64,000 bases of DNA from positions 16,107,382 through 16,171,381 of the forward strand of contig CM049317.1 of NCBI GenBank assembly GCA_026874595.1. The letters run 5' to 3'. The DNA comes from Sipunculus nudus. Its lineage: Eukaryota; Annelida; Sipuncula; Golfingiida; Sipunculidae. Each line of letters opens with the position of its first letter. The first letter of the stretch is position 1. Positions 1 through 64,000 of this stretch are shown piece after piece. Below the pieces are notes generated by a model. The model was given only the letters and a program-made list of their open reading frames with translations, had not been told where the DNA came from and searched no databases. A program made the position numbers and the translations under genes.

Positions 1-62
1 ACACATTCTGATCAATATCAGAAATTACCTGTATGTGAATAAAATATAAGAGAATTGATGTT

Positions 63-94
<32 letters not shown>

Positions 95-194
95 GTTGGG
101 AATTTGTTTTCACATCATTCACCTTACATGAAATTGTCACCAGCGCAGAGGTTCTGATAAAATCGAGGTCTCGTACTGGAAGTTAAATGTACCA

Positions 195-560
195 ATACAC
201 CTACCTTTTGAAAATGAATTTATGTGATTTTTGATTTCCTCTGTGTACATATATAAATGAAATTAGGGTAATTTTTGTTGTGAAAGGTTCTTCTAAGGTC
301 TTCGTGAAGGATGTGTGCACTTGTTTATCAACAATATGTTTGTAAACATGGCAATGTTGACAAACGGAAAACATGTAACCTAAGGTGGTAGGTTGCATAT
401 ATGCAGAGGTAGAAACGTCACTTGTAGCAAAACGCAATGGCAAGGTCTGGCTTATCTGACTTGCTGCTAGATGTCCTTGTTGAATTTGTTTTATTTTGGC
501 GGGCGCCCATATATTATAAACACGATGATATAAACAAAATAATCTGCCTTTGTGCGATTA
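195..560 (+). repeat. Dispersed repeat, family with tataaacacg and atataaacaaaa
   Basis: Stretches tgaaggatgtgtgcacttgt, acatgtaacctaaggtggt and attataaacacgatgatata recur at 31490-31700, 32130-32265, 32850-32985 and 56395-56545 in varying completeness. No coding content. Type unknown. Confidence 0.65.
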
Positions 561-719
561 TATCCAAAGTGTATTTTACGCGGGTAGTCGTTGATTACGT
601 CTTTTGGTCACGTGTCATGAGAACGGGGTCGCTTCGTACACCTGCAGCATTATATATAAATACCAATTTAACCTTTTAAACGATTCTGACTAACATGTCC
701 GAAGGCATGTAGAATGTTT

Positions 720-1640
720 TACAGCGCCTTCTGGTGAAGAATTGTGCACTGAATTATTTTTACCTCCGGCATGTTAGCAACAAATACTCAAAAAATAATG
801 AACTGATTTTGATGAAATTTTCAAGATAGCTCTACAATGAAGCACGGAACAACTAATTTAAATTTTGGGGTGATCCGGATAACTATCTAGGTCCAAAGAT
901 GTTCAAAAGAAAATGCTGCATTTCTGACAGTGCCATTTGGGGTAAGGGCTGCCTTGTTTAGTTTGTCGCCACTAGGTTGCTTTCAGTGTCAGTATGCTAT
1001 AACGTTAAGTGCTTGTTTATCACACATTTCTGACAATGCCATATATAATAATAATGAGCTGCCTCGGCGTAGGTCTGTGCTGTCTGCGTGCAAATTTCTA
1101 GTTGTCAGTGATTGTGGCAGGACAACATGTATCTAATTTATACTTCACGGTGTTGGCACTAAACCATTGTCGAGCAACTTCTCTGTGGCCATGCAGTAGT
1201 ATCTCCACATAAATACTGTGAATTATGACATTATAGGAGAATATTCATATTAGCTACCAGGCTAAATTTGTAATCCCATTTAAATAAATATGTTTAAAAT
1301 AAAGTTAAATGTCTATCACGGCGCACTCAGAAACTTCGCTCATGTATCCAGCGGTTCATTTCGCTGTGGCATCCATCTTATTACCTCCGCCAAGGCTGGC
1401 GGTTCAGTTTTTACCTGCGCCTTTGGTTTCTCTATCAAAAACAAACAGTTATTTACGGATATTGAAGACATTTTCATGATGGCTTGGCAATAAAAAAAGT
1501 AACAATGATAACATTTTAGAGATCATCCGAATCATTATCAGGATCCAGGATTTTTAAAAGGAAAAAATGGTGCATTTCTGACAATGCCATATTGGGGATA
1601 TGACCTGTCATGGCGGAGCTCTGCGCTCTCTGAGTGAAAA
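720..1640 (+). repeat. Old dispersed repeats before lipase copy 1 exon
   Basis: gatgaaattttcaagatag with ggtgatccggataac (780-880) and tgcatttctgacagtgcca (910-950) recur in part at 1510-1610. ttacctccgccaagg at 1380 is the start of the same common animal repeat type. No gene seen. Confidence 0.5.
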
Positions 1641-1717
1641 TCACTACTTTGGAATAGAGAATGAATAATACGCTTGTATGGCAGTATACTATAATGTCGA
1701 TTGATCATGTTTTGCAG

Positions 1718-1952
1718 GACGATGTGAACGTGTTTATTGTTGCCTGGGGACCGGGGGCCTTTGAGAAATATCACGTGTCCGTTGCTTACACAGACATCGT
1801 AGGGGCCGCGGTAGCAGAATTCATTCATATACTTGAAGACGAGACTCTGGCGTCACGTGTAAGAATGCATCTGATTGGTCACAGCCTTGGCGGTCACGTG
1901 TCAGCTGCAGCGGGAAAGAGGCTGCAAAGTCCCAAACTGGCAAGGATTTCAG
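1718..1952 (+). CDS. Lipase copy 1, nucleophile-elbow exon
   Basis: 235 bp, phase 0 in and phase 1 out. It follows a tract ending gttttgcag that is almost identical before the matching exon of copy 2. Encodes the strand and helix around G-H-S-L-G-G-H; the Ser is the nucleophile. Donor is g/gtataa. Confidence 0.9.
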
Positions 1953-4900
1953 GTATAAATGTTTCCACTTGACTTTTTACCAGAGTTTAGAAGTGAATAT
2001 ACTTCGCATCATCTTTAGTCGGTATATGGCTCTGTTGAACGGTCGGTGGCATTACTGAACACGATTGTATCACTACAAAATGCATTCTAACGAATGCAGA
2101 CCTTCGCCGTGTGGGTGCTCCTTAATGTAGGATACTCCTTTGCCCATATTCCCAGGTTCATTTGTGCGTTTGTCCGAAACAAGTTTTTGCATTCACATTC
2201 GGCCTATATTTGCATGTACAATCGGGCATGTGCTACTGCACATTTGTGTATATTCCTAGAGATCGCCCTGATCCGGATCATGAGCCGGACACATAACAGA
2301 ACATAATCGTTTCTTCATTGGGCCATTTTCGCAGTGCCCTGAAAATTTCTTAGGGTTTCCGTTCAGGATTGCGTGAGTTATGAGCTTAACATATACACAC
2401 ACAATCAGACAGACACACACACACCCACGAAATGGAATGAACGCATATAACCCCTAGCGGAGGCAATAATTTACTGTTTTCTGATCAAAAGCTTCCATAG
2501 CTCTTGCCAGGAGGTTATTTAAGCAGCAAAAATAGAATAGTGATTTTCCACTTGTCTTGACTACAGGCAGACTGAAAATATATGGTTGTCAATGGTTTTC
2601 TATTGTTATAACGACAAATGATTAATATTGGAGATTTAGACGAGATTATGTATTCCAGATTGTCGTTCCTGTTTCATTTTTTACTGACATATGTCAGCTT
2701 GTACGAACAACAATTATAAAATAAACTCAACATGAGAGATGTACAAACTGTATACATTTTATCGTTTGTTCATAATGAACATTCCGATAATTGACCAACA
2801 GTAAGGTTCAGGAAACTAAATTTTTTAGCGTTAATGTTATTCATATTATAACGCATTTATTGCGAACGGGTGCACATTGATCATATTTTGTGCTGCTTAT
2901 TCCTCTGTTGTCAGGACTGGACGTACCTGATTACGGGTTCAATGCCGCTAAGCCCGACAACATGCTGGACCCGACTGATGCGGAGTTTGTGGATGAAATG
3001 CACACCCACGTCTCTGTATCCATGAAGGGCCATGCGGATTTCTTCCCGAACGGCGGACTGAGCCAGCCAGCATGCTCCCAAGGCTTTATGGGAAAAATCA
3101 CCGGCACCGTATATAATTCCTTAATAGGAGACCAAGAAGGTACATTTATATAAATCACTGTATATCATATAGGTGTGATTTTATTTTAAGTAACACCGAG
3201 ATTGCTTATAGGGGCCAAATCACCCAACAGACCTTTATAAACTAAAGATTATCCCTTTGATCTTTTATAAAAACAGGCCAGAAAACATGGATATCACCCC
3301 ACACAGGCTGCTTGTTTCGTTTATATCAGCGTTTTTAGCTCAGCTGATTGAAAGTCATCTGAGCTACAGCGATCACCTTTTGTCCGGTGTCTGTCCGTCC
3401 GTCTGTCTGTCCGTTAACCAGGCACAAAACGGAACCGCTGGATCTGGAATCTTCTAGCTTTATATCTAGGGAGTTCCATGGAAAATCTCCTTTGAAACCT
3501 GAAGTCCGGTCTCTGTTACCCATAACCTCTGAGCTATCGTGCTCCGGAGTACCCCACAGAAAAATGGAACATTTTGATACAAAAGCGCAAGTATCTGAAC
3601 AACTATTGCATTGATCACCATGATTCTTTGCATGAATATTGATCATGGAATGTTTCATCAGTTTCTGCAGTCGGGTGGCGCTACCTGTATATTTTTCGAT
3701 TTTTACGATTTTTTATCTTTTTTTAAGACTTATTAAGATGCGGTCATCTGTTAACAGGGCATAAATTGTAACGACTGGACCTAGAATCTTTTCTCTTGAC
3801 ATCCAGGGAGATCCATGAAAAATCTCCTTGGAAACCTGAAATTAGGTCTCTGTTACCTATTCTCCAAGCTATGCTTAAGTTTAATGGGGATACCACCTAC
3901 AAAATTTGGCATTGATAAAATTCTTTTGTGAAAGTTTTCCTAGTCAGATGAGCATCATGACTTATGTGTCACTTGTTTTATATGTTAAAACACGACATTC
4001 AACAGACATGGCGCCATGGCAGCTACTTACATACGATCTAGATGAAACCATTATCGTAGTATTAAACAGAATACATATCTCTCTTATGTACAGCTGAAAG
4101 AGTTGCATTGGTCAGATACGAAATTCTGTTTTTTTTTTTCAGCTGCTAAAGAATTGGTTGTCTGTGACCACAATATAGCTCCTGACTATTACATCGAGTC
4201 TATCAACGCAAACACCACGGACTGTTACTTCCGGGCCAAGGCATGTCGGGATTACCGATATTTCCGGGTAAGAAATAATAGGATTGTAAAGAAGATGTAA
4301 ATCCAAAGTTTTTTATTAAGTTTTGCCGTATATATACGTATTTACATTAATAATAACAGCACATTTCACGGATACATGATCTTATTACCACCAGTCTCGT
4401 TAAGGTCGCAGAACTGTATTCAGGGTCTGTTTTCAATCTCTTCCAGTTTTTCCTTATTTTCCCAAACTGTTGCTCTTGGAATACTTTACATGTACATATT
4501 CAGAAAGCTGAAATATTCTCTAATTTATGGTTTATGGAAACTGTGGAATTTCCCAGTTTATGGTAAAAAAATGCCGTTCTCAATCTGTAGAGTTTTAAAC
4601 ATGTTTTAAAATGCTTATTTTTATTTTGTCTCTGTCTCTCACGGGGAGACTGGAATAGGAGAAAATTTGGAACAAAAATATATTTGATATACCGAAAATC
4701 TTAATTTTAACAGCCAAAATAGGGGTGGGGGGGTCCTATATTTTTTATATGATACCAACTGATTTTCTGTAGTAATCACAGTATGCCTGAATACATGCTG
4801 TTTTAGCCAGATACATGAGCTAAATTCAAATATATTTAATTTAAATAAAATCAATTAAAACAGTTTCAGTTAATACTATTTTAAATCCTTAATTCCAAAA

Positions 4901-5775
4901 ATAAGTACATGTCGAGGGATCCGAGATCAGAATGTTGTAAAATATAAAAGAAACATTTAAACACCTGCTCTGTTCTGAGACCGTTGATTGGCTCTGGTTT
5001 TGAAGAACCAGAGGTACTACAAAAACTATAGTCTGGCAAACTACTCATTTTTTATTATATTGGTATTGTATATCCATTGCCCAAATAAAATGAAATGGTA
5101 TAAGGTATTTCGTACACTGTGGTTGGCTTCATATTCGCGGGGTGAAAGGTTTTCAATTTTTTAAATTATTATTGTTTAACGATCGTTCAATTTTCAAGAG
5201 CTGCCTCTTATGTAAACTTTATAAGGTATATAAAACCATGATAATATGACACAGTTATATCAAATAATCTGTACGCTAAACGAAAAATTGGATGGCGACT
5301 CAAGGCAACACAGAAAAAGACATCCTTGCTGATATCATTTATTGTAGCAGTTTTTGGTTTGCGGAACACATACAAGAGCTATCATTATTTATATATCAAT
5401 ATTTTGCCTTACGATTTCCTTTCGACGATTGGGCCTCTAATTACGTGTTGTTTTCTTTTCGCGATAATTCCCCTTTCAAGAATATCGCGAATTTGACGCC
5501 CCCACGAACAAAAAGGGCAGCCACTGTATATTCCTCTTCTATTCCTACTTAATCTAATATTAGATAAAATAAAAACGATTTCCAGCAGAGTACCTCTTAA
5601 TGGTTAACTTGTGTAGGTTTAATGATTTAATCAGATGATACTTTATGAAATTCAGAGAAACAGATGCGAGAAAGGTGAATTTAACTTCATGGGGTTCCAT
5701 GCAATGAAACCATCTATGGGCAGAAAGAAGTACTACCTTAAGACTGGATCTCAAAAGCCATATTGCCTGGAGTGA
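1718..5775 (+). CDS. Pancreatic-type lipase, copy 1 (partial; 3' four coding exons)
   Basis: Coding joins 1718-1952, 2915-3139, 4143-4267 and 5656-5775, all with AG/GT borders and compatible phases. The first exon present opens in phase 0 with D-D-V-N-V-F and contains the lipase elbow G-H-S-L-G-G-H. The second opens with G-L-D, which holds the catalytic Asp, and contains D-P-T-D-A-E-F-V-D and H-A-D-F-F-P-N-G-G. The third has C-D-H, which supplies the catalytic His. The last ends K-P-Y-C-L-E-stop. Known for the family: secreted alpha/beta hydrolases that cleave acyl esters of glycerolipids. The signal peptide and oxyanion-loop exons must lie before base 1. Protein differs from copy 2 at about 13 of 235 residues, so it looks functional. 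One oddity is a poor pyrimidine tract before the last exon. Confidence 0.88.
2140..2470 (+). repeat. Dispersed repeat ending in gcggaggcaat, copy 1
   Basis: Shares atattcccaggttcat, ctgatccggatcatg, attcgtgagttatg-like and cgcataaccccta motifs with 13375-13650, 19925-20203 and 29185-29450. In intron of lipase copy 1. Confidence 0.65.
2915..3139 (+). CDS. Lipase copy 1, catalytic Asp and lid exon
   Basis: 225 bp, phase 1 in and out. Starts by completing Gly of G-L-D, the expected catalytic Asp context, and continues through the H-A-D-F-F-P-N-G-G loop. It includes the first Cys of the lid-bracketing pair. Confidence 0.9.
3330..3900 (+). repeat. Dispersed repeat with tgtctgtccgt motif
   Basis: Two related parts: 3330-3620 (gtgtctgtccgtccgtctgt, gggagttccatggaaaatct) and 3735-3900 (gggagatccatgaaaaatct, gaaacctgaaattaggtctc). 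They overlap as about 100-base direct repeats. The open frames here are by-products. Confidence 0.6.
4143..4267 (+). CDS. Lipase copy 1, catalytic His exon
   Basis: 125 bp after a long T tract and AG; donor is CGG/gtaaga. Encodes V-V-C-D-H followed by Y-Y-I-E-S-I, the usual context of the catalytic His in the pancreatic lipase family. Confidence 0.9.
5114..5532 (+). mobile_element. MITE, TGTGGTTGG family, copy 1
   Basis: Left end cactgtggttggcttcatat, right end complement-like ggcagccactgtata. Shares cgcgataattccccttt and atatcgcgaatttga with the other copies. Lies in intron 6 of lipase copy 1. Confidence 0.65.
5656..5775 (+). CDS. Lipase copy 1, last coding exon
   Basis: 120 bp to TGA at 5773-5775, opening R-N-R-C-E-K-G. 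The acceptor is aaattcag, with few pyrimidines upstream, unlike the T-rich tract in copy 2. A donor 13 bases after the stop (5788/5789) splices the 3' UTR. Confidence 0.85.
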   Translation, partial: RNRCEKGEFNFMGFHAMKPSMGRKKYYLKTGSQKPYCLE

Positions 5776-6130
5776 CCTTCTACGACTGGTATGACATGTA
5801 ACTATCATATGAGGTATATATCAAGTAGTACATGAGATAAAGACTCAGTTGATTATGAAATAATGTGTAACTATGTTTGATCAAAAATCTATATTTCGTT
5901 TTCTTATTTAAAAATTTTCTAAAATTCCAATACATAGTAGAACTGCAGCTGTTCGCAAAGTTCAGCAGTCAAGAACTTGTTCGAATCTGTGATTATTCAA
6001 CAAAAAGTAATATTCTTTAAAAAAATCTTATTTTTTCATCAGTTGTACTACACATTTAACCTTAATATCCATATACCATAATTACCGCTACGTAAAAATA
6101 TACATGTATATATTTTTTGTTATTTTCTTG

Positions 6131-6186
<56 letters not shown>
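6131..6186 (+). repeat. (AT)n microsatellite
   Basis: About 28 AT units in the 3' UTR intron of lipase copy 1. Confidence 0.95.
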
Positions 6187-6191
<5 letters not shown>

Positions 6192-6565
6192 TAATAAATT
6201 CTGATACATTACCTAAAGCCAATCCTATTTAATAGCTTCATTGTAAAAGTAAAACTAGAAACATCCAATCGGCTTCCAAAACTTAAGAATTTTCTACTGA
6301 GAATCGGCTCGGGAAAAAGGTTAAGGTCCAAAATAAATATCAGGTATATCTGTGACCCTGGATTTATATTGTGATAAATATCAGCTTTTGAAGAAAAGTC
6401 ATGTTTGAGAGATAGCGCAAAAAAAAATAATAACAAAAAAAAAAAATAAAAAAAATTGAAATCGATAGTTTTGCACTAGGGGGAGAGACAGAGACAGACA
6501 GACAGACAGACAGAGACAGACAGAGAGAGAGAGACAGACAGAGACAGAGAGAGACAAAGACAGAG

Positions 6566-6692
6566 GGCAGGGGCGGATCCAGGATTTAGGAAAAGGGGGG
6601 GGGGGTCCAACCCAGGAGGACTTATGAAAATCCTAAAAAAAGGTCATCAAAGATTAAATATGGCCCCCCCCCTGGATCCGCTTCTGGAGGGA
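6566..6692 (+). repeat. G-rich short interspersed repeat with inverted ends
   Basis: ggcggatccaggatttagga and a G run at one side, C run and ctggatccgcttctgg at the other. A relative with the same ends lies at 18746-18956. Confidence 0.6.
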
Positions 6693-6754
6693 TGATACTT
6701 AGGAGTAGCTTTTACTGTATTGTAACTTATCTTAAAATGTACTTTCATTTTCAG

Positions 6755-6960
6755 AAAGTACCAGTACCTCCGGTGATCTTACAGAACTCGTCCTAACAGT
6801 TGGCGGAAAAGACAGTCAAAGGGCGCCACAGTTTGCACTACTGATATCTGGTGTTGCTTTACAAACTAATACAAAATCTATTTGATCACTATGGAGCTCT
6901 CTGTATTCTTTTAAAATGTTCTCTTTTTTATAATTCTTTTTCATTGTCAAATATATTCAT
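6755..6960 (+). other. Lipase copy 1, 3' UTR terminal exon
   Basis: Acceptor tttcattttcag at 6754, homologous to the 3' UTR acceptor of copy 2 and followed by partly matching sequence down to tgttctctt. No clean AATAAA is seen at the place where copy 2 has one; the end is approximate. Confidence 0.55.
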
Positions 6961-7359
6961 CCTTTCTTTATGAAGGATCTTTTATGCGTCTTATGTATAT
7001 ATGTAGCTGAATGCCAGAATATTTTGGTTGACAATGATATGATCGAGACTGGCAAATCCGAGACCCGAGGATTCGAGACCGAAACCCTGAGTGCACTGGT
7101 GTATGAAAATGTCATCTGCCCACCTATACCAGAGTCAATGTTTCCATGCAATACCCCCCACCCCCACATCTGTAGGATTAATTTATATAAGCCACTTTTG
7201 ATTATTTGGATTTTCCGTTGTTTCGTCAAGATCATTCAAATTAAATTCATGTAACATGAATAAATTCTTTTTTTTTTACACTTTGACGTTTTGATTTCCG
7301 AAATTTGACTGGCACTTTGGATTAACATTGTTGCGTCTGAGATTTTGAATGGACAGAGA

Positions 7360-10300
7360 ATGTCCACGACCGTTTCAGATGTGCCGATTCACAAAAATTA
7401 CAATATTTTAATGCAAAGGAGAAAATAGATTTAGATTTTAGCATGCACGATTAAACGCGTCCCAAACCTCGCTTTACATTCCGTAGAACATGAGAAATTA
7501 TCTATTCTAGTAACAAGAAAAAACACTATAATTTTAAATATACCAGCTGCTACATTTTATTGTTCAAAACATGTACATTTAACGTGCTCTTTAGTAATTA
7601 GAAATAATCCAGACCAACTCAGATACCTGGACCCAGGTATTCTGATTTAGATCCGCCATCAAGACCAAGACCTGGACCAATGTACCCGAGCCTGATAGTT
7701 TTATTTAACTGTCATATACTCCCTCATGTCACAGTTATACCGGTTCCAAAAATACCCGTGAATCCGTTGTCAGGAAAATGTAATGTTATATTAACATCAC
7801 CGAATGAATGTAAAGTAAAATATGAACGAGCGGAGGATCGACTCAGTAAATAGTATGAGAACACAGGCACATGACACCATGTATTCACCGGGTGAGCGAT
7901 ATTGCAAGTAACACTGTGCCCATCCCCCCTGTCACCTATCTAACCAACCATCCCGCTTATTTAACATGGTTCCCTTACTTTGACTGCCCATCAACCTATT
8001 TCATGCTCAAATCAACTCTACATAAGCCTAAAAACAACTTTACAATCTTTCTACCACTCATGCACTATTTTATCGCAAGGTATGAAAGCTGAAATAAACA
8101 CACGAGAGGTCATGCAAAGAGATCGTCGTGAATATTCATGAATATTTAAATACCAGGAGCGACAGGCGACATTATCCGGGTGTCTTCATACACGGGGATA
8201 TGGAGTCTTATTAGGATATTGGGGTCAAGGTATAAAGATAACCCAATAATCAAATTAGCCTATTTTGAAGCAGAACACTCACAAACCACTGCGTATTCAC
8301 CATATTTATATTACAGATATTCATCACAGATTGTACATTGGATTCTAACTCTTGATGAGCTTTTCGAAATTTCAGTCGTCAATATCTTTATTTTGAACAT
8401 AAAGTCCTCCCAAGAGTTTATACTAGGAGTCGTCAAGCAATAACTTATTTAGTTTCCAATGTGAAGGCCCATACTTTGCGTTTCGAGATCTATTCATCTC
8501 GATCAAAATTACAAAGTGATCAGAGAAGAGCTATGTAAGGATATCAGACCATAACAAATAAAGTAAATGGAGCAGATTTAGAGTATGCGTCGGCGACATC
8601 CATGCCAGATATAAATAACAGAAGGTATAGTCCGTGAAACACACACACACACATATATATATTGATATGTGGATCAAATTTGGGATGTAATATCCGTTAC
8701 CCGGTATTGTTAATATAAGCAGATACTTATTCACGTCCTTCCTGGGAGAATTTTTGTGGTACGACTGATTCCAAATGTTGAAATGCAAGGCGATAGTGCA
8801 GCGACATTTGTTGTGGTCATTGCAACTATATGTAAACGTATTATCTTGGTGAATAGGGGGAATAACCATTGCATGCTGACATAAGAAATGGGTGCAAATT
8901 GATCGATAGTCACATATACTGTGTCTGTAAGTGGGACATAGTCAATAGTCAGGCGAAACATGCTTAAATCCGTCACTGAGGGCATGAATTATTTAAATAC
9001 CCAATAAACCTTAATCCTGTGTTCTGAATTACCAGCCACGCAGGCATTCTGGTCTTTGTCGAAGGTAGTTCGGTGTTCTCGGTCCATGGTAGCCTCCACG
9101 CCATTTAGAAACCACACAGAATCACTCAAAATGATGCATATATTACAAATTGTTTATTCTCATATCAACGAGGTCATCTCGGGGACAATTATCTTTAAAA
9201 CGAGGTATGGCATTGTGTCTAGGAACGTCGGTTTCGGAGAACGTTGAGGACAAAAGTGGACCCAATTATAAGATATGGCGGAGGTGTTTCGCGCCCCACC
9301 AACTGCATCTTACGATCATGAATGTAACAGACCATATTCAAAATCAACGACCCGTGCCCGACCCATACAACTCCACCGGCGCCGTGAAGCATGAAACTCC
9401 AACCTTCCACCTAATCACGAGTCTCTTCTGCATGTTAGGGAACTGTGGGACGGCCGGGACACATGTCCAAACTCTCAAGCTTTAAAATAAAAAAAATGTC
9501 ACATTTCCAGGAATTACCTTCTGTTTACATCACACATGCGCAGGCTTTTTATATATTACTTATATCCTTAAGGCCTTTCCCACAAACAACCATCCTTATG
9601 TAATTCGCCTTTAAATAATTTCCATAACACTCGAACGGAATACAATTCCCTGTTCGCTACATATATACCAAAGGTGGTGTATTTAAGAGCCACGGTGCAT
9701 TGTGGGTGTCAGATTTTGACTCCAACCATCCATAAACAGCAGAGTCGTACTCTTGTGAGTCCGAGTCTGCGCATTCTGGATCAAAACCCTACCTGCCCTT
9801 GATTGTACAAAAAAAGTGTAAGAAAAGTCTGAAAACGTTGTTCCTCCTAGAAAGACGTTAAAGCCATTAGAGAAAAATAAAGTTTGGTTTCTCAAGCGAT
9901 TTTTCAGAAATTTTGTTCCGGAGGGAGATTTTTTTCAATAAAATTTCATGTAATCAAGGAAAAAAACGCTATTGTTTTGCCAATAGGTAAAACACAACAG
10001 AACATATTGAAAGTTTTGAATTTTAACTTATTTTCTTGACATAAATGTATGATCGACTGAATTTCAAATTGGTAAATTTCTACAGAAAATCAAAACAAAT
10101 ATTTTTGATCGAAAGTTCCTCAGAAACCATCCGTCTTGTTTTGTTTTGCCTTCGAAACATCCATGCAGTGTTCAAAACAAGCGATATGGAAATGTCATTA
10201 AAAAAATCTGGCCCCTGACTCACTTAAGGTATAATTAAACAATATGTCAGCAGTGGCCCCTGAGTAATGATATCTAGCGTGACTGCGTCGCGGAGCGTGC

Positions 10301-10500
10301 ATTTCAAGAGTCGGCTCAATACCTGGTCATAAACAACTGGTCATCAGGTTGGGCAGGACCGACACGGGTCAGAGGGTATCATTAACGGATGCATATTATG
10401 GGACAGTGATCATACACAGACAAACAGAAAAACAGAGGCAGTGTATTATGAATACTGCGGTGTACACAGAAAAATCAGCTTTACTGATCTTGGGAATATT
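7360..10500. other. Intergenic region between the lipase genes
   Basis: No convincing coding exon. Holds a CA/TA tract at 8640-8660, the repeat at 9500-9780, and an unusually GC-rich stretch at about 9050-9430 open in short frames on both strands that I could not assign. Confidence 0.5.
9500..9780 (+). repeat. Dispersed repeat, copy 1 of a pair
   Basis: ccttctgtttacat, ggtggtgtatttaagagcca and ggtgcattgtgggtgtcaga match 28140-28400 in the same order. Confidence 0.6.
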
Positions 10501-10570
10501 TATACAATAAAGGTATATTTAGTGTGAACGTTAGTGTGGCAAAAGCACATCAACCCGTCATTTTTGTATC

Positions 10571-10631
10571 ATGATTCTGTGGAGAGTTGCCTTTGGGTTA
10601 TGGACCATACTGGTACCACTTCTCGTTCATG
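10571..10631 (+). CDS. Lipase copy 2, exon 1 (signal peptide)
   Basis: ATG to the first base of a Gly codon, donor g/gtaagt, phase 1. It encodes a hydrophobic leader of 20 residues rich in Trp, Leu and Val. The start is chosen because it gives this leader and joins exon 2 in frame. Confidence 0.88.
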
Positions 10632-11726
10632 GTAAGTTCAAAACAAACCTTACTCAGCGTCATTCTTTGCCAAACTCGAGTATAAGTGTAAAACCTGAAG
10701 AGGTTAATATTTTTCTGGGTCAACTGAATATTACGATTTCTTTTGGGCAAAAAAAGCTTGTTTCTCAAGCACAGCGAACATATATTTTGATCCTGCATTA
10801 AAACTGTTCATTTCTAGTTAAGTCGAAATAAAACCTATCGTTTAGCTCCATCCGCTCGGTAGATCTTCAAGGACACTAAAGTATTTAATAAAAATAAATA
10901 AATACAAGTATGATTTATATTTAAAAAAATAATAAGAAAACAAATAAAAAATCAGAACAACTCCATATAATTTCAGTTTTTTTTATGACATACTTTTGAC
11001 GAATGTTATACCTGGTCAACAAAAAAATCTCTTATCATGTTGTCCCCTGGCTGGTCATATGAAATTTTCATCGAAAACATATATAAAAAAAGTGAAATAT
11101 TCGCCTTGAGCACTGTTTCCTACATAAACAGTGCATTAGAAACAAATTGTTTTTGCCTCACATGAACATCTTGATTATGTCGCTATTTTGAGTATTCATT
11201 ATGGCTTAATACGTTTTAATTTCCTTTGCCTTGCGAGTGGAGCAACGCTCGAGGAATTTTTGTTTAAATCAACAACACCGGCTGATGGCCGTTTCTTGTT
11301 CATCGTAAAAATCACAACCTGACATTCACAATTAAGAGTATAAGATATATTCATTTATAAAACATATATAAAAAACAACCATACCCTAATCCACCTCTGA
11401 CCAATAAATGTCTTCCTCTTCAGGCTTAAAAGAATAATAAGTAAGATATAGGCTAAGGTCCAATATCACTAACGGGGCAAGACATTGATTTTATCATTAC
11501 ATTAAAAAGAGCATATTGTTAAGCCAAGGCATCCTTATATGTGTTATTTTCCTGTAACTTGTGTTTTATCTTACATCTTAATTATCTAGTAGCTGTATCA
11601 CATGAGTTTGTGTAATAACTTGTAGTGATTAAGTTGTAAAACATAAAACGTGACAGACAGAGCGTGTAAAACATATGGTAGGAAACAGGCAGTAATTCCT
11701 ACCATTGCACTTTACACCTATCGATT

Positions 11727-11781
<55 letters not shown>

Positions 11782-14700
11782 GTACACGACGGAGGTATAC
11801 TAATTAAATGAAGGTGTGGATGGAACCTGTTATATTCAAAAAGCACTTGTGTTATATTAACAATAAGACAATAAAGGAATTTTTTTTTATTCGAGCAGTA
11901 ACACCAGGGCAGTGATAGGCATTATTGTGATGCTGTTTATTCTAATTTTTGACCGTTTTTATAGTCTCCGTTTTATAAATCTCTTAGGGTACGAAGGATT
12001 TTTTAAATACAATGAGGATTACTCACGTAAAGTTCTCAGTAAAATTGATAAAATAAACCTTTGTCGTGATACCCTCTGTGGCAAACCCTCACATATGCAC
12101 GGTTCTGGTTTTAAAAGGTCGGGGTATGCACGGTCATGGTTTTGAAAGGTCGGGGGTATGCATGGTCATGGTTTTGAAAGGTCGGGGGTATGCACGGTTA
12201 TGGTTTTGAAAGGTCGGGGGTATGCACGGTTATGGTTTTGAAAGGTCGGGGGTATGCATGGTTAAGGTTTTAAAAGGTCGGGGGTATGCACGGTCATGGT
12301 TTTGAAAGGTCGGGGTATGCACGGTCATGGTTTTGAAAGGTCAGGGTATGCACGGTTATGGTTTTGAAAGGCCAGGGTATGCACGGTTATGGTTTTAAAA
12401 GGTCGGAAATGGACGGTTATGGTTTTAACAGGTCGGGGTATGCACGGTTATGGTTTTAAAGGGTCGGGGTATGCACATTCATGGTTTTGAAAGGTCGGGC
12501 GTATGCACGGTTATGGTTTTGAAAGGTCGGGGGTATGCACGGTTATGATTTTGAAAGGTCGGGGGTATGCATGGTTAAGGTTTTAAAAGGTCGGGGGTAT
12601 GCACGGTCATGGTTTTGAAAGGTCGGGGTATGCACGGTCATGGTTTTGAAAGGTCAGGGTATGCACGGTTATGGTTTTGAAAGGCCAGGGTATGCACGGT
12701 TATGGTTTTAAAAGGTCGGGGTATGCACGGTTATGGTTTTAAAAGGTCGGGGTATGCACAGTTATGGTTTTGAAAGGTCGGGGGTATACACGGTTATGGT
12801 TTTGAAAGGTCGGGGTATCCCCGGTTATGGTTTTGACAGGTCGGGGTTGATGCCAAACGTGTTCTCTTGGGGTAATTTCCATATTTCCGAGAATTCCTGA
12901 GGCAATTAACATTATTTTTCGAAGGGGCTACCTTAACCTAGGATAGTTAATCCACTAGACATTTATTTTAATTTTGCAGGTAAATCAGTCGAGGACTCGA
13001 TATCCAATGATGACCTCACGCTCCTGCGTAAAGAATTGGACAATTTTTTAAATCAATACAACGAATTGGACCCCAAGGCGTCAGAGCCGAAGGCTGATGG
13101 TAAACGTAACTATGACAACGTGAATCTATCCCGGAATGCTATAGGTAACTCTGAAGATGGCGGCGCATCGGTATTAAAATCAACAGGTCAAAAGTTCACC
13201 AAGGATGACGTCACGTTCTCTCTGTTTCTCAGGTAAGCAAATATGTTTCATAAATGTTTAATCTGCTGGTATTTAGTTATAAATTATATCTATGTGTGTC
13301 TAGTATTACAACTAGAATTATGGACTCAAAGGAAATAGGGGGCCCGGTTGTGGGATGCACCCAAAACTGTGTTTATATTCACTTATTCGGTCCATATTCC
13401 CAGGTTCCACTGACTGGACATTTATGAATTTTACTTGATGACGCTCCTCAATCCGGATCATACACCGGATCCACACCAAATTCTAATAAAATCTTTATTC
13501 GCCAATTCCCAAATTCCCTGAAAATATCACGAGGTTCCGCCCAAGATTTCGTGAGTTATGTTTGAAAAAGCACATAAATCACACACAAAAGCCTAGAAAC
13601 ACACAAACGAACACACAAACGAACTTGGATGAACGTATTTCCTCCTGGGTGAGACAAAATGTTTCATTTAGACCCATTTCATTTCCACCCATATCCCGCA
13701 AACCTATTTTAATTAAACTGTCCCTGTTTTTTTTTGTAAACTTAATCTAATTAGCATCCATACACGGGAGATTGCATTGCGAGTTTTAATCATTTAAAGT
13801 AAGTAAAATTTAAACAAATAAAAAAAATAAATACATTCAGGCTTTATATGATGCTGATTTGTTTTAAAGGCTGCAAAATACAACGTCGTTCTCTGTGAGG
13901 AGTCAAAGACGTTTATTAGTTTATCTCTTTATGGAAACTCATTAAGTTTGCTTCAAAATCGGTGCCAATGCAATGGGTAATGCTATTGTCATGCCATATA
14001 TGGACTTCGCTTATGGTAACTAGGACCGTCATGTCGCAAGACGATTGACAATTTTTTATTTACATTTTTTTTTCTAAATCCTTATTAATCATTTTAGTCA
14101 AAATATAGTTAATTACAGTTCAATTAATAATTTAATCGACTCGCTCTTCTATTCTGCCGTGGGGACTAAGGGTAATTGACTTGAGTAAAAATAACTATTT
14201 ACCTAATCAAACCTCTTTTTAATTCGTTGTTGTTGTCAGAGACCAGGATGTAAAAGCATTCACTCTGAGCAGGGCCAGGAACATCGCCTCATCCGGGTTC
14301 CGACCTGAGCGGATCACGCGATTTGTAATTCACGGCTATACCAGGAAAGGTGACGAGCCCGTCATGTTGAACATGAAAGACGCATTACTTCAGCAGGTGA
14401 GTAAACATAATTAATATACATTATAATGTTCATTATTAATTAACCACGCATATTAGAAGCCATATATTCTTATCTCGGCCCATGCGATGTAACGCAAGAT
14501 GCCTAGTTCGTATCGCAGCCTGGTCAATTCTGGTTATATCAGCCCAGCACGTATGTATCAGCTCGCTGGAATGCATTAAGTGTCAACCCCGCAGAGTCCT
14601 TGACATGTAACAACACAACTGCATTAAGTGAAATTACCAGACAGCAGTTCATGCATAAGGTATATAGATAATCATTAAATTTACAACATATTGAGCAAGT

Positions 14701-16084
14701 AAGATTTAAATAACAGAGTAAATGGATATGATAGCACCCGTTAACCTGTTAACCAAAAGTATTATCAACGATATATTGTGCCCTCACATCGTAGACATGA
14801 AAAGAGCACCAACCAAAAAAAAAGGGGAAAAAAAATATATAATGATCAGGCTCCTTGCACTGAATATCCACTACTGCTCATCATAAAAAAGCCAGAAATC
14901 CATCTACAAATTTAGCAAAGTGATATGGCAGTCGAATTCTCCGACGATGAGCGTCTATCATATGAAAATTAATTGAAAAAAGAGACGAAATGTGCTTTCT
15001 ATAATAATATAGAAAATGATGTAATAAAATAAAAAAAGTAAAGCTTTGATTAAGCTTTTATTATAGAAGTCTTCTACTGTGCCATAGTCTTTAAAATGTT
15101 AATTGAATTAATATTTTTATGATGAAATGAAACCATATAAGCTTTCTCACAAATTCGCAAAAAACTTGCTTTATTTAATGCATTTAGGTTGCATAATTTA
15201 TCAATGCTATCTCGTATTCAGATAATTTTCTTTCTTTCACTTGTATTTTATATAGGTCATTCTGCTTGATCCATGTCAATATTATTTCAGGATCTGATTA
15301 ACAGATATGCACTAGCACATCGTTCATTTTGAACCCATATTCGACACACTATTTTTCTGAACACACGAATATCAGGTTAATACTCTGAAAAAATTGTGAT
15401 TGAAGCTCAGTTACATTTCGTTTGAAAACGTGTGAAACTACAAATAAATGGTGAGTTAGCAGGCATGTTTTATGCGTTCAGGTGGTAAAGTGATTTAACG
15501 AAATGTTAAGGGACCTATTCAGATATATTACGTTTTCAACTATAGATAACCCCCTGAAACTTTTATAAAATAAGCCAGAAAACGTCTACCCAAACACACA
15601 CAGGCTGTTTCGTGTTGTTGAAATCCACGTGTTTATAACAAAATAATCCAAACACATTCAGCGGGACATGTAGAAGCAATTTTACAATTTACTTTTTGCA
15701 ACTAAAGATCTTTAAACTTTCGATCTAAACTAACTATAGACAATTTAACTTCCGCACATATGCAACAAACCACTTAATATATATATATATCTATATAAAA
15801 CGGTTTCTCTTGAAAATAAGAGCGACAATATGTAAGTGCATGATTTTTTTAATATCTGCCATAAAATTAAATACATAAACCAACAAAACAGATTCCTTCA
15901 GTTTATCTTTTACTCACACCGATAAAGCCAGCAATCGATCGCATTGATTTTATTTTGAATATCAACCTTAAAAATAATTTAAAACAAAATGTTTTTATTT
16001 GACAAGTAGATACAACACATCATAAATGTAAATAAACAAACTTCTTGTTAAAACTATGACCAGCTGTCATGGAAATATAACATA

Positions 16085-16144
<60 letters not shown>

Positions 16145-17352
16145 ACATATGAAGTATAGTAATGTTTTTTTTAAGGCGTTTGTGATACTCAATGCTCAGT
16201 GACTCGGTGTAGTCTTGATTTCTGAACTGCGTGTACACGGTACCTGTTGAACTGGTTTGAACACAGCGAGTGAGTGCGACAAAGTCACTTGTCGAACCAT
16301 CAGATTATACGCTTTAAAGACCTTAGTCTAATAATAGACCAAACTATGACCTTGATCTAAAAATAACTCTCGCACATACTAATAATTGCTGTCTAGCATG
16401 ATGCACAAGTGGGATGGAGGTCATATTCCGAAAAATATCAGTAATGGTCTGTCTGGCTGTGAACAAAATATCAAATAAATCATGTTTATATATATATATA
16501 TATTGTTACGAAACCCAACAACAACAGATCACGTAGTCATGACGAGCATACGTTTTGTTAAGGAAATAAAAAAAAATCAGATTCTGCAACAATAGGCAGC
16601 GTTAAATGTCTAGGGGAATGAATAAAGAAGTCAGTGGTTTTTTGTTAACAAATAATTATAATTTATTCTTAAAACAATCCTAACATTACATATACACAAA
16701 ATCAATATAATTACACAGTATAACAACAGTATAACAATAAATCAATACAATAACACAGTATAATAAATAAATTGTACAATACCTGGATACAACCACCGTC
16801 ACAGCGACAAAAAGTCCTTTAAAACGGAGCAGTTCGCATAAATCTCCTCAGAGAATAATAGTCCAATTCAATCACAAAATCAGTCTGTTGTAATCCAAAA
16901 GTGAGGTTCTTGTAATATCCCGAAGGCAAACTGGAGACAGACCGAACTAAATCTGCATAGATTTCGTAGAATCCCTGATACTAATGCAATTATCAGATAG
17001 GTCCAAAACTGACTCACACTGTTCCGTGTCCTCTGGAATATTTCTCTCTCCCCTCTGCTCTAAAACACAGACCCTATTTATAACTTTTCATTCTAAAATT
17101 CTAGAAACTTCTATTTCACGAACATACCCAAAGAACCCAACAATACATGATACACACGCCCAAAGAACATTACAAGACACTCGCTCATAGAGCGCAACCA
17201 GCCCAGAAAGTTTCAGATTAGTATGAGCGCTTTGTTTCTACACTCCGCGAGAGTTCAGCAGGTACGGTTATTTATAGCAGCGCACAGGGTTTGCGCTTGA
17301 CACGAAAATGTATGCCTACAGACACATGTACCACAATAAAAGAGACACCTGT

Positions 17353-17398
<46 letters not shown>

Positions 17399-20300
17399 AG
17401 AGAGATAGAGAGATAGAGAGGGAGAATTAGTTATAAAATGATATTCATTATTCATATCTATTACATAGTTATATATAATATATTATATTAATATATTCTG
17501 TATATATTACATATATAAATATATAAATATAATATATATATATATTATATAATAACATATACAATATGCTGGACATTTGTTTTCACGTTTCATTCAATGA
17601 GCAAGAAATTGTCACCAGCGATAATATTTTGAAGGACTCGTACCGGAAGGTCATATGTACATATACTGCGAAAAATACACACGAAAATCGAACTAGATAG
17701 TTCATTAATGAGATTACTTCATACCCTCTATAGCCTCCCCTCCCCTCCCCCTCCCTAATATTATAAGGCTTTTCTGTCAGGCTTCAGTAATACTGCTTCA
17801 CCTGCATGGTCAGGTTCACCCGACATTTACAAATGCTGAACCTAATAACTATGAAAAGAGCGGTCTCCCTGTGAACAAAGATCCGAACCTTTGTCATAAT
17901 GGTGTATATAATACTTTGAATTAAAAATATATAATGGAGATCTAGGTTACCTCCAAAAGTGAAGAGAATATTCCTGGGGTGTTTTCCAAACCCTCCTACA
18001 AGTTCCATCAGAATCTGCACAATAATTTAGCGTAAAAATGCTAACACATCAACCAGCTCATGGAAAAATATAAAACCGCTCCACCTGCCACAGATATAAC
18101 TAAGTCTCCGCGTTCTATTCGAGACTGGCTCTTTCTGGTGCTCCCTAACAAGCTCTTAGTTTGTTCTCTTGATTCATGACAGGAGGTCTCTTGAATGACC
18201 TGTCTTTATTGTATTTGATGACGTGACTCGAGTGTACCTGCCAGTTCTGTGTATTCTACGCGTGGAGCGGTTGTTTACCTCTCGTGGTCACGTGTCATGT
18301 GCCCGGGGCACACTCTGTTCGAAAGCAGCATGAGCTATATATAAAAATTATTTAAACATGCTTGGACGCCCATAGGAAGTTTTTATAGTGCTATCAGGTG
18401 GAAAACTGTGGAATTAATTATTCTACTTATCTCTGAAAACAATTTATGGTGGTGGCACTTAACCATTGTCGTGCAACTTCTCTGTGGCCATGCATTGAAA
18501 TTGTCAATTTTTGGTTTTGTATCGGCGGGAACGAAATTATTTGTTTCCTGAGGAGGGGCAAGGAGGTAATATAACCTCATTGAGTGGCGTGTGTGTCATT
18601 TATCATATTTCCCAAGAATCCTGTGGAATATTACATCAGTAAAAGAGTCTATCACAACGCACTCAATCAGAAACTTCGCCAGTGTATCGAGCTGTTGATT
18701 TCGCCACGGTATCAAATAGAGTGCAAGCTGTCTTACTTGGAATGCAGAATCGGATCCGGGGGGGGGGGGGATCCAGAGGGTCCTGAACCCCCCCTTCAAC
18801 AGCTGCTACCTCTTTCATTATTAGGGTTCAGACCACTTATTGCGGCCTGGACCCCTTCCCTCTTTTGTCCGGACATGGGAGCATTTTTAAAATTTATTAG
18901 TCTTCGGGGGTTAGACCCCTCCTTTTCCTAAATCCTGGATCCGACCCTGGAGTGAAACTGGTCTACAAGTGCGAAATAACGAAAGACTAATACGCTAGTG
19001 TGGCAATATATTATAATGTCGATTGATCATGTTTTGCAGGACGATGTGAACGTGTTTCTTGTTGGCTGGGGACCGGGGGCCTTTGAGAAGTATCACGTGT
19101 CCGTTGCTAACACTGACATAGTGGGGGCCGCGATAGCAGAATTCATTCACATACTTGAAGACGAAACTCTGACGTCACGTGTAAGGATGCACCTCATTGG
19201 TCACAGTCTAGGTGGTCACGTGTCAGCTGCAGCTGGAAAGAGGCTGCAAAATCCAAAACTAGCAAGGATTTCAGGTAAATTGCTTGTTTGCCAGAGCATA
19301 GACCGTGTATACGTTTCGCAATATTTTGTGGGTGTATCTGGCTCTATAGAAAGGTTGTTGGCTTTACTGACCACAATATTATAAAAAAAGAAGACCACGA
19401 TCAAGATCAAGATCAAGAGATTCCATAGCTCGTACCATGAGGTTATTTAAGCAGCCACAGTAGTCTTGGCCCCAGTTAGACTTAAAATACATGGATGTGC
19501 AAGATTTTTTTTGTTATAACGACAACTGATTAATATTAGAGACTTTGACGAAATCCCTTTTTTCAGATTGTTATACCTGTTTAAGTTTTATGACATATGC
19601 AATCTTGAAAGAACAGAAATTAGAAAACAATTTTACATGACAATGTACAAACTGTGTAAATTATTCCGTTCGTTCATAATAAACATTCTGACAACTGCCC
19701 AACGGCAAGGTTCGGGAAACAAATCTTAAGGGTTTCTTTTATACATATCATAACGAATCTGCATCCGAAAGGATATATGCCTCCGCCACTGGAGCACAAG
19801 TTAAAAAAACGCTCTGCGAACACACTTTCCACCGTCACAGGCTTTAGGCCCTCCACTGTAAACTGAACAGGTGGCCGGACCACAAATGCGCAGCGCATGG
19901 AGCTCGACCTTCTGTGCATTCCCATATATTTGGCCCATATTCCCAGGTTCATTCGTGTATAAGTGACCGCACATTTGTGAATGTTCATTGATGCCGCTCC
20001 AGGATCCGGAAAAGAAGCTGGATGAACACCAAAATTTAATCGATTCTTCAATGGCCCATTCCCAAAATGCCCTGAATATTCCATTAGATTCCGTTCATGA
20101 CTGCGTGAGTTATGTTGTGAACAATCACACACTCAAACCTACACGCAAATACACACACAAGAACGGGAATGATCGCATAACCTTCTGGCGGAGGCAATCT
20201 TACCATATTTTGTGCTGCTTATTCCTCTGTTGTCAGGACTGGACGTACCTGATTACGGCTTCAATGCCGCTAAGCCTGACAACATGCTGGACCCGACTGA

Positions 20301-20571
20301 TGCGGAGTTTGTGGATGAAATGCACACTCACGTCTCTGTATCCATGAAGGGCCATGCGGATTTCTACCCGAACGGCGGACTGAGCCAGCCGCCATGCTCC
20401 CAAGGATTTATGGGAAAAATCACCGGCACCGTATATAATTCCTTAATAGGAGACCAAGAAGGTATATTTATAGCGATCATTGTACATGTATATCAAATGA
20501 AATAGCTTGATTATTATTTAAGAAACTCCGGGATTAATTAAAAGCGCCATCTAACAGTTATACTAACAAGG

Positions 20572-20628
<57 letters not shown>

Positions 20629-22503
20629 CGAATGTCCCTTAAAACAATGGACGTCCCAAACTCTGACCATGCTCAATGTCTTGAAGACTTGACAATCCGT
20701 TCAATCATTGGTGACAACATATACAACATATATGTCCAAAGTAAAGGAATCAAAGCTAGCAGGTCGCGAGTTCAAATCTCAGCCGAGGCGGTAAGATTTT
20801 TCACGATCGGGAATCACCCAGCTCTGGAGGCTTAATGAAAACGCCGTGCCCCATGGCCGTGTTTCACCAACAAACGATGTTGTTTTAGGGGTTCCTGGGT
20901 GCTATGACCCATCAATTGGAACAATTACACACCCTTTGCCCGCAGGTTCAGAAGTGACCGGGGCTGGACAACACAAGGATATAAAATATGAAGCGTGCGC
21001 TGCTGCCCTGTCAGGTAGTCTGAAACCAGAATGGAAATCTCCAGATGTAAATACTTAGTTAAGCTTGCATTAACAACATGGAGGCGGTTAACAAATAATG
21101 TTATTTAGAAATCTAATATAAGTTCAAGATATGATATTAAAGTACGAATCAGATATAGGCGCCATGGCAACCGCTTGCAAATGAGGTTGTTGAAACCATA
21201 ATCGTAATATAATAACCCAATTATCCCTCGAAAATACAGCAGCGAGAGGTTTGGTTAAAGGCATTGGTTAAATATGAAAACCTGTTTTGTTTCAGCCACT
21301 AAAGAATTAGTTGTCTGTGACCACAATATAGCCCCAGAATATTACATCGAGTCTATCAACGCAAACACCACGGACTGTTACTTCCGGGCCAAGGCATGCC
21401 GGGATTACCGATATTTCCGGGTAAGAAATGCTGTACATTATTGTAAATTGAGGTTTTTTTTAATAAAGTATGTCGTGTATACATATATGCATCATCGAAG
21501 GATATAGCAGGACAACTTGGTCTTATGCCAATCCGTCACATTATAAACATTGGTTGTCTTTGGTTTGGTAAAAAAAACGGTGAAAAAAAGCGTCAGCTGA
21601 CTGGTCAGAGTGATACATAAACTGTAGCTTGGTAAACTTAAACCCGCTCAGTTGTGTCAGCATTATATATTCGAAAAATTCAAATTATGCTGGGAAATAT
21701 TTCGAATATATTCCATTTGTGCGGGGGCGGTGGAGTAAGCGGGAGCGGGGGTTTAATGGTTAAGATGCCGGGCACATGATCGAGAGGTCGTGAGTTCGAA
21801 TCCCGTTCAGACCCAACCGTGCCAAGACGCTCGGTCAAAGTGTGCCTCTGTCCATCCAGCAGTAGAAATGGGTACCAGTAAAAACTGGGAAGGTAACCTG
21901 CGATGGACTAGCGTCCCATCCAGGAGGAGTTTAACTCCGAAGTAGCTTCAAACTTTATAAACCGGGATGAGCTCCAGCCTGATGAGGTAGTAGGCTCGGG
22001 TGTAGAAGCCCAACATACTTCCAGTTGTTTATGATATCGGTTTTATATATTCGAATAATCCAAATTACATATGCTGTTGAATATTTCGAATATATTCCAC
22101 TTGTGTACTTCCTCAACCTAATCAAGGAAAACAATTTAAAATAACATTCAGGGATTGCGATTAGATTCTCGTCATTAAATGGTTCTTGTTCCTATCACTT
22201 ACACCAGTCCAACAAAGACAAATTTGATCAATTCTGAAAATGATATCCTTTACATAAAAATCTTTATAAAGTCTACATCTGTAGTAAAATCAATACGAAT
22301 CCCTGCATTTTATTTCTGATTTGTAAATCAATGATTTTTTTTTTAATCGATGACATCAAATTAATTTTTTATTTTTTTTTCAGAAAAATAGATGTGAGAA
22401 AGGCGAATTTAACTTCATGGGGTTCCATGCCATGAAGCCATCTATGGGCAGAAAGAAGTACTATCTCAAAACTGGAAATGGAAAGCCATATTGCCTGGAG
22501 TGA
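10571..22503 (+). CDS. Pancreatic-type lipase, copy 2 (complete, 391 aa, 7 coding exons)
   Basis: Joins 10571-10631, 12980-13232, 14240-14396, 19040-19274, 20237-20461, 21296-21420 and 22384-22503, a frame of 1176 bases with every junction in phase. Residues 1-20 are a signal peptide (M-I-L-W-R-V...V-P-L-L-V-H). Residues about 22-90 form a polar N-terminal segment. The lipase core starts near 95, with H136-G137 near the oxyanion strand, Ser213 in G-H-S-L-G-G-H, Asp238 in G-L-D and His320 in C-D-H. Cys289 and Cys318 bracket a lid of 28 residues, so it resembles lid-bearing lipases. No PLAT domain follows. Expected to be secreted and to hydrolyse acyl esters; substrate choice (triglyceride or phospholipid) cannot be read here. 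A TATA-like tatttata lies about 70 bases upstream of the ATG. Confidence 0.93.
11730..11776 (+). repeat. (AT)n microsatellite
   Basis: In intron 1 of lipase copy 2. Confidence 0.95.
12092..12846 (+). repeat. Minisatellite in lipase copy 2 intron 1, unit about 31 bp
   Basis: About 25 imperfect copies of a unit reading ggtatgcacggttatggttt then tgaaaggtcggg. A block of about 150 bases beginning ggtatgcatggttaagg at 12251 recurs at 12564, so a 313-base higher-order unit has been duplicated. Confidence 0.95.
12980..13232 (+). CDS. Lipase copy 2, exon 2
   Basis: Acceptor aattttgcag; donor ag/gtaagc; phases 1 and 2. Encodes the charged segment before the lipase core and the strand F-S-L-F-L-R that opens the fold. 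The region rich in Asn, Glu and Lys looks like a propeptide or lineage-specific extension. Confidence 0.88.
13375..13650 (+). repeat. Dispersed repeat ending in gcggaggcaat, copy 2
   Basis: Has tccatattcccaggttcc, caatccggatcatac and tttcgtgagttatgt. In intron 2 of lipase copy 2. Confidence 0.6.
14240..14396 (+). CDS. Lipase copy 2, exon 3 (oxyanion loop)
   Basis: Acceptor gttgttgtcag; donor cag/gtgagt; phases 2 and 0. Encodes R-F-V-I-H-G-Y-T-R-K-G, matching the His-Gly loop that helps to form the oxyanion hole in this family. Confidence 0.9.
16086..16142 (+). repeat. (AT)n microsatellite
   Basis: In intron 3 of lipase copy 2. Shorter (AT)n tracts lie either side of the solo LTR at 16489-16503 and 17357-17394. 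Confidence 0.95.
16504..17356 (+). mobile_element. Solo LTR (copy 1) in lipase copy 2 intron 3
   Basis: Bounded by TGTTACGAAACC and CACCTGTAACA, the TG...CA ends of an LTR with short inverted termini. Flanked by ATAT on both sides. Shares long stretches with 52327-53751 (cagattctg, taggggaatgaataaagaag, ggttttttgttaacaaata, cctggatac). No coding region or second LTR is nearby, so it is a solo LTR. Confidence 0.7.
18746..18956 (+). repeat. G-rich short interspersed repeat with inverted ends
   Basis: Starts cggatccggggg and ends tttcctaaatcctggatccg; relative of 6566-6692. The open frames crossing it are chance. Before the exon 4 of lipase copy 2. Confidence 0.58.
19040..19274 (+). CDS. Lipase copy 2, exon 4 (nucleophile elbow)
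   Basis: 235 bp, joins L-L-Q-Q to D-D-V-N-V-F in phase 0. Holds Ser213. It differs from the copy 1 exon at six amino acids, all conservative or on the surface as far as can be judged. Confidence 0.93.
19925..20203 (+). repeat. Dispersed repeat ending in gcggaggcaat, copy 3
   Basis: Has cccatattcccaggttcatt, tgactgcgtgagttatgttg and tggcggaggcaat. In intron 4 of lipase copy 2, at the same place as copy 1 in the paralogue, so it predates the duplication. Confidence 0.68.
20237..20461 (+). CDS. Lipase copy 2, exon 5 (catalytic Asp, lid Cys)
   Basis: 225 bp, same length and phases as copy 1, with only two protein changes (F to Y and A to P). Contains Asp238 and Cys289. Confidence 0.93.
20576..20626 (+). 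repeat. (AT)n microsatellite
   Basis: Directly before the SINE in intron 5 of lipase copy 2. Confidence 0.95.
20690..21095 (+). mobile_element. tRNA-derived SINE, in lipase copy 2 intron 5
   Basis: Head with ggtcgcgagttcaaatctca (B box type), body with gatttttcacgatc, ggttcctgggtgctatgacc and ctgccctgtcaggtagtctg, end near gaggcggttaac. Boundaries approximate. Confidence 0.72.
21296..21420 (+). CDS. Lipase copy 2, exon 6 (catalytic His)
   Basis: 125 bp, acceptor tttgtttcag, donor CGG/gtaaga. Contains Cys318 and His320 of C-D-H, and a probable N-glycosylation site N-T-T. Confidence 0.93.
21735..22035 (+). mobile_element. tRNA-derived SINE of a second type, with V-like central domain
   Basis: Head gggtttaatggttaagatgc (A box type) and gtcgtgagttcgaatcccg (B box type), then cctgcgatggactagcgtcc in the middle. 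The last resembles the conserved central domain of V-SINEs. Ends near tgtagaagccca. In intron 6 of lipase copy 2. Confidence 0.68.
22384..22503 (+). CDS. Lipase copy 2, exon 7 (C terminus)
   Basis: Acceptor after a long T tract; TGA at 22501-22503. Encodes M-G-F-H-A-M-K-P and ends P-Y-C-L-E. The exon continues 13 bases past the stop to a donor at 22516/22517. Confidence 0.92.
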   Translation, partial: KNRCEKGEFNFMGFHAMKPSMGRKKYYLKTGNGKPYCLE

Positions 22504-22779
22504 CCTTCCGCGACTGGTAAATTTATAATCAATTATTATATGAAATATTTACATTCAATTAATTATCCAATCCTGTATGATTATGCTTGATCAACAATTC
22601 ATATCACGTATTCTTATATGAACGTATTAAAAAATTCCATTACAATGTAGAACCGCTGCCCTTCGTTAAGTTCACTAGCAAACAACATGAATGAATTTTG
22701 TTTTATTCTGTTAATATTCATAATGGAGGACAATTGATAAGCAGACAGATATACTGACAAATTGACACAAGATTGAGAC

Positions 22780-24960
22780 CAAATGATCTCAGCAGGTTAT
22801 GGAGAAGTCCCAGAGGAAGAAAATAAACTATAGTTTATGTAATTGAGGCTTATAGTTTTGGAGATATGGCCAAAAAATTATATGTTGTGAAGGATCCAGT
22901 GCAGCGCCACCTTGCGGCCAAATCATGAAAATGAAAACTTCATTTCGAGATATTAGTGTAAAACATAAGATATACCAGTTTCAAAATGATTCCTGCAAAA
23001 CTGTAGCCTGTAGATTGATAAAAGTAGTATGCAGGAACCAGCAATCATGCGAAATTTAGGGTAACTGCTGACAGACAGACATATTGACAAAGCGACACAA
23101 GACTGAGGCCAGATGATCTAACCAGGTTATGGCGAAGTCCCAGAGGAAGAAAATAAACTATAGTTTTTGTAATTGAGGTTTATAATTTGGAGATATGGCC
23201 AAAAAATTATGTTGTGGAGAATAAAGTGGAGCGCCCCCTAGTGGCCATATCATTAAAATGAAAAATCCATTTCCAGATATTAGTGTAAGACATAAGATGT
23301 ACCAGTTTCTAAAGGATTCCTGCAAAACTGTGGCCTGTAGATTGCTAAATGCAAGATGCAGGAACCAGCAAACATGCGAAATTGAGGGCAACTGACAAAC
23401 AAACAGACATACTGACAAAGTGACACAAGATTGAGGCCAATTGACCAAAGCAGGTAATGGAGAAAGGCCGAAAGAAAAAAAAACTGAGCCTAAGTTTGTG
23501 ACAATAGGCGTAATATTGACGAAGTTTTGAAGAAACTGAATTTTCGACGTTTTTCAATGATCTTGATCTGAATTTTGACCGATTATGACAAAAATCAATA
23601 GACTTCGGGGACGTTTGGTTTTACAGCAACTGTGTAAGTTTGAAAGCGATCGTTGCAAAACTGTGCATTTAGGCTGGGGACAGACAGAGTAGACGACCAG
23701 AGGTCGAGCGCTTGCCGGAAGTAGAAATGACAGATAGACGGACAGACGGTACAAATTGTCGGTTTTCCATCAACTGAATGACTTTCAGAGCGATTGCTGA
23801 GAAATTGTGGCCTGTAGAATGACATATATCACACAAAAGAACATGAAAGCAGACAAAGCTGACAACAACCGACAAACGGACAGATATACTGACACACTGA
23901 CACATTTAAGATAACAGATGACTAGATAATCATATGGAAAAGGTACTTAGAAACATAATAAGTTATAGTTTGTGCAGATAAGGTTCACAGTTTTGGAGGT
24001 ATTAAAAATAATATCTTGCAGTGGTTCGAGTGCAGCGCCCCCTTTCGGCCATATCCGGAAAATAAAAGATCACTTTTGAGATAATGTTGTATGACATAAC
24101 CTGCGCCAGTTTGAAAAAGATTCCTGCAAAACTTGTGTCTGTACAATATATGCTGTGTGAGACGCAAGAACGAGCAAGCAGGCGAATTTGAGAACAACTG
24201 ACAAACAGACAGACATACCGACAAAGTGACACAAGCTTGAGACCAGATGACGTACTCAGGTTATGGCAAAGTCCCAGAGAAAGAAAATAAGCTATAGTTA
24301 CGGTAATTGAGGTTTATAGTTTTGGAGATATGGCCAAAAATGATATTTTGGCGAGGTTCGAGTGCAGCGCCCCCTAGCGGCCATATTCGGAAAATGAAAA
24401 ATCCATTTTGAGATATTAGTGTATCTCTGTATATCAGTTTCAAAATGATTAGGGCATACTTGTGGACTCTAGGATATCACTAAGCGATATCTCGATATAT
24501 CTCCTTTGTCGAGATATTGTATAAGATGTTGCGAGACTGTTATTATAATTAAATAACACTACTTGTGTGCTAACTAATGCAAATAAACTACACCTCTTTA
24601 TCTTTAAAACTGACAGAGTTAGAAAAATAAGAACCCTAATTTTCGAATATCATGAATTTTCCCTAAAATGCGTTACCATGGTTACAGCAATTTAAGGCAG
24701 CTGCACACCGGAAGAAAGGCCTTAGAATGAAGATTAAAATGAGCTATGAATAAAGCAAATACAACCATTTGTTACAAAGTTATGATGAAAATAATCTTTC
24801 GACGTTTTTTTATGACCCTGGCCTTGACCTGTGCCCGATATTTACACAAATCAAAAGGCTTTGGGAACTTTTGGTTTTCTATCAACCCTGTAAGTTTGAA
24901 AGCAATCGCTGCAACACTGTGCATTTTAGGCTGGGGACAGACAGACAAACAAACATCGTT
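22780..24960 (+). repeat. Imperfect tandem array in the 3' UTR intron of lipase copy 2
   Basis: Four copies, starting near 22800, 23130, 23950 and 24265, share gaagtcccagag, tttggagatatggccaaaa, gcagcgccccctagcggcca and a stretch ending in cagacagacata and gacacaagattgag. A second unit (aagtttgaaagcgatcg, gcatttaggctggggacag) appears near 23566 and 24820. These look like nested copies of a dispersed repeat. Confidence 0.8.
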
Positions 24961-25019
24961 ACAAACAAACAGACATACGGAACTGACCAATATGCTTGCC
25001 GAAATCAAAAATTTCCGGC

Positions 25020-25182
25020 AAGCAAAAAGGATATGAGAGAGAAAAAAAGAGGATTTGAGAGAAAAAAGAACGAGAAAGAGAGATATAGAGAAGGAGAGAG
25101 AGAGAGGGGGGGGGGGGGGGGGAGCGAGAAAAAAGAGAGCGTGAAAGAGAAAACAGAGGATGTGAGAGAGAAAAAAAGAACA

Positions 25183-25228
<46 letters not shown>

Positions 25229-25262
25229 TGAGAGAGAGAGTGAGTGAATGAGAAAGATAGAC
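25020..25262 (+). repeat. Polypurine tract
   Basis: About 240 bases almost free of pyrimidines on this strand (gagagaaaaaaagagg, a run of about 16 G, then (GA)n). The long antisense frames here encode Ser/Leu/Phe-rich nonsense. It lies in the 3' UTR intron of lipase copy 2, 100 bases before the acceptor. Confidence 0.85.
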
Positions 25263-25361
25263 AGACATACAGAAAGAGTGATTTACTGATAGAGTGAACA
25301 TCCATCGGACATAGGACTAGTATCGATTGTCGTAAAGCCTAAAATGCACTTTATTTTTCAG

Positions 25362-25595
25362 ATAGTTCCTCTGCCTGACGTGAGCTCCCAGATCTCTTCA
25401 TAAAAGAACAAAGGTCTGGACTGTTCAACTTTGTGTAAAATAACGACGATGAATCTGCACAACCGACATCTAGTGCTGCTTTTACGAACAAAGACAATAT
25501 CCATTTTATTAACCGGAAGTGCTGTTATTATTTCTAATGTTCTCTTATTTCATACCCTTTTTTAATCTCAAATAAAGTAATTCTTTGTTGCATCA
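25362..25595 (+). other. Lipase copy 2, 3' UTR terminal exon
   Basis: Acceptor ttatttttcag at 25361, matching the copy 1 UTR acceptor. Ends shortly after the AATAAA at 25571. The intron before it, 22517-25361, is packed with repeats. The stop lies only 13 bases before the junction, too close to be expected to trigger nonsense-mediated decay. Confidence 0.65.
25571..25576 (+). promoter_or_regulatory. Poly(A) signal of lipase copy 2
   Basis: AATAAA followed by a T-rich stretch, about 210 bases into the terminal UTR exon. Confidence 0.6.
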
Positions 25596-26191
25596 ATTCA
25601 TGTATTTGCGTTGCATCGACTGTCAGAACTGTGTGGTTACCAATATCGAGGATTGGCATCGGAGAACAAGAAAAATCAATCTTCCAATCGTTCTTTAACA
25701 TATTTAAAATAACTTTCAGGTTTGGAACACATATCTGCCGGTGTAATTTATACATGCCACTCTTGATTTTATTAGTTTTACTGTTGTTCCGTCAAAATCA
25801 CCTTCATTCTACCAAGTCTATGACATGGCCTCTCACATGCATTATACATTTGTTTTACTCATATCTGATTAAATGATCTCCGAATTTTGGCTAACATGTG
25901 AGATAAAATAATAATAAAAAAAGATGATTCGTGGCTAAGATTTGGATTTGAAAGAGGTTACCAGCGCCTATATTAGTACACTCGGCGGCAATACACTATA
26001 GACAATAAAACCTCGCATAACGACCACCTCGGTTTAGCCTATTCATTTTTTCTCTTCATATCAGACCTGCCATAGACGACCACCTAAACAATGCGACCAC
26101 TTTCTTGTCGGGGTGTCTCTTTCACTTTAACTGATGCTTTGTTTAGCTAAGTTTCCCAAGTTTCACCACAAGGTCTGGCATAGGGCCATGA

Positions 26192-26432
26192 AATACTGTG
26201 GTTGGCTTCATATTCGCGATTTTAAAATGTTCTCAATGATTCGTGACGGTTCTATTTTCGTGATCTCACAAAACTAAAGACCTACACAGAGAGTATAACC
26301 ATTATTATTGGAATTAATTATATCAAATGTCATGTGCATTTTTCCACGAAGGTTTAATTTCCGCGATAATTCCCCTCTCGCGAATATCGCGAATTTGAAA
26401 CCCTCGCGAACAAAAAGCCAACCACAATATAC
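26192..26432 (+). mobile_element. MITE, TGTGGTTGG family, copy 2
   Basis: Termini atactgtggttggctt and aagccaaccacaatat are inverted repeats, with a second inverted pair of ttcgcga motifs inside. 241 bp, non-coding. Confidence 0.78.
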
Positions 26433-27272
26433 CCGCTGCGTGGTGAATGCCTTATTTTAGATGTACCAGAATGTGTCTGCCGTGACAAAGACATTCAAAA
26501 TGGCATTCTTATAATGAGTCGAATCAGAAACTTTGTTGTCAAATCAGTATGCTCGGTAATTTGAATCTAACGAATGAATCAGAAACTTTTGAAAGTTTAA
26601 TCAAGTACATTATTATATTCAAGCGAATCAGAAAGCTTTGAAACTTTATTTCTCGAAGAATTATCAATGTGAATTTAGAAAAATCCAATTGCTCTGACTC
26701 TACCTCTTTGCGTAATTTTTATATTGGGATATGAGTGAGGCAAAATTGGTTCCGATGCCATCATATATGAACTTCCAGTCGGTGGTAACTTGAACAACCT
26801 ATAACCTGTTATTTTAAAAGGTATTAATAATGCAGACTTGACATTTCATTAAATATAATTCTGATCCTTTGGCTGGCGCATCCAGCGATAATGACGCTTT
26901 ACATAAGGTTACGGAAACACGGGGTACATTCAAGGGTATTATTTATTATATTTATGAGTTTGTGATAAAACATCAATTACATAAAGTGGTAAATATGCAG
27001 GACGTTGGACTAAATAACCGCGTGTATAATATATGGCCACAAACGCACGACTTATTATGTTACACCGAGGACAATATAGACTGTATTCACTAATGCTCGG
27101 CCCCAGGTATTGTTATAGTTTATATGTAATGCCGAGCATGTGAAGGTTTAAAGTCCACCCCTGGGTGATTGAAGTGTTTTCGCATTGTCCGCTACATGCG
27201 TGGGGACGTTCCTGTGTGTATACGTACACTGTTGTACAACCGTTTTGTGTACAGGAGACGTGACAGGTGACC

Positions 27273-27381
27273 ATGGAGGAACACAGACCTGGAAATATCG
27301 TCGCCATTATTTTGGCGTTTATATCCTATCTCGTCGTTATTGTATTTAACGTACTTGCGTCAGCACCAAGTATAGGTGGGG
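27273..27381 (+). CDS. TspO-like protein, exon 1
   Basis: 109 bases, ATG in context accatgg, phase 1 donor. Encodes M-E-E-H-R-P-G-N and one hydrophobic helix. Too short to stand out as an open frame. Confidence 0.78.
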
Positions 27382-30300
27382 GTAAGTACAGTCAACATGC
27401 TAGGACAAGATAATTCTGGGTATATAAATGTATGGACCTCCTCAAAGGGTAATCTCGTTAGTAGAGAATGAAGCATGTGTTTCCATATATCAGGGGAATA
27501 CCAGAGGAAAAACAAAACAATACACAAAGAAACAATATGAAATATTGATCTACCTTGTTAGCAAGGTTTTCTGTTATAAATCTAGATACCTGACGTTTGT
27601 TTCACGTTTGTGATTTATTACGGATGGTTCGTAATTTCACTCTCGTGTATACTACTTCCAGCACAGTCAAATATAATATTATCCCTTGAAGCGGGCTATT
27701 TACTGGTTATTTATCCCCCCCACCCACCTTCATGGTGTATATATTGCAATGTTTGTCTAAGCGTACTCAGTTGTCTGTGTGACCATGGTGTGTTTACCCT
27801 CTGATTTAAACAATGACCACCAGGTGGCACTGAGAGTGATCATGCTTGCATAACCAGGCAGGCTAAATTTAAGCTGCAGTTTATTATGTAGTTCATATGG
27901 TTAAATTGAAAAAAAAAATATTCAAATATAAAATAATGGTCAACAATGAAAACAATGCTATTTGTATCGGAACATCCATCGAGGATCATAATAACAGTAG
28001 TCAGTAGTCTGATGTAAATTTCCATTAATTCAGAAATTTCAGTCGAACAGGTTAACCACTCTTCTACTCAAAACGAATCTCTTTTTGACAGGCAGTGTGA
28101 GACGCCCGGGACTATAATTTCTATCAACTGACAAACTTTAAAATATAAATTTGTTACATTCAAGGAAACATCTTCTGTTTATATTTCATAAGCTTATGCT
28201 TACTAAATAGTAATTATTCAATGGAGTACTTACCAACAAAACAGCCATGTTTATGTAAATTGCCTGGAAACAACTCTAATCCAACTTATTTGAACGAAAT
28301 ACATGGCCCTCTTCACAACATTTTACCTGCACCGCTGGTGTATTTAGAAGCCGCGGTGCATTCTGGGGGCCAGATTTTGACTTCCATAAACCGTATTCTT
28401 ATTAGTCCGAGAGTAATAAATGTAATTGTCTTTCCACCAGGTGATCAGTCGTGTTTTTGAAATATTTTGTTTGTGTGTGTGGAGGTAACCGTCTCCATTT
28501 TTTAAATGCTAACTTAACTTTGTATATGTATATCTGCAGTATTCCATTCTGGTTTCGGACTACGTTACAGGGCAGTATCATACGCTTCCTCTCATTTTAT
28601 ATCCTGGCGTCAACCAGGCCCGGTGACTACTGCACCTGTGGCCCTAGGTGCGTTATCGTCCCCAATGCTGGGTCAGACCACTCGTTTTTGAGTGAAACAT
28701 GACCGTTGGGCATGACCTTCCCATTAAGTCTGCAGGGCGATCACACAAGCTTGAAACCGACCGTGAAAAAATCTCATCTGAGAATCTTCTGGCTTTGAGT
28801 CCTGTTCTCTGCCCCTGAGACACAGAAGCAAATATTATCAGTCAAGTTATTAAGGATGAATATTCCTCTTATTCTTAGGGGGGGGGGGGATTTTTGCGAT
28901 TTTCACATTTTATCTGCTTCGTGAGTGTTCAATATTTATAATGTGAGCATGTTACTACCCAGAGAACATACAATATTATAGGAAATATTAAATATTCCTG
29001 TACATTTTAACAGTTTTAAAGACTGAGAACCCAAGGTTTCATCTGATGAGTAGAAACACTTTGTTCATTATTGACAGATAGAAATTTTATATTATTCATA
29101 ATATTAGTCTTCGATTTATGTGTAACACAAAATATGTTTTACGAAAATCAACCCTCAGACTTTCGAGATTCAGCGATAATTCAATTGTTGGGCCCAAATT
29201 CGTAGGTCCATTCGTTCATAAGGGATGGTTCATTTGTGAATATTTCTTTATGACGTTCTCTAATCCGGATCATGTTCCGGATCATCACCGAAATCCAAGC
29301 GATTTTTCATTGGCCCTTTCACGAACAGCCCTGAAGATTCCGTTCATGATTGCTTAAGTTATGGTGTGAACAACACAAACACAGCCACAAACACTGACAT
29401 AAACACACAGGCGAACGAGGATAAACTTCGGGCAGAGACAATTAACTGCAATCTAGAAAGCCTTTGATTCTTTGATGCATTCTCTACAGAATACAGGCTT
29501 TTTCCCCCCTTCTGCTTTAAATGGCATGTTACGGGATAACTGTTTAAAAAATGTGAATATGCTTCCTACATGTTCGAAACAAATAAGATATGTGTATAAC
29601 GTTTTATTTCATAGGTTTGTTCTTCAACCAGACTGGGGCTATAGCCGGCGTGTACCCGCTTGACATCACGCCAGCAGGATGGGCGTTCAGCATTTGGGGA
29701 ATAATTTACGTCTGGCAAGGGCTGTTCATCTTGTACGCTCTGTCCACGCTGTGCCGCGGTACAGCTTACGGCAAGCTTTACGTCTATCCATCCGTGCTGA
29801 CAGCAGCCTTCTACGTCATGTACATATTCAGTATGGCGGGAAACGTAATATGGTTGTTCCTATGGGATCGGCATCTGATTGGTCTAGGCTTAGTGACGTT
29901 GGTGGTCGTTTGGCTGGCGCTGATTGGCTGCGTGTTGATGTCGCTACGCGGGCTGTACCAACACGGGCCTTTGTATGTCCGCGAAGAAAACCTGAAAGAA
30001 ATCTGGTTTGTACGTATTCTGGTGCATAATGGACTTGGAATATACCTAGGATGGTCCACTGTTGCAATGCTGCTAAATATGGCTATTGTTTTGGCTTATG
30101 GAGACGGACCAGCTGGAAATATTAAACAAGAAACCGCAAGTTCTGTGTCTGTCTGTGTGCTGTTGGTCGGATACATAAGCTGGTTCTTTCTGGACACATA
30201 CCAATTTGATCAATATAGTCGCTATTTGGTGACACCATACTTTGTGATTACTTTTGCAATGGTAGGATCCGTGGCAAAGAATTACCACAAAGGAGGCTCA

Positions 30301-30474
30301 AATCTCGTTCTGACGATGACAGTCCTGCTGGTGTCCGCCATCTTTGGAATAATGAAAATGGCGGTGCTGATATACAGACACTTCAAGAGCCCCATATGGG
30401 CCAGAGTTTTTGTGCCGCAAAGCTTCTTTGAGAGGAAACCGAGTTACGGTTCTTCCGATTACGTCAGACTGTAA
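27273..30474 (+). CDS. TspO/MBR-like multi-pass membrane protein (322 aa, 2 exons)
   Basis: Joins 27273-27381 and 29615-30474: donor g/gtaagt, acceptor ttatttcatag, the split codon being Gly37. Residues 9-29 form a first membrane helix. After F-F-N-Q-T-G comes T-P-A-G-W-A-F-S-I-W-G-I-I-Y at about 55-68, which resembles the signature of long tryptophan-rich sensory (TspO/MBR-like) proteins. Seven further hydrophobic segments follow, with W and Y at their edges, ending in a short polar tail. Known for TspO relatives: binding of porphyrins or other small hydrophobic ligands in membranes. The function of this longer animal type is not established, so only the family-level resemblance is claimed. 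ATG 27273 is chosen because it gives a good helix and a perfect join. Confidence 0.8.
28140..28400 (+). repeat. Dispersed repeat, copy 2 of a pair
   Basis: catcttctgtttatat, ctggtgtatttagaagcc and ggtgcattctgggggccaga match 9500-9780. In the TspO-like gene intron. Confidence 0.6.
28590..28815 (-). mobile_element. tRNA-derived SINE, partial, in the TspO-like gene intron
   Basis: Reverse orientation copy of the same family: complement of gtcgattt-type head, with gaccgtgaaaaaatctcatc and gctgggtcagacc recognisable. Truncated at its 3' end. Confidence 0.65.
29185..29450 (+). repeat. Dispersed repeat ending in gcggaggcaat, copy 4
   Basis: Has ctaatccggatcatgttccg and ttccgttcatgattgc, and a CA-rich tail. 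In the TspO-like gene intron. Confidence 0.62.
29615..30474 (+). CDS. TspO-like protein, exon 2
   Basis: 860 bases from the acceptor to TAA at 30472-30474. The in-frame sequence just before 29615 is intronic: the acceptor fits and exon 1 joins so that G-G-G-L-F-F-N-Q runs without a break. Confidence 0.85.
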
Positions 30475-30773
30475 GGGTTTACATAATATCTGGATTATAA
30501 TACCAATGATGTAGACACCAATATGTAGGCACCAACATTTTCTACATGGTGTTTGTTATCAATTTTTCAATGACTATTGGAAAATAGAAAGCCTTTTATT
30601 ATTGACGACTCATTTCTCGATATTAAATATATAAAGCATTTAGAAAGTCGGTTATGTTTAAACGCAATACGTTAGCAAACGGTTTCATGTTATGTCGCCA
30701 GCCCTCTCAAATCTGGACATTTAGAATTTATGAATTGGTATTTTCTGATTTATTATTGCCATTTACTATTTGC

Positions 30774-30774
<1 letters not shown>

Positions 30775-30811
<37 letters not shown>
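30775..30811 (+). repeat. (AT)n microsatellite
   Basis: Within the likely 3' UTR or downstream flank of the TspO-like gene. Confidence 0.95.
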
Positions 30812-30814
<3 letters not shown>

Positions 30815-31176
30815 ATTTGTTTGTATCTGATTTGTTTAGAGCTTATTTATATATAGTAGGTGTATCACTTGTGGACAAACGCCAATGTTTTAAAAGTAGG
30901 AAAGTATATTTGACTGTTTGGTATCAGTAATGCTGGAAAACATAGGTATGATTATGAGCTGCTGTAAAACTATGTCGAGAAGGGATTTTTTTTAATTCTT
31001 TTAATTCGAAAATCATTGGCTTATTCCCTTCTTTGAAAAGCCACAAGAACAAAGATTTTAACTGTTATGAAGAGAGGATATGAAAAGGGATTATTAACTG
31101 TTATGAAGAGAGGATATGAAACGGGAATGTTTAAGATTTGTATTTATACAGGAGAAATTAAACACGCTGTGAATCA

Positions 31177-31182
31177 AATAAA
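31177..31182 (+). promoter_or_regulatory. Possible poly(A) signal of the TspO-like gene
   Basis: First AATAAA noticed downstream, about 700 bases after the stop. Position is plausible but unconfirmed. Confidence 0.35.
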
Positions 31183-31489
31183 AACTTCATAAAATTAATG
31201 CTCAGGCAATCAGTTTAATGCTATGCAGTGTTTCAGCATGAAACAAATATGTTCTTTAGTTATTTGTAATCTTAAAAATTGTAACATATTACAAGTAAAC
31301 AATCCCACGATTTTGCTATAAATATAATATTCTTTACATCTGTGTAAGGCACCTATACATTTATCTTCTTCTGTAGAATGTATGTAATATCTTGCTTACT
31401 CTTCATTCATATTTATAAAATGTAATTGAATCCTGTGAAGAAAAAATCTTATAATGCCTCTGTAATGGAATTTAGAGCTCGGCCATCTG

Positions 31490-31700
31490 TAACCTGTTCG
31501 TAAACACGGGATTTGCACTAATTTTAACGAACAGAAAACCCATGTTACCTAAGGTGGTTGGTCGCATGTTTGTGGAAACTGAAAGATCTCTTGTTGCAAA
31601 ACACTTATTTGCCGAAAGATGTATTTGATGAGTGTGTTTTGCGGGCCCCACATGTTATAAATACGTGAGTATAAACAAAACCAACAGTTTGTGTGAGATG
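31490..31700 (+). repeat. Dispersed repeat, tataaacacg family
   Basis: Shares catgttacctaaggtggttg and atgttataaatacg with 195-560. Confidence 0.6.
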
Positions 31701-32129
31701 GTATCATCATTTTTTGACATATGTTTATAAAGGTTCAAGGAATTACATTTACATGGTTTTAGGTTTTACGCAGGTTAAATCAGTGCTGTCCGGTGATCGA
31801 CGGGTCCCAGATAATCCCAGATTGTAGCCAGCTGGCAAATATTATTAATTTCTTTACACAAAGACACGATCTTAGCGAAGATATTTTCGCTCTGTTGCCT
31901 GCCATTAAGTACAAGTATGTGTCTTAAATTAATTAATCGTGCTCTCGGCCTCATTGCCTTGACAACCCTTGTTACGTCACATGCACCAAGAACATATATA
32001 TGTATAGCAATCAATTGCTCTTGGACAATTAAAGTGACCTTTTCACCGGGGTTCCCTGTAGAATATTTTTATTTCTGTTTAACGCCGTGCACACATTAAT
32101 GAACTATAGGTAATTCCTGCCTCTGTGAC

Positions 32130-32985
32130 GGATGTATTTGTTTATTTGCAACCTGTTAGTAAACATGGTATACATGAACCCATATTGACAAAAAGAAAAA
32201 AAAAACACATGTAACTGAAATAAGTTGGTGGCATGTGTGTCAAATACACGAGGTGAAGCGTCCCGCAGAGATCGCGACACGATCCGTCACAGAACTGTCA
32301 AACACCGGGCGGTTACGTAATAATTAGCTGTCATTCTGATGGGTGACAGCACGTCACCACATTCTGACAGTAACCAGACAGTGAAACCACACTAACCAAA
32401 AAAACTCAAGTTTGAGCACCTATGCCGACATAAATTACAATGTTTACAAATCGGACGCGTTCTTTGTACCGCATGTGACTAAATTCTATCGGTCTCAACG
32501 ATGTATCATACTCACTACTTTGCCTGAATCAACTTTGAAAAGTTTCGACCCTTATTTCGGTAGCTAAATATTGATATAACTTAAAAATCTTACCAGCACA
32601 ATTTCGTCTTGAATTTCTCTTTTGAGCAGTAAACAGGAAATTAAAATCCGGGCATGCGCAAGAGCGCTATATACCGCACCAAACAGGTACTGCGAGCAAG
32701 ACGCCGGTCACAATTCCTTATGGCCGACCAGCGTGATATACGTGCGTAGCGCCGCCTACCGGAAATGCAAGTCCCTACTGAAAGGTTACAAGCTGCAAAA
32801 CCCCATTTGCAAAACTCGGGTCCCCACTGTCTTGCCAACATATGTCCTTTTTGGATGTGTTTGGAGAACTTTGGCGGTCCGCCCACGTGTTATAAACACG
32901 GGAATATAAACAAAACCAACAGTCTGTGTACATTAGGATCGGCCTCTCCTTGCTTATTTTATTAAAGGTTCGTGGTATTATCTTT
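32130..32985 (+). repeat. Dispersed repeat, tataaacacg family, split copy
   Basis: The first part (32130-32265) matches the start of the family and the last part (32850-32985, cacgtgttataaacacggg) matches its end. About 585 bases of unrelated sequence lies between, perhaps an insertion. Confidence 0.5.
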
Positions 32986-35900
32986 AGTTATTAGACGACA
33001 TATATCCGAATAAGCCAGTTTAAGGAAGCGTGCGTCATATGCCATAGTAGTTCCGGTTACATAAGCTTCACCAGATGTTGAATGATGCGTTCTGCGATTT
33101 AAGTATATTTGAAAAAAGATTCTGTATATAAAGAGCGGAGTGATTAAAGTTGTAAAGTTGTTGTGATGCCAGTAGATAAAAAAAGTTTCATCAGTAGTAT
33201 TATTATCACAGAGACTGTTAATCGAGGGGTTCATCGACCGCGCTTCTAATTAAATTCTAACCCTTTTGTATTAGCCAATACACAGACTACTTATCATATC
33301 ATTGCTAAATAAACATGTGAACTGCTAATAAGAGTAGTCTTTTACCTTGCCACGAATTGCTGAATTTTGCTGTACATTCTTAATTCATCATAATTGCCGA
33401 ACAATGCAGGTTTTGATAAAAGTGCCAATTCTTTTACCAGACATGTTAAGTTGGCATGAAGTATAGAGGTATCATCGTGAAATAAAATTCTGGTAATATT
33501 TACCATGGTTTCGTTCGAAAACATGTTCCTCGCACCTGTGCACAGCGGAAGTGAATTTGTACTGGGTGCGATCAGTGGGACGATAGAAAATATAAAGCTG
33601 GTGTCCTGCACTACCATCATAATTCAAGTCCAGCTTATTTGTGATTCTTAAATAGCACATCTTCCTTCCCTGATATTAAGTTTTAGCACATGCGCAATAT
33701 TAACGATCGTACATCCGGCCTTGTATATTATAATAAACAGACACACACTGGTTTTATTCTTCAACACATAGAACCAAAACAATTTGTAAAACAGAAAAAA
33801 AGAGAGTTAGCATGTAAGTCTGGTTGATTTCGCTTAGAACTGATCTAGAAAATAAAACAGAGGATTTAGATACTTTTTTAAAATCTTTTTTTTCGGAGAT
33901 AAGAAAAATGATTTTTCTTTATCGAAATGTCGGATCCGAATCCTTAGTTTCAGTCGTCGCCAACAGAGGCCGTTACTCTTACGGATGGAGAGGGTTTATT
34001 TACGAGATCAAAGTTAAAACATGAAATATCACATAATACGAAGAAAAGTACTCTTTGGAAGAAAGAACAACGATTTTTCATATAAAGGCGCTTTACCTGC
34101 GAATGTCTTATGGTCAATATAATAAGAGCATATAAAACTATTAATGATGTGACGTTACCTGCTATAAGATACAAGAGGTTTTAAATAAAAAAATATTTTG
34201 ACCTTCTGATGAAATTAAAATACTTCCTGCATCTCAGACCATCGCCGATATAATACGGTTAGGGCAATATACTTTGGAAAACATCAGAAGGCCCAGGGGG
34301 TCTGCCCAAAAAAACTGTCACAGGTCCGTTAATCGAATGGCACATTTGCACTGTTTGTTTTGAAAATTCATACAGTTTACACCCGTGACTGAAAACCACC
34401 ATTGACACTAGTTCCCCGCTATGATCGTATTCACCGAGGCATGCGATGCCACAACCTATACTCAGGGGCAAGGTTTATTGAAGCAAATGATAGATCTTCT
34501 GCGTATAGAATGAAAATGCCTGTGCATCTTGTGGCAAACCCTCGTGGCGGGGTCGTCACGGCTGACAGATGATGGACGTACTGATGAAAGGGTGGGCGAG
34601 ACTGAATGAAAACATTTAACCCCAACAGTCTTCATAAAGACCGCCAGGGGATCATAACCTGACGGAAAGGTCAAGGTAATACCGTACTGACTCGAATGTG
34701 TCTGTTTTACCGTACATAAATCAGATGAGTCAGGATATATCGCAAGGTTTACAATCATACAGAAAACAACGACGTCTCTGGTAAGTACTGATTCCTTATG
34801 TATCCTATACATACCTAAATAATGTACATATTGGAATATACATGCAGAATTAAGATGGCCAACAAATAAAATTTTATAAAAGGCTTTCATTTTTATTGTC
34901 GGCGTCAAAAATAAACACTCACTTAAATTGGGTTGATAAGCATTATATATAAAAAAAAAACTAATGAAAATGTCCGAGGTCATCACATGTTGTCTCTTGG
35001 TGAATGTTTAGGCTGTTTTATAAACATACTGGATATAAATTACAAATGCCATACAATCATCATTAATTTTATACAAATTTCACTCAGATGTTTGCATAAG
35101 TAGATGTATGTTAAAATATACATATGATGTGGTAAATTATCGTCGAGAATGACAAATTAAATTCAAGTGCAGTTAACTTATCATTTCCTCACCAACTTTG
35201 AATTCATTATTTTAATGAAAATTTGATTTATATTTTTAAATTACTTATTAATAATGAATAATAATTTACTTTATATATGCATGTGTGACAAAGGGTCTGA
35301 AAAAGTAAATGGTTGTGTGACATGTGTGTTTGCATTTGAGGAACATGAGGTTTTATTGTATATCAGGTAATACAGTGCAAAAAGAAAACTTCGATTTTAA
35401 GACACACACACATCCTCACACGTACACACACGCTCTCATGCATGCATTAGTAAAAGATAGTGTAAAAACAAACAAAATATAATGTATAAGATATAATTTA
35501 TCATCTATAATGTTTACAAAATGATAATGAAATATAGTGCCGTACAACCACTAGGCACGAAGAAGTTTAATAACGTACAAATTTTAATTAAATTTATGTT
35601 CAATATAAGTATTTAGATTTATTATATATTCAATACAAATAAACATAAGGAATTCTTATAAGGAAAAAGTCATATAAACACACAGAATTTGTCCATAATG
35701 AAATATACACATTTCAAAGGATATGAGTCAGACATGCTTAGAATACCGTAAGTAGCCCCGCGCGTTGTGTTCCGTTTACTTCCACATATTACCCTTTATT
35801 TAAGTATGACCGGCCGTATGGATCAGTGATCATAATTGCGCTATGGCGTGACATGCAGCATTTTGTGTTTTTGATAGCAAAGGGCTATTAAAATAAGTGT

Positions 35901-36300
35901 TTTGAAATTGGTGGGAAACATCGTAGATGGGGAATTCCATCGAAATGGCCATAGGAAATTATATATAAAATACCTTATAAAATTTGTGAAAGACATATTA
36001 CCAAACTGAAACAAAACTGTATTTCCAAGTGTGATCTATCGTACTGGGTTAAGTGATTTTAATTAATCAGCATTGCTCTTTTATTAACAATATTCTTATT
36101 CATTGAAATATTGATTTGAATATGTTATGATAGATATAATGCATGTACACACATACATGAGAGAAAAAAAGAAATAAGTAAATTGTTAACATTAATCATT
36201 TTGAAAAAAAAACATTCAGATTGAAGGACTGGAGGATACCTAATATAAAGGGAAAGGGCAAATGCACTCGCAGTCTATGCAATTTATTTTTTAAAGCGCT

Positions 36301-36420
36301 ATGTGTCGTTATTTATTGTTTATACAGTTTCTCATTGTAGGATACCTAGCCGAAGAACAGAACTATCAGTCATCAACCATTGCCACTACACTGTGTCTCC
36401 AAATGTCTGAAAATGGCTGA
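36301..36420 (+). CDS. Possible signal-peptide ORF upstream of the mucin-like gene
   Basis: A 39-codon frame starting ATG-TGT-CGT encodes M-C-R-Y-L-L-F-I-Q-F-L-I-V-G-Y-L-A, which looks like a secretion signal, followed by a Ser/Thr stretch. It sits 107 bases before the ectodomain acceptor. No strong phase 1 donor is seen inside it, so the link to the gene is only a possibility. Confidence 0.25.
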   Translation: MCRYLLFIQFLIVGYLAEEQNYQSSTIATTLCLQMSENG

Positions 36421-36525
36421 GGTCTGATCTGTCAGATGACTCTTGGAATATGGAAAGAAAAATGATACGGAACCTGATATTTCACATAAAAAATGAAGTT
36501 ATATTTTTTGATTAAACGGTGTTAG

Positions 36526-37395
36526 ATATGGCTACCACGGTTTCTTCAATAAGCACCCTTTCTCTCGTTGTCAATAAAACTGAGAAATCATTGAATATGA
36601 ATCCAACATTGACACCGTTAACAGGGGTCCCTTCTAAAAAGAGCGGGGGAGCTATAAAGACACCCAAAGCTACCACGGTAAACAAGGCAACGGTTATGAC
36701 AACACAAAAGTGGAAAAAGAAAAGGACTAGACGTCCGCCCGTAAAGCCAACAAAACGCGATCCCCAGGGCTTGGGCACAACAATACCAACCGTAAAACAT
36801 AAGAGCTCATCAAAGCCAACACCCATGATGTCCTCATCAAAAAGTACCTCGGTTACCCAGACAGCTTCATCGTTTTCCCCTACGGTCCCTACCACAGATA
36901 ATCCAACACAAAAAGAGACGGCTTCATCGAAGGTAACAAAGAAATGGCAAAAGAAAACAACTCCTACATATAAAACTAAATCAACTTCGTCAACAGGTTT
37001 GTCTTCGAGCGCTGGGACCGTATCTGTGACCGATAAGCCTTCCACCCATTTATCTGTCACAACAAAAGGGTTCGCAAAAGGAACAACCAAACGAAAATGG
37101 ACAAACAAACCAAAGCCAACGGCAGTCACAAAACCTGTGTCCACAACCTTACAGACACAAACTGCAACAACATATAAGTCCCCAGCTGTGAACACGACAG
37201 TTACCATGACAACATCACTTAAAGATGGAGGAATCAAACCCGTAGCGACGAGAGAGCAACCGGTTAGGACTACCGTAAAATATTCAGGGACTCCCACTTT
37301 TAAGCCTCTGTCGACGAAGGTGCAATTCAAGACGCCAGTCGGCAAAATAATAGCGCCGACCAGTACATCAATGGGTGAGGAGACGAACATGTTGC
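36526..37395 (+). CDS. Mucin-like protein, ectodomain exon
   Basis: Begins at a probable acceptor; first complete codon is ATG 36528. Contains three Trp-centred basic clusters (K-W-K-K-K near residue 61, K-K-W-Q-K-K near 138, K-R-K-W near 188) in otherwise Thr/Ser-rich sequence. The antisense strand is also open over 332 codons, which is a by-product of composition. Confidence 0.8.
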
Positions 37396-39194
37396 GTAAG
37401 TTGGTCTGTTTACTTCTCTTACCTGGATAACAATGTTGTAGTCGAATCACGAACCTACGAGGCCCAGGCCAAGGCTGAGTCTCCAACCTCCGAGGCCGAG
37501 TCACCACCAACCAAGTCAGTCAGAGTCCATAAACTAAGATTTATTGTCTGAATTTTGGTATATATTATAGCTTTAATGCATGTATACAAGAAAAGGTTAA
37601 ACTTGAGCGGCCTGGAACCGGCCTCGGGCCATGTCACCGAGGCTAAAAGGCCCTATAACCGAATCCGAGTCCGCGCAATAGCTATCTAAGGTCTGCAACA
37701 CTGCTGGATAAGTAATTGCTATAATTATCTAATGGATAATTAATCTCAATGATTCTTGTAGCTTTTCTCGGCTGGAGCACACAACACTAGCAGCCATAAA
37801 AGTCGTTCGAAGGTAAATGGTCCTACATATGCCTGACGCCAATGACCAGTCCCCATTCACTCCTTGGTGGAGAGACCGCATCCTTGTGGTAAAGACTTTG
37901 GCCAGGAGTCTAGGGGCGGGGGGGGGGGGGGGGGGGGGCGGTCAGAACGAAACGCGAACGCACAACCTTGCGATCGCTGATATTTAACCTTATCAAATTG
38001 TGCTCTCTTCTGACACCGTATATATTTTGTTTGATATAAGACGATGGAAATGCAATTGCATGCGATTAAATATTATCAATTTAAACGTATCCAATGCACA
38101 TATAATCACCCACAAACGCAATTGCATTAAAAACCTGGTTCGCCTTCTGTCATCTTGGTATTGTTGTGTATCTGGGTAGATACAATTAAATTTCCAATAG
38201 AGAACATGCAGGGCATCTCATAGATCCCTAATATACCTGGCACATAAAGTATTATCAACAGTGACATTTTTAAAATATTTACATCATTACTAATTTGTTT
38301 TTATTTTTATTTTCTTATAGCCATGTACATCGGCGTGTCAGTAGGCGCTGTTGCGTTCATTGCGTTTGTGATCGGACTTGTTGCGGCTCTCATGTCCGCT
38401 AGGTGAGTTTAATTATAAATGTAAATAATATGACGTTATGTTAACTAAATGTTTATCAGCAAAACCCTATAATTTCAATGAAGAGACTGACAATCTAAAA
38501 TAAAAAAAATAGACAATTACATGTATGTAGAAACATAAATGTAAATATTTTGCCCATAATATAAGATATAAAACTTGGTACATCTTTTTTGTAATTTTTT
38601 GTAATTTTAATTCCCGAATGGTATTTTATTAACTGCACTTTATCTTTCTTTTGGACGTTGTTCAATTTATCTCGAGGGAATTTGTTCGAATTCATGTGAA
38701 AGTTATTTCTTCTTCCAATGGTAAATGATGAAACTTTTGACTCTCTAAATCATTATAAATGTGTATTTTTTTTCACTTAGTTTGTAAATCTGTGTTTCAA
38801 TACTTACAGGCGAAGAAACAAGAAAGCAAAAGAAACAAAAAGGGCAATGCTCCACGCAAACGAAACGAGAAGACACATGACTGATGTCGACAGGGGTGAC
38901 AGCTTCAGTAGTGGCTCCACCGGGTGGCCAACACATGAAGTACACAGTGTCAGTAGCGACACCAACTGGCCGTCTATGAATTCATACCCTCACACACCGA
39001 ATCAATATCAAGAGAAACCTAGCTATCCAACAGAAGGCATATACGAGGAAATTCCAATTGATAAAGTGTCGTCTGATAAACCCAGTAGTATCAGTAGTTA
39101 TGGCGGCCTCCCGCGTGACGTCAGAGCTGATTTGACCCACGAACAGAGAGATCGTAAAATGAGCTGGTCCTCTTATACAAGCCACAACGCCTGA
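36528..39194 (+). CDS. Mucin-like single-pass membrane protein (444 aa as modelled)
   Basis: Joins 36528-37395, 38321-38402 and 38810-39194, phases 1 then 2, with donors c/gtaagt and ag/gtgagt and acceptors ttcttatag and acttacag. Residues 1-289 are rich in Thr, Ser, Lys and Pro, with few large hydrophobics and no Cys beyond the join, typical of an O-glycosylated stalk. Residues about 291-315 are one membrane helix (M-Y-I-G-V-S-V-G-A-V-A-F...), followed by R-R-R-N-K-K as a stop-transfer. The 128-residue tail has several Tyr, one of them in I-Y395-E-E-I-P-I-D. No signal peptide precedes Met1, and an acceptor ggtgttag lies at 36525 just before it, so an upstream exon probably supplies the N terminus. 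Family not recognised. Confidence 0.78.
38321..38402 (+). CDS. Mucin-like protein, transmembrane exon
   Basis: 82 bases devoted almost wholly to the membrane helix, phase 1 in and phase 2 out. It joins M-L-P to M-Y-I-G-V-S-V. Confidence 0.82.
38810..39194 (+). CDS. Mucin-like protein, cytoplasmic tail exon
   Basis: Starts by completing Arg, giving R-R-R-N-K-K-A-K-E-T-K-R, then a Ser- and Tyr-rich tail with Y-P-H-T-P, Y-Q-E-K-P, Y-E-E-I-P-I, S-S-Y-G-G and a C-terminal S-S-Y-T-S-H-N-A. Stop TGA at 39192. Confidence 0.82.
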
Positions 39195-39542
39195 GGCTTA
39201 CTTCACATATATCATGGAATAAGACTACTTCATTTGCTCATTATGTCATGTTTTTTTCGTACACTCAAAAGATTGATGGGATTATTGATGGTATTAATTT
39301 CATAACCATTATAGAGCTCATAAAAAGAAACAAAAAGTTGTAGTTTATCCTGAAAAACCTCCAAATAACGACCACCAGTGCTCCTTGAAAAGTGAAATAT
39401 TTCAGTCTTCAACCAAAGGTGTCGCTCGTGTGGCCTGAAGTCTTCACTCGCGTAATTTTGAGTGCTCTGAACAGGAGTACTCAGTTCTTACGCCAGATGT
39501 CAGCACGGGGAGCAATATACTCTATCACCCCAATTTGTAGCT

Positions 39543-39548
39543 AATAAA
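39543..39548 (+). promoter_or_regulatory. Possible poly(A) signal of the mucin-like gene
   Basis: AATAAA about 350 bases after the stop codon, the first one seen downstream. Confidence 0.45.
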
Positions 39549-40360
39549 CTTTACGCAAAAATACTCGTTATACTATAAATTTATTCCTTATATTAAATTT
39601 AATATCTGCGGAGTATTATATGTAATCCTAAGATCAGACCTCCGGTCACACAGTCTTAGTTATGATGTACAGACACGTGGACTTTGTTTACTTTCCAGAG
39701 AACCAAAACAATATATTAAACATGCAAATTAGAGATACCAAGTTCGTGTGCTTAGATGGTTTGCTGGAAAACCTTTGTCTTCAGTCAAAATGAACTAATT
39801 GCGGGAGATAATACACCTTATTTTGCATATGTACCTTTACAGGATAAGATTTAAAGGACTAATATTCTGATTTATAACATTGTAAATCACATTGGAAATA
39901 CACTGTTAATAGCTATTTCGAAGCCAAAATTTAACTCTTGTGAGTCGAAAGAAGGAATATCATAAACATTTAGCCATTTTTTTATGAGTAAAATCGAGGT
40001 TATCTCGCTCTTTCGACTGAAAAGTTCGCTTAAAGGTGGGCGGAGAAGCGTATCATCCGTCTCCTTAAATTAACAATGAGCCAGTTGCTCTATGTATAAA
40101 TCATTCATTTTTTCAATCATCACATCATACTTAAAAGAATATAATGTAACCGAGATTTATCCGTTGGGCACACTCTCGCTTCCTGGTGGTGAAAGAATAC
40201 ATCACAACTATGTATTGGCCAGAACGTTCATCTGAGAGAGGTGATAAGGGGGCACACGGCATCATCACATGTCAACGTCAGAAATACTTTTAAGTATGAA
40301 GCATCTTGAAAAATGCCTGTGACTAAACCGTTAAACCTATATATATATAAAAAAAACAAG

Positions 40361-40734
40361 ATACTGTGGTGGGCTCAATCTTCTCAAGGCTAATTTTCGC
40401 GATTTTCAATCTTTATTGTTTTGCGGAGGTTCCATTTTCGAGATCGTACCATGTGGTAACTTACACAGAGTACATTCGTTATCTCATTACTTAGTGTGCG
40501 CGCTAAATCTTAACTATCTGACAAGGACCCACAAGAACCAGTGAACAATCTTGTCCCCTATAGAGATATGATATGAACTATCTGATATCATAATGTCAAC
40601 CTTTGATATGATTATATATGACTCTTCACATACATGTATAGATGAGGCGTCTAAGGTTTCATTTTCGCGATATTTTCCCTTTCGCGAAAATCGCGAATTT
40701 GAAACACTCGCGAAATGATGTCAACCACAATATC
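40361..40734 (+). mobile_element. MITE, TGTGGTTGG family, copy 3
   Basis: Starts atactgtggtgggctcaatc and ends gatgtcaaccacaatatc; the interior ttcgcgatattttcccttt is shared with copies 1 and 2, with an insertion in the middle. Confidence 0.72.
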
Positions 40735-42039
40735 TTACTCTAGAATAAGAATAACCGGCAAAACTAGACTATATATAAATATAGTGGGGAATGAAGAGTT
40801 TCCATAATATACCTATCGATATTGATAACAAATACTTAACGACAAGAAAACAATTTCAAGTGCTCGAATTTTCCCATATATATCATGGCCGTTATTTAGT
40901 CTGTAGAAGGCTCTTACGCCCACCAAGCGTTTTATAACGCAAACCCTGGCGATTTTGATCACTGAGGTATGAAGAAGTGTGTAGATGAATCATTTAAAAA
41001 CTAATTTTAGGTTTTATATGGATATGACATTTCTGTGAACTCAATAGTAGCCCATAAAATGGATCGTGTCCTTGATTTTATGTCGTTGGGGACATCCGTC
41101 TTCACAAAGAATTTAAGGTCATTGACTACCACTAGATGGCGCAAATAGACAACTTTAGTACCTTATTTTCTCGTGTTTTTTTTGTAATAACTGTAAATTG
41201 CTCATTGGTAAATTTTAAAATTATATAAATACATATAACATACTCTATAAATACAAAAATTAGCTTAAACAGGCCATGTTATAGTACTGCGTTTAACATT
41301 ATCAGTATTGTATCTGGTGCCTAGTTCCGACAAAAATTGAATAAACTACGCCTTTTGCAAATCCTTTCTTGGCATATTCTACAGTGTGTCTACGCAAACC
41401 TTGAAACAATGTTCACATATACACCGTAAATGTCTGGTAATTAAAGGTCAGTGTCATACACTGAAAACTGAGAAGACACATACACACAGACACGGATACA
41501 TCCTAATAGCATTTTTAGAAATAATCAGATGTTACTCAAGATATCCGACTCCCCGGGATCGGAAATGTAGCTTGTTTTCAAAAACTAACATTTGGGTACA
41601 ATATTGTCCGAAGGGAGATTTAAACCTAAAATATACTTTCGACCTTGAGTAATTTCCAAGGTCGTAAATTCCATAGCCAGATCCCCATTATCGCTCACTT
41701 GTGGGCGTTGAGGTGGGGGTTGATTGGTTGTTTGTTTAGGGGAGGGGGGAGGGGGAGGGAGTAGATCGTGGTTCATGGATCACTCTGCGATTGCACACTT
41801 ATAATTAATTCTTTCTTGAATATCTCCTGTCATTGGGAGCATAATCTACTAAAGGGTTTTCGTGAGTTTCAAGTTCAAATAGCTTTAGTATTAAAGATAC
41901 ATGTGTTATATCGAATGGCTATAGTTTACAAATTCAAAACTCATGTTTTGACCTATTCGTCTTGAATTGCCAATGGTCTTAAAAAACAAAAACTTCCCAT
42001 AACACACAAACGCTTATGGTTATACAGTTTTAAACGGAC

Positions 42040-42238
42040 CTAAGGATTTTTACTTTAGTGGTGTTGGTAGTTCCAACTATAGTGGTGTTGGTAATTTCAA
42101 CTTTAGTGGTGTTGGTAATTTCAACTTAAGTGGTGTTGGTAATTTCAACTTTAGTGGTGTTGGTAATTTCAACTTTAGTGGTGTTGGTAATTTCAACTTT
42201 AGTGGTGTTGGTAATTTCAACTTCAGTGGTGTTGGTAA
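42040..42238 (+). repeat. 24-bp minisatellite, about 8 copies
   Basis: Unit agtggtgttggtaatttcaa plus cttt, near perfect. 24 bases equals eight codons and the frame S-G-V-G-N-F-N-F is open from about 42001 to 42261, with no ATG. Confidence 0.93.
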
Positions 42239-42725
42239 AGAGAAGAATTTGTATTTATAATTATATAATTTGTCAGAGATACCTCTTTAAGTTGCATTAA
42301 ATTGGACTCTGTTTATCACATAACTAAGGGTGGCGCCAGACTGAAGGCAGAAAATTTGATTTAGTGTGCAAATAAATTTAAACGCACCGGGGTGGTAATG
42401 TCGTCATGAATGAGTTTCAAACCAGAATGGAAGCACGCTCTGTATAGAGGGCCCCACAATACGTCAGGTCAAACGTCTAGTTACGAGACAACCGAGACAT
42501 GGGTTCTCATTCTATATTCATCATATACCCAATCACTAATTTTATCATTTAACCAACTGTTCAGCCTATTGTTGGAAAATTCAACCGCGTTGGCGATCGC
42601 ATAAACCACACAATCTGAGTTATTGCTGTGTAACACGGCATTCACTACCGAAACATGTAATTTAGATTGCTCCAAGTTGTAGATTTAGCAAAGCTATATT
42701 TCTATAATGCTTTCCGACATCCCTA

Positions 42726-44430
42726 CTGGGCTACAATTTGGAGTTGGAAGCGAGGATGAACTGTCGTCTTTGTTTTTTTTTTCCTGTTACTATTACTCTC
42801 GCCAAAATCAAGTCTAATTCTCACTCGTCTTTGTGCTGAATTTTTCAAAATTAATTTCGGTGTTTTTTTAACCGTAAAATTATGTAATGGCGTTTTGGCC
42901 GGGGTAGCTTGTGTCGTACCTTTTTCAACAGAACCCTGTTTAGTTTTTTGTTTCGAAACGGGAACCGAGTCATCTAGGTCGCGGGAGATTACTAACGAAT
43001 TCCGAATTATGTTTTCATCTTTTGTCTCCGCATCAGCATACAACAAATCTCATTGAAGTGACGGGAGATCAGACATGAACAGATATACTGTATCTTTATC
43101 TTTTCAACTATTAGTTCCGGGGCGCAAGTATCCTTGGGGAATGGTTGATTGTCAGATTTTTCTAATAAATGCATATATTCTGACTTTAAATGATAGAAAC
43201 ACAAATTACAATAACCCTGCAAAATTTCTTTCACTTAATAATTTTTAAGATAATAAAAGCACAGCGTCAAGGTATCTGTTGGTGCTTCTTTCCAATTTCT
43301 TAGATGTTTGATTACAGCATTAAACGATTCAGCTCCGTTTTTGGTAACTTCGGAGGCACTGTCATACACTTTAAACTCTTCTAAAACAGGCCTGTATGCG
43401 TATTTCGTCAAATCTGATTTTAGATGCTTATCAACATATTCACTTACAGTTACCAGCTTCTGTGGCTCAGGAGTTGAGCGCAGGACTCAAAGCCGGGAGA
43501 TCGTGGGTACGAATCTCAGCCGAGGCGGTGAGGTTTTTCACGGTCGACCCCCATCCAGGGTGAGTGCTCTGAAGGCTTAATGGGTAGCTGTGTGGGGGGT
43601 TCCTCGGTGTTATGACCCAGCAATGGGGACGATTACACACCCAGGACCCGCGGGTGCGGTAGACACCGGGCCTGGGTGACACCAGGATGTAAAAATGATA
43701 GGAAGCGAGTGCTACCGCCCTGTCAAGTAGTCCCTAACCGAAATGGAAACTCTGCAGATGTACATACTTACGTTAAGAATTAGATAAGTCAGCATTAAAA
43801 AAAGGAGGCGGTTACCTCCACACAAAAAATATTCACTTAAAGTTTCATGCCAATTCAGGGAAAGATTCTCTCAATTTCTTTCGAAGTCTGACGGAGAAGC
43901 ACTATGCAGAATATTGATTAAATCTACTTTGTATTCTGACCATTTCGCGTAATCATCGTGTTTTTGAACAAACCTTTATAAGTCGTTTTTAATGTGGTTC
44001 CAGCAATGTAAAATTGGGACATTTGGCAAAACGGTGGCAAAAGCATTTGAGATTGCCCTTTCCCTATCAACAACAAATGGAACACTACATTTCTTGAGGT
44101 TCGGTACACGACGAACGAGTGATCGCATAAAATCCTCATGTTCATACTGCAGTTTTTTTTTTTCATGTACCATAAAAGCCAAAAGAATGAACAAGGATTC
44201 TTTGAAAATTTCATATGTCTGTAACAGATAGGTGAAACATAGAAGTTGCCTAGATTGAAAGTGGTGTCATAGACACAGAATACTTGCTCGCTGCTTTTTG
44301 CAAGCAGAAGTTTGTTGAATTCTAATAAAATTTCAGGTAGCCATGTACAGGCCAAAATCAGGATACGTTTAATTTCATACACGAAATCTTTTAACTCGTG
44401 CGCTATTAAGTTTGAATTGTAGAAGTCATC
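42726..44430 (-). pseudogene. Decayed MULE-like DDE transposase (interrupted by a SINE)
   Basis: Reading the minus strand in shifting frames gives Y-D-T-T-F-N-L-G-N-F-Y-V-S, then F-V-V-D-R-E-R-A-I-S-N-A and H-C-W-N-H-I-K-N-D-L, then N-G-A-E-S-F-N-A-V-I-K and N-W-K-E-A-P-T-D-T-L. These motifs match MULE-type transposases: the first Asp, the second Asp with the following C-W-N-H block, and the Glu region with its spaced helix. There is at least one frameshift near 44190, stops near 43978, 43886 and 43250, and a SINE at 43450-43828. A basic tail continues to about 42726 in another frame. Inactive relic. Confidence 0.68.
43450..43828 (+). mobile_element. tRNA-derived SINE inserted in the transposase relic
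   Basis: The head has a pol III B box-like gggtacgaatctcagccg. The body runs through aggtttttcacggtcgacc and ggttcctcggtgttatgaccc, and the end is gaggcggttacctccac plus A-rich tail. Flanked by atattcacttacag (43436-43449) and atattcacttaaag (43829-43842), a 14-base target duplication with one mismatch. Confidence 0.85.
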
Positions 44431-44687
44431 ATATATGTTTTCATTTGTCTTCTATTAACTTTAATAAAATTATGTGATATAATACGTCATGGAAATTAAT
44501 AAGGTAACAGCGGGGCAATGACAATTAAGAGAGAGAGAGAGACAGGAAGAAAAAGAGAGAAGAAGGGTGATGGTATAGGGAAACAGATTAAGACTGTATG
44601 TGTGTGTGTAAAAGAGAGAGAGGAAGAAAAGGAAAGGAGAATGAGAGATGGTAGGACATATAGGGAAACATATTAAGATTGTGTGTT

Positions 44688-44688
<1 letters not shown>

Positions 44689-44745
<57 letters not shown>

Positions 44746-44761
44746 GGGGGGGGGGGGGGGG
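44689..44761 (+). repeat. (GA)n followed by poly-G
   Basis: About 27 GA units then 18 G. Other homopolymers: 21 G at 37918-37938 and 18 C at 46891-46908. Confidence 0.95.
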
Positions 44762-45284
44762 TTAACACCATTTACATAACTACAGGGGCAAGAAAGTGGA
44801 ACTGCTCATATTTTCAAAGTATAAGGGGTTTCGTTTGGCGTACGATGAAAGGATAATAGGGATACAGGACTTCAAATAGCTACAAAGGATTAATTAGCCT
44901 GCCGAGGTCTCTTGGTCATCACAGTCCGTACACATAAACAATATAACTCCATAAATGAATTCGTTTGCCTTCAACGGTGCGCAACGGAAATTAATGAGTT
45001 TATCATTAAATTTGCAAAATGGGCCATGTCTCTGGATGAGCTACACCATTAATGAGGTTTGCCCGTAATAACTGTGTACACACCAGCACCTGCCTGAAGC
45101 CCAGGCGCGCCGGGAAGAGAATCCATAATTAAGTAATCAATTAACTTTGATGATAGTATCCTCGCGCTGCCCAATAAACCTATTAGAAAATAATCACGGT
45201 ATCATTTTTAAGGTGTTAAAACAAAATAAAATGTTTATATGTATGTATCTATTTATAATACTTAAGTTCTAAATAATTACATTA

Positions 45285-45450
45285 TAAAACCCGGTAAAAT
45301 CTGGTGTTATTGCCAAATAAGTAAACCACTTACATGTAATTGACATAGTATTTTATGTTTTATTTTTTTGTATAATTATGTTTTAAACCCGTTAAAATCT
45401 GGTCTTAGTGCCAAATAAGTAAACCACAAAATTTGACATAGTATTTTAAA
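45285..45450 (+). repeat. Direct repeat, two copies of about 70 bp
   Basis: gtaaaatctggtgttattgc, caaataagtaaaccac and attgacatagtatttta occur twice, offset by about 96 bases. Non-coding. Confidence 0.8.
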
Positions 45451-46109
45451 CAATATACGTATTTTATTGTCAGTTCCAATCAATCAGACTCGTTAACGAT
45501 ATAACATATCAGAGCGGGAAAGTCAGATATGTAGGTGGCGGCATCTGTTGTGGCGAGTGGGAATCAATGGGAAGCGGATCTCCGAGCAATATGGCGGTCT
45601 CCGGATGATCTCCGGGTCGTCTCTGGGTAAGGTTTCCTTGGATAACTCAATTAATACTTTGTGCACTTGCAAATTAAGTATCATATTCGATGCGGATGTC
45701 ATTAGGGGTGTATCGGGAAGGTTTTAATACAAATCGCTGCCTTATTAATTAAGATATTGCGATCTCCAGGTTTTATTTTGAATTCCGGCCGGAGATCTCC
45801 GGGTTTTAGATACACCCTCCCTACCTTTTGTTAATATCCACGTGTAAACAACATGTGGGGGGCACAAATATCCAAACACTTTCAACAAAGACAATCTCTG
45901 GTGGCAAGTCAGACGAATGCCTGTTTTGAAAATGGCTTGTTGCAATTAGTGACCTTTCCACTTTCATAGTTTACTTTTTAAATATTGCTGTGTTTACAAT
46001 CAACTTTTAGAAAACCAAGGTCAAACATCCAAAACAGAGGCGTTATAAGAATTTTTCATTTAGTTTATTAATATAAAGCCAGAGTAAGAAAGAAATCCCA
46101 TTAATTCTA

Positions 46110-46300
46110 TAAACACGGCAGGTGAATAGTAGATTTTAATTCAGGCAGGTGAATAGTAGATTTTAATTCAGGCAGGTGAATAGTAGATTTTAATTCAGGC
46201 AGGTGAATAGTAGACTTTAAGTAAGGCAGGTGAATAGTACACTTTAAGTAAGGCAGGTGAATAGTTGGCAGGGTAATAGTAGACTTTAAGGAAGCGTGTC
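46110..46300 (+). repeat. 27-bp minisatellite
   Basis: About six copies of ggcaggtgaatagtagattt plus taattca, the later copies shorter and variant. Non-coding. Confidence 0.92.
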
Positions 46301-48171
46301 CTTACAGGAATACCTGAATGTGATCCTAGACTTATATTGTAAACACACACCTGACACTGTTCTTAAACCCTAAGTATGAATTGTGATGCGGTGCGTATGT
46401 TGTGCAAAGCCTGGGCCCATGGGGTTTGAATTGACGGTCCCCAAAGCGATGCGACCCGATCGTTAGGACACTGAACCGTGGTCACAACGGTGTGGTCATG
46501 GATCACTGACAATCGCGGACATGCTTCAGTTCATAATAAAAGGAGATATTCAGGGTAATTCATATCCATGAGACCGGAAACATGGACCTTAATTAGAAGG
46601 AGATGCACACGGGAAAACAAGGTACGGATTTTTAAAAATGTAATATCTTTATTAGGAGAGAGAGACAGAGAGTTAGTTGATCATTTGCATTAATACAAAT
46701 GTTAAAGACGAACTCATATACAGTAAAATATCTACACGGGGTGGTTTGTTAGGGTGAGGGAAGGGACAAGGGGGTGTGCATAAATACAGGGACGACTGGC
46801 TCCCTTTTAAAACATCTTTTATGAACTAAATAATCCTAGAGTTTTTGATTTCATATAGAAAACCTCTCTTTGAATTCCACGAGCGTTAAACCCCCCCCCC
46901 CCCCCCCCACGAACAATTAAGTATCAACAGTATCAGACAATCAACATTAAATCTAATTGGATATCATCATCGATGACTGACTCTCTGACACACTTGTGTC
47001 AATCATTTAGGAATTGGAAAGCTGTCAAGTTGTCAAAAATTAAGTGGGCTGGAATTGTTATGGCGTTAATCAAAATATTACGCATATATGTACATATCTC
47101 CGTCTCAAGTAAATTTCTATATGAAATCTTGAAAAATTAAGATTAAAATAATATTTTATTTATTTCATATGTCATATGTCATTGTTATACAGTATGTATA
47201 GATTTCACATCTTTTTTTTACAGTTTTATATTTTACCCCCGTTTGGTTTTTTTCTGCTTCTTAAAAAAGAAAATATATTGTCATATATTATATAAGATAT
47301 CATACTGACCCATTAAAGCTAGGGACTCAGTCATACAAACGATTACAGTATGGCTATATTATAATCAAATGATACAATAAAATTCTCGTTAAAAGCAAGA
47401 AGACAAGGGGTGATAGTGAATAAAGACTAACCTTTGCGACTCGGGCAAGCGTATCTTAACGGAAAATGTATTTAAATGTTATGCCCCATCAAAATTATAT
47501 TTATATATATTTTATATATATATTTATTTTATATATATATATATATATATACATATATATGTGTGTGTGACTAGTCTCCTTTAAATGGTTTTCAGACAAA
47601 AGAAATAAGCAAAACGTTTGCTCTAGATCACGAAGTTATAAAATGCGAAGACGTCTTATTCATAATAAATTAAAATAAATAATTATTTTTTACCATTTCA
47701 GTCAATTTGTCAAATAAATTGACCAAATCTCAGTGAATCTGCGGATTTCCTTAACGTGTCTGTCGATTAATAAATTGCTTCAGTGAATCGGGTTATATTT
47801 GTTGGCAACTTACAAATGGCTGATTTTACAAATTGACTGTAACAGGCATGCGTACATATAAATCTTATAATATTATTAATAATAAAACACATACATTATT
47901 TCAAATTTAACACCAATCATGTTGTGTATTTTTAACTTGAATATCTTGAGTTTAAAAAAAGTAATCATTAATTAAGTTGTTTCAACCAACTCGAAATATT
48001 GAAGTGTCACTCTTTAATATGCAAACCAAAACTATTTCAACCGATCGCAGGTAACTGTGAAAATGATATGTAGTTCCGCTACTTATTTTCTGTAAATTAT
48101 TAAATTCATTTTTATTTGTTTCAGAGAGTTATGAATTAAGCTGAAACAGCAGTTTCAGAGGTGACGTCATC

Positions 48172-50208
48172 ATGAAAATTCGCCGGTGCCTGGCCAGCTC
48201 ATGGAGGCGATGGAAACCCATGTCTGGATATATATCGGTTCTTTTTATAGGCGCAGTAGTCCTTAATATATACCTTTTCAAACTCCACGCAGACCAAGGT
48301 CGGTCCGATGGTATTTATGTCAATATACAGAAAACTACAGCAGAATGTCCAGTTATTCGTCTTCCAGTTGGACTTATAGAATCCTATAAAGCCAGATTTC
48401 AGAATGTCAGCAATGCAGGTACTTTAGTGTATTCTGCATATTTCGATGAACGTTTGCCAAGAAGTAGAACAGTTCGCATTCTCGCGTTATCAACACCTGG
48501 TCCGAAAACACTATACTGTATATTTTGGTACAGAGACGGCCGCCGAGTTAGTGTTCTTGCAAAGGTCCAAAATCTATACCAGAGACAACACTCGACCACT
48601 TCCGCTTATAAACACTTCCCGACTATTTTCCAGTGTCCGGAATATTCTGGACTTCCGCCTGCCGTAGTATCTCTCGCCACGCGTTCTTGTGCCGATGACG
48701 TCAAAAATCATGTGTTGATATATACCATTTCCGCCAACATGAAACCGACCGGACAAAAACTAGGGATATGCCATAACACTCTACAAAGCGTAATGAACCC
48801 TCACGCTGTGGTGGAGTGGTTAGAAATGCAGCGCCTCCTAGGGGTGAGCCAAGTAACTTTTTATGGAGTGAAAGACGTATCAGATGACGTCATCAACGTT
48901 CTTTCATATTACAAAGCTAAACATTTTGTTAAAATCCAACCTTGGTCTTTGCCTTGGCCTTCAACACGAGAACCATTGGAAGGTCCACCAGAGATACATG
49001 AGTATGCCGAACAAATTATGGTAAATGACTGTATATATAGATATATGGATACTTTTAAATACCTTGCTTTTCTGGACTTCGATGAATACATTATACCACA
49101 CCATGAGGGCTCTCAGACTATTCAGGATATCTTAAGCTATATAAACAAAAATGTACCTAGATCATATGCTAGTTACATGTTCGGCCATAGTCATTTTTGT
49201 CTGGAGAAATCACACTTACAGTCAAAAAAGAATTCATTTGTGGGTCTAGAAATACTTAGTCGTAACGGAATCAACTGGTCGTTGTCAAAATCCGTTGTGG
49301 TTCCGTGGAACATTAAGGTCATGGGTATACGATACCCCTTGGTAACGCTGCCCAATAAAGTTTCCAATGTAACTGTCCGCAATACATTAGGCTTGCTTCA
49401 TCATTACCGGGAGCGTAGATACCCTTCCATTGAGAAAGTCAAAGTGCCTCCTTGTACCATCACAGACACATCAATGTTGAAATTTACGGATGACTTAATA
49501 CGAACCTCTAATAAAGTTTTGTTCGATAATGGATTGTCTTACCGAAGATTGATCGAGCACCACAGCAGAATACTCCGGGCTTCGAAGAAACTTGATTTGA
49601 GATATGATCCTTTAGTTGAAGGAATAAGAGATAAATTTCACTCGCGAAGGAAAAAACTGAAAGAGATGATAAAACAAAAACCAATGAAGAAGGTTGGAGG
49701 AAAAGATCATGTTGAAAAAGTTGCTGCCCATTTAGGGAAGATCAGGAAAGAATATGAAGAGAAAATGAAACGTTTAACGAGATTGTTGGAACAAGGAAAG
49801 AAAACCGAAAGTAGATTAACTGCCCTGGGAAAGATTGTAGTTGTAGAATCTGAGAAGCGGGGCGAAAGTGAGGCTACGAGAGCTGGCAGTGATGCAAATC
49901 CCTCACACATGAACGCCACGTCCAAGAGCATGTTAATTAATGACGAAACAAATAACGTCACGTCTGAAACTGAGTTTGGTAGTGATGACTCTGTTGAGAA
50001 TCAACCAGACGGTGGGCCTGGGTACAGTAGCGAATTTGGGGTTGATAAAAATATTGAAAATCCATTGAACAGTGAGGAAAAACTTCAGAGCACGACAGAT
50101 AATGAAAATGGTGTCCGTTATGAATCCGATGATACTTACCAATACGACGAAATGCACACTGAAGAAATCGACGATGTGACCCCAGAAACTGAAGGTGATG
50201 GAACATAA
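48172..50208 (+). CDS. Glycosyltransferase family 92 (DUF23) type II membrane protein, 678 aa
   Basis: Single coding exon, with an acceptor tttgtttcag 47 bases upstream of the ATG implying a 5' UTR intron. Residues 19-37 are a signal anchor after a basic N terminus (R-R-W-K). Family marks: Y-S-A-Y-F-D-E-R at 87-94, V-V-E-W-L-E-M-Q-R-L-L-G-V at 213-225, and D-C-I-Y-R followed by L-A-F-L-D-F-D-E-Y-I-I-P at 298-309. The D-F-D-E acidic motif is the expected metal and nucleotide-sugar site. Domain ends near 480. A Lys/Glu-rich, probably coiled stretch (485-560) and a Ser/Glu/Asp-rich tail (560-678) follow, unusual for the family. Predicted Golgi enzyme with its catalytic side in the lumen; known relatives transfer galactose to glycans, but the acceptor here cannot be inferred. 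Confidence 0.9.
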   Translation: MKIRRCLASSWRRWKPMSGYISVLFIGAVVLNIYLFKLHADQGRSDGIYVNIQKTTAECPVIRLPVGLIESYKARFQNVSNAGTLVYSAYFDERLPRSRTVRILALSTPGPKTLYCIFWYRDGRRVSVLAKVQNLYQRQHSTTSAYKHFPTIFQCPEYSGLPPAVVSLATRSCADDVKNHVLIYTISANMKPTGQKLGICHNTLQSVMNPHAVVEWLEMQRLLGVSQVTFYGVKDVSDDVINVLSYYKAKHFVKIQPWSLPWPSTREPLEGPPEIHEYAEQIMVNDCIYRYMDTFKYLAFLDFDEYIIPHHEGSQTIQDILSYINKNVPRSYASYMFGHSHFCLEKSHLQSKKNSFVGLEILSRNGINWSLSKSVVVPWNIKVMGIRYPLVTLPNKVSNVTVRNTLGLLHHYRERRYPSIEKVKVPPCTITDTSMLKFTDDLIRTSNKVLFDNGLSYRRLIEHHSRILRASKKLDLRYDPLVEGIRDKFHSRRKKLKEMIKQKPMKKVGGKDHVEKVAAHLGKIRKEYEEKMKRLTRLLEQGKKTESRLTALGKIVVVESEKRGESEATRAGSDANPSHMNATSKSMLINDETNNVTSETEFGSDDSVENQPDGGPGYSSEFGVDKNIENPLNSEEKLQSTTDNENGVRYESDDTYQYDEMHTEEIDDVTPETEGDGT

Positions 50209-51760
50209 TATGACGTTGAGACGTACACTGGACAAAAAAGAAGAGAAATATAAGGCCGAAAAAAGTATATTTCTCAAGCATTTTTTCATAAATCGTCACA
50301 TGTGGGCGGGGGGGGCACTTTTTATAAATTTACATATGTGATCATACTTTATTGAACTTTTAATCTTCTATTGTCTTGAAAGAAATGTCAGAGGGGCGGG
50401 AGCTCTAAACAGATTAATTTCTAATGAAAATCAAAATGAATTTTTGTGCCGGATTGATTGAAAATTTATGCACGGTGCATAAGATCATAACTTTTTTGGC
50501 CCTTAACATGCAGTCTTAGAAAAAACAGGAGGAACGATAAATAATTCAGATTTAGAATGATAAGGTGAAATATAAATTACGCTAGACAGAACTGTAGATG
50601 AACAGGACGAAACCGGGATTAGGACGCAGCCTAGTGGTTCCGGCTATCGTATGCGGAAAGAAAACCCTCTAGTCCGGACCGCGCAAGAACCGCAAATGAA
50701 AATGGTGAAATTTGGAAAAAAAACTTGAGATGTTTTCTCTAATAATGTACAGATTTTTAACAGTCTCGGGTATCTAAATACTGAATCCAAGAAGGCATCA
50801 TAAATCATAATTTCAAAGCATAATAATCATATGATTTCATTCATCATTATGTAGCTGACAGCTCCGCCTATTGGTCTATGGACTACTCTACCTCTCTATT
50901 TCTTTCGGATGACATATCTCATCTATATTTATCGCCTTTTTTGAATTTAGAAAATATACAAAAAAAGAAGTAAGCTCAGGCTTATGGGTGTAGATATGAC
51001 TGTATGTAATCCGGCTAGACAGGGTAACAACCCAATATGCAAACAATAATGTAATTATGTGTATATATTATATAAAATATAACGCATTATGGCCGCCTGG
51101 TTATAAAACGGTTTGAATGGGGAACTTGCAGATCGATTTGGAAACGTATGGAGGTGATCACCTTTTAACAAGTCAGTAACCACCGACTGAGTTCATTACA
51201 AACGTACAGCCGACTCACTAGTTCGACTAACGGATATTCATATTATGTGTGTGTTTCCCATTTTATCATTATACAACATATCTGACTATATTAAAGCTGG
51301 TTACAAGCTGATCCCGTTTACAAACAGAAAAAAAGAATTATTTAATTATCATCAAGTTGGTTTTATGATTTGTTATTGAACTGTTACACTTTACTGGGAC
51401 ATATCAAAGTAATATATAGCCCTGCTTTAAAAAGGTCCAGGTATAATATCTTAGTAAGAATACATTTGAAGTAATGTATAGAGGAGGTTATGATTTATTG
51501 AACATACATTAAAGGACAGGCTTTATTATCATAATATTTTAATTAAATGTTGAAAAGAACTTTTATTCCTTGTTTATTTTTATTTCCCTCCAAAGCTTAT
51601 TAAAGTTTTTATATACTAAGTATTTAATGAAATTGTTTTTATATAATATGTAGATAAAGTCGGCCACTGTTCATTTAGTATCAACCCTTTATTGCCATTT
51701 ACACTGTCACAAACACCTCGCCCTGTTACCGTAATATGAAAAACGTTAATCCGCCTAATT
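50209..51760. other. Region downstream of the GT92 gene
   Basis: 3' UTR of unknown length; no clear AATAAA near the stop. A stretch near 50625-50700 (gcagcctagtggttccggct) looks faintly tRNA/SINE-like. Otherwise AT-rich with no gene. Confidence 0.45.
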
Positions 51761-51765
51761 ATTTA

Positions 51766-51942
51766 CAGTGGAACCTCCGATTTACGGACACTGACTTGAC
51801 CGGACATTTTGTCCGCATTAGAGAGGTGCCCTCAGTTTGGAGATTATAGATTTTGGGCTTATTTTCAAGGGACTGCCAACGAAACTTGTCATTAAGAGGA
51901 GGTGTCCATAGTGCAGAGGTGCCATAAGGAGAGGTTCCACGG
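51766..51942 (+). mobile_element. Short TIR element, CAGTGGAACCTC type
   Basis: Left end cagtggaacctc after TA; right end gaggttccacgg. 177 bp, resembling MITEs of pogo/Tigger-like elements. Interior ggacattttgtccgcattag. Confidence 0.68.
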
Positions 51943-52326
51943 TTGTTCCATCCGGAACTGTTGATAAATTTTCATTCTTTAAAGGTGAGGCCCCTTCTTA
52001 TTAAAAGGCAGGGGCATATGACCCAATTTATCCTTGAAACAATTAAGGCCCAAGCTATTTTTAATTGTAAAAAGCCAAAAATATAATAAAGACGATAACA
52101 TGCGGTTTATTGTTCATAATAAGAAATAACATTAGTGTGATGGAATGATTTAATTTCATTGGGTATAAAGGTTTTACTTAGTTTCCATTACGTATTTGTG
52201 TTTCGGCAATCATATAACCAACACACTCCTTGAGAGTCCATTCCTGAACCCAAATATAAATCATAATTTAGATATATTTTATATTCTCCCCTGCAAGGGC
52301 GCCAATATAGGGGTAGGCTTATATAT

Positions 52327-53751
52327 TATTACGGAACCTAATATAAACAGGTCACGTATGCGTGATGAACACAAATTTTGTAATGGAAATAAAAGAAAAT
52401 CAGATTCTGTAACACTAGGCAGCGTAAAATGTCTAGGGGAATGAATAAAGAAGTCAGTGGTTTTTTGTTAACAAATAACTATAATTTATTCTTAAAACAA
52501 CTCTTACATTACAATACACTAAATCAATACAATTATACAGTAAAACAGCGGTATAGCAACAAGTCAATACAATCACAGAGAAAATAATGTATGTGCACAG
52601 TACCTGGATACCAACACCATCACAACGATAAGTCCTTTAAATGTAAATTCTCGGAGAAATACAGTCCAGTGGGAAGTTCTTGCAACAACCCAGAAAGTAA
52701 ACTGAAGTCCAAATGCATAAAATCCAGGAGAAAGTTTTGAAAATCTATAATTGCCGCGTTCGTCGGATAAGGTCCTGACACAGGCTTCTGCGTCCGCAGA
52801 AATCTGCTCTGCTGTTCTCTCTGCCCTCTGCTTAAACACAGCCCCTAATCTACTCTTCACCCCAAGCCGAGAATTTTCCACTTCCCGAACAGTCTATAAG
52901 ATCCTGCACAACACGCGTTTCAGGAATTATCGAGAAGACATCGCTGTGCGTACCTCCACATACCGAGGCCATCACGTGACCCCGGCCAGGCATGAAAACC
53001 CAAGGCTAATGGGGCTGTCCCACTTAGGCGACTCTACAGGCGAGTACAGGCGACCAGGCTGTCGCCTCATGGTCGCCGAAAACCAGGTGACAGGACCTCC
53101 GCTACCACAATAGTCTACGACAAGCTACAAATGGTTGGCGACTGTCTGACGACAAGCTACGACAAGCTGCCGACAACCGGCGACACAGTCGCCGCGACAA
53201 AGGGCAGTCACCTACGACAACCTACGACCACATCTATGACAACTTACGACCACACTGGCGACAACCTACGACACCAGAATTCTTGCTATGTCCAACCGCG
53301 ACAAGCTTCGACGATTCTCTACCATGTGCTGTGTGAGGAGCCGGACACAAGGATGGGCCTTGTTTCAAGTAACAACAGCCCACGACAACACACGACAACC
53401 CACGTCACCTGGCGACAGCCTACGACGGCACCTACGCCAGTAGAAGACAGGCTACGCTCACTGGCGACTAAAATGCTGTCGCCTGAGAATTTTGAACATG
53501 TTGAAAATTCAGAGGCGACAGCTTTGAGGTCACGCGTCTTGGGGCGACTACAGGCGACCATACAGGCGACCACCCGGCGACCATGAGGCGACGGCCTGGT
53601 CACCTGTAGTCGCCGGTAGAGTCGCCTAAGTGGGACAGCCCCATTACATGACAACGAGAGCCCAACCAGTACGGATTAAACATAGAATGTAATACGCGGC
53701 CCACAACAGGAGTTACGCCCGTGTCACATAATAAAAAGAGCACCTGTAACA
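52327..53751 (+). mobile_element. Solo LTR (copy 2), containing a nested TIR element
   Basis: Same family as 16504-17356, ending CACCTGTAACA; the first bases have decayed from TG to TA. Flanked by ATAT at 52323-52326 and 53752-53755. Without the inserted element it is about 787 bp, close to the 853 bp of copy 1. Confidence 0.72.
53009..53644 (+). mobile_element. 636-bp TIR element nested in the solo LTR
   Basis: Ends are inverted repeats: atggggctgtcccacttagg at the left and its complement at the right, with similarity continuing through ggcgactctacaggcga. Flanked by TA on each side. The interior is full of gcgac and ctacgacaa motifs and has no transposase, so it is non-autonomous. The open frames inside it (for example 53131-53586) follow from this repetition. 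Confidence 0.85.
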
Positions 53752-53850
53752 ATATCCTCCCGACTTTTAGCACGGAAGGGGTTATATTTATAGACGTTGG
53801 TTCGATTTCTTAATTTAATTTGTAAATATATATCTAAACCTGATTTGGAA

Positions 53851-53853
<3 letters not shown>

Positions 53854-53891
<38 letters not shown>
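53854..53891 (+). repeat. (AT)n microsatellite
   Basis: About 100 bases after the second solo LTR. Confidence 0.95.
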
Positions 53892-53894
<3 letters not shown>

Positions 53895-54384
53895 AATTTT
53901 GATTACCCTCCCCCTTTTTTCTCCCCCACCCTTGAAGATAAATTGACGTCACTGAAATGAAAACTCCTTAGCAATATTTGGAGCTTTGAAACCCACGAGA
54001 ACGGAATCAAATTCTTGAATACTTCATGGTTGTATGCACACAATTATATACATTAACAAAAAAGACGATTTTTAATTTCATTTCTTTATGTTAAATATTG
54101 TTAAACGACCTAGCAGCTGAGAAAAAAAGACAACCTGCACAGTACAGAAACGTGTCCATGGTTTGGTTTTGGCGACATCTAGAGGTTCCTTTTAGAAAAA
54201 AGAAAACGGATTATTATTGATTTTGTGTATTTTGCATAAATAAGATTTTCCCAACCATTTCAATTCAGTACTTTCAATCAGCAGAAAATCAACGAGAACT
54301 ATCTGGCATGAACTTTTTTATTCGAACATCTTTAAATCAATTAAATGATAACACAATTAAACAAACAAACAAACAAAAAAAAAA

Positions 54385-54770
54385 TGATACGGTTTTCGTG
54401 GACTAGGGGAACTCAAAACCGGAAGATCGTGTGTTCGAATCTCAGCCTAGGAGATGAGATTTTTTCACGATTTGCCCAACCCAGGCTTAGCGTTCTGCAG
54501 GCTTATTGGGTAGACTGTGCCCAACCGTCGTCTGTTACTCACTATCAGTGCGCCTTTAGGGGGTTCCTAGGTGTTATGACCCAGTAATTGGGATGACACA
54601 CACCAAGTACCCGCCGAAATGGTACACTGAGCCTGGTTGACGCGATGATTATCGCGGGTATGCGCTTGTCACGTGGTCTGAAACCGGAATGGAATTCTGC
54701 ATATATGTACATAATACTTACGTGTATGTTTAATAATTGAGGCGGTTACTTCCACAAAAAAAAAATCTAA
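54385..54770 (+). mobile_element. tRNA-derived SINE
   Basis: Head gatcgtgtgttcgaatctca; body ggttcctaggtgttatgacc; end gaggcggttacttccac plus A tail. Confidence 0.8.
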
Positions 54771-55596
54771 ATTCAGGATAAAGTTTCCCAGGCACCTTTG
54801 TTACAGAAATCAGTGCGAACGGGTACATATTTACATTTTCATTCAAGTTTTTTTTTAATTTCGTATGATCGGGGATAACATAATAATAAAATATTTTTTT
54901 TTGAAAAACAGTTAAATGCAAAACATGAGAAAAAGAAATTTTATCAAAATATGTGTGTACGTGTGTATTACATATGCTAGATTCAATAATAGAGCAACGT
55001 ACATTATAACAGCAAACCAAGCATGTAATCTGGCTTGCAGAAGTGGTTGGTGGCCCAAGAAAAACAACATGATCATTTATACTTGCAAAATAGGCAAGCA
55101 TCAGTATGGATCCCTTAATACACATTATTGCAAACGTAAATTTGAACAATTTCAAAACTTAAACAATCGTGGATTTTTTGTATGATTTTTTTAATGATGC
55201 TCAGATAATGGTTGTTTAAATATGTAAGAGAATATTTTTAAAAACCCCGAGTTCATCCAGATAAAAGCTTTGTCCAAGCTTTAAAAGTTTATAAACGTTA
55301 CCGTCTATCCTTATAGTTTGAAGGCCTCTAAGAAAAATTTCGTAATCTTGTTGAGTGCTCTTCATGGGTTAAAATTCCGGGGGATTGAGACGTTTGGGTT
55401 ATTCACACCTCGGTCAAAAGGATTGTTAGAAAATATAAACTAAATCATTTGCATTTTGGATCAATGTGCTTTCTAAATGTACATCTTCTCAATCTAGTCA
55501 TTTCAGTGAGTACAAAAAAATCATACACAAACCAGAAATGGGGAATTTTTGTTCAGTTTTGTATTGAATGAAGGACAACAGCAATAATATTCTAAA

Positions 55597-55985
55597 TTTC
55601 TGGGTAGAGATCGGAAATCAAAGCCGTGAAATCGTGAATTCGAATATCAGCCGAAAATAGATTTTTCACGGTTGGCCTTCACCCAGGATGAGCGCTCTAA
55701 CGTAATGGGAACGCCGTGCCCATTGTCTATGTTACACTCAAAAAGGAGTTCGCCTTTCGGGGTATTTCGGTGGTATGACCTAGCGATGGGGATGATAACA
55801 GACCCAGTGTCCGCAGGTGCAGTTGTCACCAAGCCTAATTAACACCTAGTTTTTTTAAATGAAAGGAAGCGCGTGATCGTGCCCTGTCATCAAGTCCCAA
55901 ACCGGAATGGAATTCTGATTATACATATTTAGATTTAAGCTCGCATTAAACAAATTGGAGTGGATACCAATAAGAAAAAAAAAAC
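55597..55985 (+). mobile_element. tRNA-derived SINE
   Basis: Head aaatcgtgaattcgaatatc; body gatttttcacggttgg and ggtatttcggtggtatgacc; ends in an A-rich tail. It lies just downstream (in the minus sense) of PAN terminal exon B. Confidence 0.75.
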
Positions 55986-56006
55986 ACCATTATTTTGGAC
56001 AAAAAT

Positions 56007-56272
56007 CTATATAAGCTGAAAGTAATTATCCTGGATATCATATTTTTGGTATTCAGCCATGGCCTTGACATCAGTCTGAGCGGCGCCATATTTGTTGGTC
56101 CTGGAACACATCAGTAGACAGGCCAAGGAACCGGGTGAAATGACCTTGACCCCGAAAGATACGCAAAACCCTTGTTTTTGGCATTTTCTTTTACACTGCA
56201 GAATTGTGGAAACCGTCTGGTTCTGCATAATGGTCGAAAGGGACATCATATGGGTAGACGCCAAGGTCAACT
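56007..56272 (-). CDS. PAN-like terminal exon B (paralogue of exon A)
   Basis: Acceptor ttaattccacag; phase 1; reads L-T-L-A-S-T-H-M-M-S-L-S-T-I-M, L-Q-C-K-R-K-C, F-C-V-S-F-G-V-K-V, C-L-L-M-C-S-R-T-N and stops at 56007. No PAN exon lies between it and exon A, so it is either an alternative last exon of the same gene or the leftover end of a tandem copy. Open over its full length with all Cys kept. Confidence 0.58.
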
Positions 56273-56394
56273 CTGTGGAATTAATAGTATTCATAAGCTT
56301 TTCTTTCGGCGCACGACGAAATAGATTATCAAGCAACTTGAAAAAAAAAATACTTAGTACTAGAAATATGTAAAACTAGATTTCATAAGACTTA

Positions 56395-56545
56395 AAGAGT
56401 CGGGTCCATCTCGTGGGGCTAAGATTTATGTGAATTTTGGCTTCCTCTGTGTATATATTAATGATCTAAGGGTAATTCTGGTTTTGAAGTTCCTATAACG
56501 CCTCCATGAAGGATGTATGGACTTGTTTATCTTCAGTATGTTTGT
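56395..56545 (+). repeat. Dispersed repeat, tataaacacg family, 5' fragment
   Basis: Shares ttcctctgtgtatata, agggtaattctggtt and gaaggatgtatggacttgt with 210-340. Confidence 0.6.
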
Positions 56546-57284
56546 AGTGTAGCGAATGGTTGAGCATAGCGTAACCGCTGCTTATGGAGCGTAAGATCCG
56601 TCAAGCAGATAGTTGGCCCGGGCAGGTGAACTCTTCAACCACTTCCGGGGTGTGGTCGCCGCTGCGGATTTTGGGATGCTGCTGACACCTTGGCTTATGA
56701 TGTTTCTTTTCTCGCGACTGGTGATCGCTCTAAATATTCAACAGGGCTTCATCAGAGTGTCGACATCATCCGCACCCTGGTCTTAGCTCGAAGTCGCGAG
56801 AGGCTGAAGAGATTCCATCATGACGGGAATTCAAGGTATATTATAGAAGCAAGGAGGAGAAAATACCTAGTGATGTGGAGACGAGGACATTGTTAGAAGC
56901 CGCTCTTGATTGGAAAAGGAGCTGAGGATAAGCCGTCATACTGTACATTTCTCTGATTATCGTCACTGAAAGATGTTACTCTCTGGAGAGAATATTTATG
57001 GCAACCGACCGGTTTTGTTGTTAATACGTGCTTTATATAGGTCGGGCCTAGTTGAAGTGGAAGCTGCAAAGTCAACGCATGGGCCCCTTGGAAATTGTTA
57101 TACTGTGCGGGTTTTTCAGTATTAAAGCCAAAGCTGATTAAGTTGACGAAAATGCTCTGATGTTAACATCGGTCTATTGTCGTAAGTATGACTTCTCTCA
57201 ATGACAGGTTGTAAATTATTCCTAGCCCAGAAAGGTAATTTTAGCATATTTTCTTTTTTCGTAAGGCAATCGTAATATTCATTC

Positions 57285-57620
57285 AAAAGCAGCTTCTGTG
57301 ATACAAGAATAGAGCATAGGACACAAAGCCTGAGGACCCTTAGTTCAAAATTTCAGATCAGGAGCGGTGAGATTGTTTTACGTATGGCCTCCACCAATGG
57401 TAGTGGCCATGTATTATTAAAAATCGAGTGCGTTTTTGGGAAGTGGAGTTGCTTGTGTTATGGACCGGAACTGATTGGCACAAGGATATAAATAATAAAA
57501 ATACTGTGCATCCGCCCTGTCATAAAGTCCTGAACTGAAATGGAATTACGCATATGTACTTTAAGATAAGCTGAATCAACATTTCAATGATGCCGGTTAC
57601 CTTCACCTGAAAAAAAAACA
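57285..57620 (+). mobile_element. tRNA-derived SINE, diverged
   Basis: Head cttagttcaaaatttcagat, body gtgcttgtgttatggacc, end ccggttaccttcacc plus A tail. More decayed than its neighbours. Confidence 0.65.
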
Positions 57621-58877
57621 TTAAAATAGGAAAAGACCTCCTTATTGACTTTGAATAGGTTACAAACAAGCGCACGTTGCAGTTATACAGATTTTGTCTT
57701 AAAATTAACTTTTTTTCTCGACGAAACGAAATAAAATATCATTACACGTTTGTTTAACCTTGTCGATACGGAGCGCCGAATATAGACAATTCCTTTCATA
57801 GTTCCCAATCATCAGTTTCAAATGAAAAACAAAACTTTGTAAAAGCAGACTAGAACTATTTTATTCCAACATCATAGCACAGACAGAAATTTTGAATGAT
57901 ATGTCATGTATACACCAAGCATATAATATTTAACTATTTATCCACCACTTGTTGATTAGTCAAATTCGAATATCAGATAGACGGTTAACAAATTGCTTCC
58001 GTAATTATATGCAGGCTCACAACCGGGAGCTTTGTTTATCTGGAAGGTACTACTGAGACAAAACTACACAGGCTTGTATATGTATTCTTTCAATACATGA
58101 TATGCTGGTATGTATTTGTGTTCTCAGTTTAAATAAAACATTAAATGTAAAATATTTAGTAACAATTCTAATAATAATCCTAAACTTCTCCATTGTATAC
58201 AGGCAGCTACCAACAAAAATAAGAATAATATATATTGTAATATTTTCCTTTATTAAGGGCGCCCAATTTAAAATACAAAGCATGCAACATGACCAACCTT
58301 TACTACTTGTATGCACAAAAAGGTGCAATACGTTTTCAACGGTTACATCAAGTTAAATTGATGACATGGAAAAACGAAATTCTGCTGTCGATCTCAGACC
58401 TAAAGCTTAAAGTACCAACGGGTGTTTTGGTTGATTTGATAATGTAACACACATTTACACACCCTTGGAGCTATACTTACTAATTTTAGACGTCTGTTAA
58501 TAAATCACGACTTTATATTTCTTGTCTGTTCTGTAGTTCGATGCTTCAAGCTATTAAAGCTATGAGTGAGCTATTAATGCTCATATGATTCAACCATTTG
58601 TGCGCCCGAAAATACAACCAGTAAAGGGACATTGCTGTAGCCAACTACCTACCTACTATAAGCAATGTGCACAACAAAATACACTCACTGGTGGCATATA
58701 TACATCTATAACTTATGATATCCCCGTCACATGTTATATATGATCAGAGTGACTCATTATGAGAATTACCCTAACTCTCGTTCTCTCGCACCAAAAATAT
58801 CAAGGGTTTATTCAAAATTTAAACATTTGGATTTAGCGTGCAAAACATTATATAACTTTAATATCATGACCAGCAAC

Positions 58878-59272
58878 ATGACTTATGGAAAGAACATCGG
58901 ACTCAAAGCCGGGAAGTCATGAGTTCAAATTTCAGCCGAAGAGCTGCGAGATTTTCACGGTTAACCCAAACCCAGGGTGAGCGCTCTGCAGGCTTAATTG
59001 GAAGGCTGTACCCCACAACCGTGTATCACTCACAAACGAGTGCGTCTTTTGGAGGTTCCTCCTTGTTACGACCCAGCTTGGGGGATGATTGCACACCTAG
59101 TACATGTAGGTGCGGTAGAAACCAGGATGTAAATTAAAATGACAAGGAGATAGTGCTACCGCCCTGTCACATTATCCCAAACCGAAATGGATCTATGCAG
59201 ATGTAACTACTAAGGTTAATAATTAGATAGGTCAGCCTTAAAAAATAGAGGCAGTTGCCTCCACAAAAAAAA
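58878..59272 (+). mobile_element. tRNA-derived SINE
   Basis: Head aagtcatgagttcaaatttc; body ggttcctccttgttacgacc; end gaggcagttgcctccac plus A tail. Between PAN terminal exons A and B. Confidence 0.78.
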
Positions 59273-60455
59273 TGTTGATATCATAGCCATTTTATTTACA
59301 TTTTGGAAAATGTTACTCATATAAGCTTTGTAATAAAAGATAAACATAATTATCATATTAAGCGTATCGCGATTCATATATACAAAATTGAGACGTATGG
59401 ATACATAGACCGATCTAAAAATGCAACCGGAGTCCTTTTAGGAGTATTTCTATTAATCTGAACTCTAAATGTACAATGACGAGCTTTATATGTAACTTGT
59501 AATTATTCATAAAACAGGGATAAATTATGAACTAACAGTTTTAGATCAGATTCACTTATGTTTGCGTGCCCTGAGCTGATCATTGCTTAAACTTAATAAG
59601 AGCAAGAAGACACTTTCAAACGTGCAGTTCCTTTGTCAATGTGAAATATATGTTGCACTGCACTCCGTTCCTTTGATTATTATATTTGAGTGAAAGGCCT
59701 TCCATATAAATCATAATATCAGGAATGCACAGTGCACATTGGCCAATATTTATCTACACAGCAAAACTGGAAATATGGTGGTTTGTTTGGGCGTAAATTG
59801 TAGGTTGCAAAGCGTGCATGGGTGTATATGTGTATCTATGAATATATATATATATATATATTATAGAAAATGCATACATGTTTACAACACAAATATGGTG
59901 TATATGCAGTGTACAACGCGCCACGTATCGAAAGTCCTTTATTCCAACACGCCAAGCGGGTCCCACAGGTCCAACAGATTTAACCGGTCAAGAGCATGGA
60001 AGCTATTACTCAAAAGTTTTTTAATTACTCATGGTTTTAAAGGACAAATCGAGATTAGTCAATCATTTCCTATGCCACTCTGTTATTGTAAAGTATCCGA
60101 AACGTTAGTGACCACAGAGTTATGCTAGCAATATTTGTTTTTTTTTTAATTTGCCTTTAAATGCCTATTCACTTCTCCCACAGCATGTAATCATTGTTAA
60201 TTTACATAGGCCACAGACGTTAAACATACACTTATTCTAGTTCCTGTATGCGTAAGGATTAATTGGAAAACAGTCTTTTCTTGAACTAATAATGTCATAA
60301 ATGTTGATACAAGAGTGTTAGTGCTCTTTCAAATGAAACCAATAAATTGACCAACTAAAATTCCGCTCAACCCAATACCAATAGCTCCACAGCTTAAAAA
60401 AGTTGCGGAGTTCGTTATCCACTTCCATATGAGTGGACGGAAAAAATTTTCGGGA

Positions 60456-60727
60456 TTAAGCCGAAATAATTTCGGAGAAACTAGCCTGGATGTCAAATAT
60501 CTTGTAACCAACCATAGGCTGCATATCATTCTTTGCAGTACCATGTCTGTTAGTTCTGGAACACATCAGTAGACAGGACACGGAATCGGGTGCCATGACC
60601 TTGACCCCGAATGACATGCAACACTCTTGCCTCTTGCATTTCCTTCCACACTGCAGGATTGTGGGAACGGTCAGGTGATGCATAATGGTCGAAAGGGAAA
60701 CTATGTCTCTGGAAGCCAAGGCCCAAC
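60456..60727 (-). CDS. PAN-like terminal exon A
   Basis: Acceptor ttttgttcaacag; phase 1; stop TAA at 60456. Protein reads W-A-L-A-S-R-D-I-V-S-L-S-T-I-M and onward. It is about 55% identical to the exon at 56007-56272 and has the same acceptor phase. Confidence 0.68.
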
Positions 60728-62213
60728 CTGTTGAACAAAATAGAGAATTATTAATTTTGTGGGTATCCACGTATCAAAATTGTATTTCAGGTTATTAGAA
60801 ACAGATTAAGAAAAAAAAAAGATACATGCAGATACCAACAGTGAATTAGAAATACTATCTTGATCAATGATATTGAATGGTGTTACCCCGACTCAAGTTG
60901 AATATTGGTATATGATGCGATAGTAAGGTTAAAGCGAACCCTGGATATTTCCATAAAAGTCTATATAGAGGCCGAGTGATATAGAGAGCGGTGACGGTGT
61001 CACCTTTCCAGTGATTCAGACGCATTCAGGAGGCCCTGTCGGCCAAGTTTTACATCTGCCCCCTGGTGTTTCCCTTCAGCACTAAATTTAGCATATGGTT
61101 TAAGTAAAGCATTTGGAATTAACACAGTTGAAGGAAATCTTACATTGCATTGATTACCGGGAAAATGGAAACGAGTAAAGAATCGCTGAAATAAGAAAAT
61201 AATTTCCTTTTGTATGTTTTATTTATATAAATTTTCTTCTTCAGGGGATCACTATATCATATTTTGAACATCGATATCACTTGGTGTTTCAAAGATGTTT
61301 AAATATATTCTTATAGAAGTGTTGATCATCTCATTTATATATGTACAATGGAATTTCTTACGGGCACCTCTGTATTGAGGGCACCTCTTATTTACGGCCA
61401 CTTACGGGCAGTCCCTTGAAAGAATTTCCCGAGATCTATAACCCCCCAACTAAGGGAACCTTTCTAATGAGGGCAAATTGTCCGGTCCCGTCAGCGTCCA
61501 TAATTTTGAGGATCTACTGCATTTTCACTATTGGAATTGAGCCCAAATCTATGAGAATGCCTAAATTTTCATAGGGCTTTACAAATGATTTCGTTATTAA
61601 GAAATGGTTGACCTTTTTTGGTCTCGCATAGGAAGCGTAGCAATAAATCTACAACTAACAAAGGTTTCAAACATCTCACTATATAGGGATTGCAGAACTT
61701 GACAACGGAACGTGTGCACTTCTCAGGTTTCGATATGCAAAATATCTGTTACATATCAGCTTCATCTGTGCAGTTTCTGTGCCAGGGGCGTCAATATGGG
61801 GGGGGGGGGAGATGGTCAATGTAATCACCCCCCCCCCCCCACTATTCAGAGAATAATATTTATATATTGCAAATTAAAACTTTTAATAAATAGAATTATA
61901 GACTTTGGTTTCATTTTCAAGTTCACTGTGAAATATTATATCTAAACGTAGTTTCGAATCAACTTATATACTGGAAACATAATACCTTATTTTCTAAAAG
62001 CTTATACATTATTGCAAAATTTATGAAATGTGATTATATATATATATATATATATATATACAATTGTTCTTTCTAGGCTGTTGGCAATGTACTGAAGGCA
62101 AAGTGCTCTATGGTATAACCAGAGCGTATCAATATATATCATGTATAAGGAATCAAAACGGTACGAAACTGATTAGTAAACACGATGCTTACAATCATTT
62201 GATTCCTTATACA

Positions 62214-62262
<49 letters not shown>

Positions 62263-62891
62263 TTTGAAATGTGTCATACAGGCACTTATATATTTTAAAT
62301 GTGTCATACAAATGATACATGTATATGTGTGTGTGTAAGTCATTTACCTCCCCCACCATGAAAGATAAATTGACGCAACTCGTCTGTGCACTTTTAGATA
62401 GGATAAAAGTGTAACACTGCACTGGAAATTCCGATTCTGGTTGGAAGTCTTGTAAACCAGGTACAAACCAGTAAGAGCCTGTATAAGGATACCCCTCTTT
62501 TGTTGTATAAGGGGCCATTTTGATTGTGATTGAAGGGGAATTAGTCACCTGTCAGACTAAAATATAACATTTTTGTAAAAGCTACTATGCACCTGAAACT
62601 AAAATATAAAAACTTATGACTCACGTTCGTCATGAAGTCGTCCTGTGATATGCCTTCGACATAGAATCCTCTTGGAGTAGTAGTGCACGCCTTCGGTAAT
62701 GGTTCCACCAGTCACATGTGAATGATGATGGAAACATTTTCTGTGAAAATCATATAAGTCGACTGAGATACAGGTTGCGTACGAAGTGCACGCGTCAAGA
62801 CAGTCCTGGGTGTTGTTGATGCCTAGCTTTAAGGCCCCGCCATCCATCAGGACATTCAAGTGCTTTTGGTAAACCTCTTCACATGCTTCAC
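60456..62891 (-). CDS. PAN/apple-domain protein, 3' part (two exons)
   Basis: Joins 62625-62891 and 60456-60727 (minus). The first exon, phase 1 in and out, carries one PAN-like domain: C-E-E-V-Y, L-M-D-G-G-A-L-K, D-C-L-D-A-C, C-I-S-V-D, K-C-F-H-H-H and Y-Y-S-K-R-I-L-C. The donor is c/gtgagt. The second exon completes Arg and has a further Cys pattern (L-Q-C-G-R-K-C, C-C-M-S-F-G-V, C-L-L-M-C-S-R-T-N), then ends I-S-A-stop. Such domains mediate protein or glycan binding in secreted or surface proteins. Upstream exons lie beyond 62.9 kb and probably outside the window. Confidence 0.65.
61346..61519 (-). mobile_element. Short TIR element, same family, reverse copy
   Basis: Complement aligns to 51766-51942 through gaccggacaatttgccctca and tcaagggactgcc. 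Ends are more decayed. Confidence 0.66.
62132..62223. repeat. Perfect 26-bp inverted repeat
   Basis: Arms 62132-62157 and 62198-62223 read atatatatcatgtataagga and onward to caaa, and its exact complement, with a 40-base spacer. Would form a hairpin or be the ends of a small foldback element. Confidence 0.9.
62348..62548 (-). CDS. Possible additional exon, unassigned
   Basis: 201 bases between an acceptor tctgacag and a donor gag/gtaaat on the minus strand, open in one frame (T-N-S-P-S-I-T-I-K-M-A-P-Y...). It is phase 0, whereas the PAN exon upstream ends in phase 1, so it cannot be spliced between the two PAN exons in this frame. May be chance. Confidence 0.22.
62625..62891 (-). CDS. PAN/apple-domain exon
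   Basis: 267 bases, exactly 89 codons with symmetrical phase 1 ends, the classic arrangement for a shuffled extracellular module. The acceptor is tgtatatacag and the donor is gtgagt. Six or more Cys are spaced as in PAN modules. Confidence 0.72.
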
Positions 62892-62899
62892 CTGTATAT

Positions 62900-63421
62900 A
62901 CACAAAATGGAATCTTTGAGAAAAAAAAAAAATAAAAAATAAATAAAAACCTTTTGATGTGAGTGATCTGTTTAGGTAAGATCCACCATGTTAATTAAAA
63001 CATCAAAGTATAGACATCAGATTTAATTTTCTAGGTAACTTAAACACAACTCGAAGCACAGAACAACATTTAAGAATGTCCCCAAAAAAGGTTTACCCGC
63101 TGCCGCAAGAATATGTGTAGTCTACAGTTTTCTTGTCACCTCAGGGGCTTCTAAAATACCTTTCCAAGTGACCGAATAAAATGCAATATCACGAAATGTT
63201 GAAATGAAAGGACTTTTTTGAATAGAAATTCACAGATCAACGCGCAGTTACAAGGTAATAGCAACTCTACCACAATCTTATGGTGTTAATCATATTAACA
63301 ATGGTAAATATTGTGTTAAAATTACTGGTAAGTCATATATGGCGAGGGGTTTATTATAATATTCCAAAATCCAGCATAGACCAAACAGTGGAATCATGTT
63401 AATTAACCCGCATCCAGCCCC

Positions 63422-63517
<96 letters not shown>

Positions 63518-64000
63518 TACGATAAGAGACGACTTCCTGACTTGATAAATGCTAATAGAAGGCTTAATACACGTGGGCGATCTCCCCTTTCGTATTAAAC
63601 CTGTATTTACTTATTTACTTTCAAATTCTCTGTCACACAAATAACTGTTGATTGACAAGACAAAGTTATAGTATGTACATCCCGATTTCAAATATCCAGA
63701 TGAATATCTGTTAAATACTGACGAAAAAAAAATGAAATAGACCGTTGCATCGCCTTATGTGACTGGCCAATAGGCAAGAGAGGTGTAATGTCATTGAGCC
63801 ACATGATCAACAAACGGAAACAAAACATGAACTTTTAAGGTACCCATTAACGTAAAAAGGTATCTTCAAGGTCTACAGTGTACTTTATCGATTGATTCAA
63901 TGTTAATGTCGGGGCTAATCAGTTTTATTTTCGATATATTGAATTGACCAAGAATTTCCAGGATATCGCTCGGACACTCGCAAACATGCCTAATTACTTA
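62900..64000. other. Region upstream of the PAN exon (minus sense)
   Basis: No further exon with a PAN pattern or a signal peptide was found on the minus strand. AT tracts and AT-rich unique sequence only. Confidence 0.45.
63425..63515 (+). repeat. (AT)n microsatellite, interrupted
   Basis: Two AT tracts around atgtatgtac. Similar shorter tracts at 64-94, 62034-62060 and 62212-62261. Confidence 0.95.

Follow-up and report, generated by a model that had tools for sequence, protein, structure and literature searches.

In the annelid Sipunculus nudus, a three-exon locus is probably an orphan gene whose product would be a membrane protein with one span, a Ser/Thr-rich outer part, and a predicted tail that carries a textbook Src SH2 ligand sequence. 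The locus lies on the plus strand of the window, by which we mean the whole 64,000-nucleotide stretch of DNA that was analyzed (GenBank assembly GCA_026874595.1, contig CM049317.1, positions 16,107,382 to 16,171,381); all positions below are those of the window. When spliced, exon A (36528 to 37395), exon B (38321 to 38402), and exon C (38810 to 39194) give 444 residues with no internal stop codons. Exon A (289 codons plus 1 base, ending in phase 1) encodes a Thr/Ser/Lys/Pro-rich outer region, exon B encodes a single hydrophobic, putative membrane segment, and exon C encodes a putative cytoplasmic tail and the stop codon. Both introns are of the GT-AG type, and their phases match across the junctions: intron 1 (37396 to 38320; GTAAGT...AG) is in phase 1, and intron 2 (38403 to 38809; GTGAGT...AG) is in phase 2. 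An AATAAA, possibly a polyadenylation signal, is found 349 bases past the stop codon (39543 to 39548). The outer coordinates (36528 to 39194) and the placement of YEEI at residue 395 are exactly those first put forward in an earlier note on this DNA.

Reading frames were compared with a small codon model, for which other genes in the 64-kb window served as the training set. For the tail exon, exon C, the sense frame is the sole stop-free frame among the six and has the top codon score (11.6). For exon A, one antisense frame is likewise open (335 amino acids) and scores 13.2, compared with -1.2 for the sense frame; for exon B, an antisense frame that contains a stop codon scores 5.5, compared with 4.4 for the sense frame. 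Exons A and B are backed by in-frame splicing and by composition, not by codon usage. We judged the sense reading to be right because the pieces form a coherent stalk, membrane span, basic stop, and tail. The exons might instead not belong to one gene: the frames might be open by chance, the gene might have decayed, or the pieces might have been joined in error. The higher-scoring antisense frame of exon A, the lack of a family or of a paralogue in the same genome, and the lack of a convincing signal-peptide exon between 30474 and 36527 all fit such an explanation. We consider it very improbable, however, since two phase-matched introns put the stalk first, followed by the span, the basic stop, and the tail, since open runs of these lengths are expected by chance from base composition with probabilities of only ~1e-7 (exon A) and 5e-4 (tail), and since AATAAA follows the stop codon.

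The most hydrophobic 19-mer of the protein comprises residues 295 to 313 (mean hydropathy, 2.66) and is followed immediately by RRRNKK. With one hydrophobic span and basic residues after it, the predicted topology is single pass, and YEEI (residues 395 to 398), which is C-terminal to the span and to RRRNKK, would face the cytoplasm. The codons for YEEIPI, from Y395 onwards, occupy positions 39042 to 39059. When the tail was shuffled 200,000 times, exact YEEI occurred in just 0.07% of the shuffles and YEEIP in 0.0025%, and the looser patterns Y[DE][DE][ILVM] and Y[EDTQ][ENDYQ][ILVM] occurred in 1.3% and 4.2%, respectively. These figures overstate the weight of the motif because it was picked after the fact. 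Many motifs could have caught notice, and a six-frame translation of the window (120,839 residues) contains a second exact YEEI, in another frame (25391 to 25402, minus strand); both points would suit a real gene in which YEEI arose by chance and has no function. Set against the rarity of exact YEEI among the shuffled tails, we regard that explanation as unlikely.

A second tail tyrosine, Y414, lies within SSYGGL (codons at 39093 to 39110) and fits loose ITIM and YxxPhi patterns. The usual signal for endocytosis is likewise of the YxxPhi form. With the gene and topology correct, Y395-E-E-I and Y414-G-G-L could be sorting signals for clathrin-mediated endocytosis, with no phosphotyrosine signaling. 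Both motifs do match this frequent tail signal, but the match means little, because 57% of shuffled tails contain Yxx[ILVMF], and a sorting role leaves the Glu-Glu unexplained; we view it as rather unlikely. An ITAM consists of two YxxL/I sequences spaced about 6 to 12 residues apart. We rejected an ITAM receptor on account of the wrong spacing, as Y414 comes 15 residues after the end of YEEI (residue 398).

The description of the tail sequence YEEIPI as the form preferred by Src-family SH2 domains agrees with published measurements, in which pYEEI is a high-affinity ligand: among eight peptides shown, it had the lowest half-maximal inhibitory concentration on Src SH2 (IC50, 0.5 µM) (PMC2888578). 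A fluorescent probe with the identical YEEIPI core binds the Src SH2 domain of Creolimax with a Kd of 2.7 µM, and a value of 140 nM is cited in the same paper for a YEEIPI-core probe and a choanoflagellate Src SH2 domain; both organisms are unicellular relatives of animals (PMC5876402). The ligand seen in a structure of the Fyn SH2 domain, which derives from the hamster polyomavirus middle T antigen, likewise has YEEIPI as its core (PMC2585567). The tail sequence matches the standard probe core at all six residues (PMC5876402). Unlike that reference probe, the YEEIPI described here sits in a predicted cellular membrane protein.

The S. nudus genome (1.43 Gb in 153 contigs) gave 49 SH2 matches, with 80 candidates scored. 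Two of these SH2 pieces were compared with the PDB; the first matched FRK best, followed by Fgr and Src, and the second matched Yes, Fyn, and Src best. Both pieces are partial, and each also has matches to the phosphatase PTPN11 that are nearly on a par with those to some Src chains. Given these Src-like pieces, a plausible partner for the tail motif is present, as would be expected in any animal.

The outer region (290 residues) is 35% Ser plus Thr overall. A region is commonly called mucin-like if at least 100 residues have a Ser-plus-Thr content of at least 40% and some 5% proline. Ser plus Thr reaches at least 40% in 77 of the 191 100-residue windows of the outer region, and the best of these has 46% with 8% proline; hence, "mucin-like" is a fair description for part of the outer region. 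The same region is strongly basic (48 Lys/Arg versus 9 Asp/Glu; pI, 10.8), with 14% lysine and no cysteine. Its basic residues include three Trp-Lys clusters, at residues 61 to 77 (36708 to 36758), 138 to 151 (36939 to 36980), and 188 to 196 (37089 to 37115), all on the plus strand, that sit between Ser/Thr-rich stretches. A repeat pair with 79% identity (36701 to 36728 and 36935 to 36962) is located at the first and second clusters, which hints at an origin of the clusters by duplication. We can only guess that such a basic stalk meets anionic polymers.

The single-pass protein with an O-glycosylation-type ectodomain proposed in the earlier note held up at the sequence level in its Ser/Thr-rich composition and single span, with the correction that the outer part is strongly basic. 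The further term "sialomucin" found no support. The sialyltransferase family PF00777 had no matches in the S. nudus genome, compared with 49 for SH2 in a comparable search, although none of 14 controls matched PF00777 either, so absence is not established by this result. The outer part is cationic, and sialic acids are, according to a review, missing from most invertebrates (PMC6994554).

We found no paralogue of the 444-residue protein in its own genome (E up to 10; 15 candidates scored), the only matches being its own three exons, and the tail exon alone matched only its own locus (E up to 0.001). The claim that the protein belongs to no recognizable family found support at the sequence level. 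Pfam returned five matches, all subthreshold (best E, 0.16); one of these, Cadherin_C_2 (E, 0.21), which extends over the span into the first part of the tail, we attribute to chance. The PDB returned three chance-level matches, the best being ribonuclease F1 (E, 0.1). No counterpart of the gene was recognized in the literature among the matches listed.

Vertebrate sialomucins, such as CD34, CD43, and PSGL-1, have an extended Ser/Thr-rich outer part, one span, and a short tail. The S. nudus protein has this general layout in common with them; it differs in its basic outer part, in having no CD34-type Pfam match, and in the lack of PF00777 matches in its genome, a difference to be read with the 0 of 14 controls that matched. 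MUC1 offers a parallel in the tail, where phosphorylated YEKV binds c-Src (PMC8897942). Both proteins combine a Ser/Thr-rich outer part and one span with a Y-E-x-hydrophobic tyrosine motif in the tail. In contrast to MUC1, the outer part here is strongly basic, there is no Pfam mucin match of any strength, and no SEA domain was found. In dystroglycan, a phosphorylated tail tyrosine is an SH2 ligand that Src can bind (PMC2834674); the likeness lies in the mucin-like outer region (alpha subunit) and in the tail tyrosine (beta subunit) as an SH2 ligand, whereas the tail motif is unlike ours and no dystroglycan Pfam match was obtained. If the S. nudus protein signals, it would act like MUC1 YEKV or the dystroglycan tail tyrosine, with no sign of its belonging to either family.

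We tentatively favor, as the best explanation, a single-pass orphan glycoprotein whose tyrosine Y395, when phosphorylated, would dock Src-family SH2 domains in the way of MUC1 YEKV. The gene, apparently single copy in its genome, would code for a single-pass membrane glycoprotein, with its signal peptide, and possibly one more domain, encoded in an upstream exon. If expressed and delivered to the cell surface, the protein would present an extended, probably O-glycosylated, strongly basic stalk outside and a tyrosine-containing tail inside, and phosphorylation of Y395 would create a pYEEI that recruits a Src-family kinase via its SH2 domain. The terms "receptor" and "signalling," which had been attached to the protein, describe roles that we infer; no ligand-binding domain and no signal peptide were found in the gene model. 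A bolder version would make the protein a lineage-specific receptor, perhaps sensing anionic polymers, in which a near-ideal Src SH2 docking site evolved independently on a cationic mucin-like stalk, as an invertebrate MUC1-type analogue without common descent; we consider this improbable. At present, we have an unannotated gene for an animal membrane protein, and its short motif is suggestive. Were the motif conserved and phosphorylated, the group of mucin-like proteins with a single span and a Src-recruiting tail would gain an orphan animal member, which would suggest a repeated origin of such tails.

While the in-frame join, the splice sites, the span, and the tail were confirmed in the sequence, the start at 36528 was not. 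We doubt that the ATG at 36528 is the true start because no signal peptide, such as a single-pass type I membrane protein would carry, was evident after it, because an in-frame stop (36513 to 36515) lies just 5′ of the ATG, and because an AG precedes it. This AG (36524 to 36525) is a possible phase-1 acceptor, in which case exon A may begin at 36526, with another exon preceding it. By hydropathy, no hydrophobic stretch follows the ATG, the 12 best windows all lying within the membrane segment, and an outer part with so large an excess of basic residues would probably not be translocated across a membrane if it had no signal peptide.

Scans of frames and splice sites between 30474 and 36527 revealed no convincing signal-peptide exon joined to exon A. 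In a splice-matrix exon scan, strict thresholds listed no exon and were then relaxed. The best-looking candidate start is a short frame at 36301 to 36420 (plus strand) with a signal-peptide-like beginning (MCRYLLFIQFLIVGYLAEEQ...). As a first exon it lacks a good donor: its listed donor (36422) falls beyond the frame's own stop, and among the 12 GT joins that would connect it in frame with exon A, each has either a poor donor or a poor acceptor. A second signal-peptide candidate, at 31917, has a single phase-1 GT (32002), which is weak and matches fewer than five of nine consensus bases. A candidate internal exon (31774 to 31914), present at a single place in the genome and without a Pfam match, was set aside as doubtful; its phase is mismatched to the acceptor at 36526 and would suit a weaker acceptor at 36554. 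Part of a 73% repeat pair (31647 to 31751 and 32882 to 32986), perhaps an old mobile element, adjoins this candidate. The three plus-strand frames of 30301 to 36600 gave no Pfam matches at E values up to 1. Three shorter upstream stretches, searched in nine frames together with one minus-strand frame, yielded one match (E, 0.18) but no believable Pfam domain.

Directly upstream of the gene, 27273 to 30474 (plus strand) likely encodes a multispan membrane protein; a 295-codon frame within it had no Pfam matches at E values up to 1, and our guess is that the frame at 27273 is the first exon of that protein. Elsewhere in the window, we identified two exons of a lipase at 18980 to 20505, plus strand (PF00151; E, 4.1e-19 and 1.6e-11), and a single-exon glycosyltransferase family 92 gene at 48145 to 50208, plus strand (687-codon open frame; Pfam E, 2.6e-27). 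PAN-like exons on the minus strand at 56007 to 56375 and 62614 to 62994 (E, 0.038 and 4e-4) are both under the curated cutoff. Within 40001 to 50000 on the minus strand, there is a cornifin-like match (E, 2.5e-6) that is under the cutoff and probably reflects low complexity, and one minus-strand frame weakly resembles a MULE transposase (E, 0.0068). A 31-base tandem repeat of ~24 copies occupies 12094 to 12847.
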